A stretch of DNA of 64,000 bases from Echinostoma caproni. Lineage: Eukaryota > Platyhelminthes > Trematoda > Plagiorchiida > Echinostomatidae. The translations under genes and the position numbers were made by a program. The stretch spans positions 25,698 through 89,697 of the forward strand of contig UZAN01039508.1 of NCBI GenBank assembly GCA_900618425.1, in the 5' to 3' direction. The notes under the pieces were generated by a model. That model was not told where the DNA came from. It did not search any database and was given only the letters and a program-made list of their open reading frames with translations. Below are positions 1 to 64,000 of this stretch, one piece after another. How positions within the stretch are numbered: position 1 is the first letter of the stretch; every line of letters starts with the position of its first letter.

Positions 1-640
1 CACCACCGCAACGTGACGACGATCGATCCGTTCGAAACACTGTGTATCCGTGAGTCCCGGACATCCGGTGTCAACCCGATCTCAGTGATTGCAAAAGGAT
101 CGGGATTGTGGGATATAACCCAGTCCTCCAGCTCATCCCTTTTTCCCAGCATCCCTCGGGTATTGGTTGAGACTAGCACAGCGTGGTTACCTCGTCATTC
201 GCGTCTCAAGCTAATCCCCTCGTCCGTTGTTAAACAGTCTCCTGGGTCCTCCCCTCGACCAAGGGTAGCCGACGCAACTGAGGGCGCTTCCGATGCACAC
301 GAAAATCCCATATACACAGATCATTTTCCCCTTTTGCACAGCGCTCCCTGAGTTCTTCTAATGCAGTTTTCAATTTACTGCGCTGGTCCGGATCAAGACC
401 CCTGAGGAATCGCACCGGAGTTCCCTTCAGCTTGTGGGTCCGCTGGAGTATCGCTTTGGCCTCGCTTTCTGCTCGAAGAACCGCTTTCAGTGGTCGTGGA
501 GAATTATCCTGGCAGGGTTTTCCAAGCCTGAATGCCTCTTCTACTCTGATCGATGCCGCTGGTTCCACTTCGTCGCCATCAAACAAGGTAACCATGTGCG
601 ACCTCCAAGTTGCGAGTAAGAGGAAAAGACAAATGAGCGT
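1..640 (-). mobile_element. CR1-like non-LTR retrotransposon fragment (ORF1/ORF2 junction region)
   Basis: On the minus strand, 640 down to 230 reads an RNA-binding-type segment typical of trematode LINEs: SPRPLKAVLRAESEAKAIL, then GLDPDQRSKLKTALEELRER and GENDLCIWDFRVHRKRP. After a stop at 230-232 another frame gives GKRDELEDWVISHNPDPFAI and TEIGLTPD. This is the N-terminal start of an apurinic-type endonuclease (the family pattern is K..EL...I....P....TE..LT). The element is broken by a stop or frameshift between the parts and runs off the left edge. It sits inside the TRPM intron after e15, in the same orientation. The exact clade is inference. Confidence 0.7.
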
Positions 641-2090
641 TTGGGATGTCATGCTGTACTATATCTAAAAGATTCTTCACGGAACTCTACATTGTTAACA
701 ACGCAGCCCTATGCAGGAGAAAGTCACTGATCAAGAATAAGGCCACAGTTCGTGGAATATTATACATACGTCAAATGCATGCCCCACAAAACACACGACG
801 AAAGGTTACGAAATTTTTTTAGATCATGGCTTACTGTACGTCATGCTTGTCACAAGCAGCCTACTTCAATGAAATATAAGGGGCAAACGCAATCAGGCTG
901 CGAAAGATCCGATCAAAAGGAACATCGAAGGAACAAGCTGTGTGTTGGGAAGTATAGCGAAAAATCGAATTNNATCAGCCAGGTAAGTGAGTTTAGATTG
1001 AGCCTTGAGGTTTAAACGATTTCAAGTGAAGTTTAAATAGCACTGTCATCTGATGTTGAAAAATTTGCCTTGTATGAAGCTGGAAGTTGGCTGTTCACTG
1101 ATCGCCTGAGGTTAGCCCAATACAATGTTTACATTTTATTCAGTGATTTGATCCTATGAACACTGTCAATCAAACAGTCGATAATGGAACTGGGTAGAAC
1201 ACTTGTTTTTCAGATCATGTGGTCATTTCGAGTGATGTCCTCCCACTCAGTCGGATTATTAGCACACGGTATGATCCATGGGAGAATCATCAAACACGTA
1301 CTTCAATATGAATGAGGCCAGTCTGTGAGATACATTAATCTTCAGTATCTAACGTATCGATGTGGTTGCAACTAGACAGCGGAGTTTCATCAATTAGATG
1401 TGCAGTTTGTCCCGATTTAGGCGATACGATCAAATTGAATGATTGTATGTTTCCCCTCAACGGATAATTTAAAACAAATTACTCCTTTATGAGGCACGTA
1501 CATGAAATATCAATAAAAATATCTCATTAACTAGTTTCCTGCTGATAATTGGGTTTCATTGCCTTGTTCAGAACGTTTTTGCATAACTGATACCGAGGAT
1601 CGCGTAAGCTAGAATAAAAAACGGTTGTAAAATCAGTTTGGTCACTATTCTTCATCACCAATGGGCAACAGTACCTTAGTTTGTGCCTCAGCTTTGATCA
1701 TGTGTGGTTCCTCATAGCATACGCAACGCAAAGAGAATATAAGGCTGAGCATGAAAACCATTATAAGAGCTGCCTCAAACCGTGAATGTTATGTTCGAGG
1801 AAATGAGATAAAATGATTGGGATTCTATATACCACAAACAAACACACAGAATCCTGCTCCTTCTCGTTATTCATTACTAGTACATGCCGTTACCTAGGTT
1901 AGAATGGGCAAGATCATTTATTATTTACCGGAAAAACATTGCACCAACTAAAGAACCGAATTCTTTCGTATGGGTTCCCGGGTATTTTGAAAAACGAACT
2001 ACTGGCAAACATGAGAGGCACCAATGGTGCTTTTCTGATTAATCACTATTTGGGAACCTATTGAAAAATCCACAATGTGCGCATACTCAC
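641..2090. other. Intron downstream of e15, left part
   Basis: AT-rich intron sequence. Two undetermined bases stand at 972-973. No open frame of note. A decayed partial copy of e15 lies at about 1971-2050 (see findings); the rest shows nothing recognisable. Confidence 0.6.
1971..2050 (-). pseudogene. Possible decayed duplicate of part of e15
   Basis: Three blocks of e15 recur in the same order just downstream of it: ttcccgggtatttt (1975-1988 versus 2129-2142), aatggtgc and ttaatcact. Spacing differs and the copy has no open frame, so it would be a degenerate local duplication. The 14-base exact match is the main support. Confidence 0.35.
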
Positions 2091-2331
2091 CGTCCAGGCC
2101 ATTTTTTCCGGTGGCACATTCATTCTCATTCCCGGGTATTTTTCAAAATTAAATGGTGCAATTCGCCAAAGCCGATGTGCGTTAATCACTCGTTCGATGA
2201 CGCGACCGGTGCGATTGTCCGTTACATCGGGGACGGTGAAGGGATCTGATTTCGGATCCCCACCTTCTTCCGATCCGCTGGAGTCATCCTCTGAACCGGG
2301 TATGGGGGCAGCTAACAGTACCGGTGATTCT
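2091..2331 (-). CDS. TRPM: TRPM exon e15: acidic linker and start of NUDT9-H domain
   Basis: A 241-nt exon, phase 2 to 0 (acceptor gaacctcag, donor gtgagt), encoding 80 residues. It opens ESPVLLAAPIPGSEDDSSGS with an acidic Ser/Glu linker, then VIERVINAHRLWRIAPFNF and EKYPGMRMNVPPEKMAWT. The YPG...VP.EK..W block matches the first strand of NUDT9 and of the TRPM2 C-terminal NUDT9-H domain, which binds ADP-ribose. The catalytic Nudix box would be on the next exons, left of position 1, so hydrolase competence cannot be judged. A second acceptor upstream (tccag before 2391) stays open but does not fit the phase of e14. Confidence 0.83.
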
Positions 2332-5300
2332 CTGAGGTTCAGCCGAGATAAAGTTCGAGAAATACGCAGATCATTAAATAAAGTAAACTGGACGTTTCGA
2401 AAGTCTCGTGTTTAAAAGTGGGTATGAACAAGGTGAAATCGGATCTAATTCAGTGATGGGGATTTCCGATGAATAGACTGGTGGTGATAGAAAGGACCTG
2501 ATGGCAAGCCAAAAATACCCAGAATTTAAAACCCACTTTGTCACATTCTAATTTTATATACGACCGAACTCATTCGATTTATGATAGCTTCAAACGAAAA
2601 CAAAATCATTGTATTTAAAACAGTAAAAATTGACATTGAAAAACTTGACACTCAACTGGATGATGTTCAACCTGCCCAATAGTCCTCTATGTGAAAACAC
2701 TGATTGAACGATAAAGTGGAGTGATGTAATTTAACACTGAACTATCAGGAAGAAACAAGATATCATTTAGCGGGAAGAAGACTTTCCCACGATGAGGATG
2801 TAGCCAACAGGATACGGTTTTGCGTGAAATTATAGCATAGGAAGGGAAAAGGTCAGCGGGAAATAATTTATGATGGATTATAAATGTTCAAAATACACGG
2901 ATATCTTATTGCAAGAATGTAACATTCAGTGGTTCTGATCTCTAATCAGCAAAAGATGTCAGTTGATCAATGATACTTTGAAATATGAAATTAGCCCATT
3001 ATTTCGATTGGCACGCAGCCGGCAGTTGACCATGTGGCATTTGGTGATCACATTTTCAAGCCAATGGAAATTCGAAACAACATGTCAGGAGTAAACGTTC
3101 TAGATAGTTTGATGCATGACTAAAAACGTGGGTGTGATTTAGGGTCCAATGTTCCCCGGATCTGTCTGTGCAGAAATAGACAAAAATCCGATTACTTTAT
3201 GACGGTCAGTTAACTCTCGTTTACATGGTCTGCTTTATGCCCTTAAAAGGCCATTGGCAAAAGTAACAAACTGCCCGTTTTGACACACCTATGATAACTT
3301 TTCACTTCAAGTGTACTGCAATGCCACATGCGTGAATTGTAACACATGAAAACGATCACTTATGTTCATCATGGTTATCGCAGAGCGGAAGTTAACGAAG
3401 CGAGATTCACTGATCACTGCTAAACTCACAATATCCACAAAATTAGGAAGGAATGAAAGGACCTTGATGGTCACTGCAGAATCTAACTGATCACACGCAC
3501 ACCTCTTTAAACATTTTGATTTAATAAGAAGTGACTACAGGAATGCCACCGCTGTTTGTTTGTTCGATGCCATATCCTTCACTGTCTCCAATCCCCCGGT
3601 TGCAGTGTTTGGATCCCAACCTGGAATATGAGAGACGCCTATTCCACCTAACCGCTCTATAAATATCTTCTTGCAATTCCTCCACGTGGTTTCCTCCAGC
3701 CCGGAGTGGTAACCGTACATAAAACATGTTATGGTAGGCGACGTGGCCAATACGTGTTTCACTCCGCAAACCCTACCATACTGAAGTGAATGACATTTAT
3801 TCAGGGATGCTTTTCGAAACACCTGAGGGTTTAAATCAAGGTTACAAACAGGGCTCACTATGTCAAAACAGCGCCAAACTACTGTCGAAAACCGGCAGTT
3901 AATCAATGTGCTCTACTCGCAAGTTCAAGGTCCCAGAACTCTAAGGCAGAACCGATCGAACGGTTTCACAGTATATGCAATCTTTTCACCTCCGTGAAAT
4001 GTCACAGCGATGTCAAAAGTACTTCAGGTTTGAATACTCTGCTCGTGCACATGCGTATGGTTATCTCCTTTACTGTGCTACTGTCATCAGTCACGTAACT
4101 ACCCAGGTAGGAAGGGCTGTCAACAGCAGCCAATTCCTGCCAACCTGGTTTATCAGCAGAACTAGTTAACACAGTCTGATAGCATCAGTTTGCACTTTGA
4201 AGGTGCAAATCGCATACCGAAAGGGGAAACAGAACTTCCGAGACTGTCAAGTCTACTTTGTGCGTACTTAATTCGTTCGGAAAAACAGAAAATATTTTCG
4301 AGGTACCCTAAATGGCACAGCCTTGATCTGGATACTCATTTATTACCAATATTTTGGAAAACACAAAATGTGTTCTCCAATTCAAAATAAAATTGAACAG
4401 GAATAGGGAAATAGGGCAGCATTTACGAATTTCACCACTGATAACAAACGAGTTGCCTAGGTCGCTACATACCCTCATTCACCCAAAATATTTGCATATA
4501 ATGAACTTAGAAAGGTAACACACTGAAAGATTTTATGTCGAGATTGTGAAAAGTTCAGTCTGTCAAACAACAAGTTGAATATTTCCGAAGTATATCCTTC
4601 TGGAAGAAGAAAACCGAATAAAGCCTCGTGAACCGCTGAGCCCATCTACGATGCCAGAGACATGGCTGTATTCGGGGCAATCCAATCTCAGTCATAATTC
4701 ACCGGATTCAGACCAGACACTCAGTGAATATTAGTTCCATATACGCATCCTTTTATCGAGTCCCACTACACACACGAGCCAAAATAAACTGGAATAATAA
4801 AACGCAAGAAACAGTCAGTTCCTCAAGCCCGATCAGTGTGTGTGTGTGTGTGTGTGTGTTAGTGCAACGAAAGTTGATTCAGGCAATCCAGCTTTCATGG
4901 CCTTAATCGGACATTACGGGACAATGGATGACCTAATTTCGTTGATAATCGTTGTGTAACTGGGTTACACCTGCCCATCTATGAGCAGATTGGAGACACA
5001 TTTGAATCTAAAAGGAGATCCCAACACACCCACTCTGTACTTCCATAGACTCAGCCTGGTCAACCCCAACAGATTGCCCTTTGATCTTCAATACAAGTTG
5101 TGCGATTGAATTGCAAATTAAATCACTGAAAATGTATGTTCACATAACATTTCTATTCTGTGAATCGTTTTATTTCAAATTCATGCAATGAAATAGCGAT
5201 TACATGCTGGAATTATGCGAAAACTCATCTGTTCCTCACTTTGCAATAAAATTTCTATCGCAATACGCACATCCTGATCCGCCTAACTCCCTGTTTTTGC

Positions 5301-8300
5301 ATCGAGGGAAAGAGTTGTCCAAAACTTTGCGTTAGTTAGATGAATGCGATATCGGATTTGATTGATAATTTCAGCATAAAATAGAACTCCAAGGTAACGA
5401 GGAGGACTTCCCGTGACCCCAGTTTTCCTATGACGTTTGCCTTCCTTGTATCACGCTGTTACCTTACAGTCTTCTTTTTAAAACTCCTCCTCTGTGCATA
5501 ACAAATATAAACAGCCAAATGTAAAAAAGTTTAGATGCATTAATAAAAGAAAACGAAAAATAATGGACAGTCAATCCTTCGATCATGTTCAACTGGTTTT
5601 CTGCGCTGATGATTCTCGACTAGCGTGAAACTGGCGGCATATGGATAGCTTCCGCATTCGTAGGAATCAGCTCATCGAATTTCGTGCCGCAAGAAAATTA
5701 GTCGTTAGCAGTGTTTTGTTTGTACTAATGTTTTCTTTCGCTGTTCTGTACCGTGTGCAGTTCTCAACCTATGATCTGACCTTTCCCAGAGGCAATGCAA
5801 ACATTTCGGAGGTTCTCTTTTTGTCTCATCACGGCCAATTCAATGGGATTAAGACCCTAGAATGGCATGATACTTGGTGGTGCACAGAGAATCATTAATT
5901 TCCAACCGCTAAAACTAAATGCTATAAGCGTCGAAAATAGCTTTCACACACTTACCTTGGCGGTGGAGGTGGTGGAGGTGGTGGTGGAGGGGGAGTGGGT
6001 GGTCGGAGAACATCTTTAGCTGCTTCCAGAGCAGACTGTACTGCTATTTCCAATTTCGTCCGCTTGCGAACCTCCCTAGACGCGGTTCCTGTCTCACCCG
6101 GTGCGGCTGGGATCACCTCATCACTCAACTCGTTGCACTGACACGTGGGCAACTCGCTGATCTGTTTGATAATCTGCGAGTGAGCGGGAGTGGATAGGTG
6201 GTGAAATGCCGGGTGACAAAGTGCGGCACGAAAAAACGATGAAAGCGATGATAAGAGTTTTACGTACGTTTTGTTGTATGATAGAATAGTTGTTGAACCA
6301 ATTTATTCAATGCATACTGCTCTAATCAGTGGAAAATTTACTAACCCGCTTCCCCGTTCAGTGCACAGCAAAACAAAAACGCTTGATAACTGAAATTGAG
6401 GGAACTGATTTTTCATTAAGTTGATTTATTCATTATGAATCACTAAATGATGCATTCAATTGATCATAAACGGATTATTAGAACACAGAGTGAAATAAAG
6501 AAAGAAAGAAAATGCTAGCAACCAGCACAGGGTTATCAAAACGTTGACGAAACAAAGAGACCAGAGATCACAATTGGCCAAATGTGAGCCATGAAGTTGA
6601 AATAACTGCTGTTCATTTTCTCAACAATATCGAACAAGGGTTTTTTGAGTATAGAAGGAGACGAGGAAGGGGAAATCGTTTTCTTCTTTTCTTTGATAAG
6701 AGTAATTCTACCCTGAGTCTACTGAGTAAACACTGCGCTGCACATTTTAGTTGGACATACTTGTGCTTTGGTTTGGATAATTTACAGAACTGTTACCAGT
6801 ATCGAAACCTGTCTGGATCTGTGACCAAGAAATTGGTAGGATTGCAACAAGCATCCAGTTGGCTGCTTTGAGCGATTGGTGAATCAGTCATGTGAATAGT
6901 TTACTTTGCTTGCTAATTGTGGTATAGGGTAGTGAAGAACCTTATTAAATCATGCCCCAGACCAAATTGAGGAATAAGTGAATTGGGGAGGTTAGATTTG
7001 AAATCTGAGTTTCTGTTTTAACTCCATCCTAAATAATCACGATTTGTCTAAACCAACAAAATTGGGTACTGCTTTTCACTAGAATAATGGGGTGTACCTA
7101 GAACAAAGTTATTGCATCTCTTCAAAGGGTTGCTGTAAAACACGATAAAGTTATTAGGAAAAGTGACAATCAGAAATGAACACAGAATCTGGCGGACAGG
7201 ATTTCAGGGAACCGAATAAAGGTGATAATTAATGCAATTGATATCTGTCAGCAGTTGATGCATATTGAATATCAAAGAACGAAAGAAGCAAAATGGTGTA
7301 TCTTTCCTCAGAGTTAATTTAAAAGCAGCATGAATAATTTGTCCTTACACCGGAGAGAGTTACTTATACACGAAGTGTTGGAACGGTGCCAGTGAACCGT
7401 TTGGGCATGCATGGGATTGGTGCCTTCTGATTCGAAATGGGTCGGAGAAGAATGTGGCGTACACAAGGAAGGATAACGAATAGACTGAAAGAAATGTGAA
7501 CAAAAAACTAAACGCGCAAGAAAAGGCGAATTCCGCTAAATGTTCACATCTGTTAGGAGCTAAAAATTGACTTCCAGTGCACGCATCCTTTCGGTTAGAC
7601 AAGGCCATATGCAAAGACGAACAGAGAAAAAAAACAGACAGAAAATCTTGCTAAACTATTCTTTATCTATTGAATGCATTCAAGTTGAAACTCTTCACAC
7701 GAGCTATGGTCTTTTTTTATGCCAGATGTTGACCAACGTATTCAGTTGAATACGAATTCACTGATTGGGACAAATTATCTGTATAAAAATCACACCAACG
7801 ACCGTTATTAAGTCGTCGGGATCGCTCCGAATGACACTTGTTTGCATAATGTTTTAAATAATCACAAACCAGCCTGCTTGTGGTGGATTCCTTCCCCCAA
7901 TTTAATACGATCAGTCATTTTGTTTCGATCACACACACACACACACAGGAGAGCGTTTTGCGCACCTCGCTCTCCTCGCGTCTCTCACAGACCCATAATT
8001 CATCTGGATCGTTCGAGTGCGATTTCTGTTTGTTTTTTCTGCCTCCAGTTTGGTGCTGCTTCACCCTACAATGATGCGTGCGGAGAATGCTGAAATTAAT
8101 TTGTTGGAGACTGTCTCAGTGACCGCCATAATCAATGAACTGCCTTTTAGGAAAGCCTGATCGACACTAGATCTGGTGGTGGTGGTGGCTGTGCTTAAAG
8201 CTCTCCGGGCTTGTGTCGGGTTTGATAGATCGCATAATCTAGTGGGTATCGAGGGTATCAAGTTTCAGCCCGAATAGTCTAATAATAAGTGTAATCGTAC

Positions 8301-11300
8301 CATGCACTACTACCTTCCAGCACTGAAATGTTATCAGCGATCATAGCGGTAGAACGTTTGCGTGATCATATACAACAACAACAAAAACAACAGCAACAAC
8401 AACAAGTTGCCCCTGAGTGTTTGTATAAAAAGATCTCCACTGGGTGCAACTATCAAACCGGTAGTGGAATATTGCGCTAAGTTCACTATTGCACTAAGTT
8501 CCAGATGAGCAAAGATCACCTTCTGCAGGATATATTATGTATTATTGTGCGAGTGCAATACGAAGCAGTTTAATAAGCTATATGGTGTTTAAGTATGCAG
8601 TGTGCCTGTGTTCTCCCTGTGGATGTAGTCGTTCGATTCTCATTTGGGTTAACGAATGTGCGCTGCTGATGAGACCCGACAAGATGAAAGTAGCAGTGCG
8701 TCACTTTTTTCATTCCATGCTTCTGAATTGTCAATTCATGGGTAACACTTAAAAAGTTTTTTCTAATGCTGGTTTGGACATCTTCTGGTGTATTTTGTCT
8801 CGTCTAGCTGTGATAAATAAACTCTAGGAATTTTTCCAAGGGAAAAACGAATATTTGATTAGGATGAATGAAGGTCATTGTGAAAGAAAAACTATTATAT
8901 GCGTTTTCACTTAAGGTCGTTCTCTCAATCCTGTTCCCGTTACGATCGGTGATGTGCTCACTCGTGGTTCATTATTTTGAGTATTAAAACAGGTACTTTG
9001 TGGATTGCGCAGTGATTTTAAGATTTTCCGAGAAAAAGAACGTGAAAATGTGTGAAGTATAATGTTTAAATCGTTCCCTTCAATTGTTGACTATCACCAG
9101 GTCCTGGGTGAGGGTTTCATTCCTTAGGATGTTGTTGATTCTCCAACCGTTAAATGCATTTATTTGTGATGGAAGTTTCTTTGGTGCCTGACAAAGATAA
9201 CTGGGTAGCTATTCTGTCCTGTTTGGGACTCGGCAGGAGTGCTTGCGTTTTTATTCCCTCCCAGGACTGGAACCGCGAACTTCCGGGCTGGGAGCAGAAA
9301 CTCCTAAACCTGATCTAATCGGTGGATTATCAACACCTTGAGCTATTTCTATCGCATATACATGCATTTAAGTGGTGGGGAACTAACGAGCTAAAGAGTT
9401 AAACACAAATCGAAGATCATCAGCAGTGGCTGGTTCCTGTGAATAATCAAATGACCTAATTCAAACCTGATACTATAAGTCGATTGTGCCATTCACTGGA
9501 GGATTTGACCCTCAATACCCAACCCAAAAGTTTGCGGTTTGAGTCCCAGAAGAAAATATAAAATCACGCAACCCTATCAAGTTCAAACTGGACAACAATG
9601 CAGTTCAGTACAATTTGTTGGTCACCACACAGATTTCTATCGCATATAAGAGTCATCGATATTTGCTCCAAATGAACTGACTATCACTGAAGACGACACC
9701 TAAACAAACATGAATTGGCAAGTTGGTTCAGCCATGGTAAGAGCTGGTTGGCACAGTAGTAACGCACACGCCTTCCATACGATGGGTCCGGAGTTCAAAT
9801 TTCGGACGGGACGGTCGATATGCACTAATGATGAGCTCCAATAAGAGCGAAACTCCATTCTAGTACTTCCGAGTGTATGGTTGAATCGATGAACTGAGGA
9901 TTGTGCGTGAAGGTGAAGTCCAAAGGATAGTCAGCTCAAATCAATAGAACATCAACTATCCCACACCACTACTCACAAGTAAATGTGAGTCAAATGCGAC
10001 ATATTTGTTCAAACGTTGGGGGTGACTGCTTCTGTTCAAACATTGGGTTACTGGTTACAATGTATGAGGAGATGAAAGTGATCGTTCCGTCTTCAGAAAC
10101 AGAATCTGCACGGCCTCAAGGATGAGGGAAGGGCGATAAAATCTGTGCATTTGAAAACATCTACCCAAGATTTGTAATGATGAACAGTTTACGGCTTGCT
10201 TCAAAGAATGAGGGATGAATTGGAGATAATTATTTATGTTATGTTATCTGACCAAGTCCGAGGAACGGCCATCTTGTGTTTAAGGTGTTGTGACATCATC
10301 AACCTTGGTAGGATTCGAACTCAGGCATGAAAGCTGCTTACGTTTTTCCACAGCGCTGTTGAAGCGTATACTGATTAAAAGCGTAAACGACTTTCATGGG
10401 TGGGTCTGGATCTTACCAAGGTTAGTGATTTTTTTCTAACTGAAACACAAGACTGCAGGTCTTATGTTGTACCAGAAGGAGACCGTTATAAAACCTTGCC
10501 AAACTACAGTCTTGTTAATGAGCCCAAGCAATGAATAGGTTTAAGCAACAATGTTTGCTTAAAAGCGGCCTCACATCATCAAAAGAATCCGTTATCTGAG
10601 TTCATAGAGCAGTTGGAAGAGTGAGCTACGAACTTTGCGCAGCGAGTTTAAGCATGTACTTTACCTCACCGGTAATTCTGAAGGTGAATAAGTCATTCAT
10701 TCATTCATTCAGTCAGTCAGTCAGTAGGTTAGTCAGTCAGTCAGTCAGTCAGTCAGTCAGTCAGTCAGTCAGTCAGTCAGTCAGTCAGTCAGTCAGTCAG
10801 TCAGTCAGTCAGTCAGNNNNNNNNNNNNNNNNNNNNNNNNNNNNNNNNNNNNNNNNNNNNNNNNNNNNNNNNNNNNNNNNNNNNNNNNNNNNNNNNNNNN
10901 NNNNNNNNNNNNNNNNNNNNNNNNNNNNNNNNNNNNNNNNNNNNNNNNNNNNNNNNNNNNNNNNNNNNNNNNNNNNNNNNNNNNNNNNNNNNNNNNNNNN
11001 NNNNNNNNNNNNNNNNNNNNNNNNNNNNNNNNNNNNNNNNNNNNNNNNNNNNNNNNNNNNNNNNNNNNNNNNNNNNNNNNNNNNNNNNNNNNNNNNNNNN
11101 NNNNNNNNNNNNNNNNNNNNNNNNNNNNNNNNNNNNNNNNNNNNNNNNNNNNNNNNNNNNNNNNNNNNNNNNNNNNNNNNNNNNNNNNNNNNNNNNNNNN
11201 NNNNNNNNNNNNNNNNNNNNNNNNNNNNNNNNNNNNNNNNNNNNNNNNNNNNNNNNNNNNNNNNNNNNNNNNNNNNNNNNNNNNNNNNNNNNNNNNNNNN

Positions 11301-14300
11301 NNNNNNNNNNNNNNNNNNNNGTTAGTCAGTCAGTCAGTCAGTCAGTCAGTCAATCATTCATTCATTCATTCAGTCAATTAGTCAACCAGTAAAACATACG
11401 TAGACGCCCTCCTGGATACGTCCCAACCCGAAAGCTCTTCTCGCGTGAGTTCCCTCGTTTAGGTAGTATTTCCTCCCCAACTTGCTTTAGTGTTTGCTTT
11501 TCCTACTGTAAATCTAGACACACCGAAGGTTCTCAGTTTATCATTTATTGATCATTAAAACACGCATATTGATCAATCAGTCAACGTGGTAAACATAATC
11601 AATGATCTTTACAAATGTGCGCAAATATAACCATAATGTTTTTCTGGATGAACAGAAAAAGATTGGTTTCAAGTTTGTGCATACTCAAACGGACGGACGT
11701 GAAAACACACACTCGCCCACACATTCAACCACGCACAAACAAACTGATACACGGTATCGCACAGACAAACTTGTGCAGCCCGTATGAATAATTCAGTGCT
11801 GCGACTGACAGTCAAGCAGAATGGTAAATCAGACAATGGGTTGGAGCTGGATGGAGAATAGTGGTAAGTGGGTGAGAAAGAAGCAGTGAAACGAGCGTAA
11901 GAGAGTGGAATGAAGTGAAAAAGAAATCTGTCCACTGCTGAACTCAAACCACATTGTGCATTACAGAAGACTATGATAACACAAAGGGATGTGGTTTACT
12001 CTGTAACGAGTTCTACAAAGTGGTTGGCTATTTGACGAACTACGATATTCAAAGCTCATTCATTATAAGCATCGTGTAGAAATCGTCTAACATTTTTGCG
12101 TAGCATGTGAGGGTGAAATCAAACGGTCGACAAATTAGAAGTGGAACGTATTCACAGAAAGTGTTGACCTAAAATACTTAGAATACAATGGGCACTATTG
12201 TTAATGTTATAGTGTTAATAACACAGCGATATCGGTAGAGAATTATATTCACCGACGTTTCAGTTACCCTGGGTAGCCTTTATCAAGGCAGGTTTTACAA
12301 TCCATCGATTTTTCGATACACTCCTCACATCATTTGTTCACGACGTGTTAAAAATGATCACCAATCGGATTACTCTGGGAAAAAAGCTTGCTAACTAAAA
12401 TGGGCACTGCTCAGAATAATGGTAAACAGAATCCTTTTTGTTAACCAGAGTTTTACCGAAACCTACTTGCTTCGAAAATGGTTGTTACATTATCTCGAAA
12501 GCTATGCTGTATCAATGATGAATTGGTTTGCGTCAGGTTAACCTTGTAAAGCAGTGAATAAACCTTAAGCCAGAGGGTTTTTTATGATACCATACACGAA
12601 AATTTATCCGTAGTGAATGCGTGACTTTCTGGGAGAGATTTAAAGAGTTGATTCCCAACATGGCTTTAGAGTTCACTTGAAATAAGCTATTCGTACCATG
12701 CTGCAAACAATAATTTGAAAACGGAATCAGATTTTGACTTTGGAAACAACTGGGACCCCTCGATACAGGTCAAACTTATGTATATAGGAAGCACATTTTG
12801 TTAATGTGACTAATGCGACCAGTGGAACGTAGACGTGATGCAGGGGAGTGGGAGCACTGTGCACAGTGATGGTTAATATTTGCCACTTAACGCATGAGCC
12901 CAACTTTTCCATTTAGGCAGTTTAAGAAAGCCAGACATAACAAACAATGAACTCAATAAATTATCGATTCCAGAAATATGACCTTCCTAGAACCCAAGGC
13001 CTCCACGTAACGACCAAAATCCCTAAGAATATATGTGCATCATTCCAATGCAAAAGTTGTACGTATCAGGTGTGAAAATCGCCGACTTCCGTATATTTTC
13101 GGTCAATAAGGATTTCAAAATGCAAGCGGTATGACTGTGAAGTCCGCAGTGAACACTAAGATACATACTCAATCTACGGCTGTTTCAGGTTTACTGCTTC
13201 TATATGAGTTCCATTCATGGGGAATCATAGCGTTAGTAAAAAGCTGCGCTGGGAATCTATCCATCACCTGAACGGAGTCACAAAAGCACAAATGTTTCGC
13301 GTACGTGCGTGCGTCCGCGCATGCGCGCAAACACACATTCCGTTTACGAGATCGGGAGCAGTGAGGTGAACGGCGGCCACCCCTGATTGGTGGTGTGAGA
13401 TACTGAATCTGTGATAGTTCGTCTAGCCTTAAAATTTCGAGGACAAATCAACCGGTCATCGGAGCGAAAACTATAGTTCATGCGATTGACTGGCAATCGA
13501 ACAGACGCGGACACCAAACATGTACACCAAACATCGTGTACCAACCAGGTTGACTGAGTGATTGTGATTGTGTCAAAGTCCCCGAAGACCAATTCATTAG
13601 TTCGTTGCAAGGAACAAAACAAAGTCGATAAATAGATCATTATTGTTGTAAAATTTACGAACAAACGTGAATGACCCTGAAATCTAAGACAGTCCAACCA
13701 CAGATGAACGGATACATACGCAAAGTCTATGCGGAATTTGAAGAAGATTACTGAAATAGGTTTTTGGTAGAGATAAAGTAAGTAGTGATAACCAAACTGG
13801 TAATAAATATTGGTCACGTTGAAGGAAGAACGTATAGGATTAAAAGAAACTTTTCCAGTACTAGTGATAGTGAAGCACCAAGAGAAGAAACCATATAACA
13901 CAGCGTGATTGTACTAAAAAATGGTTGGACTTTGAATTAATTGACAGAACCTCTGGAAGATACTGAATTTAAATAGTTCTTTTATATCACAGTCACATCT
14001 GATTATGTGAACTAATTTTATCCGGAGAAGAATTGATCAAAACAATCTGTAAGTAGTGTCAATATAGGGTACTGTATTGTGGAAACAATAATTATCAATA
14101 GTTGTCGGCTGCCCCAACAGATCCACCTGAAACCATCAAAATCAACACATATATTTTAATTTCGTGCCGAGGAGCTTTTCACATTCAGCACAAAAATTTA
14201 CCTGTGACTTTTTTAATAAAGAGAAGGTAGACATGTTTTCGATTCTATGCTTACTTAAACAAGATAACGGAAATTGAACGTAAACCAGACTACCCTCACC

Positions 14301-17300
14301 AGAAATCATGAATAGCATAAACCTTTCGAAGATCATAACGGATAGCAAACAAGTTGAAGAGCGTCCTGAAGTTTTGACCCTCTATTTTCAGGGTTCCAAT
14401 CTTGATTTTTACGTAAAATATGTTTCTGACGCTCTTTACCAAGGTGAGTAGAGTTGCACAATACATCCAAAGCTTCCACCTGACAATGCATGTTCTCCTG
14501 AACGGACAGTAACTAATAGAAAATTATTCAGGTTTTCTATTTCACCTAGGAATGTCACTTTTTTCCGTCACACTTGTTAATGAATATTAGTTTCTTTACT
14601 TCTGATTTGATGTCCCTTGTGCAATGCAAAAGAAAAACATCAACACCAATGTCTTATATTGCAATTTATTTGGAATCAACTGACCTGATTGCAGTATGGC
14701 GAAAAAATATAATTTCTTTATTTCCACCAGTCTTTTCCACTGCTCACTTTGATCTTTGGGAGATCCTGTTTTGTTCTGGATCATTCGTTAATGCATGCAA
14801 TATCATTATTGTTATTTGCTAGGTAATTAAGAGTAATGACTTATTCAAACGTGCTAGTATTTTAAACAATATGCAGCTAGGTAGTCAAATTGATCAGATG
14901 TAAAATGAAGCCCAGATTAAAATAATGCAAGTGCAAAATAATGCCGCCACCGTCAAACTGAATGCTGTCCAAGCAACTGCGTCAGTTCACCATTTTGAGG
15001 CTCAAAGGCTGGGTATCAATGAGAGTAGGATATTCTAACGGAAACTGATATATAAACGCCGAGAGCAATCGTTTATCTGCTGCCTGAGACAACCCTATTT
15101 CCCCACCATATAGCAGTAATGACCAAACTGTTCCACTGGACTATCACAAAGCTCTACAGAGCAGTAAATATCGTAACACTGACAAATATACTTTAAATTA
15201 TCAAAACAGAAAGCTATTACTCGTTATTTATCAAGATAACTCATCATCGGGAAATATCGATCTCCAAATAATGAATACTTTTACTTGTTATACATGGTTT
15301 CCGGATTTTAGAAGATTTGAGGCAATTTTAAACCAGAAAACAACAGGGTTTCCTACCCTAATGATTTAAGGAATTTCGAAAATCTTCTCAGTGTCTTACA
15401 ATNTTACAATAAGGCAACCATCTTCTCCAAATCAGATAACTCATCTCATGGAAACAGTTCAGAGACCCTTGGTTGTCACAATAACAGGCCAATTATTTTA
15501 AAAACAATTTCAAGCTATACGAAAATGATGAATAGAAAAGTCTCCATTGACATTGGTACTTTGTGTTAATTCTGGATGGAACTGCGCCTTAGGTCCAAAT
15601 CAGGCCCAATTCGCTCATTCAGGAATGACAAACGAAAGAACCGCTGTCAACTAAAGGAGCATTGAACTGAATAACGAGCCACGTTTTGAACGAAGATCTA
15701 GTTTGTGGTAACCATAGGGGAACGTGTCCTTCTTTCCAGCTTGAAGTACCTACTGGCACAAACATGCGCATACAAGTCCTTTATTATGACATATCTCGCA
15801 AGTCGCCGATGTCATGTTGAACGTATGTCGAAAAACTGAAATGCCCTTTGAATTCCTACTGCCTTTTAAAGCGTTGAATTCTTTTGACGTTTTTGATCCT
15901 CCAATTATAGGGCAATTGTTTGAATGGTGACCTCAGAGTGGAAGAAAACAGATGGTCAAATCTGATCAAAACTGATGTCTGCTTTGTTTGAAGGATTCCG
16001 TCCAGTATTTTGATACTGCTCTTTAAATTGTTGAAAACCAAGTTCCATTCAATCAGTTACGATATTCCACTCGAGGCAACATGGGCAGAGGTGGTGGAAT
16101 TATTGAACACGACCCCGATCCATCGTAATTTGACCTTCACCTCTTGTCTACCAAGTACGCGCCAGGTATACACATATACATTTTACCACCTCATATATTC
16201 TGTTTGTTGAAAGCAACCTCTCCAAAATAATGCATACAGCAAGCATTATAAATATATGTAGAACATTGTGTATAGTTTATGGGTCAACATTAGACAGAAT
16301 CGGTAACTTACTCGCTGCTGTGTTTCTGTCACCGATCGTACAACCTCGCTCAAATTGGACAGCATTTGGGTAACATCATTTAAACGAGAATCCACATCGT
16401 TGAATCGTTGAAATTGACTATCAATTTCTTTGAATCGTTTTTCCAATTCCATTCCGATTCCCTAGAATGTTTATGAGGACATAAAACTTTGAGATTCACA
16501 CACATTTGGAAGAGTTCAATCTTCATCATATAACCTTAAAGCCCAGTTTTGTTTGTTTTAAATCCATTTAATAAATCAATACATTTCAATCGAATCGGCA
16601 ACCGAAGATTAAAGCAGTTTCATATACACGGGGAGAAAGGAGTTATACCATGGTTTTTGAATACCAACTGAGGATTACGGAATCCAATACGATGAACTCG
16701 GTCATAATGTCTTGTGATTTTTAGTGTTCCTTTCAAATCTCAGTTGAAAATTCCAAAGCGTATTTGTTTTTTGGCTTCATAAGGCGGTCGAAGTTTTAGT
16801 TCACATTAGACTAGGATTGTGTTTCTCCGATGGTATACTTTTTTGAAAGATTCAAACTATGTGGAGCATGTGGAAAAATGGATAAAAATATGAATGGTTT
16901 GTATGCATGTGAATACCCAATTCCCACAGCGCATGTAAACAACTCATTTGGATTATTCAAAGCAGTTCTCAATTCGCCAACGCGTCCCGCTTCACAAATC
17001 CTCTCACATGCAGTGTGACTGACCGCATTCCGGTAGTAAAATCCACGTTGTGATTAGAACTGCCGAAATGTTTTTCAGTCGATTATTGCATGAGGATTCC
17101 TCTGTTTCACAATTTATTCTGCTCTGACCTGATAACAAAATAGCTCACTGTTTTGACACACACGAATGGCTGTTTGACGGCTCGGTTTTGGGACTGCACT
17201 TTGTATTTAGGTCAAGGTTCTCTAATCAAGGAAAAACACGATTCCGTTTTCCTGTACACGTTGTGCATTCACTGGATTGGGAGACATGTGTTGTGCAAAA

Positions 17301-20300
17301 GGATGAAAAGTGTCTAACTTACAATTTTTTTCCCTGAAGCTCATGATGACAAATGCAAATGTTGTTTTGTCACGTTAAAATATCAATGACACTCTCCCAC
17401 CGATTCTCATTTAGTGAACCGAAAAAAACGGAAAACAGACAAAAATGAGCGAGACGATGAAGCTGATCCAACGGACCGCAAACGCCGTACATTCGATATC
17501 TCAAATCAAAAACTGACCTCAGTCACACTGGACATTTCACTCTTCAAGTCCATAACTGGGCCTTGCCCGGGGCCAGCTCCTCCACCACGAAAGACAACCG
17601 CCCGCGATTCTGCCACACCTCGTTTCCCACTAGCCTTAGTGGAGGGCTCTCGCAAATAGTCCATTGCTTTCATATGTTCCCATTTGACCATCTCCCTTTC
17701 TTTTTTAATATCGGTAAAGCGAACACCTAAAAGTTATGACAGAAAAAAGAGTAAAAATAAAAGCAGGCACCAAAATTAACGGCTATGTATTCAGTTGTTG
17801 ATTCCTCTAAATAAAATTGTGACCCTTTGTTTGAGTTTGTGGTTTTTATGCTAATGACATGTATTAATAATGATATGGATACCAGTCCTTGAGAACCGGA
17901 ACATGAGAAAAAAGTCCTGCGCATATTTGTGAATCATTTGTTATTGTATGAGAAACAATAAGCAACGGAAAAGTACAAAAATAGCGAGTGTGAGAGTTGA
18001 TTCAACTGAGTTGTCTACCGCGGATTTACCAAATTCGGTCTCGGTACACATCACGGATGCTTTATTGCAACATTTTCTGCATCAAAGTGGTGTTTTTAAT
18101 GCCAAACTACACCTTTGATCTTGTATTAGTGTCACCCGAAAATTGTTAAATTGAAGACAGCAAAAACGTAATGCTCGACTAAGCGTTCCCACAGTCAAAA
18201 TATTTCCGAATCACTTTTGAAACACGATTCTGAACATCACAAAAGGCATTTGTTTGAGTACACTCATCCGTTGGCCTTGACATGCGTTGTTCAGCATTTC
18301 AATTTAAATAATCCGCAGTATTGATGAAAAACTGGTTATGGAGTACCACTGATGGGAAGCAATGAATTGCGAATATAACATCAAGCAGTGCTCTGGGGAA
18401 TCCCACTTCGTCTGGTGGTAACGTAGGCTGGACTAAACGCACCAACATTCAAGTCGACGATGTCGAGCATACTGAAATTTCAACACCTCCAATAGGGGTT
18501 CAAATCAAGTTAACTGAAGAGACATAACACTGCCAAGCAACACCGTTTTAATAGGCGGAGTTAAAATTCATGTTTTAAAGACTTTTAAATAAGAGTATAA
18601 CACTGAATTTTCTTTATTGATTGTTTATGAGAAAATTAAAAATATGTCCAATCCTGATGTACCAATCACCACAAAATACTTCTATAGGTATGAACCATCA
18701 ACCAAGAAGCAATAGAGGACAGAAAATGTATTTATAACCCAACGGAATTATAGTGTTTTGTTTCTCGTATTCCTGAACCGCTTAATTATAGGCACAGTTT
18801 AGGATTTTGTGTGGTATGGTAGTAAAATCAATCGAACTCAAATATATGATTGAATGAAGCGGTTCAAAAGCAGCTTCTTAAACTCTATTCAATTTGTCAT
18901 CCCCCCATCCCACTGAAATATTTGTTCACGAATGTATTAAAAATAAACACCTAATGGAACGATGAGAAAAAGCACTATAATATTTTCTTATTGGCAGTTA
19001 TTGTGTGCTCGAGGGAACTCACAAAATGGATTGTGCTTTATATTTTCGTGACTTCTTAGACTGGCGCATCGATTTCCGATTGCTCGATATGCCTCATAGA
19101 AGTGCCAAAAGATGATGATTGGTGGGACCAAGGGTGAGCGGTGTACATAATCGTTGATCATCTGGTAGCGTTGATAGTTCCAATAGTAAGTCGAAGCGCT
19201 CTCTATTTCTTCGTAGGTTTTTCTGATTCAAGACAAAAAAACGTGTACCTATTCAAGACTTGGTCATTTGAATCTGTGATACAGCTTCAAATAAAATCAC
19301 ACTAAAATGACCGAATGTTTTTCTTTTTTGATGGATTCTTGAATACCAATCAACAAGTTTGAGTAACAAATCAATGAAGGAAGTCATTAAACAGTAATTT
19401 TTAAAATAAACTCACATGGATAAAAGACAAACACTCTACCCAGAAATGATTCAAGCATTCTGGTTTCGTCTCACGTTTGTTGATGAACATGATTGTGCAC
19501 CTCCATGTTAAATTCATTATTAAATCTAAAATTTTGGTAACAAATTACTCAATGAAGGTGAGAGAGATAAAAAAGAAAACGGGAAAGCCTAACGGTCATT
19601 GTGAGAACAACCAAATACCAGGAACATGCCACAGCACAGTGTGTACTAATTGAGTATGTAGCTTTATTCATGTGTGAATAACAGGTGAACAGGGATCAAC
19701 ATCATGATCAAGAAAACCGACTGTGCAGTTTTGGGAACCGCAAACCTGACACTTGGAGTAGCGAACTTCTTAAAGCATCAATCAAACGCTCTTGTTGAGA
19801 TAGATAGAGAAGCACCTAAAACCACTAAAGTTGAGAACCAGGGCTCACACATCTGGATAACTGCAGGTACAACCTCCTAGCTACCATTATTTTCCGGTTG
19901 AACAATGTAGAAATTATATCAGCAATGCATTATATCTATTCTCTATTTTGTGCAATCCATCTCTGCATGCCTTGATTCGCAAAACTCTACACTAATTCCT
20001 AGTTCACTTCATTTTGGTGTTAATCTTCCCAATTTTAAGTTGTTTTTCAATATTAAAGATTATTTTCCGCAAATCGAGAGTTCGTTTACTGATTGAGCTC
20101 GGAAGACCCGTGGTTTAATTTATACAAACTTTCAAACCGCAATGTTCAGGCGATAAGTCCAGCCAAATTACCACTCCGGATGTTGTGCGTTCGAACTCTA
20201 CCACCACCAGCACCCAGATTTTCCCATTTCTACTGACCACATGGCAGATCTTTGATTAAACGCTTCCTCCTCACAAAATTATTCGTACCTCATGTATTCA

Positions 20301-23300
20301 TCAAAAAGGAGAAAAATAGCTATAAAACTAAACTGAATAACTGAAATTGATTTCCTGATTAGAATAAAAGAAATAAAGTATTCTATGATACGGTTTCTGT
20401 GATAGTCAAAATTTCTGTCAAGTTGAGAAGTAAAGAGGAGTATCTGGAATGCATACGAGGGGTGCATGACAGAAGGAACGTCAGTGATAATAGAGTTTTA
20501 GTCATATATAACGTTTCAGATAATATATTCTTGCATACAATTTACACAATAGATACTCGCTATATTCCTATGACGGTTTTGGCGTATATGTTAGCTATTC
20601 ACAAACTAAATCTAGTTTTAATTTAGTGGTGGATAACTTTAAAAACAGTTTGCATGCATCCCAAAGTACGGCATGCATTATAGATTTTTGCTGCTGCATG
20701 TCAGGTTTTCCTTGAAATTTCATTGCAATCTGTCTAACGAGCTCAAAGTGGGTTTTATTTGGTAAAGTAAATAGAAGATGGTAGGAATCGTTAATTTATC
20801 ACTCACCCTTCTCATTGGTCCGATGAATGACTACGTTGGACATTTAACGTATTATTGTTGGTGAAGCTGTTCTCCAAATTTCCAAACAAGATAATATCAT
20901 TGAAGTATGCTGTATATTATTCTCGAGCGATTCTCCATGGATTCGTAATAGCTATCACAGTATTCCCTTGGTTAATTTAAAACTCCATTTTTTAGAAGAA
21001 TTTTAAACTGGTAATCGAAGAAAGACAGCTAGACAGGAAAGCGGCAAACGATTCTAATGAAAGTTCAGTCGGGAACATACTTTTGAAGAGCGCAAATGCC
21101 CCCTGCTAATCGAGAATGATAGCTATTTTAGACACATTTGCGAACCGAACCGGGATTACGTCGAAGTAAGAAGGAAGTGAGGGCAAGAATGTCTATTCAG
21201 ATAAACTGAGTAATGTTGTCAGCCCAGAGAACTTTCAACAACTGCTGAACCAAAATACGGGTTGAAGATCTACTATTACAGCTAGTACTATTACTAATAA
21301 TACAGTAGCTGGTCAAAAGAAAGACAGCTTTTTATTCGACAAGAAGAAGCAGTATTAGTTTTGCAAACATATGATTCACTTTGATTTCATGTTACTCCAC
21401 CACACAGGAAGTGAACCAGGACCATAGGTAGGTGATCACAATGGTGCAGATGCACCCGTTAGGTAATGCACATTCGAATCATACGGACTGAGGACAATTA
21501 CAAATTTGGTAGAGCGTAAGAGTACGTTTAGTTTAACAACCAGAATAAAATGACCACATAACATGTACCAAAGAAAACCTTCAGTAATGAGGAATTTTCC
21601 GAGAAAATATCTTTGTTTTGCTTGAATTCACTGGTTTAAGCTGGAGACAGTTAGACTGGTGGATCTTGAAGTACTAAATTTGCTCAAAATTTCATCTAAA
21701 ACGTGCGAAAAAGTATTGATTCTGGCACTCACGAGAACATGGCAATCAGCAAGTTGAACATCAAGATATTGGTCAGCAACACGTAGAATCCAAGCATAAT
21801 TGGGACAAGCCATCGGGCGGTTTTTGTTGGACACATTTGATTTTGGCACATTCGATCTGTGAAATTACCGATTTAAAGAAGACAAACGACAGTAATCAAT
21901 AGCAGTCATTTCAGATGTTATTGATGATAACTTTGAATTTTTATTTCATTTAACTTTTGGTTGATTGAACGTAGACAAGATACATACTTAGATTTGGGGT
22001 ATGTGATTTCCTGGCTCGAAGACCTGCTTAGATATATTACTTGCGTAGCACGAGGAAAGGCAGAATGATTACACGGAATGAACTCAATTTCCTTCGATGC
22101 CAGATTTCGTTGTTAGTATGCTCATGGATCGTTCTTTCTGTTCGTTCTATGAGTCTCAATATGGTACGATAACAATTGCAGAACAAACACATTGGAGACG
22201 GTGCGCTTGATAAATAAATTAATCTGTCCGATAGCATGTCACTTTATTCAACTTATTTCATGTTGTTGGCCCCAAGTCATGGTCTAATTTACCCACCAGA
22301 TGAGTTTACAACATTTTACTTATAGCTGCAATGCTTTACTACATTATTTTCGTGTGTAATTACAAAGGCCACTATAGAGAGAAAGAAAGAGCGGTTGTGA
22401 TGTTGCTGCTCGTGCCCATCCTCAGAGCTATAATTTTTGCCAAACTTGAATAATTAAAGAACACATTTGACGGTTTGAATTCGCTCGCCCAACTTAAGAA
22501 CGATAAATTTATCATTGAAGATTTATCGATAGACAATAAAATTACTGAAGTATTCTACAACACTCTTGCAAATATACGGCACGTGTTGAATAACAAACTT
22601 TTTACTTTATTGAATGCTGAATTTCGCCTACGGAAAGATAATCATATAAAGGAAATTTGGTAAATACAGGTAGGTAGGACAATACATATTCTCCTGTTTC
22701 ATCCCATTTAGTTGTAAACGAAACTTAGTATATTGCTTATTTTACACTGTGATGAGAATTTGTAGTTCCCAAAATTCCAGTGAGAGATATTACTATCAAA
22801 CTCATACGTTTGTTCTAGACTAGAAATGACCAATGCTCAGTCTTTATTTGAAGAAGTATAGCAACAAACCCGAAAAATGCAACTCTCGAGAATCTGGTCA
22901 ACACTGGGGTAAAGATTGGATGAGAAAATCTGTGAAGAGGTTTCTTTATAGTAATCGAGAACCAATCGAAAAGATAATGTAAGAGGATACTGAACTCAGT
23001 GGCAAACACTGTTGTTGCCATGACCATAGAAGATTATTTTCTCATATATATTCCGGCCAATCTTTCTCCCGTTCTCTGCTCCTCTCACCAACTGACTTCC
23101 TGTTTATACTTTCACATCCAAGCTCAATCTAGACACCTCTCTCTCCTCATAAGTACTGCACACACTTCGCACACAGGTTTTATTTATTGATTTATCATAG
23201 ACTGATGGTATCTTTCCAGCCGCATATGTTACGCTTGCGCTCATTTACAAGAAAATGAGGTTATTCACTCGTTTATTCAGTGTATACACAAGTATATGCA

Positions 23301-26300
23301 TTGAATACTGAGGGAAATACATGGAAAAATTCTTTACGTTCACTTTTGTTCGTATATATCAACTATACGTGAACATGTTAGCAGGTGTGCTACCAAACTG
23401 TGTCATGACAAAGCTGGAACTGGTGCAGTCAATTTACGTTCAGTATTTGAGAATTCCAACCACGTGTTGCATTTGTTGTTCCTGTTGTTATTAGATAATG
23501 GAATGTTAGTAAATAAAAATAAACACGAACTAACGTGTACGTTAAATAAGGGCTGATTTGTTGGTTATCCTATGCACTACTTTCAGTGGCGACGATTGGA
23601 GGGTTTTCTATGATTATCAGAAATGCATTTTATATGATAAGCCGCGTTCACCATGCAAACGCACCGTCCAGTTGCAATATGTCAGTCATTTTCATCATCC
23701 TCCACGTACTGAAGACTATCGATCGTTAACCATGTGCTGGATCACCTGTCATACTGACCCGAAACGCCGATAATTAATCTTTAGGTTACTCCACCATTAC
23801 GCAGAAAACCAGACAACAGAATTACCCTAATCATCAAATAATCATGTCAACCCGCCTGGAAAATAGACCGCTTTTGTAACCACTCAATGACACAGATGCC
23901 TGCGTTCTTCTCAACAAGACCTTACTCACTGTTATTCTCCCCTGGCAGTCATTCAACTGACATTATTGTCTGCTTTTCGTACTGCTGTGTCTATCTCGTG
24001 TCTCAAATCTACCACATTGTTGCTGAATACAGTCAGTCCATGTTGTTTGGTTGGGATGCGCGATTAACCACTGATGTGTTTTCCTTGTTCTACGGGCAAG
24101 TCATTCCCCTGTCAGCACTTCAGCTTCATTCTGCGGTGGCGTATTTCATGAGCAGTGGCGGTAACAATTTTTGTTTATCTATAACGTTTACATTTGTGGT
24201 AGCCAAATCATTGGACTTCCAAAAGAGGAGTGATACGCTGAATGAGAATGTAAAGAGAGATAGGGTAATAGTGATCAACCAAGGCACACTCCTTGCAGAA
24301 TCACAGACCATTTTTAAATATGAATACCTTCTTACACCTCCCAGAAAGTGCAAACACGATTAAAAGTTGGGAACAGGGTTGACGATATAACCAAATATGA
24401 AAACAAAAGTGTCCTCATCCATTGACCGAATCAACGAATTGAAACACGGAAGCCAAGCAGTTGCTTGTCTGTTACTTGTCACCATATTTGATACCTGCAT
24501 GAATGAGCTACATAGCCAGTGAAAAGAGCGGAAGGGAAGTGAAAATTGAGGAATCTAGTCCAAAAGAACGACCACATTAGTCGCCTTTTATTCTCTCGCT
24601 TTGCGGACGTTTCTTTCAATTTTGTGCGTGCATTGAAAATGTCTTTGTTTTGCAGTTTGGATTGAATGCGTCTGAGGCCTGATCCAAACGTGTCACGAAG
24701 AGCGAATAATAGAACCTACTCACCCACACCCCTTGGTGTGACTCCACCTTGTGACCATCAAGTCCGAGATGTAGCTCGCTTCCATTCGACACTGCCCACA
24801 AGCCGTCTAAATAAAATTGCGTGCCTAACGTGCCCGGTTAAACGAACCATCCGTTGGGGAGTACGCATAGTCACTGACAGAGCTGCGGCATGAGAAATGG
24901 AACAGGTGTGCGCCGAGTAGGCCAGGATGCAGCACGATCTTACCGGGCATTTGAAACCCACGAAGTTGGAATAAGAGACTGGTTGCATAGAAAGGGGGCT
25001 GGGTGTTCAAGTACAGCGGAAAACTTCTTCACGTACTCGGTAAGAGACAATTCACCAATGTCCGTTAGTTTTGGATTTTTGCAAGACTCGTCCTGTTTCC
25101 TCTATGACTTACTCAATCGTGTCTCAGTAAAAATGTATAAAAGGATGGATCACGTACCATGTGATAGATGCAGACAGGGCCCAAACAACAGATGCCATGC
25201 CTCATTGGGCTACAAACAAGGGTAATTTCAACTGGAAATACAGATCGATAGATCGATAGGTAGATAGATAGATACACAGATAGATGGGGAGTTTGGTAAG
25301 TAATTTTATAGATGGATAGATAGAAAGGTAATAAAACAACTTTTTGAAACCAATTTTATGTTATGCTCCTCACTTTTTCAATTCAATAGTTAACACGGTC
25401 ATTTTGTTCTATTTAGCATGACTTTTCATAGTGAAACTTTCAAGTGACATCAAATAAACAAGCGTACAATCAATCTATCGAAATGGTTGTGAGAGAAATA
25501 AATGACTTTTCAAACTTTTCTGACATCTAGCAGAAGAACAAAAAAGAAACAGTGATGCATCGTTGTGTGAGTTCATGACCAAATTTGAAAACAGGTTGAT
25601 CGCCATCAGAGTAAAAATGTGGGTTGAACAAAACGCTCGAAAAGCTTGTCTATTGGTGCGAGGAACTTACCTTCTCCTTGAAGTGTATCCAAACTGAAGT
25701 CACCAAACATTTGAAAATACGACGTTGTGTACATGGCGAATATAATATCAGAGAATCCCATATGTTTGGTATCAGTGCCTTGGAAAGAAAGATAGAAATT
25801 GGTGTCAGACAATCGTAGAGTGAACGGCTTAAATGGCATATTTGTTGAGAACAAGAAATGCATCCTGTGGTCGTTTGACCGGGTAGTACCCTTCACTTTG
25901 ATTGAATCAGCTATCCTGCTGAAAGTGATTTGGTGAAAAATGTAGGTGTTGCAATCTGAGGATATTCCAAATCTCTTAGAGGGTGCTGCTTGTTTCTAGA
26001 CTCCTAGTAAAACATATCGCCAAATTTTGTGCCACCTGAATTCGTGCTAGTGTTTGATCATAGTACATACCACAATGTAGCCACATTGTCTTCTACAATT
26101 TGTGAAATCTCTGGAACTGTTTGTCGGTCCGCTGCTATTACAAACAATTTCGATCTTGAAACCGCAACCAAAGCATTGATCTTTTCACACTGGAATCACC
26201 CATCAGTGATATCGGTGTGGCCTCGTAACTCAGCTAGTAGAACATGTGCTGTACAAAGCGTAGACGGCCTGAGTTCTAATCTCACTGAAGCTAGTGAACG

Positions 26301-29300
26301 TTTCACAATTCAGATTTCCTTCAATGTAACACAACTATATGAAGAGAAAATTTAAAAAATCTATTCCTAAATGTAACGAATGACGGAATATTGGATGTTT
26401 GAGAGTGCAACATGAGAACGAATGCTCGAAGTTACGATAATGAAATGTGTCCGCATTACCGATCCCCGTGAGAACACTATGTGGAAAGTTATCCGATGGT
26501 CCTGGTTGCTAAATTTGGTATTAAATGTAATAACGATGCGTGTGTTAGAATTTCATAAACGCCTGGTAGCTGAAGTGATATCCGACTACTTAGAGCATCT
26601 CCCTATGTTTCACATCTTGTTTGGTCTAACATTTCCAGCTCCTTGGCCCGTTAGCTCTGTCGGTATCCGTTATAACCAGATTGTCGTAACCATGCGGCTT
26701 GTAACAAAATGATGGCCGTTTTTGTTAAAGGTAAAATTTACAAAGTTCAATGAAGAATACCCAAATATTCCCAAGGACTGCTAATGCTGCCCTTAAAATA
26801 TACCCAACTTTCCAGATGATCCTTGCTGGTCACAGTGCTCTCATACCACAGTTGTTCAACACTCGTCCTGTTGGCCAATCTCGATTAGGAACGTACTTTT
26901 CCCCTTTTAAGGGTGGTGAGATTAAAAAAATAATTCTCCACAGAATGCAAACTGCCGTTCACTTTCAATTTTTATTTGTTGCAGAAGGTTCATTAACACA
27001 AGAGTCACAGGTACATACACCGAATACGACTGAAGTTCAACTACGTAACGTCCATGAAAATCGGATAGTTTGATGACTTATCATCATACTTTGGAAATTT
27101 TGAGGACAGTTAAGTGGATTTGTTTGTGAACCGTCCCGCTGTTTCGGGGTTCATATGTTATCTGTCCAGCCCTGGCACGTGAGCATCTGAGGCCGGTTGA
27201 CGTAGCTGAAATCTTCACATGCATTTGAACAAAGAGAAGACCCTGAAAGTAAGAGACTATGCCATGACCGCAGGAGACAACCATGCAATCAGCAATGGGG
27301 TGATATAATTGAGTGTTATATGCAAAAAAATGAAACAGAATCTGAGCTCTCTCGAAATGGTAATTGACGAGTCAGTAAGCCAACCAGAAACCGCTCACCC
27401 AAAGTCATGTTCTCTTTTGTATACAATCCATTTGGATACGCGATAGACTGAGCTGCAACCGCATAACCGACCATGATCACCGTCAAAATGATCATGAAAG
27501 GGATCAAGTCGTTTGTGACCTGAGGAAAAAAGGTGACAAAAGCGGCGCTGTGAAATATTCGTTCGATTGAAAAACTGTGGTGTGTCGTTTTCAGTTACAC
27601 TTAAGTAAAGGTGTCTAGAGAGTGACGCTTATTTGGAACTGAATAACCATTGACAAATGATCTGTTGATCTATACTTTACTTGTCAATAACCATAACAAG
27701 AGATTACTTCAAAAGCATTACTGTTCCTCGAGCCTACAAACCATCACATACATCCTGTAAAATGTTACGTTTATTCATTTTGTCGTTCAGTGACATAATG
27801 AAGCGACAGATAGAAACGAAATCGAGAGTAGCCTCAATTTATTTTTAATATTCCAGAATGCGTTTTAAAACATGAAACAGGTGAAAGGAAGAAAATTCAT
27901 ACCGTCTAAATAATGACAACGGTAATTATGATCTCGTCTACATCAAATAATTATGGATCCTGAAGGAAAAGACGTATTCCCTCTCCGTCGTACAACAAAG
28001 CACTCACCATTTTCCCGATCATGATAAGTTTTGGCCCGAGAGCAATGTGAAAGCTAAAGGTGTACATCAGACGCGTGTAGAACACGAACAGACTGATTGC
28101 CAAGCAAGTCCGAGACACATCGAGAAACGGATCCGTTAGAATATAGTAACGTTCGTGCACTGAGTCCAACGGCTGGTCATTCCCGGTCCGAACGAGAACA
28201 ATCAGGCGGAGTATGAAACCTACTATGAACAAACCCAGTCCGGCGCAATCCAGTTTGTTCCACCCATCTGAGATGTAGGTGGAAAAACTGATTCCCGATA
28301 GCACAGCCTGTAGTGAAAGTGAACGGCGCACCGTTGAGGTATATGCAAAATTAAGAAATGTGGCATTGTCATATGTCTATAGTAATGAAAAAGTTCCACC
28401 TGGCGCATCGAAAGTGTTCTAACACTGTCAGTGCCACAGGGGACTCGGTAAAAATCAAACAGTTTTGTTACAAGATCGCTTTAATTATTGTTACATCGTT
28501 AGACATCTAGCAAAAGGTTTGGAAAAGTAATCTAAAAATAAATATTTTTATTGCCCTAATACAAACAGTATGGGCCACTCGCCTACTCGTGATAATTTTT
28601 GACTCTGGAACAGAAAAAATATCCTATTGTGATAAATTTTGGCTACGTACGACCACGAGACCGCTTTTTGCTCTTTGTCTGAATTTGATTGGCGGCTTTT
28701 CGACACGTGTGTGTCATCACCGCATCAAAGTTATTCCATTTGAGTTTAAAGAAAACAATGTTCATGCGGTTTCCATCAACACTCTTAGCACTTTCATTCC
28801 GGTACAGTCCGCCCATCTTAGAAAGCTCCTTGTGATTGAGTTTAAGCGACACCGTTGTGAAGTGAACATGGGTATAGAACCTGAGAACAAGCAATTTTAT
28901 TATTCACAAAAATTACCCTCTTGTTTTCCACACAATAAAATCTTCGCGATGAGAACTGCAACTGTTCAGATCAGAGAGCTTTGCTAACAGGTTAACTGAC
29001 GCAAAAATACTGTCGCAATTCTCGCATTAACTTTTTATTCGGCTTTGTCTCAGATTCGGGGACAAAGCGCTTTTCCGTGCACTAGCTTGCACGGTCGTTA
29101 GCCTAAACAACAACTGAAGCAGACCAACTCCATCGCGTTTACCGTCCAGATGGGCAAAACTCTGCTCTACTTATTAATAACCAGACTGGATCTGAGTGAT
29201 GAAACTATCACTGGTTGTTCCAATGCATTATTGTGCGTGTGTCCGTGGAAACACATTGAAATCAGAATGTCTGTGATCTTTTCCGTGTGCAGCTGAATGC

Positions 29301-32300
29301 CGGTATGATTTTGTTTGCATTTTGTTTACTATTTGTACGGAACACTTTTAAGATCCTCATCCAGCTTATTTCGTCCTAACCACACTTTATCACGTGCATC
29401 GTCGGTTTTGACCAAGAACATGGTCTCTATCCCTCTTCTACATAGCGTACAATCAACCATGCATTCTGTTGTCTGGTCTCTCTCCTGGCCCCTAAGGAGG
29501 ATAACTGCGCATGTCGTATGTAACATTGAACAAAAACATTAACTTTTATCATTTAAGTATCTTGGGTAAACTTCAAATAATTTATGTACCTGGTCGTTGG
29601 TAATTGTACAAGCTTGACTTCATTTACACGTTGGTGGATTGTTAACTAAAATAACACCCGCGGAACGAATACACGTAAATACGAACACAGATGTGCTCCT
29701 ATTAAATTTATCTCAGATCTAATAACGGTATTGATTCGCGATTCTGGCAAAATAAGCAAACTTCTTCCGGCTTGACAGGGATAATAGAAGACAACGAAGT
29801 CCAAAGAAACGTTGATCTCTCTCTGTTTGCAAACAAAAACAACTGATAGGTGTACAGAACCTTTCTGCTCTTTGTGATGAAGTAAGTGATGCGAGGAAAT
29901 GGAATGTCTTTGCGGTTGACATGTTAAAACAGGAACTAGATGTATGCGGATCTTTGTTTTTAAAAAATATGCAGTGGACGGAAGATGAGGGTGTGTGTGT
30001 GGGGAGGGAGGGATCATTGGATGTAAATGTGTTATATTTTCACCATCATGTCTGTTTTGATTCTTCAGTGAAAAGAGTAGTTCACAAGCGCTGCATTTTC
30101 CGTCCTTTTTTGTCATGTAGGAGGAGACGGTTGAGTTGATACATGGATGCCGTCGACAGCTGGAAATCTGTGCCAACCTTGATTTGACTTGCATGATCCT
30201 GACATTTTTGAATACTTCAAATGAAACCCAATTTCTTTAACCTACTGCTTATTTTTGACGATTAGAACAAAAGTCATTATTTACTTTTTTGGCAGTGTTG
30301 TACATGTTGTACAGCACAAAGATTTGGTATAACGGGATTTCCTTATCACATACTGGGGCACTCTACAGCGGGTCCACGTTCTGGCTTGCGACCATCAGCT
30401 ACGCGTAACTATCGATTTGATGACAAGTTAAATCAGAACTAATAAACTCGCGCTTGTTTTACGAGTTACCATAAAATAACAAGGGTGGATTCAGCGGATG
30501 TGGTTTCAGTTTACCCCTAGAACGTCACTCAAACAGAAATCGATCCGGTATAAAACCTAATTTGCTGAAGCAAAAATCTCACTTACATACTGCCATCCAG
30601 TCAACCGAGCTAGATTCACCACAACAAATATAACTTGTGAAATCTTGTATCCGGACTAGAGAAATCACAAGCTACTTCAATAAAAATACCAATAAAAGTT
30701 TGTGAGAGTAAACGTGCAGTGATGAATACTGTTCGCTGATTCAGGCATGCCAGTGAACATGTATAGTTGGATATCTCCATGGGAAAACCGGAAATATGTA
30801 ATCTGTTAATCATATTCCACCGTAAGTAGGCTGTGAATTATCACTGCACATTATTAGTATCATCTTGCTTACCACACCAACTCATTTTGCCACTTCATTT
30901 TGAAAATACAAATAGTCGAACAAAATTGTTGTGCATGCATTATTTTTTCATACCAAGCGGTTTGTTGAGGTGTACCAGAAAAATCTACGCAGTGATAGAA
31001 GTCAGTTAGCTAAACTATCTTTTTAGGCCGCTATATTGGCCTGCAGCAGCGTTTATAAAGAGACCAATCCATAAAACGTTGTTCTGAAACACCATTATTT
31101 AATTTTGATACTGCATAATAGACGACTGTCGCTAGTTTGAATTCAGACAACTCGTTAGTTACCTTTAAGCTACCCGCTGTTCCTGTGACTAATAGTCACA
31201 TATTCCTGTACATGGTACGGCTAGTACACACTTGCTTCGTATAGTACTGGCCCAGTTATTACGATAGGCCTTAGGATCATCAGCATTGAAAATTAAAGTC
31301 GACTGTCATACAGGTAATTTAAAGGGAGCTATAGTAACGGTTGCCGTCATTGTTTACAGCACATGGTAGTGAAACTTCATTGTCTACTATGAGCGCATAC
31401 GTCATTTATGCAAAACCTGGGGTAACGGTCTTCTGATAGCATATACCGTACAAATGTGCATTGAGAACAATCTTTATCATCCCTGTGTTTGTTGGTATCT
31501 ATTAATCATGAAGGGTTTTGGAGCTAATTATCACTGCCACATTGTTACCAATAGGGCTTAACTGTATAACGCCCTTGAGGAGACACTTCATTCGCCTTAG
31601 GGATAATTAAAAAACTACTTGTTCTGAGCAATACATAATTGTGGCAAGCAATCTAGTTTAACCATAAGGTCCAACCCAAGGATTTGAATGCCCATTTATC
31701 GTCTCGAACGGAGGTGACAATAGCTGAATTAAACAGTCAGCAACCATTTTCGTCAAAGGGAGTAGCTCATGAGGATTATTATTCTCGGATATCATTGAGT
31801 CCAGAATGACCCTATTACATATAAGGGCTGAAACATTGCACTGCACAAAACAATATCAAGGATTTTTAGTCTCAGATTTTAAACACTTCCTTCTCAACTT
31901 CCCAACCTTTCTCCGTTTTATTGATACGCTTCTGATGATACTATCCGTCGGATTACACATCCCTGTCTATTAGTGCAGCAAATGTAAAGTGTGCTTAAAA
32001 TTGTTCATTGTACCCAAATCACTGAAATCAGTTCATCTGGTTCACTTTTTTCTTCCAAAGATAGCTTCTGCAGTTTATATTCTTATTGATCAAAGAATTA
32101 AACCGGACTGGAGATTTTACCAAGGATTCGTAATAATAGCGCAGGGAATCTGTTTTGCACCATGCAGACTGAAAAGAATTTACCCGCTGAAAACAACTTT
32201 CGTTGACTGAAAGAAAAGTTAGCGAACAACACTCCTCTGAAGGTGTGTGACTGTAGACCAATTGGAAGTGCGGTAACTCCCGTGACTTTATATCTATTAC

Positions 32301-35300
32301 CCCATATCTGTATATATGTTCACAAATTTTATTGATGGAAATTACTTAGCTTTTAATGGTACTCGCTGGTGCTCACTGAACTCAAATAAACTGGTAACCT
32401 CATTGTATGGAACATCCATTTTTCTTGCAGCTTGCCCTGCATTTCTATTGTTGAAACTGAAAACCATTGTGGGTTCAACTCTTCGATGTGCTCATCTTCC
32501 TGCTTTCTCTTTAACCTATTCATTTTTCCTTTCCTAGATAAAACTCTCCGCTGTTGTGTACAATCAGGCATTTTTCTCTAATTTCCTTTATTCCACTGGG
32601 TCATTTGGGATTTTGAATTTTAATTGTGCTGTTCAACATCCTCTGCAATGAATTATTGCCATTTGGCCGAAATATCTTTCCTATTATTATGCTCAGTCAA
32701 TGTATTCTCTACGTTACCATAAACTCAGTAGTTGTACAATTGGTCAGTGCCAGTCATGGACTATCCTTACAACACCAAATGGTGATCAAGTGGTTAGGTC
32801 ATCAAATTGTGACCTGGGATTCAAGGGTTCTAAGCCAGTCTCCCGCCTCCCGTCTTCCCCGCTTCTCATGCATCCTTTGTATGGCCGCGGATCCCTTCCT
32901 GAAAGCTGACTGTACACTTGTATCTTCATTAATTAAAACGGAGGTGAAAAGAAAGAAAGAAAAGAAAGAAATAATCTCTGAGGTAGCTACTCGTGGTATG
33001 CTCTCCACCTGTGGATATTCAGACGGGGAACGTATCTTCTTCAGGATGGGTTATTCTAGGTCTTTTCAAGAGCTGGATTTACTCCCAGAGATTCCTACAA
33101 TTCATTGTGCGGTTAAGCCGGGAAACTATTTGACCAACAAAAATACGTTTTTCCTCATAAATCTGACGGACCAGATGGACTATAACCGCTTATGTTAAAA
33201 TATTATACCAGAAGCTCTTAATTCCTACCTTTCAATACCTTCATCGAGTGCCTTTTTCAACCGACTGTTGGTCAGGAGTATATATATATATATATNNNNN
33301 NNNNNNNNNNNNNNNNNNNNNNNNNNNNNNNNNNNNNNNNNNNNNNNNNNNNNNNNNNNNNNNNNNNNNNNNNNNNNNNNNNNNNNNNNNNNNNNNNNNN
33401 NNNNNNNNNNNNNNNNNNNNNNNNNNNNNNNNNNNNNNNNNNNNNNNNNNNNNNNNNNNNNNNNNNNNNNNNNNNNNNNNNNNNNNNNNNNNNNNNNNNN
33501 NNNNNNNNNNNNNNNNNNNNNNNNNNNNNNNNNNNNNNNNNNNNNNNNNNNNNNNNNNNNNNNNNNNNNNNNNNNNNNNNNNNNNNNNNNNNNNNNNNNN
33601 NNNNNNNNNNNNNNNNNNNNNNNNNNNNNNNNNNNNNNNNNNNNNNNNNNNNNNNNNNNNNNNNNNNNNNNNNNNNNNNNNNNNNNNNNNNNNNNNNNNN
33701 NNNNNNNNNNNNNNNNNNNNNNNNNNNNNNNNNNNNNNNNNNNNNNNNNNNNNNNNNNNNNNNNNNNNNNNTACTGCTGACCCTTGTCCAACATTGAATC
33801 TTCGGCCCATAGCCCATAGCTCGTCGCTCTATGATCAAATGGCCAGCCACTTACCTTCCCTGATGGATCAAATTGTTGGTTATGTGCTAGTAGAATATGC
33901 ATCACAAATGCCATAAAACCAATTCTCGATTTAACTTGACTTATCTGAATCGTCACACGTGTGACCCAGATGAAATAATCGAAACAAGAGCGTGAAACTG
34001 CGGAATTACAGGCACAAAACCTCAAGTTAGGTGAATTTGTTTTTTGCAGCTAAGGATTGATATTATGACCCAATATGTCGAGTGTTGTGATGAAGAAAAT
34101 CTCGGAATTCGATTAGAAAGTTTACCATTTTCAGTGAACAGAAAGTAATAACTAGTTGAAGTCCTTAGGTTTACCGTAGAAGGACATTTCTTGGAATCCA
34201 ACAGGATTCCCTTTTCTATTCATCAGTTGAACTCCAAAACAACTTCGAATTAGATAACTCATTTCATTTCATTTTCATTTTTACTTCCTTTCATTGAATA
34301 CGCAAATACACAATTTTCCGGAAAGGGGGAGCAGCCAATCAAAGAGCTGCCTTACAATACGCACATGGGGAAAGTAAGGAATTCGAACACTCGTCCTTCG
34401 GGGTGATAATTTAGTGACATTACCACCGGGCCACCACCACCCGATCAAGTTAATTCAAACAAGCAATACCTGATTAGTCTGTGTTAAAATGCATGTTTGG
34501 GAGCCGAGTTTTAGTGATCTTTAAGTAGTTTTTTTACATTCCCATTTACCAACAAATAAGCAGCAGACTTCGTCAACTTTCTACTTTTTATGTTTACGGA
34601 ATGAGGTTTCGTGAACATCTTCCTTACCAACTTTGACGCGGACTTACTATCTCGGCATAACCAGTCAGGAGTTGTGCAATAGACTAGGGTTTTGTGCCAA
34701 CGGAAAGTGAAGGTGACAAGAAGACCGGAAGCTTTGAGTCTGATTGGGTATCATTACAGCCTGACACCTTTTATCCAGCGTCTTTTGAAAACTGCGCATC
34801 AACGATTCTGTTCACTTTGTGGCTGTGGCTCAAACACGCCCTTGATACACGAACTTGCCCCTCAGTGCCAGATCCAGATATCTGTTTTGCACCATAGACG
34901 CATGACCCTACTGTTCCAATGAAAGCTTTTGCACTCTTTACAGAAAAATTATATCTGTAGAATAGATTTTTTCGTTAGACCACGAATAAGACGTTTTTGA
35001 GCATTCGAATACGTTACGCTTGATCTTTATCACTGCTTTCATCCGGTTTGTGCAGCGAGTCGTAATTTCTCGTTAGGACAGCAGAGGATCGTACCGTCCG
35101 TCGAAGAAAACCAAGATTTCAGTTTTGAGTTTTGTACAGTTCACAAATGAAAGTGTCATTTTTATAAACTCATCGTAAAGATGAGCAGCAACCATAGTCA
35201 TACCACAACAACACTCGGTCTCGCTGGGTTTTTAGTAGAAATGGTTTTCACCATTAAGTAGTAGGGTCTTCACACCGGATCCCAATTAAACAATGAATGA

Positions 35301-38300
35301 TTGGCTTCAAATCAGGCTGGTTTTTTTATCTGATTTCAAGTTTGATGCGACTCTATATTTTGTTTGAATTATCACTCAGAAGACAGCAGGGAGGTCATCG
35401 ACTCGACCATAGTCGGCCAACCGAATTCATTCACAATAAGGGAATGCATGAGTTTCCATAAACGTTGCTGGTATATACTGTACAACATGGTCTGTTTTGC
35501 TTATTCTGTGAATGAGGGAGAGCGATCTAGCACTTTGGACAAAACGATTGAAACGGCCTCACTTTTCACCATACTGAAGCAGAGACAGCACTCGTTTGCA
35601 ATAAATCTTCATCAGTAGCTCATAACCAGGCGCAAATAGTTACTTCGTATAACACTAAGCTGTGTTTCTATATACTTTCATTCACTTTTCGTCTACAGCA
35701 TTCAGTATTAGTCGAAAAATTCTGTTTGGTTCAGCAGGTGTGATAGATAGATCTTTTGTTTATCCAAAGTACTAATTCCGAATCGAGGTTTGATGTGCAG
35801 CATACGTTGAATATCACTTCAACTGTACTCCAGCTGGGGCAATTTATTTTTTCTGACTATACACCGCGCCTCGTAAACAGTTGTTTTTATTCATCCAAAT
35901 TTGGTTCCTAGTGCATTCACTTTTTTGTATATTGATCTTTCAGTTCCTTATGAGGCTTGTAAAGCGGGATTTTTATCATATTTTTACTCGGTTAGCTCAT
36001 TCTGAAGGTATTGTTTGTAACTTTGGATCACGGCATCGATATGTTTACTGAGTTTGATAAGTTCGTTGCCCAAAGTGATGTCAAACTAAAAGAACTCGCC
36101 GACTGTGATACGTGAATACTAATAAGGCCTGGTTACAGCGTCATACCCACGTAAGTTAAACCTTGTTCTAGCAAACTTCGTATCCAGGTTATTAGCTCAA
36201 CGAAGGGCAGAAAATTTAGGAGGGTAGAATTCCTGTATGGGTTGGAGCTAAAGTGCAGGTTGTCAGAATTTTAGGTGTATATGGAGATCGAGTGACCACT
36301 GCGATTTGTGAATGGCCGTTAGGTCACCAACCGTATCTCCGTTTGGCCGTCCAAAGCTCACCTTGTTTGTGCAATTTCGGTCATGCCATTTACTGTGTGC
36401 CGTTTGGTCGCACGCAGATCCGGTAATCTTGACTAAAGTTCTGAATCGGATGGTTCAGACGGTAAGTGGATATCACACCACATTGAACAACTTTCTCGGA
36501 TTAATTGCAGAGCCAAACTCCTTAAGTTGGGCAAACACTGATAGTAAGACTTTTTCATTGGATGGGGTGCACCTAAACGATTATTCATTCGAGAAAAAAA
36601 TTGATATTGTTCCGTTTCAAGCACAAAACCGTTATGCAGATTTTTGTATTGTCACTTTCCAAGGTCGTATTAAGAATGACGCACATGTTTATTTATATGT
36701 GTATATAAGCATTACAATGAGTAGAACATGAATGACTGGATGAAATTTCTCTGGAAATATATAACTAACCGTACAAAAGACCGATCCGACTTCCAAATAC
36801 CTGTTCAATGTTTGCAATCGAGCTGCTGAATCACCAATAATGCGTTGGCTATATGACAAATTAAGCTTAATGTAACAATAATGCGTTGAGTTAAATGTAA
36901 CCAAACCTTACTTACGAACTTGATAAACTATTTTGTTTTAGTTTAACGTTAACCAAACAAACAACTTGTGACCAAAGAGCTTTTCAGTCGAAGGACACAC
37001 ATGATGTCAGGCATAAAACATAAAAGTAACTGTGAAACCTGCATGGGGATATCAGGTTAACTGGAGGGGGGACTGACAATGAAGTTTTAACATAGCTGGA
37101 ACTTACCCATGCAATCTGAATTGAGGAGGAGGAGGTGCAAAAGAAAAACGGAGACTCAGCAATTTGATAGTGCACATATGCTTATGGAAGATATATATTT
37201 GCACAAAAGGAAAATTCAAGGGATAATTTCAAGTGAATGTATCACGTGAGACAAATTTAAACTGAAAATACCGAAAATAAGACACCCTAGACATTAGATG
37301 TCTATCAATGAATCCACTTTGGCTTGTTTCAGTTAACCTGGTTAATATGGTTTGATTGCATGCCCACGTCTGGGGGAAATTCGACACTTCAATGCTTATG
37401 GAAAAGCCCTGTGCAGGTTTGCAAAATGGAACTTACTTGTTTGATTTCTTCAATGAATAGCGTGATAACCCAAGCAATCACAATGTACTCAACAACGGAT
37501 ATTTCAATCTTGAAATCCACCAAAAGCAGATAACTGAACAGAGCCAGAAATGTTACATAGGAAATCTGTGAAAAAGAAAATCAGCGAGAAATTCCAATGA
37601 ATTCAATTTTTTGATTATTCACAAAATATTTATTCTGCATGATAAATAGTCAAAAATATCTCGGATAATCAAATTATTTACTTTAATTTACCAAAGCTGA
37701 AATTTTCCATCACAACTATCATTTCCTTTCCAATTTGTTCAATGGTGTCTTTGATTTTCATTGCTTCTATACCCTAATTCTTTATTTCCTCATCCATTTA
37801 ATGGCTTATCATTTCCATTTTCACTCACACTCAGCAAGGAACTTTTGGAACACACTACATTACCCCAGTGGAGGCGTCATGTTTGACCAGGTGACAAAGG
37901 CAATCTGACCGATAAAAAAGCACATCTATCCTAACAGTGCAGAGCATGACAATACAGAAGGAGGGCACAAACATTCCACTTCCCCGCAATTTCTTTCCTC
38001 AGAATCCTTGGTGGGAAAAGAAGATTCAGGAAAATTTGAGCCTAATGCAGTGGCTTCTTTAATTCATTTAATCGGAAAATTCCCCCAAAAATTCCTCTTT
38101 ACCTTGATATTGTGATGCCAACATCCTGATTTTGGCATGCGGTTGTGTATGCCGTTGCCTATTTCACTGCGTATTTGAATCTTCTTTCTTCTACTTTTAT
38201 TTGCTTGACTTATCAAAAAACTACTCGTCGCATAATATTGCATTGATAGATTTTATAAAAATAGTCTCAAACTATCCCTATGTAAATGTAAACATATTCA

Positions 38301-41300
38301 TTGAGCGGTCCCCTGCACTGATTTGTCCTCAATCCTCATTCTGGGTAATCAGTTCCCTATTCCTCCCTGGATGACTTATGAAGTACGTCAACGATGTGGG
38401 ATTGTACCAACACTTTCTCGTCAGTTTGCAAATTCTCATATTCCAAATAATCTGATGTCACTCTAACCGGGATGTATTTTTGATGCACATATAGCCCGTG
38501 TCTCTGATAAAGTTTCAACTTGTCACTCCAAGAAACGTATAGAGTTATCATGGTAAAAGTCCTAGGTGGTATTCCGTGAGGTACTCTTGTTTCTTGTCAA
38601 GTAACTGGGGAAAAAACTTATTGTGTTGAAATGTGGAGACTTGGTGCGCGTCACAATATGAGGTAATCACCTACGACCCAATCATTCCGTATCGTTTACT
38701 TGTAGTATTCCCAGAACTACTAAAATTATCTCAACCTATCGTGAGCTATGTGCGCCATCTCGCCAAGTGTTCAATCTCCCTGAAAAAGCTGCTTGCACTA
38801 CTGCACATTCGATAAAATGTAATTAAAGGAAAAAGTGTCCTATTTCATTTGTTAACCAAGCGTGTCAATTCGAACGCAATTCACGTACTGATGTTTCTAA
38901 CTGTTGCTCTCGATGTGCTTCTGATAGCATTACCCTTGTCGAAAAGTCTGTAATGAATACCGACAGTGTTTTAATCCACACCGATTCTTTTCTGCTTCTG
39001 CTGATCTTAAACTGCGGCTCGCCAAAATTAAAAAAGTAGTCGTTCACTAAGTGCGCACTAAAGTGTGGTCTACGGAGGTATGCTGCCACAGTTTGATCGG
39101 AAGCACCTATCATTACAATGCCAACTATACACAAGCTACCAACTGACACTTGCCTCAGCCGACGATACAAATGGTAGATAAGAGAAACCATTTTGTGCTG
39201 ATCTATTCTACTCGTTTATTGATTTCCACTTACTCGATACCCGATTAGCGAGAGAAAATCCAAACCTACCGACTTCAAATCAATATGCTATGCAATAATC
39301 CAACAGTTGAGGAGGATGCACGCATGAGCTGCTCCCCCCTCCCCAACTACACAAGTAAACGCATGCCCATGGCGATGGGAGATGTACGTGAATAATGCAT
39401 AGAGCGTTTTTCTCATCGAACCGAGCTAATCTATTCCAGACTAAGCTTGCAAGAGAATGAAATAACAAATGCTACTATTTCTATGCAGTTGTTTCTACCG
39501 AAAAACCTGGTGCTGAAATCACTTCGTTTGCCGAGTATCGCTTGAAGATAAGTGATGTGTCTGAAGAGCATTTTAATTGTACTTGCACAATATTACCGGC
39601 AGTTTGCCACAGCAAACTGAGTACGTGGTACATACTTAACTGGTCTAGGTATTCACTGCATGACTGATAAAGAGTTCATTCATAAAAAGGTATCGTTTTT
39701 AATGGGTCATTTATTTTAGCTAGCGGGAACTAGTTCCACATTGTATCCAAGCCCGAATGAGCAAACGAAAGACTATTTTACCCACTAAGGTGTTATTAAA
39801 AAATCGTCTAGCAGCAGGGGGTAGTGTAGCATTTTCTGAGCGGTCAGCCTGATCTTATATGCGTCATCTTGAAGTTAAATGCCGTAGATACATAAATTCA
39901 AGTAAGAACAAGCTTCATTCATTCAAAGGGTGAATGTTCTACCTTTACGAAGAAAAAATTATAATATGAATTAGGAAGAAGCTTCACCATAAAATAAGAA
40001 TGAGAAAAATATTGCTGCGAATGAAGATTAATTAAATCCAGAATAATGGGATGTTGTTCTGGTTTGCTTTTTGTTTGTCAGGAGTTTGTAGATAAGAGCC
40101 AACTCGTGTAAGAAACATTCGTTCCATTCATTACTCGTCTTGAGCACTGTGAATTCCGAGTGAATCTTAGACCTGCTGACGTCGTTGATTATCTCGCAAA
40201 GTAACAGGTGGCATTGGTAAATAGACCTTTTTTCCTAGGACTAGTTGTGTGGGTGCATCAAACCGATTCGGTTTAAGGAACTCAAATACCTAAAATACGT
40301 TCAATTTTCGTCCTTTTGGCCTTTCCTGGTGATCCAAAGTCGAACTTTCCTTTCATGTAAATACAGGTCCTATTCGTATTTTTATCACCGGAATGTAGAT
40401 CGACAAGGTCCACAACTGATCATTTGTCGTTTGAGGTTGCTGTCCCATAAAATCTCACGTTAAATCAGCACCATCTAGTTGGAGTGTTTTTATTTAGAAA
40501 ATTATATCCTGTTGATAAAATACTCGAATCTCTAATCGCCTCATTGTCCTCCAGATTTACATTGTTGTCGATCGAGTGAGAGACAATTTGTATCACTAAA
40601 AAACCCGTCCAGCTGGCAGTTCATTACTTATGATTCTCTTCGGAGTATGTTGCACTTGCAATTGGAATTGAGCATTTTCGATCTCTTTGATCAGCTGTCC
40701 GCAAGTTCAGTCACAGATTATGCCTTCCGGTTCAGTGAATAATGTTTAACGACGTGATCTACACTTGCAATCCTCCAGATTTCCTTTTCGCACCAGTTGA
40801 CTGATGCTATCCTGCTCATCTTTCTCTATTATCGAGGTACTCTGATTGTTAGATTCTTGCCTGGAAGTCTACAGCATTGCTTTCCTATAGGTAAACGAAA
40901 GCCTTTTTCACTATCATTTTATCTGAGATCCGGGATATTATGTTCCAAAATCTATCATGAAATTAAATAATAATTAGATATTTACTACAGAGGTGTGACG
41001 AATGTCCCGCAGTGTGATGACCCTACTATTCCCATCTATTCGATTCATCGATAGCAAGGTACCAGTTAGAAGCGGTTTTGAGTGGAAATTATGTTCGGGG
41101 TAGGGCCTATATGAAAAATAACTTTTAACATCCTGCTATGGCTTATATTTGGTGAAGGGGTATTTCTGTATTATTAAGGATAACGATACTAATCAATTCT
41201 GGTCAAAAAATTTCGTTATTTCACAAGGGGGTTGAATATTTAGAAGACTAGGCTCACACGGAATTATCTGAATCTGTGGTTTAAATTTTTGAGTTTGAAT

Positions 41301-44300
41301 CGTAGGATATTTACTCAATCGTACCAGGATACGTGATCTCAAATGATTTCGCTAATGGTTGCGGTGGCGTGCAGCATCCGGAATAGGTATCTGTTCCAAT
41401 TAGCAGCCCGTCTTTTTAATGTGAATGGACATGCAGTATATGCAGTATAGTCATTATCATAATTATTCGCTGACCGCAAACTGTAGTTTGCATAATTCGT
41501 AAGTGGCGTGAAGGTATTTCTTTGATGACATGTATTTGTTCCCAAGCTTCAGTGATGTGGTGGTTCATCCCCCAACACACGGTCAAGCTTTGCTCAATTT
41601 ATCCAAGACAGAAAAGCTTCATCGGGTTTATTCACAGATACTATCTGCGCATTTGAAAAAAGTAAATTCCGTCTGGCAAATGGGCCAAAGTATGGAACTG
41701 CTCACATCGAAATGAGTGTGGCAATTTCATACATCTGTATCCACCATTTTCCGTTATTGATGTAAAATGTTAAACAAAATACTAGCTAGAAATGTCAAAC
41801 GGAATAAAATAATGAGAAAACGAGACAAAGACGTTGTGTGACTATTATCAAAGTGACCTAGTCGGATAGAAGAGTGAGTCAAGTCTTGTCAGATGTGTCT
41901 TAAAACTCTGTGAAACATCGCTACGGTTGATTGTTCTTTAAGTTGTCACACGTATAATGAACACCTAAGATCAATTAGGTGAACAACTAAGTTTCCTGAA
42001 TTAAAATGAATTTGTTTAAAGTGCTTAGGCATTTTAATATTTGTTAAAACCTTTGCTGTACTTTGTGTAGTAGATGTTATAAGTTTTGTTCCCAGCTAAT
42101 AATCCGTCGCAATTGATTGGAAATCGATCGTTACGGTCCATTATTTTGTTATATTTCAATAGGCACGAACTACTTGCCTATGTGGATTTCTGAAATATGA
42201 AAACAAAACGAAAACAATTTTTACGGAGTATGCGTTCGTTCCCAACAGGAACTTCAAACTAAAATTTTTCTTGGAAATTATTCGTTTTCAACATACGAAA
42301 CAGGTCATTCAGAATGACTGGTAGTTGGTGTCGGGGGTTCGGTTAACTTACCGTATTGTACACAAATCGTATTACCGGGGCCATGTAGAAGTCTCGAATT
42401 TGTTGAAAATATTCCCTTGTACTAGCGTGAAAACTTTTCCGGAGACTTTTTGAGAAGCAAGCAAGAAAATCACGAAAAAATAAACAGGTTATTACATCCG
42501 TGATGATCAAGATAAAATAAGCACTATTAAAAACAATATTCAAGTATTTATTTGTGAGCCTTCTCAAAGATATTTTTCTGTCATTTTTGAGAGAAAGTGA
42601 GTATAATTTTTAAATGGTTCCATCAAATAAAATGAAGAGTTACAATGGTGTTTGCGAAAGTTGGACAAGTCATTACCGTCACTTGATATGGCGTCTTGTT
42701 TACTCCAGCAATCAGTTAGGCAGAACGAAATATTGACTTGAAAAATCTGGTGTGGGCAGAGACTTAATATCGTAATTGTCTGAGTTTATCTGGTCTTTCG
42801 TGACGAAATATTTTACTGGCATTATCAACCCGGGTAAAACAATTAAATTGCGAGATTCGTTTTAGCCCAAAAATGATAGAGGTCAAAGTGTCTTTTCAGT
42901 TCTATGTTTAAACGCTCTTGTAGTAAATGTTCACAGAAAGTCTGTGAAGAAAAAGTGCTTACGATTGTTAAACCCATGAATAATTACGCTAAACGTTATT
43001 TGGCTGGTTTTGTTTTACTGGTTAAATTGGTAATCAAATGTTTGCATCAAACATTGTTCCAATCGATTGTTTTACCATTCAGTTGATGTGTCCTTTGCTA
43101 GGCTCAAACAACTCAGAAAAATGTCGCGATTGCGGAGATTTCGACAGTCATCATTCATTTGATGTCCTCGAGCGTATAAAATCGCCCGAGGATGAAACAG
43201 CACAATCGTCCTAATGCCTCTTTGTCTCATGGATCTAGATTCGTCCAGAACCTTAGTTATCCGTCATCGTCTAATCTCCGGAGGGTTTTTTGTTTCCAAG
43301 TCGAAAAAAGATGCAGCTAGTTAGAATGGCTATAATCACAGTAGGGGAATTTGATATACAATTTTACGGTATGGACTTCTGAGTCGCTCAGGAACAGCAA
43401 ACTCACATAGAGTTGAGTGCATCTTGCAGAAACCCACCAACGAAGGCATAGCATTTAGCAGTTTTGGTTTTCTGAATGTCATTTTAGGTCTTCTACTTCA
43501 AATTTATTGATTAAATTAATGATTTTGCCATCAATATTTTGTGATTAAATTGAGTTTAGGGATGAAAAATTGAATGAAATCGAAAAACACGGTGAAAAAC
43601 TGCCCGGATGACGTTGTTTCGTTCACGAACTCAAAATTCTAGTGATGCCATCCGGAACGTAAGACCACTACCGGAATAAATTGATTATTTCGTTGTTGAC
43701 AGCCCTTTTCGACAACAAAATAGGGATACAGGAATAATCCCACGGGTTGGCTAGATATAGGCTTCAGAGATGACAAGTTTCGCATGAAAGTTTTTTAATC
43801 TGCACAGCTGATCTTCCTGTCGATTTGAAACACGATGGGGAGACGCTTTACCTTTATTCAATTTTTGTTTAGTTCTGTGATGATTTTTCACGAGTAATCC
43901 ACCTCAACTGTGAGCTGTTTTAACATTAAGGACAGGCAAAATTTCTCAAAGGGGATTTATTTCTATTGCGCTTAGTGACATAGACTGGGCTCAATGATCT
44001 TGTGCCCCAGAGACAAATCATTTAGCTGAGCTAATATCTAGGGCATTCGATTTTAAATTTAGGTTCCTCGTTGTAGGTCATCACTTGTGGGTTCAGTAGA
44101 AACAAACAGTATACCAATCCGTTTTCTAAGTTTTGTGTACTGTCCAATTAGGCGGATTATTTGGTTCATTACAGACGGAAACAATCTGTTATTGATCCCG
44201 GAAACAGCATCATTACAAATCTTTGACCATGTTGTTTTGAGATTGTGCCGTAGGGTACGCAGCAAAGCGAATCAGTGTTCGCTATTCAAAGTTCCAACCA

Positions 44301-47300
44301 AAGTATCAAACGGAGGAAATATTCCGCTGAAAGTGTTGCAAGGCTACGGGTACATATCGAACCCATTGATTCGCGAACGAAGAGCCCTCTGCACACTAAA
44401 AGCCCTTAACAGACAATCTAAATTTCTGTTTGAAGATGAGATTACCTACCTACGTGAGTAAGCACAGTTTCTTTACCATACACCTAATAGGTCAATAATT
44501 ACAAAATAAGGTACGAAAATCCAAATTCAACTTCCATACTATAAAGGAAAAGAGAAACAAATGGAATCAATATTTTTTCATGTATGATTGTATTAGGAGG
44601 TTGCTGGCAAAAACTTATTGCGTATTGTGCGGTAAATTATCAGTAATGCTGATCAGCGAAGGAAAACTTTACTGCTTGCATCATTAGAGAAGTATGCAGA
44701 AGCATGAGGAATACACATTTGCTTGTTTCGTGTCGATTATTGAGTGCATGAGTACGAATGAATGAATTATTCACAGATTGCATTTAAACGACTCGCAGTG
44801 GTTGTCACTCAGTGCAGCATGTCCATAGCACCTTTAGAAACCAGCAGTTTGTGCATACTAGTTCTGATCACCATGGCTCGAGCGCGATCCAAGCCGTGAG
44901 GGGATTTTTTGTAGAAAGCGGATAATCATTTTGAGATTTGGTGTCAGTAACGATATCATGGAATGTGGAATAGTCTTATTGGGATCATAGGGAAATCCGG
45001 TGGTTTTTGGCATAATTGTCAATGACTATAGTTTGCGTACTATTGTGTTGCATCATCTTTTGAGTGGATGCTCAGTGGTATAATTCCATGGGCGGCACCT
45101 TCCGTCTTATTCTCAGCCTGAATAATTCACGATTTTCACTGAGTTCTTTAAGCACAAAATGAGCAAGCTGTCTCCATGCTTTTCAGAGATGTTTGCTTGC
45201 CTATTATTGAAATAGAAATCTGACAAGCAGTCAAACTTGTGAACTTATGCTTGAAGGTGTCCTGCGAAGCTGAACATTGCGGAAGTTTCCTACTCCGTTC
45301 AGCCACACTGTATGTTATATTCCGGATCAGTACCTGATGGATTGATTAAAAAGACGATAAGACGGAAGATACTATACTGGATTTTAATGATAATTATTCA
45401 CACTATGGCGGTAAATCCATCGGATAAATTTGAGAACGTTATCTTTTACCTAGTGTTAGGGTAATTGAAACATTGAACTGAGAGTTTGGTTGGTCAAATA
45501 ATTGCTGCAAAATCATACCTCTGCTTGCCAATACTACCTCCACCCAACAGTGTCGTGGTGGATGGCTCCTCTGTAGTTGCTGGCGCAGTTTCTGGATGTC
45601 CAGTGGCCTCCTGAAAAGAAGAATGGAAATTAGTGAATGGAAAATCATCAGGTTGTTACTCTTCTTGTCGACCTGTTTAGTGCATGACTGGTTTCAATCG
45701 GACAGTAGCACAGATGTTAACAAATACATTCCTCGTGTGAGGGAGAAACGTTACATTGTAGAGTAATAGCCAAGGAAATTAGAAAAAGGTACACCACCAT
45801 CCTCTGCGGGGCTTGTCCGCCAATGGAACGAACAACATTTTCCCGGACTGCTTTTCACCAATTAAAAAAAATGTATCAATAAGTAGAATTTTGGAGGGGT
45901 TTTGATTGACTGAATTTCTACTATTTTCTATAGCGGGTGTGTGTGTGTGCCAGAAGTATGGGTATGTTGTTTCACGTTGTTGTCGTTGTTGTTGTTCACC
46001 ATCACCAGTGGCATTTTAACCTCTCCACAGTGATCGTGAATTTGGCAATTACTTCAGTGTGCACTGTGTACAACACGGATGGATAATCCATCTTCTTTAC
46101 TCTCTATATAATCCCTCAAATTAATCACATATGAGCCCATCGGCTTTGAAATCAATCGTTTTCTTGGACAACTTGGCCGGCATAATAACAAATGAGGAGA
46201 ACGGGTATAGTGCAGTTAATGTATGATCAATTATGACGCATATTACTCGTAATTGTTTCTCATTTATCCTCAATCAAATACAGTAAATTGTCCTGAAATA
46301 ACACTGCATACATTGAGTACCTTCTATACTGGTAATTTAAGGGATAAATTTTTATTAGAATTTGGTAGTTGGCTGATGAATAGGTGAGGATTTCTGTTGT
46401 CAGAAGAAGGCGAAAGTAGTGATGCGTACGCATGTTCTGGTTCCAGTTTAGGTGAGTAAGTTCGTTCAATACATTCACCGGTTTGCTTCCTTATCAACTA
46501 TCTCTGGCCCTAAATGGTATTTACGAATGGCAAAATGTCTTTTTTTATTACACACTTTTGTGTGGTGAACAGCAGACGGGGTGAACCCCATAGTCACGAA
46601 GACCTGCTGCTTCGTCTTGGAAATCGGTAACCTAAACCCCGGAACTTGGAGTGGCGAACCACATAAGGCGTCGTATTGAACCGGACGACAGCAAGACTGT
46701 CTATCACCAAAGTTGGGTGGCGGTGGCGGGGCTTAAATCTCGAACCATAGGGTCCAAAGCACGCCAGTGACAGCGATTAAACCACTGCGCCACAACCAAT
46801 GCATCAACTAAATGAATAAAATCATCTCGAGCGAGCAGGGCAGTTAGTGCTAATCAGTGATATTGCAGCTGCTGTTTCTCACTAATTCAAGCTTATTCAT
46901 TTAGGCTTCTAGCTCGTTTGAAAGCTACATCAATGAATGGCATCGGATAGCTTTTGATATATGAAGTAGGATGATTTTTATTCATATATCCATTCAATTG
47001 AATGACGATGGTCGTATTCGAGTGGTTCAGGTAATGAAAACGATGGCCGAGTGCAAATTCCACCCCCGTCATCCATCGTCTCTGTTTCTGCATCACAGTA
47101 GACAGCCTTTGTATGATTGTAATTACAGTCCTGAATGTCGATTTTATATTAGTTGTCCACCAATATTGGTGGACAATTATGCCTTTTTCAGTTTAAGATG
47201 TCCGAAATTCAATTTATGATGTCGCAATATGAATTTAATATGTCCGAGTATCAATTTAAAGTGTCAAGTTGCTATGTGGATGTTACCATGCACAATACAG

Positions 47301-50300
47301 AGTGAAAACATAGCAAAATGACATCTTAAATTGATACTTGGACATCTTAAATTCATATTGCGACATCTTAAAGTGGATTTTGGACATCTTAAACTGAAAA
47401 AGGTCTAGATGTTAAGAGATCTTAGGTTAAAGTTTCACTGAAAGCTGTCCAAAAGATTTCAATATATATATATGTATGTTTCTCCAATCCCAGCATTTTA
47501 TCTCTAAGCACAGCTAAAATATTTTATACGATTGCGTGAATTCGAATGATAAATATTGATTCAAAATATATCAGCTCACTGAATCAGACAGAGGCACATA
47601 CGTAACCCCTAAACTGCTCAAGTTGTTAATGCATTCGGAGCTAATCGGATTTTGGTTCTTCTCATTGTTTTCCATCAGCTTGATAGAAGGTTAGGCGAGC
47701 ACGTGCACTATCTGAGTCATTTTATTTCCATCGCCATTGTATATTCTTGCTCAATTTACTTGAAAAAACGAAGCCAACAAAACATTGTGTGGGATGTGGT
47801 CAGGTGTTTCCTACTGTCCCCGGTTGTAACTCACGAGTGTATCAGCATTAATCAATAAAATGTATGCGATAAACCACATCAGATCCGGTCCAGTTTTCAT
47901 AGAATGCCACACCCAAAAGCGTGATTCACGTCTGTAGGGCGTCAGAGAATTTTCAAGCTTAAGAAGTGTGATGTGCAACAGATAGCGACAGATCAGTAAG
48001 TCTATGACGAATCACGTAACATGACATGATAAAAGAAAAAAGTATTTTTCGGGGTGGATTAAATAACGGATAACCTCAATGAGAAAAAAAATGCAATGGG
48101 GATAACGTACTTCTTCCTCGCCGACTGGCTGAGCTTTCGGTTTGGCAAGGATGATTTTTGGAATGAGAAACGGCATTGTCAGTCCGCATATTATGCCCAA
48201 AAAGTACTAAAAATTAAAACAAAAGGATCAGTTTCAAATAACTACTTGTTAGTATAAAACAAGTGATAGACCTTAATAAGTTCTTTTTGAGGCAACCAAT
48301 CAATGCTGTATGCAAGTGAAATGTGTACACAATGCCCCAGTGAATGGGTCTGTATCCAGGTAAAAGAACATCAATAATACTTTTGGTACGTTTGGTGAAG
48401 AGTAACTATGACATTAATCCGGAAAACGCTCACTGTTCTCCTTTTCGAACTAGGCATTAAGTACAAAAACCCAAACTGCAAAACGTTATTTCCCGTTTTG
48501 TAGTCAGAAGAAACCCTATTAAAGAGCTCCAAATCAAGGCAGCGTGTAGATGGGTGGATCCAATGCAAAGAAGAACAGTTTGGCAATTCACATGGGTCAA
48601 AACAGAAAACTCCCATTGATGGTGTCATCACAACTTGCTGTTCGTTTAGCATACTTAATCTGGTACAATATATAAAGAGTCATGCCGTTCTGTCTTCACG
48701 TCAAAGTAATCTATTTTTGTGAAGCTTAATTTATGTAGCAGTGATATGGAATTCCGTCAATGTTCATGTTTTCAATTGGACTTTATCGGTGAATAAGATG
48801 GACAGAGATTAACTGTCTCCATTGGGTGTTCGGGATCCCGCCCTTCTCCCGAGAACCACTTTTGGCTTCCACACGCGCAAAATTGTTAAAATGATTATGA
48901 CTGAATAAGTTTTCCCAGAGTGCGTTGAATTACATCAAACACACATTGCATCTGTTCCGTATGGACAGTGTCAATCTGGCAGTTACTGCACTATTACGCA
49001 TTACCATATGTTGATGATTTTTGTTAAGTAGGGTTGTTACAAGAATGTATTTCAAAATGTAATATAAGCGAACAATGAAATACTATTAGTTGGTCAAATC
49101 AGTAAGAAATAATTATCAGCGGTCACGAACATATTGAAATTTAAAGTGAACGTACTCGAAAGACACTGTTCTTTGTAGACAGATTTCCACTCCACGTATT
49201 CGTTAAAAAGTCTTGACAGCAAGGATGAGCCATGAATTTGATGCTTTGACCCTCAGCTGCCAGCTTGATCACTGAGCTACGACCGTAGTACGTCAGTTCA
49301 TGGTTGATTATCAGTTGAGTTCGATGTTCATCTTCGCGGTAGCATTCATTTAGTACACCTTCAGCGCGTTCCTGAAAATTCCTATCGACAGAATTGAACC
49401 GGATTATTGAACATTTTGCCGTGTGGAAAGCAATGAAAATTGTGCAGGAGACGTTAAACACGCAATGAAAATTTAAAAAAATGTGTCGTATAATATTTGT
49501 TTACCATGGGTACTTTCACACCTCTGGAAGCATATTTTTCAAAACAAAACTTCTTTAAAAACGAAGGATATGTTGAAACACAAACTCTTTCTATGAGTTC
49601 CGTCTGATTCTCTTCTATAACAGCTATTAGTCTTCGAAATTTACTGGTTGAATTCCCGGTAGGACGGTACCTCGTGAAACATTTAAGAAACTATTCATAT
49701 ACTATTGTGACGATTTACGCCAATTGTTATTAGGTCCTCTGGGGTATGTGCATACGTTTGGTGAGATGTTTTATGAACTCAAATCAACCAGTTCCATTAT
49801 TGGTTTAATTGTGTGTTTGTTTTTCAAACGATATTCATTAATACACTTTTACTGAATCAAAATCACGCACCTCGGTTACAGCCTTTTCGAGAAAGAGATC
49901 ATACTTTCTACATACTTTCCTTGGGTAAGGCCAATTTGGGGTTCGATTATCCATTCCCCCAAATAGGCTTTTTATTTGCAGAAACATAGTAAATTATTGC
50001 ATGAAGTATCACCAACGTTGAAATAGTTTCACTGAAGTTTCACCGAAGTCATTCCAACTGAATCAACTCGAATACGGCTCATCACCGAAGACCTATCTAA
50101 AGAACGGGAGTTTTTGCTTACTCGGACGTATTGGTTTCTTCGGTTGTGAGAAACAGGCTAATTTCAAGTTTCATAACAAACACAATGAGAATGATCAGTT
50201 ACATAAAAACTCAGATTAAAAAAGATGAGAAAATTAGACCTAATTAGAAATTAACGTTGGCGATTTCTTCCATTACGGACTACTCCAACCAACCCTGGTC

Positions 50301-53300
50301 TATTTATTCCAGTGATAATTCAAGGCTTACTTTATGCAAAGTTGAACAAGTGGCCCTAAAACCGATTCCGTAAAATTCACTTCTTAGCCGTTCCCACTAT
50401 AACGAAAGCTGTCCCTATTCTCTCAAGTTTGAGCCATCCTTCTCATAGAACAACGAGTAATATTCCGTCCATTAGATGCTAAAAGTTAACTTGAGGTGCC
50501 AACAGACATCTATTGTAAGAAAGACATTTTCACTTGAGTGATAGATTTCATTGGCCAATTGTAACAAATTTAAATGTTCGCAAATCAATAGAAGTTGTCT
50601 TTTTGTTGTACAGCGAATAAGAAGACAGTTTAATTAGGCTTATTGATCCGTATCGACTGATTCACGCCTCATTTAGGATCATTTGGTGTTTGGGACAGAA
50701 GAAATTTATTTATAATAGAAGAAAAATGAATCGAGCTTTAGCTTCGCAGACGGATAAGTTGGAAGTTTTACATCACTTGCATCAGGCGCACAACACGCAA
50801 AACATCATTCCATATTGAGGGACAACACTTGAGCTAGCTGAGTCAAAGTACTTGTTATTGTGTAAACTCAAAAACAACACATAAAACGATCCTTATTGAA
50901 ACACAGCAAACAACTTGGTACGGCAATAATTAATTAACCAGTCATATACAATTCTATATGGAAGAGGAGCATTCACATTGATAGTTTCATTCTGAATGGG
51001 ATCTAATACGACCAACCGCAAACGTGGTGTGTGAAGCGACATGAGGAGACTCTTGAGTGTCAATATGAATTTAATCCCTGCTCTTGAGCTCCCTTTGGTT
51101 CAGTAATACTAGCACCCCCTTCCTCTTTCACACAAAAAAGAATTCTACATCAAAAAGGGAACACCTACGCAACAAAACTCAGTTAGATGACCGACGGATT
51201 GTAACTGTCGTCTCCAATGGGACAATGCGCAGGGTGATCCGTTTCACACAGGCCTATGTTAGCCTTCAAACACCATATGAAATAGAAGGCTGTGATAAGG
51301 TATTTGTGAAAGCAATTCTTCGTCAGATTGTTTTCATAGAGATTGCTCTGTACCACTTCGAGGATGGACAGTAAATTGTTCCACAGATTGTATTTTCACT
51401 GTAAATGTCACATTTAATAGAATGAGACGCATGTTTTATACTTATGACTATATTGCATGATACACAATAATTAACAATAATAAAATTAAACTTCATTTCC
51501 TTTTTTTGTTCATTGAACAAACAAAAGTGAAGCTGATTTTAAGATAGAAATCAAATTCATCGCATGCAGAGCGAATATAAAACAATAAAACGTCGTCAAA
51601 CTTCGTGTATTGTATTTGGCCTAAATGAAAAATCTCAATCCATATACCCAATTGGGGGTGCAACCAACATACCCTGGGCCCCAAACTAGAAAGCTAACTG
51701 CAGCAACCAGAGCCATTGATGAAGCTAATTTCTTCATACCTCAGCATCGGGTCATGGTCTGATCCCCGAAACGGTTTTTCCAGCCTGGTCGAAATCGTGC
51801 TAAGATAGCACGGAAGAGCAGATGACTGGCAGGCATGTGCCAAATAAGACCGAGCCATTGGAGGCAGTACAGATTGATTATTTCTTTCATAAAACGATTA
51901 GCATAACTAAATGTACGGCAAAGAACCTCATGAGTGCTCATCTGAAGTTCTTATCCAACACAAGCAATGCTTCGAAGACATCATTAGTTTAATACAGAAA
52001 GCCGAATAACAACTGTGAAGCGGAACAGCATGGTGTTGCAACCTTAAAGGCGAATGCTACGTACTGCAGGGTTAAGAAATCTGGTCACAGAGAGAAAGAC
52101 TACAATACAAAATATTAACGATGGACAATGGTAGGGATATTGACTGACACGTTGCACTGAACATTAACAGTGGTATCGGCAAGACAGTTTTATAATTTCT
52201 GCAGTACTAGGCATGAATCAAAGTTTGGTTATATATAAATTCACCACCCAGAGAGAAACAACAGACAACGACGTCCCTATAATCTGTCTTCCATAATCCG
52301 CTTGATGGATACGTCTAGAAACCCATTTTACGATCAGTGGATTAAAACCCCATTGCTGATAGGTTGAACATCTGCGAATCTGACTAGGTTGACCTCGGTC
52401 TGCAACTCATTTATTTGTCTATTCTGGAATAGCACCACCACCAAGTGGTGCCTGCAATATTGTTTCATGGAACTTCCGAGCGACCAGAAATATAATATTT
52501 TCAGCATAAACGTTTACGAAGATTGATGGTACATCTAATTTGCCAGGAACTAAATAAAACGAATTAAAACTGTTATGTCCCAGATGGCGTTTCAACAGCC
52601 CTTGCTCAAGTGCTTGCCCCCACTTCTGTCTGCAGCAGCGGCCTTGAAATTTCGGTAGACATAATCAACTTTATTTCTCTCACAGCAACTATTTTGACAG
52701 TTGTCGACGTGGCTTACTAACAATGAAATTACTACTTATTCTACTCCGGCATGTAAACCTTGAGACTTTCCATTTAACTGCGTGTCGACCACGTGTCTCT
52801 GTAACGGTGAAAACATTGATGGGAACAGAGCATTTTCTATGATTATATCTTCGGAAATGCATTTGTCATTCTTCTCGTATTCCGTTTTTCCTGTTTGTCC
52901 TTGCCTACATTCTCGCTTGTCCTGTGAGAACAGCGCTACTTGTATTGCACTCGAAAAAGAACTGATGAATTGGTAGAGAATCTGAAGAAAACTTGAGGAC
53001 TGAAAGGGTGCGACTGACTGATTAATACCATATATGCAATTCGCACACCATACCTATCATACCATACAATACCCTACATAAAGCTCCAATCCAAAATGAA
53101 CCGTTCATAGGCGTCCTCACCAAAGAGGTAGGTTATGATTACACTACAAGTACAACAACAACAAGACAAAAACAATTATCATTACCTCCAACTAATAAAT
53201 TTTCAGAATAGTTTGCCGTTCAAACATCATATTGCTGACTTTCTACCGTTCACATTATCAAAATCGATAACAGTTTAACGTGTGCAGATTTGGTACATTT

Positions 53301-56300
53301 TAGCCATAATCACATCAAATGCAAGTTATTCTAGCCATTTTACCAGAAGTAGAGTACACAGCATGTTAAAAAAAGTGATAGATAATGTTAAATACACGTT
53401 GAATTCTCGGCAGTTATCCACGTAAATGCCTGCACTAAGTTCAAAACCGAGGGCTGCACATTAGCTGGAATACAAATACGAAACGCATTTGATGCTTCGT
53501 TCCGTATGCCGAATAAAAATGAATCCACATCCTGCGCATATCTGAAAGATTTCGTTTCACTACTCTTTATCTGCTAGCCAGCAACATTATGATTTTGGTG
53601 TACTACCACCGGGATAATGGAACAACCCCCTAAAATAAGTTACCATTTTTTTGTTCGAATCACTGATGTGCGGATGAGCATGCAACTGCAGATTAGACTA
53701 TTAATTAGACAGTCAAATTTTAAATGCTACTTTCAAAAACATTTTGTGACGGTTTGCGTTTTAATTTCTAACTAATATTCGGGAGCTAAGCAAATAATGG
53801 ACAATGACGAGTTTATACCACAAAGAGGATAGCGTCGAATCGCAGACTAAGGTTGACACAAACAACAAAAATAATTTGTTTGTGGGACAAATTATAAAAA
53901 TGTATTTTTACTGTTCCGTGCGAGCCTAGCTAGAGTACACTGGGCTGCGCATACTTCAAAACTAGATAGTGGAAATTGGAGTGAATTGTCTTAGTCTTTT
54001 TTGTGTTTGTCATTCTCCCCCGTCCACAGTGACCACTGTGAGAAAAATTAACGTCCCCGAGGGAAACCGAGCGTGCACTATACTTAATGTAAATTACCGA
54101 ACCCGGTGGTGAGCAGTAGGGGTTGTTAGGGTGGGCACCGAGATTTCTCAAGCGGTCATCATCGTCTTCATCATCTTCAAATCCATTCACCTTGTATAAA
54201 CACACTCTAAGTGTGTGTATTTCGACAGTAAGTTTAATAGGAAGCTGAAGAATGGAAACAACTAGATCAATTTTTGATGGGCTCTTTTGTGTGATGTTGT
54301 GCACTGTACTGCGGGAGACAAAAACAACGCTTATCTGATCGAGTGGATTGGGTTGCGACTAACCTCTTCGATTCGCCCAAGGTGCAAGGAAAAATCCACG
54401 GGAGAAATTCCGCTAATTATTTCTTTCATGAGTATTTTCTTTTCCAACATATTTACAGAAATGTTTGTGGTATGGAGAATTTCAATGTTTGCCGCAATTA
54501 ATCTAAACCTTTGGGATACCCGGCTCGAGACTAAATATCATGACAAAAAATGACGTAAACTGCAATCAATATTTCACTACGGCTTGATATTTTACCAAAC
54601 GAATTGCAGTAAGAATAAAGTCCAGTTTTTCAAGTTACTGATTTTCCTGCATAATCACTATCAAATTGACTGTAATACGCCACTGAAGAGTAAAAAATAC
54701 ATCAATTCAATGACAACATGCGTCTGTTGCCATCAGAGTCTGTTGAATCCTTTTGAGCGGATCATATTTTTAGTGTTTCTCGTTCCGAAGGCCACTTAAT
54801 GTAAATTGACTCTGTTCACAGCGGTTTTTTTCGAATCAAATTAGATGTTCCTCCGCTGTTATTTGTGGACGAGGAATACAAACCAGGTAGGACTATAGAT
54901 AATATATGTTGACAAGATGAAAGTTGCGAGCATCTGTATGCGCTAGTTTGAAGTTGACTTCTAATCTGTTTGATATTTTACTGCCTTAGACAAGCCCTTA
55001 GGCAACCAAATTTGGAGCACGTAAATGCCACATGAAATCGATTTGTTTGGAATTATCAAAGGACAACCGGGAACTGTAAATTGTTGCCCACGTCAAATGC
55101 TGGAATGCTGTGGTTTGGGATATGATTTACGAATTGGAACAAATCTTGATTTGCTTAGGGTCAACCAGATTGTCCATTTGAGTGTACTGCATCTTTTGAT
55201 ACAGGATGTCGTGCTTTTTATTTATGATCTTCAATGGGTTACTTCCTCTCAAAATAAAATTTACCTAGGTGATTTATCTTTCACTTTAACCGCAAGGAAA
55301 CAGGTTTTCCTGTGATTAGTTCACTTATTTAATTAGTACGGTTTTCGTTGGTAATTGGCATCCGTTTGGCATCCAACTGCGGGTAGCTATGCCCCTTCCA
55401 AGTTACCTATAGCTATGCGTACATATTCTTTTCGCCTGTTCACCGAGCTTGGCAATTTATTTCCTAACTTTTCATCACCAGCCGAGGTGACATCATCAGT
55501 GCGTGCAGATGAACATATATATATATATGTGTGTGTTTCTCCTACTGTTTTCATGCAAGTAAGGTGGTTTATTTACATAGTTCACAAACTTTGTTACTCA
55601 CTCTCGAGTGTGAAATACACATCCGTCCAAATGTAGTCCAAGTATCACGGATTAGCGCGACCAACGAGTTAGTATTATCTACTATTGGTAAAACCAAACA
55701 TTTGGTGCTACTGGAGCACCTGCGCTGGCCCAATAAACAGCAATGAGAGGATCTGGACAAAACGAAAACTTATCACGTCTGAAAATCTCTTCTTTGTAGA
55801 TCTACCGTTCCACTTTATACTACAATTACCGAGGAAACGGAACTCACTGCAATAAACCACTTGATTACACATCCTCAACTATTTGAAGTTATCATAACAA
55901 TGGCTCAGGGTAAGTTAGTTCCAATCCAATCACCAACCACCGAGTTCAACATTTCTTTATTTCACCTCACAGGTGGTGATTGGTCTCTACCCGTCACCAA
56001 AGCCATATATTTGTAGAATAATTAAATAAAGGGGAGGAAAAACTATTCGTTATATGGCTCCATTCTACAGAGACGTAAAAACTAAATGCTTTTTGTTCAG
56101 GAATGAGTAAACTTCATTGCCGGAAGCTTCGACAAAAAGTTAGTAAATTGGTGAATTTGGGTAAATTTTCGCTCTGTTTTGACAGACGTTTCCTCTCCCC
56201 CCCCCCACCACCACCACACACATTTGGATTTAAAAATCGATGTAGGTGAGCTAAACTGTTCACCAGATACACCATATAAAAACTGGAAGCTTAAAACTGT

Positions 56301-57634
56301 AGCTTGCATTTCGAAGAATATATTTTCCCTGTTAGAATGTCAAGCGACATTTCACCAAACTGAAAACAACGAAACGGTTACCCTTTTGGGGGGTGTCAGG
56401 CAATTTATGAAACACTTTTTAAGAAACAAAGTTAGAACCTGGGTTTGTAACATAATTTGCTATTAGTCCGGTTTTGTCTAGCGCGCGGTGTTTAGCGTCC
56501 GCTTGAATAAATAGAGAGCTTGCTGGGACGACCAATAAATGTCACATGTAAATATGGTTCTTATGAACCGACTGAATTGTAAAATCAAAATTATTTTGGA
56601 AAAAATACAATTGTGGCATCAATGAGAATGGAATAGCAAACGGCTATTTAATGCTTTAATTAATCTTACGTTCAGTATTTGCAATGAACTGGAAGACAGT
56701 GAAAGTCCTTAAAAATCTGCATTGAATTCTACATATTCTACACGTGAATATTTGATTTGATTTGTGTCTGGCCCGGAACATTTTCACAAATTTTCTACAC
56801 AGCCATTTTCTCATTTTTAATGTAAATTTCAATTACCTAGATTGTACAATTATCATCCAATGTTCATGCGAACAGCTCTTTGGTCTGAAAATCATAACTT
56901 CTTCAAGACAGAGTGCAACGATTTTAAATGTATTAGAATCCTGATGATGGTTTTCATCCAAATTTTAGGTGTCCAACACTCAGATGAGAGTGTGTACTGA
57001 CTCTGGCAAATGTGGGTTGTGAACCACTACGTTGGACACTTTTCATAACAACCACCGACAGCAACATTGGCTAGTTTCGTCTTGCCACACTTCATTTCCT
57101 ATATGTATAAAAGATCAAATATTATGAGGTTTTCGGATAAGCTATTTATTTGTCTCGAGAACACATACTCAAGCTTCCCATTAGATTCTATGCCGAAGAA
57201 GAGATTGTTTCACACAAAGGATCGTTTCACAATTTGGATCGGTTCGACGTAAGCTGTGGAATACAACCCTCGTGGAGTAGATAACTCGTTTCTATAAAAA
57301 TATATGGGCTTTTGTTCCCTTCAACTCCTCCAGACCGTGTGTATTTAACAGTCATGAGTTGTCTTGGGTTGTTTTGGGGTGCCAGTAAGACGTGAATATT
57401 TTCATTTTGCTTCTCAGCATCAACACTCCTAAATTATCGGCGAAAAAGTAACTTAAAGAAATACTTTCCATTTGTGTTTATCCGTCGGTAACATAATGCA
57501 AGACAAAGGCATGAGACCCCATCTCTCCTTTCACAACTTATTTCCATTTCTTTGTTCCGTAACAAAAGTGTAATCGGTCGGAATGTACGCACGTTGGGAT
57601 ACAGCACCACAAATTTCAGAACGGGAATAAGTAC

Positions 57635-57675
<41 letters not shown>

Positions 57676-60529
57676 TTCCGCATCTGAACTTTCGCGAAAC
57701 CAGACTGACCGCTGATCTTGACAACATGCTTTTAAGTTTGGCCTGTGGATGAAGCGGCTGACAAACCCATGATGCCCGGAATCACGGGGCTCCTCTAAAC
57801 AGGGGCATGTGATGCGAACCCTGTTGTCTACCTTCTCGCGGTGACCATCGTTGACTTACATGCCACTCGGTGGCTAAGGAATGTCATATGGACAGAAAAT
57901 AACCGGTTTTGAGAAAGGCAAGCTATCTACATTCTAGCAAACGGGATTCAGTGTGCGTGAAATCTTCCGGTTATGAAACAGACAAAAATATCCAAAATGT
58001 TTGACCTTAATTCGAGCCATTAGTTCTGGAACTATTACCGAAATAAGAATAACTCAGTTCGATTCGTCTCGCCTCCGAAAATACACTTCGTGCTTTCATC
58101 GAAGTAAATAATAAAATTGATCCCGCATCGTTGAATTAGGTTAGGAACACACTCAGTATGAATGCGTAGTGAGTATCCTGAATGTTTGGAATACTCAATA
58201 AAAGTGCGATATGAGAAAGTTATGGGTTTCTAGTCAGAGGACATCAACAGGAATTCAGTGATGGATTGAAAAGTTCAAAAACTGGCAGTTAAAACTGAAG
58301 TGTTACAAAATTCCCTGGCTTATATTGGTAAGCTGGAACATGTTTTGATCCCGATACTGATCAGTCGATTATAAAATGACATCATACTTCAACAGGGCAG
58401 TGCTGATGTCTGTTGGGTGTACAGTATATAATATTGATTGTTGCATTTTCTTGAGTTTTGTTTCGCAGAGCGGCTTACCGGTGGTCTGCCTATACCCCAA
58501 AACCAAAACAAATTACAAATATTTGGTGAATAATTCTTGGTCAATTGTACGAGGATTCCACAGGTTCCATGGCGTACCACACCTAAGTCAGAAGTATAGT
58601 TTATCGAACAAGGGACAGTGACTGGTATTGCAAGGTATATCAAGGTCTTCCAGCCGAATGGATGTTGTAAACACTTAAAGGTAGCACTTTTAGGGACAAA
58701 GTGGAAGAGGACCTCCCACTCTTATCACCTTTTTTAAACATTTCTGCTTAAATAAACATGTCGTGCACATCATTGTTCATAAGCTTGGTGTGCCTTATTG
58801 TACCGTGCATTCAATAGCTGTATTCAGATATCATTTTTCTGGGGAATATATATATGAGAAAACGAGTGCTGGTGGTCGTTTCTTTTGTTCACTGTATATC
58901 AGAAATAGCCCCAGGTAACACCGGTTAGTCAACGTGGGCCTCGGATTCTTCATATATATACATATATATATATATTATCTTTGAATAATATTCGAAGAGT
59001 TTCATCGAGGTCCCAAGTCACAAAATAAGTACATGCATAGGAGGCACTAGACAGTTTGGTTGACGACGCACAATTCCAAATGCTGCGTCACAACAATACT
59101 TCGAAATTAAAAAGAGTTATTTCTTATAATCGAATAGGAGTACCTCTAATACGTAGTTTAAATTGGTATAAGTCTGTGAGAGGTTCGCATTTGGCAAAAT
59201 TAGCCTGCCGAAAATTGCATAACATTCTCGCGTCCGGCTGAAAGTGTCAATACAATGCATTATCCAGAATTAAAAATCAAACTGATGTACGTAAACTCAG
59301 GTGTTATGTACCGGAATCTCTGTTATGAAACGCCAATATCTGCTCAGTTTACTTCCCTAATTGCAAAGGGATTCATGCGTAGTCATATTAAGATCGCAAC
59401 GCATAACTTACTCATCAAGGTACAAATAAACATGTTCATGTGATGAACCATAATTGCAATTTTAAAATGCCTCAACATTTGATGGGACAAGCTATTAAAA
59501 CTTAACATGCGTCAAAAAAGGAACTGAAAGATTTAGAAAGACCGATCTACACTGATAACTGAGATTAGGTTGAGTAGCATTTGAAAACCTGTGTGCCTCA
59601 GGAAAAATCAGTTTTATACCTTGTTCAATAGGAGGAACATAAAATCAACTGTTCATTGCTTCTCACCCTCCACTTTCTACGGTTATTCTTTTCTGATCAA
59701 AAAATATCCATGGAAAATGTTTATTCTTTTTTACGCAATTTTTAACCAGCAAAAGTTGGGCATGTTCCGAGACATGCTACCGTAAGCTGTTTGGGGTTGA
59801 TCGGGCATGACAACAGAAAATTATCTGAGCAGGTGCGCAGTTCGGTCCACCTAAGAGCTCTCAACTACCCAAACAGCTCTTAGTCAAACAGACTGGCTGT
59901 TTACCGAGACATAACAGTCGGATTTACTAAGGAAATTTCCAATTCTCCTTTATCTTCTTTCTGCACTTGGCCTAAGAAAGTAGTCGTTACAATTTGCTTG
60001 GGTTTTATTGAATACGTGAAACGGAAGAGACGCATTTTTGGAAACCAATGTTCTCTTGAAACCGAATTGGATGTGGATCGTAATTTAGCTCTGGACTGGT
60101 AAAAATAACCTTTGATGAGAACAGTACGATCTACTAGAAATCTGTACCGATAATAAACGAATTATTTTTACACGCTGTTTCGTTTTGATTTTGCAACCTT
60201 GAAAAAAATGAAATCTACATATAATCACAAATGGTCCGGAACATAAATGATTTTTGATGGTACTGAAAAACAAAAACATTTTTTTGGGACATAATGAGGG
60301 AATGTTGTGAAATAAGTGCATTTGAACAGACTTGACCATAGAGACTCACTATCAGCTGGGATTTCAAAATGGTGAGCTCGATTTTCACACTCTCAAGGGA
60401 ACAAAATCCTCAGGGGGATCGGGCTTACTTTGCAAAGCTCCGGTAATCCTCTTTGTCCGTGAAGTCGTCCGTTTTATTGCCCAACGAAGTGAGTAGAATA
60501 GAAGCGAGTAAAGCTCCGGCGATCGGTTC
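2091..60529 (-). CDS. TRPM: TRPM cation channel gene with NUDT9-homology domain (partial, 15 exons seen)
   Basis: Spliced gene. Join on the minus strand, in transcription order: 60529-60429, 49371-49156, 48206-48111, 45610-45519, 42445-42352, 37565-37437, 28307-28008, 27519-27399, 25778-25671, 21856-21733, 19222-19023, 17726-17518, 16461-16312, 6173-5956, 2331-2091. Together they give about 800 residues in the fixed TRPM order: MHR4, pre-S1, S1 to S6, TRP helix, coiled coil, start of NUDT9-H. All introns are GT-AG and the phases match except at the first junction, so one small exon is missing there. TRPM channels are tetrameric Ca2+-permeable cation channels; the TRPM2-like group carries a C-terminal ADP-ribose-binding NUDT9-H domain. 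In flatworms this architecture belongs to the praziquantel-target channel TRPM_PZQ, and assignment to that orthologue is inference. The start codon and stop codon lie outside the recognised exons. Confidence 0.93.
2332..5955. other. Intron between e14 and e15
   Basis: A 3.6 kb AT-rich intron. It holds a short (TG)n run at 4837-4859 and, on the plus strand, an 85-codon open frame at 5641-5898. A minus-strand open frame at 3535-3906 has no recognised homology. Otherwise featureless. Confidence 0.7.
5641..5898 (+). CDS. Candidate membrane-anchored small ORF, antisense within the TRPM intron
   Basis: An 85-codon frame with an ATG start. A basic N-terminus (MDSFRIRRNQLIEFRAARK) is followed by one strongly hydrophobic span of about 18 residues (VVSSVLFVLMFSFAVLY) and a polar tail with one N-I-S sequon. 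The layout resembles the signal-anchor start of a type II membrane protein, for example a Golgi enzyme, but no family is recognised. It could be a first exon of a nested gene or a chance frame. No clear promoter was seen. Confidence 0.22.
   Translation: MDSFRIRRNQLIEFRAARKLVVSSVLFVLMFSFAVLYRVQFSTYDLTFPRGNANISEVLFLSHHGQFNGIKTLEWHDTWWCTENH
5956..6173 (-). CDS. TRPM: TRPM exon e14: linker with 12-proline run
   Basis: A 218-nt exon, phase 0 to 2 (acceptor cactcgcag, donor gtaagt), encoding 72 residues. It starts IIKQISELPTCQCNELSDEV and carries a basic patch (REVRKRTK), an alanine-rich helix (AVQSALEAAKDVL), then RPPT and twelve consecutive prolines up to the donor. There is no family homology in the linker. 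Membership in the TRPM gene is inferred from strand, from exact phase fit to e13 and e15, and from the expected position between coiled coil and NUDT9-H. A 10 kb intron separates it from e13, so further small exons cannot be excluded. Confidence 0.77.
8371..8404. repeat. (CAA)n-rich microsatellite
   Basis: Imperfect run of CAA units (acaacaacaacaaaaacaac and onward) in the e13-e14 intron. Confidence 0.9.
9738..9811 (+). repeat. tRNA-derived SINE head
   Basis: A tRNA-like stretch with an A-box-like part (tggcacagtagtaacgc) and a B-box-like part (ggagttcaaatttc) about 35 bases apart, followed by non-tRNA sequence. It is not an intact tRNA because acceptor-stem pairing is poor. Fits a tRNA-derived SINE promoter. 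Confidence 0.5.
10301..10372 (-). repeat. tRNA-derived SINE head
   Basis: On the minus strand an A-box-like part (cagcgctgtggaaaaacg) is followed by a good B box (tgagttcgaatcctacc). Too decayed to be a working tRNA gene; most likely a SINE relic. Confidence 0.5.
10692..11372. repeat. (TCAG)n tetranucleotide array containing an assembly gap
   Basis: TCAT units pass into a long, nearly perfect TCAG array up to 10816. A block of N runs from 10817 to 11320 (504 bases). The same array continues at 11321 and ends in TCAT units again at about 11370. The gap is plainly an unresolved part of the array, so its true length is unknown. Open frames across it (Ser-Val-Ser-Gln repeats) are artefacts of the repeat. 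Confidence 0.95.
16312..16461 (-). CDS. TRPM: TRPM exon e13: C-terminal coiled coil
   Basis: A 150-nt exon, phase 0 to 0 (acceptor cattctag, donor gtaagt), encoding 50 residues. It begins GIGMELEKRFKEIDSQFQRF and continues with heptad-spaced hydrophobics (V, L, V, M, L, L, V, V) to VTETQQR. This matches the place and character of the TRPM tetramerising coiled coil, which stitches the four subunits together at the central axis. No residue is family-specific, so assignment uses position plus heptad pattern. Confidence 0.87.
16462..17517. other. Intron between e12 and e13
   Basis: A 1.06 kb AT-rich intron with no recognisable feature. Confidence 0.75.
17518..17726 (-). CDS. TRPM: TRPM exon e12: C-terminal connecting helices
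   Basis: A 209-nt exon, phase 1 to 0 (acceptor aacttttag, donor gtcagt), encoding 69 residues. It begins VRFTDIKKEREMVKWEHMKA followed by MDYLR, which fits the E...KWE....DYL region that TRPM proteins place between the TRP domain and the coiled coil. The second half is Gly/Pro/Ser-rich (RGGGAGPGQGP) and probably a flexible linker. Homology is clear only in the first 25 residues; the rest is set by splice sites and phase. Confidence 0.88.
17727..19022. other. Intron between e11 and e12
   Basis: A 1.3 kb AT-rich intron with no recognisable feature. Confidence 0.75.
19023..19222 (-). CDS. TRPM: TRPM exon e11: TRP helix
   Basis: A 200-nt exon, phase 2 to 1 (acceptor gtcttgaatcag, donor gtgagt). 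It follows S6 directly with KTYEEIESASTYYWNYQRYQ, the TRP domain W.YQRY motif, then VHRSPLVPPIIIFWHFYEA, matching the family's RP.LPPP.I.F. The TRP helix lies parallel to the membrane and couples the cytosolic domains to the S6 gate. The exon ends HENIKHNPF plus one base, which makes a cysteine with e12. The exon is in phase with both neighbours. Confidence 0.95.
19223..21732. other. Intron between e10 and e11
   Basis: A 2.5 kb intron. It contains a truncated SINE body at about 19.69-19.87 kb and tRNA-like B-box remnants near 20.16-20.22 and 21.43-21.49 kb. Nothing else recognised. Confidence 0.65.
19690..19872 (-). repeat. Truncated SINE body, same family as the copy at 46.56-46.80 kb
   Basis: Read on the minus strand, this segment aligns by eye with the non-tRNA body of the SINE at 46561-46802. 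Shared parts include caacttt.gtg, a central ttgctgtc/ctcaacaag-type stretch, ttcgc.actccaagt and the following ggttt. It lacks a clear tRNA-like head. Both copies are diverged. Confidence 0.5.
21733..21856 (-). CDS. TRPM: TRPM exon e10: pore turret and S6 gate
   Basis: A 124-nt exon, phase 1 to 2 (acceptor aatttcacag, donor gtgagt). It encodes RMCQNQMCPTKTARWLVPIM, then the S6 helix VLLTNILMFNLLIAMF, which is the most conserved TRPM signature (N.LL.NLLIAMF). The two cysteines in the turret (residues 3 and 8) may form the extracellular disulfide known in TRPM channels, though their spacing is shorter than in mammals. The longest open frame over this DNA is a different, non-coding frame. Confidence 0.96.
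21857..25670. other. Intron between e9 and e10
   Basis: A 3.8 kb intron. A 158-codon plus frame at 23887-24363 has no recognised homology. At 24.65-25.05 kb the base composition becomes markedly more GC-rich and both strands stay open for 60-110 codons, suggesting a decayed repeat of unknown family. A GATA-rich microsatellite lies at 25229-25326. Confidence 0.6.
25229..25326. repeat. GATA/GATC-rich imperfect microsatellite
   Basis: Repeated gata and gatc tetranucleotides with interruptions (gatcgatagatcgatagg, gatagatagatacacagat and further units to 25326). Confidence 0.9.
25671..25778 (-). CDS. TRPM: TRPM exon e9: pore helix and selectivity filter
   Basis: A 108-nt exon, phase 1 to 1 (acceptor tttctttccaag, donor gtaagt). 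It encodes the pore helix IIFAMYTTSYFQMFGDFSLD. FGD stands at the selectivity-filter position, where mammalian TRPMs have FGQ or FGE, followed by an acidic loop (LDTLQGE). The filter sequence itself is why this exon is assigned with confidence. Both ends fit e8 and e10 in phase. Confidence 0.94.
25779..27398. other. Intron between e8 and e9
   Basis: A 1.6 kb intron with one tRNA-like SINE head at 26219-26290; otherwise nothing recognised. Confidence 0.7.
26219..26290 (+). repeat. tRNA-like SINE relic
   Basis: About 72 bases with the layout of a tRNA: A box taactcagctagtagaac, B box gagttctaatctc, A-to-B spacing about right. Acceptor-stem ends do not pair and the B-box G-T-T-C-R-A core is changed, so it is judged a decayed SINE or tRNA pseudogene. 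Confidence 0.5.
27399..27519 (-). CDS. TRPM: TRPM exon e8: S5 helix
   Basis: A 121-nt exon, phase 0 to 1 (acceptor tttttcctcag, donor gtgagc). It encodes 40 residues: VTNDLIPFMIILTVIMVGYA is S5, and VAAQSIAYPNG follows, matching the TRPM VA.QAI..PN motif. Near the end, ENMT gives a potential N-glycosylation sequon (Asn37) in the loop between S5 and the pore helix, the same loop where TRPM8 is glycosylated. The single exit base joins e9 to form a glycine codon. Confidence 0.95.
27520..28007. other. Intron between e7 and e8
   Basis: A 488-base intron, the shortest in the gene here. Nothing recognised. Confidence 0.8.
28008..28307 (-). CDS. TRPM: TRPM exon e7: S2-S3 linker, S3 and S4
   Basis: A 300-nt exon, phase 0 to 0 (acceptor ctttcactacag, donor gtgagt), giving 100 residues. 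It opens AVLSGISFSTYISDGWNKLD. WNKLD at residues 16-20 is the S3 start, with the Asn and Asp that complete the TRPM Ca2+ site. S3 runs to about residue 37, followed by a 28-residue loop. S4 is about residues 68-86, with TRLMYTFSF, and the exon ends ALGPKLIMIGKM, matching the family's LGPKI....M at the S4-S5 linker. S4 has few basic residues, as usual for TRPM. Confidence 0.96.
32775..32972 (+). repeat. tRNA-derived SINE with A-rich tail
   Basis: The head has an A-box-like gatcaagtggttaggtc and a B-box-like aagggttctaagcc. A body with cctcccgtcttcc and a 3' tail of gaaaagaaagaaagaaaag follow. The 190-codon open frame crossing it is not a gene. Confidence 0.6.
33282..33771. repeat. (TA)n run with assembly gap
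   Basis: A TA run at 33279-33295 ends in an N block from 33296 to 33771 (476 bases). The gap probably hides more dinucleotide repeat or a repeat copy. All open frames crossing it are artefacts. Confidence 0.9.
34261..34445 (-). repeat. Full-length-looking tRNA-derived SINE
   Basis: On the minus strand, from 34445: tggcccggtggtaatgtcac (A box region), about 35 bases, then gagtgttcgaattcc (B box), a body with gcagctctttgattggctgc, and a 3' tail of aaatgaaaatgaaatgaaat at 34282-34261. Head, body and short tandem tail are all present, making this the clearest SINE in the window. Confidence 0.7.
37107..37115 (-). CDS. TRPM: Candidate 9-nt TRPM microexon (Ile-Ala-Trp)
   Basis: A long pyrimidine tract (ttttgcacctcctcctcctc) and attcag are followed by attgcatgg and a perfect gtaagt donor. 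Phase 0 at both sides, so inclusion between e6 and e7 adds three residues to the S2-S3 linker and breaks nothing. The phases of e6 and e7 do not require it, so it may be cassette or chance. Confidence 0.3.
37437..37565 (-). CDS. TRPM: TRPM exon e6: S1 and S2 helices
   Basis: A 129-nt exon, phase 0 to 0 (acceptor tttttcacag, donor gtaagt), encoding 43 residues. S1 is about residues 1-18 (ISYVTFLALFSYLLLVDF) and S2 about residues 24-40, ending TLFIEEIKQ. The S2 end keeps the E..Q pair (E-I-K-Q) that in TRPM2, TRPM4 and TRPM8 provides two ligands of the intracellular Ca2+ site. The only threonine inside S1 is residue 5 (V-T-F). Published work attributes the praziquantel insensitivity of Fasciola TRPM_PZQ to an Asn-to-Thr change in S1; that this Thr is the equivalent residue is inference. 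Confidence 0.95.
37566..42351. other. Intron between e5 and e6
   Basis: A 4.8 kb AT-rich intron. Minus frames at 38357-38551, 38865-39191 and 39280-39468 were read and match nothing known. A weak tRNA-like stretch is near 39.82-39.89 kb. Otherwise nothing. Confidence 0.65.
42352..42445 (-). CDS. TRPM: TRPM exon e5: start of S1
   Basis: The exon ends at a strong donor (gtaagt) and carries IRDFYMAPVIRFVYNT, the TRPM motif FY.AP...F..NT that leads into S1. The upstream boundary has two acceptors in the same phase. The one used here (after cttgcttctcaaaaag) has the better pyrimidine tract and adds LRKSFHAS. The other, after cacgctag, would start the exon at 42421. Both accept the two bases left by e4 and make a serine codon. 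Exit is phase 0 into ISY of e6. Confidence 0.88.
42446..45518. other. Intron between e4 and e5
   Basis: A 3.1 kb intron. It contains a plus-strand open frame of 124 codons at 44087-44461 that ends exactly at a good splice donor (see separate entry). Nothing else recognised. Confidence 0.65.
44087..44457 (+). CDS. Candidate antisense exon of unknown function
   Basis: An open plus-strand frame that reads IRFLSFVYCPIRRIIWFI and then a basic, well-mixed stretch (LRLCRRVRSKANQ, PLIRERRALCTLKALNRQ, FLFEDEITYLR). The frame ends two bases after a consensus donor (cgtga/gtaagc at 44457/44458), and possible acceptors (aatttag at 44061, ccaattag at 44152) lie upstream. No family is recognised. It may be an exon of a nested gene, a decayed element or chance. 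Confidence 0.25.
45519..45610 (-). CDS. TRPM: TRPM exon e4: disordered linker before S1
   Basis: A 92-nt exon, phase 0 to 2, with a very good acceptor (cattcttcttttcag) and donor gtatga. The frame set by e3 reads EATGHPETAPATTEEPSTTT and then LLGGGSIGKQ plus two bases. The composition (Thr, Pro, Glu, Gly) fits the variable, unstructured pre-S1 linker seen in TRPM proteins. An overlapping open frame exists but does not fit the phase of e3 or e5. Identification rests on splice signals and phase rather than homology. Confidence 0.75.
46561..46802 (-). repeat. tRNA-derived SINE
   Basis: On the minus strand, from 46802: ttgtggcgcagtggtttaat (A box region), then ctatggttcgagatttaag (B box), then a body running through ggtgatagacagtc and gttcgccactccaagttccg. 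The body is shared with the truncated copy at 19.69-19.87 kb. No clear poly-A tail. Confidence 0.65.
47153..47176. repeat. Perfect 24-base palindrome
   Basis: ttgtccaccaat followed directly by its reverse complement attggtggacaa, six bases before the foldback arms. Could form a small cruciform, or mark the end of the same element. Confidence 0.9.
47182..47403. mobile_element. Foldback (inverted-repeat) element with four-unit arms
   Basis: Two 85-base arms, 47182-47266 and 47319-47403, are reverse complements with 8 mismatches by my count, separated by a 52-base loop. Each arm holds four spaced copies of a unit beginning tttaagatgtc. In the left arm the units have drifted (tttatgatgtc, tttaatatgtc, tttaaagtgtc); in the right arm they are nearly uniform. 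No open frame. Likely a non-autonomous foldback or MITE-type element, but no known family is recognised. Confidence 0.8.
48111..48206 (-). CDS. TRPM: TRPM exon e3: pre-S1 hydrophobic segment
   Basis: A 96-nt exon, phase 0 to 0, with a strong acceptor (aatttttag) and donor gtacgt. It encodes 32 residues: a hydrophobic stretch YFLGIICGLTMPFLIPKIIL followed by AKPKAQPVGEEE. The TRPM family has the same order just before S1: W.G.L.....G.. then a hydrophobic half-helix, then a charged, poorly conserved linker. Joined to e2 it reads SVFR/YFLGIICG with no phase conflict. Confidence 0.9.
48207..49155. other. Intron between e2 and e3
   Basis: A 0.95 kb AT-rich intron; nothing recognised. Confidence 0.8.
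49156..49371 (-). CDS. TRPM: TRPM exon e2: MHR4, conserved ECYREDE block
   Basis: A 216-nt exon, phase 0 to 0, with acceptor attttcag and donor gtacgt, encoding 72 residues. It begins ERAEGVLNECYREDEHRTQL, the counterpart of the TRPM-wide block with A.GV...CYR.DE. It continues with a helical repeat (KLAAEGQSIKFMAH), then PCCQDFLTNTWSGNLS, matching the family's CCQ..LT..W.G.L segment at the end of the cytosolic N-terminal region. In the cryo-EM structures of TRPM channels this region packs under the membrane domain and helps assemble the tetramer. One of the most diagnostic exons in the window. Confidence 0.93.
51650..51945 (-). mobile_element. 3' end of an RTE-like non-LTR retrotransposon
   Basis: On the minus strand the frame reads WLGLIWHMPASHLLFRAILA, RFRPGWKNRFGDQTMTRC, a stop, then GMKKLASSMALVAAVS and WGPG. 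This order (LG...RMP...L...., GWK...GGQ.MTW.RGMK, L......L.GWGPRD) is the C-terminal end of trematode endonuclease-reverse transcriptases of the RTE type. The copy has a stop and several changes and lacks the reverse transcriptase core. Confidence 0.65.
57637..57672. repeat. (TG)n microsatellite
   Basis: Eighteen consecutive TG units, nearly perfect. Confidence 0.95.
60429..60529 (-). CDS. TRPM: TRPM exon e1: helical repeat before MHR4
   Basis: This 101-nt exon enters in phase 0 and leaves in phase 2. The acceptor is a pyrimidine-rich ttctag and the donor is gtaagc. It encodes 33 residues starting EPIAGALLASILLTSLGN and ending DYRSFA plus two bases. In TRPM2 the matching place reads as an Ala/Leu-rich helix (AAALTAS-like) followed by an acidic stretch, just before the conserved ERA/HRA...ECY motif. 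Here the acidic stretch is DDFTDKED. The assignment rests on this similarity, the splice sites and the position upstream of e2 on the same strand. The exit phase does not fit e2 directly, so an exon is missing between them. Confidence 0.75.
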
Positions 60530-61740
60530 CTAGAACCATAAAATTATACAAAATTGGTATGATTAAGTGTGTAGCGTTCGCGTAATACCCAAATTTGTCC
60601 CGGATTTGGGTGAAAAGATTAACTAATAGTGAAGTAATTTATTTTCACGCCCAAGAACTTTTTATATAACCGACGACTGTAGTTTTTCCCCGGATTATTA
60701 TTACTAAACAAAATAAATGATACTGAGCCAACTGGAAACTCGCTACAGTCAAGCAGCAGCTATCCCGCTTCTTGGAAACTGCGCGAAAGCGTGGACCATT
60801 TTATGATAGATCTGACCGTGTGTGTGTGTGCTATTTGGACCGACTTTCTACAGATGTTTGATAATTGATGAATGCGATAACTCTCACAAGTATCCATAAT
60901 CCAACCATCTTCTCTGGTCGGGATTGTTTGACCAAAACACCACCCTTTTCTTTTTTAATAGTAATTTGTTGTCCCAGGTTAAGATCTTATCTGCTCTGTC
61001 AACCGTCCATTTGAACTGACAAACGGACGTGATTTAACGTGGGTCAATTTTTAATCGTTAACGTTGTTGGTCGGTTGGTTGGTTAGTCGGTTGTTTTGGT
61101 TTTTGGGTATGCGAAAATGCATCACATGGACTTGGATTGTTACATTCAGCAAAACAGAATCCTGTCAAGATGAAACAAATAATAGCAACTCCGGTACACA
61201 AATGGGTAATGTTTCATCAAAAAAATAATGAAAGTCAAAATGATGTACAACGTTAACATCGACATAGCAGGTCGTTCAGCCTGTTTATAGTTCTCTACAA
61301 CTAAAGCAAATTCGGTCCATTTACGCTGTCTGAATGTTTGCAAATATCGCATCTCATTTCGTGTTCCCTTTAAGTTATTTATCAGTATTTGTGAAATGCA
61401 CAGACGATTGTCGAACGTTGTTTTGTCAAATTCACGCAGTAGTTCAGGCATAATTCTGATTACGGTGCTGTCTCTCTTCTTGTTTAAACACTACCTAGTA
61501 CTACGATAAGGTCACGGCGAGCAAGATCTATCGCATCAGGTATCTAATAGCAATCGTTTGATCACGAGTTCATTGTGCGGTACTAACTGGAGCTTGAAAT
61601 AAAACTAAGCAGCACATTATCGTGCCACTATCTGCGGGAATGCAAGCCCGGTTGGTATTTGCGCTTAAAGAGATCCAGCAGCATAAATACATCAATAAAA
61701 GCAGATCAGATAAATGATAAGGTGTTGTTCTGATGAATAG
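60530..61740. other. Region upstream of e1
   Basis: AT-rich. A minus-strand frame of 101 codons at 61146-61451 has no recognised TRPM similarity. GGTT-rich repeats lie at 61065-61103 and a (GT)n run at 60820-60831. The preceding TRPM exon was not found here. Confidence 0.6.
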
Positions 61741-63150
61741 GTGCAATTACATTAAGAAAATGTCCAAGCTACTGTTCGGTAAGAAGAAATTTGACAATGG
61801 GAATGGCAAAGCTAAAAAGAAAACGTTTCAAATCCTTAAAGGACCAAGGCTATATAGACCAATCAGTGTTGGAAACAATAAAGCCTCTTAGGTCAATCAT
61901 TCCACGCCCTTACGGGTTACCCAAGGACAACAAGACTGGCAGACCATTAACACCAATTCTGTCTGTGGTCAACTCACTATACCACGAAACTGGCAAGTGG
62001 CTCGTAGGACTTCTTGAACCAGTGCACAAAAAGCTTGCTACATATAGCTTGCGAACATCATCAACCCACGGAACGCAGAGAATGATCAAATATTTTCCCT
62101 GGATGTAATATCCTTGTTGACAAATGTACCACTCTTAGAAACCATCAATTTGTTTTGTCGTTACATTGAAACTGAATAAATACAGATAGGAATACNCGGA
62201 AGGAGGTACTGAGATTTTCACCCATAGTTCAAATTCTACTTGATAGAAAATTTTTCTGTCAAATAGACTGAGTGGCCTTGCGTTTCCCATTAGGCCCACA
62301 GTTAGCAGATATATTTTTGGCCAAATTAGAAAACAACGTGGAAACAAGAAATAGAGCAAATGAGTCTATACTACCACTACGTGAACGCCATACTCCGTTT
62401 TGCACGAAAAGGTAGAAACACGACAAGATTGCTTCAAATATTCAATGAAGTTCAGGAATCGAATCAGTTCACGTTAGAAACAGAGGAAAACGAAAAATTG
62501 ATCTTCCTGGATGTGGCATTCCCCCGAAAATATGGTGGTTTCTTAGAGCGTTGAATACGTAGAAAACTGACATGGACGGGACCATAAACAAACTTTTACA
62601 GGACCGTCCGCTCAGGTAGAAAATAAATCTGATTCAGAGTATCACACCACACGCGCATGAGATCTGCTCTGACGGTGTGTGAAAAGAAGTAACACAAATT
62701 AAGGATGTTCCCAGAGAAATGGGTCTTCCTGAACGATCCATTGAAAGGCTATAATCCGAACAGATTCACGAGGCTCAAAAGAAGAAATTATTCATCGGTG
62801 TACCTTTTCAATGAGATACTATATCGGATCTCTTGAACAAACGTCTGAATCGTGCAGTGAAGCGAACCTAGGACGCAGCTCGATTATCGTGTCTTTGCAT
62901 GCTCGCCCATCATCGGAACTAGCCACTACACTGGACACTTCTAGGGTTATCTACTCTTTTCGGTGCGTTTGTGATGCAACGTTCATTAGCCTCATGGCGA
63001 GGCAACCACCCCAACGGATGAAGGAACACTGCCCACAATGGTTAAAACAACGATGAACAAAGAGCATAGGAAGCGCCGTTCTCGGTCATCTGGTGGATAC
63101 AGGCTATCAAGTCAGACTAGAATCCGCGTTTAGCGTAATCTATCGTGTAC
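61741..63150 (+). mobile_element. Decayed Penelope-like element (reverse transcriptase plus GIY-YIG endonuclease)
   Basis: Plus strand, several frames. About 61791-62108 carries ETIKPLRSIIPRPYGLPKDN and RPLTPILSVVNSLYHETGKW, the PLE motif P..YGLPK.HK...PLRPI. Near 62270-62330 it reads GPQLADIFLAKLENN. At 62360-62554, HYVNAIL replaces the catalytic YVDD and is followed by FTLETEENEKLIFLDVAF. Near 62770-62870 comes KKLFIGVPF and DTISDLL. At 62920-63050 a GIY-YIG-like domain (VIYSFRCVCDATFISLMARQ, RMKEHCPQWL) follows, then TGYQVRLESAFSVIYRVP. Stops, frameshifts and the loss of catalytic Asp residues show it is dead. One undetermined base is at 62196. Confidence 0.85.
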
Positions 63151-63167
63151 CCCCCCNCCCCCCCCCC
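63150..63167. repeat. Poly-C run at the end of the Penelope-like element
   Basis: Seventeen C and one undetermined base (63157), directly after the last PLE-like codons. Confidence 0.9.
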
Positions 63168-63897
63168 TAACTTCTCCAAAGCACACACATACACTAGCCA
63201 CCTCTGAGGTGATAGACCTTCGCCTCTTTGTACCAGAACTATACGCACAAAAGTGATTGGTTCAAGCTCTCCACTTACCCTATCCCCCTCCCCTCCCTCA
63301 AATTGTTCATCAACATCACCACCAGCACTCCAATCATAATCAACCTCATCCGAACACAGACATGCAGGGCTTACCCCACCCCTCCCCTCTCTTCATCCCA
63401 AATGATCTTTCGACCCAGCGTGAAAATGTGTTCCCACTATCAACAAACCCTTGTATGACCTTTACAGGCACGATTATGAATCACTCAAAAACAATTGTTC
63501 GCCTTCGGGCTTGTATTCTAAATATCGAGTCTCAGCATCGCTTAACATTTTTTGAGTGGTTCCATTTTCTCTTAGGCTTGGCAACATCCATGTCACTGTC
63601 TGAGACGGAACAATTTGTTGATAAAAACAAGATAATTTTCGAGTTACGGAACAGTTATAGGTCCATGTGAATATAAAGAGAGCCAACAAACAATTTCTGT
63701 TCAACCATGTCAAGTATCCTTTGCCCCGTCAGTAATTTAAAGCGAAGGTAACCGATCGATAAACCATTGCCCGAGTATACCCTGAATTGATTTTTTCTGT
63801 TAATGAAGTACAACTTAAACGTATATGAAGAAAACATTTCAACGGATTTTGCCTCTATTTTGTCGGTAAGACTCGACTAACGAGACGCTAAATTTAG
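63168..63897. other. Region after the Penelope-like element
   Basis: C-rich on the plus strand to about 63.42 kb, then a mixed sequence open on both strands (plus 63257-63670, minus 63474-63713). No homology recognised; could be the 3' flank of the element. Confidence 0.5.
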
Positions 63898-64000
63898 CTG
63901 TTTAATGAACGTTTCTTAGAAGGTGTTTCGGTTATCGATCCCGTTAAGTTGCATTATAAAAAACTTCGTTCGGAGAAAACGTTGGACGGAATATATCGCG
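63898..64000 (+). CDS. Coding-like fragment at the right edge
   Basis: After a possible acceptor (gctaaatttag) the plus strand reads LFNERFLEGVSVIDPVKLHY and then KKLRSEKTLDGIYR without a stop to the window end. The composition looks like real protein, but no family is recognised and only 34 codons are visible. It could be an element or an antisense exon. Confidence 0.25.
   Translation, partial: MFNERFLEGVSVIDPVKLHYKKLRSEKTLDGIYR

What the first reader, a model, noticed from the sequence alone, without database searches (positions are those of the whole stretch)
37437..37565. Threonine in S1 of a TRPM2-like fluke channel: possible natural praziquantel-insensitivity signature
Seen: S1 reads V-T-F-L-A-L-F-S-Y and this is its only Thr. 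Known: the praziquantel target in schistosomes is a TRPM2-like channel with a NUDT9-H domain, and the Fasciola orthologue is reported insensitive because an Asn in the S1 part of the voltage-sensor-like pocket is Thr. Inferred: this gene is that orthologue and this Thr is that residue, pointing to a fasciolid fluke.
Basis: partly seen in the sequence, partly recalled or inferred. Interest (0 to 1): 0.78.

Follow-up and report, generated by a model that had tools for sequence, protein, structure and literature searches.

The report
Fluke praziquantel-target channel, drug-contact asparagine intact
This stretch of a parasitic fluke's genome holds part of the gene for TRPM_PZQ, the channel that praziquantel acts on, but the threonine that was flagged is not the drug-insensitivity residue: the real position carries the ordinary asparagine, so the gene looks like that of a drug-responsive fluke and not like Fasciola.

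Summary
The exon at 37437-37565 (minus strand) is real. It encodes the second half of S1 and the start of S2 of a TRPM2-like channel. The gene is a TRPM_PZQ orthologue: 85-88% identical to five trematode orthologues over 363-368 compared residues, with the TRP-helix Asp and S4 Thr reported for trematode TRPM_PZQ.

The residue claim fails. S1 is split by an intron, and the residue aligned with S. mansoni Asn1388 (His in cestodes, Thr in Fasciola) lies in the preceding exon. There it is Asn (codon AAT, 42357-42355). The flagged Thr (codon ACA) is six residues further on. It is Thr in Schistosoma rodhaini and Trichobilharzia too, Ala in opisthorchiids and Leu in cestodes.

A 9-base micro-exon (Ile-Ala-Trp, 37115-37107) also fits the gene. 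With it, the Asn-to-S4-Thr spacing is 130 residues, that of S. mansoni Asn1388 to Thr1518; the flagged Thr gives 124.

So this is a standard fluke channel with the praziquantel-permissive state at all three published determinants. The sequence argues against Fasciola.

The parts
60429..60529 (-). exon: cytoplasmic MHR4 region (EPIAGALLASILLTSLGNKTDDFTDKEDYRSFA), upstream-most exon found in the window
   Evidence: tblastn of four trematode orthologues, 94-97% identity, best E 1.2e-13; end set by the joined frame
49156..49381 (-). exon: TRPM2-like domain (MHR4)
   Evidence: Pfam PF25508 E 4e-8; TRPM2 structures E 1.6e-11; 90-93% to trematode orthologues
48111..48206 (-). exon: YFLGIICGLTMPFLIPKIILAKPKAQPVGEEE, pre-S1 helical region
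   Evidence: tblastn 58-88% to trematode orthologues
42352..42445 (-). exon: pre-S1 and first part of S1, ends FYMAPVIRFVYNT|; its 5' boundary is less sure than its 3' boundary
   Evidence: tblastn 69-74% to three of four trematode orthologues; no hit with the Clonorchis model P0007, which lacks this exon; open joined frame
42355..42357 (-). Asn codon AAT aligned with S. mansoni Asn1388 / cestode His / Fasciola Thr1270: the praziquantel-contact position of S1
   Evidence: alignment, spacing
37437..37565 (-). exon: second part of S1, S1-S2 loop, S2 (the exon of the finding)
   Evidence: 77-80% to trematode orthologues
37551..37553 (-).
37107..37115 (-). 9-base micro-exon ATTGCATGG (Ile-Ala-Trp) between S2 and the S2-S3 linker
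   Evidence: the same three residues at this junction in 5 of 19 aligned relatives; 1 of 33 AG-9nt-GT candidates in the 9129-base intron encodes it, with gtaagt donor; motif with splice sites, chosen after it was seen, 1 match in window and 0 in 100 shuffles
28008..28307 (-). exon: S2-S3, S3, S4 (...FYTRLMYTFSFHIALGPKLIMIGKM)
   Evidence: 78-79% to trematode orthologues
28059..28061 (-). Thr codon ACC aligned with S. mansoni Thr1518 (Ser in Echinococcus)
27399..27519 (-). exon: S5
   Evidence: 97.5% to trematode orthologues
25671..25778 (-). exon: pore helix region
   Evidence: 73-82% to trematode orthologues
21733..21856 (-). exon: post-pore and S6
   Evidence: 85% to trematode orthologues
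19023..19222 (-). exon: TRP helix (QRYQMINDYVHRSPLVPP)
   Evidence: 87-96% to trematode orthologues
19150..19152 (-). Asp codon GAT: acidic gatekeeper residue of the TRP helix (Asp in trematode and cyclophyllidean TRPM_PZQ, Glu elsewhere)
   Evidence: PMC10868838 section 11, PMC11731825 passages
17518..17726 (-). exon: post-TRP C-terminal region
   Evidence: 91-94% to trematodes
16312..16461 (-). exon: coiled-coil region (judged by eye)
   Evidence: 77-80% to trematodes (the matched stretches include some intron)
5956..6173 (-). exon: C-terminal linker with proline run
   Evidence: 67-75% to three of four trematodes; no hit with P0007
2091..2331 (-). exon that leads into the NUDT9-H domain in the orthologues (HRLWRIAPFNFEKYPGMRMNVPPEKMAWT); the domain itself was not found in the window
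   Evidence: 70-83% to trematodes; the O. viverrini protein from MAWT onward matches NUDT9 ADP-ribose pyrophosphatase E 2.8e-33 and TRPM2; this exon alone matches no solved structure

Best explanation
The window carries, on the minus strand, the stretch of a fluke TRPM_PZQ gene from MHR4 to the edge of NUDT9-H: a TRPM cation channel whose S1-S4/TRP-helix pocket is the reported praziquantel site. At the three published determinants it has the praziquantel-permissive trematode states: Asn at the S1 contact (Asn1388 position), Thr in S4 (Thr1518 position) and Asp at the TRP-helix gatekeeper. Shown: gene identity, exon structure, residue alignment. Inferred: that it forms a channel, that praziquantel would open it through an Asn-carbonyl hydrogen bond, and that the source is not Fasciola. 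The flagged Thr is an ordinary variable S1 position, expected from helix geometry to lie on another face.
For: Orthology: over the S1-to-TRP region the window is 85.4-87.8% identical to five trematode orthologues and 78-80% to two cestodes, against 42% to the second nudix-type TRPM of Schistosoma rodhaini. That second set has its own 100/100 branch. Published TRPM_PZQ traits map onto the window's group: cestode His in S1 (2 of 2 cestodes), Ser in S4 of Echinococcus, Asp gatekeeper in 5 of 5 trematodes and Echinococcus, Glu in Sparganum and the 11 other rows that can be scored (papers). Position: the window has Asn in that column, codon AAT. Spacing from this Asn to S4 Thr is 130, as in S. mansoni (1388 to 1518, PMC10641913, passages read); the flagged Thr gives 124. 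The same Asn is aligned in a TRPM5 and a TRPM2-like solved structure. Codons: ACA and ACG are not one base from Asn, as the published Fasciola codon must be.
Against: Neither the S. mansoni nor a Fasciola protein was retrieved under its own name; S. rodhaini and Trichobilharzia stand in. Spacing is not uniform: both Opisthorchis models give 127 because they lack IAW, and E. multilocularis gives 129, not the 130 reported for E. granulosus, although its FVYHTISY His is the only His in that S1. The 130 of the window depends on accepting the micro-exon; without it the value is 127. The window has Thr directly before the conserved S4 Arg (FYTRL) where 19 of 19 relatives have Ile, Val, Met or Leu, so an unforeseen pocket effect is possible. 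In the tree the branching inside the orthologue group is open and the program warns that long branches meet. No functional data.
Confidence: 0.95

Rival explanations
1. The flagged Thr is the Fasciola-type Thr1270 and the gene is a naturally praziquantel-insensitive fasciolid channel.
For: The gene is indeed TRPM_PZQ of a fluke, and there is a Thr in the S1 exon.
Against: The S1 alignment puts Asn, not this Thr, at the position; the same Thr occurs in S. rodhaini and Trichobilharzia; spacing 124 instead of 130; codon ACA is not one base from Asn.
Confidence: 0.01
2. The gene is another nudix-type TRPM paralogue of flukes, not TRPM_PZQ, so the praziquantel residue rule does not apply.
For: PMC11731825 (passages) says two further schistosome TRPMs carry a nudix domain; one such set was retrieved (P0022-P0028).
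Against: That set is only about 42% identical to the window (P0024), has Glu at the gatekeeper and Ile in S4. The window has Asp and Thr, the states published for trematode TRPM_PZQ.
Confidence: 0.03
3. The window is from Fasciola itself and this individual or assembly carries Asn at the position, against the published Thr.
For: The species is not identified; nothing in the window excludes a fasciolid.
Against: PMC10868838 (section 9) reports Thr in both F. hepatica and F. gigantica. Asn is the usual trematode state: the four of five trematode TRPM_PZQ rows that can be scored have it, none of them Fasciola.
Confidence: 0.03

Closest known systems
TRPM_PZQ of Schistosoma / Trichobilharzia (P0011, P0006)
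   Same: S1 FVYNTxSYxTFL with Asn at the 1388 position and Thr at the flagged position; Asp gatekeeper; S4 RLMYT; IAW residues
   Different: 14% of residues in the S1-TRP region; window has Thr instead of Ile before the S4 Arg, and Ser in SFSTYISD where five trematodes have Arg
TRPM_PZQ of Opisthorchis / Clonorchis (P0012, P0013, P0007)
   Same: Opisthorchis closest by identity (87-88%), Clonorchis 85%; same Asn in the two Opisthorchis rows, same Asp and S4 Thr in all three
   Different: Ala instead of Thr at the flagged position; the deposited Opisthorchis models lack IAW and the Clonorchis model lacks the exon that holds the Asn
TRPM_PZQ of Fasciola hepatica / F. gigantica (published, PMC10868838)
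   Same: same gene family member
   Different: published Thr1270 at the position where the window has Asn; Fasciola sequence itself not retrieved here
Second nudix-type fluke TRPM (P0022-P0028: schistosomatids and Calicophoron)
   Same: TRPM with the same precomputed C-terminal Pfam family PF25969 as the TRPM_PZQ relatives; Asn in S1 in the five members aligned
   Different: 42% identity (P0024), Glu gatekeeper, Ile in S4, long S3-S4 loop in the five aligned

Membership tests
TRPM_PZQ | Closest relatives are flatworm TRPM_PZQ orthologues rather than other TRPMs | tested here: met
   85-88% to five trematodes, 78-80% to two cestodes, 42% to second nudix TRPM; tree, inner branching open
TRPM_PZQ | Asp at the TRP-helix gatekeeper (trematodes and cyclophyllidean cestodes) | tested here: met
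   GAT at 19152-19150; column: Asp 6, Glu 12, gap 1 of 19
TRPM_PZQ | NUDT9-H domain at the C-terminus | tested here: inconclusive
   only the exon that leads into it (2091-2331) is in the window; that exon alone gives no solved-structure match and Pfam gave no NUDT9 hit on the joined part; the domain itself is present in the O. viverrini orthologue
TRPM_PZQ | TRPM SLOG/MHR N-terminus | tested here: inconclusive
   MHR4 (PF25508) found; no SLOG hit in three minus-strand frames of 42.4-64 kb and none with five orthologues by tblastn, presumably beyond the window
TRPM_PZQ | Opened by praziquantel | not testable with these tools
   needs expression and Ca2+ or current recording
Fasciola-type praziquantel-insensitive TRPM_PZQ | Thr at the S. 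mansoni Asn1388 position | tested here: not met
   Asn, codon AAT 42357-42355
Fasciola-type praziquantel-insensitive TRPM_PZQ | Thr codon one base from Asn (change at codon position 2) | tested here: not met
   the two S1 Thr codons are ACG and ACA; statement in PMC10868838

The most novel reading that the evidence does not exclude
The window is from a fasciolid outside the published insensitive species, or from an unsampled Fasciola lineage, that keeps the ancestral Asn. That would show the insensitivity change arose late within the family and is not a family-wide trait.
Probability: 0.15. Interest if true: 0.4.

Novelty: new member of a known kind. Interest (0 to 1): 0.2.

Why it matters
The review calls for cataloguing TRPM_PZQ variants as a watch on praziquantel efficacy (PMC10868838, section 9). 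Here a tool-free reading picked the wrong Thr because S1 is split across two exons. The case shows that such calls need both exons and the 9-base micro-exon: the Asn lies 4.8 kb upstream of the exon that looks like S1, and one deposited model (Clonorchis, P0007) lacks that exon altogether. If the reading is right, this species should be treatable as far as the target is concerned.

Tried and rejected
Thr of VTF as residue 1388: rejected by alignment, spacing and codon. Thr of YNT (ACG) as residue 1388: rejected; one residue off, Thr or Ser in 15 of 19 relatives, codon not one base from Asn. Tyr of ISY as residue 1388: rejected; Tyr in 17 of 19. Window as a paralogue: rejected. Spacing without the micro-exon gave 127, which first left the assignment open; finding IAW removed the gap.

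Led nowhere: Rfam gave 0 families. In the held library 0 papers hold Y1678 with TRPMPZQ, 0 hold TRPM with praziquantel and Fasciolopsis, 0 hold the letters FVYNT. Two primary papers (PMC9910428, PMC8855674) are not held, so the residue facts come from a review and later papers: PMC10868838 (outline, sections 9 and 11, passages), PMC10641913, PMC12718081 and PMC11731825 (passages only). The S. mansoni R1514 to Y1678 spacing (164, as in the window) rests on recalled residue numbers and is not used as evidence. The TRPM8 residue numbers that guided the search were recalled too, and so was the link of PF25969 with NUDT9; one search did not return that family for P0012.

Full report
What is there. 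Using fluke orthologues and splice sites I found 15 exons of one gene between 60529 and 2091, about 775 residues, roughly a third of the 2218-residue O. viverrini orthologue. One or more short linker exons between 48111 and 42445 were not found. The N-terminal SLOG part and NUDT9-H itself were not found in the window. The pre-S1 to pre-NUDT9-H part joins to an open frame of 634 residues without stops, with Ion_trans at E 2e-13. MHR4 gives PF25508 at E 4e-8. The last exon, 2331-2091, ends in MAWT; in O. viverrini the protein from there on matches NUDT9 (E 2.8e-33) and TRPM2 structures, while this exon alone matches none.

Which channel it is. The first protein search, limited by length, gave 5 hits. 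A search that admits full-length proteins gave 25: Trichobilharzia, Clonorchis, Schistosoma rodhaini, Opisthorchis, Taenia, Echinococcus, Sparganum and Macrostomum first, then a second fluke set (schistosomatids and Calicophoron) at 50-62% over about half of the query. A third search gave 27. I aligned 19 of the 50 relatives then held. The 31 left out are P0001-P0005, P0008-P0010, P0014, P0020, P0022, P0028, P0029, P0031, P0033 and P0035-P0050: partial models, isoforms of P0011, one more Macrostomum row, and distant animal TRPs. Of those left out, P0008-P0010 have Asn and P0020 has Ser at the S1 column; the others were not scored there. Identity over the S1-to-TRP region is 85.4-87.8% to five trematodes, 80 and 78% to two cestodes, 59% to two Macrostomum rows and 42% to the second S. 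rodhaini TRPM. In a tree of these 20 rows the second schistosomatid set sits on a long, 100/100 branch, the order of branches within the orthologues is open, and the program warns that long branches meet.

Three published features identify the TRPM_PZQ set, and the window follows each of them. The TRP-helix acidic residue is Asp in trematodes and cyclophyllidean cestodes and Glu elsewhere (PMC10868838 section 11; PMC11731825 passages). In the alignment it is Asp in 6 of 19 rows (5 trematodes, Echinococcus), Glu in 12, a gap in 1, and Asp in the window. S. mansoni Thr1518 is Ser in Echinococcus (PMC10641913 passages). In the alignment it is Thr in 6 of 19 (5 trematodes, Sparganum), Ser in 2 (Echinococcus and the echinoderm Amphiura), Ile in 10, Val in 1, and Thr in the window. 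S. mansoni Asn1388 is His in cestodes (PMC10868838) and Thr in Fasciola (PMC10868838 section 9; PMC12718081 passages).

The S1 residue. The cestode His falls in the motif FVY-H-TISY, the only His of that S1. In the same column 15 of 19 rows have Asn, 2 His, 1 Ser, and 1 (Clonorchis) shows a misplaced Glu because its gene model skips the exon. None has Thr. The flagged Thr (ACA, 37553-37551) is six residues later. That column has Thr in 4 of 19 rows (S. rodhaini, Trichobilharzia and two Macrostomum), Ala in 5, Leu in 7, Val in 2 and a gap in 1. Six residues along a helix is a turn of about 240 degrees, so it should face elsewhere; this is inference from helix geometry, not a model.

Spacing as a second test. 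S. mansoni Asn1388 to Thr1518 is 130 residues. The first join gave 127 from the window's Asn. S. rodhaini, Trichobilharzia, Clonorchis and both cestodes carry Ile-Ala-Trp between S2 and (A/S)VLSG, so I looked for a 9-base exon in the 9129-base intron. Of 33 AG-9nt-GT candidates one encodes IAW, at 37115-37107 with donor gtaagt. The motif with its splice sites, chosen after it was seen, occurs once in the window and in 0 of 100 shuffles. With it the spacing is 130 from the Asn and 124 from the flagged Thr. S. rodhaini (4 isoforms), Trichobilharzia and Sparganum also give 130; O. viverrini and O. felineus, whose models lack IAW, give 127; three of four scored Macrostomum rows give 127 and one 123; the four scored rows of the second schistosomatid set give 199-205. 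E. multilocularis gives 129 where 130 is printed for E. granulosus; the alignment puts a one-residue gap in its S3-S4 loop.

Codon test. The review states that S. mansoni and F. hepatica differ by one base at codon position 2, so the Fasciola codon is ACC or ACT. The two Thr codons of the window's S1 are ACG and ACA.

How it most likely works. By the papers seen, TRPM_PZQ is a TRPM cation channel; praziquantel is modelled in the S1-S4/TRP-helix cavity with the S1 Asn hydrogen-bonded to the drug's inner carbonyl (PMC10868838, section 9). The window has the permissive states at the three determinants named, so the expectation is a praziquantel-responsive channel. This is inferred, not shown. One caution is a Thr directly before the conserved S4 Arg (FYTRL, 28076-28074), where none of 19 relatives has Thr.

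Species. Asn argues against F. hepatica and F. gigantica as published. Interest is low: a correct gene call, a wrong residue call, an ordinary orthologue.

Noticed in passing
37107-37115: A 9-base micro-exon (Ile-Ala-Trp) 321 bases downstream of the S2 exon; the three residues occur in the schistosomatid, Clonorchis and cestode orthologues but not in the deposited Opisthorchis models, which may be a model error or alternative splicing.
   Followed up: partly
28074-28076: Thr directly before the conserved S4 Arg (FYTRL); Ile, Val, Met or Leu in 19 of 19 aligned relatives.
   Followed up: partly
P0007 (Clonorchis sinensis protein): The deposited Clonorchis model jumps from the pre-S1 region straight to ISYMAF and so lacks the exon that holds the praziquantel-contact Asn; a residue survey on that model would miss it.
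   Followed up: no
33296-33771: Assembly gap (run of N) inside the intron between the S2 and S3 exons, next to an AT dinucleotide repeat.
   Followed up: no
10691-11384: Two AGTC tetranucleotide arrays (31 and 15 copies) that flank a 504-base run of N (10817-11320), probably one long array that the assembly could not cross.
   Followed up: no
1-660 and 3500-4350 (minus strand): Reading frames that look by eye like retroelement endonuclease and reverse-transcriptase remnants; three of them gave no Pfam hit.
   Followed up: partly
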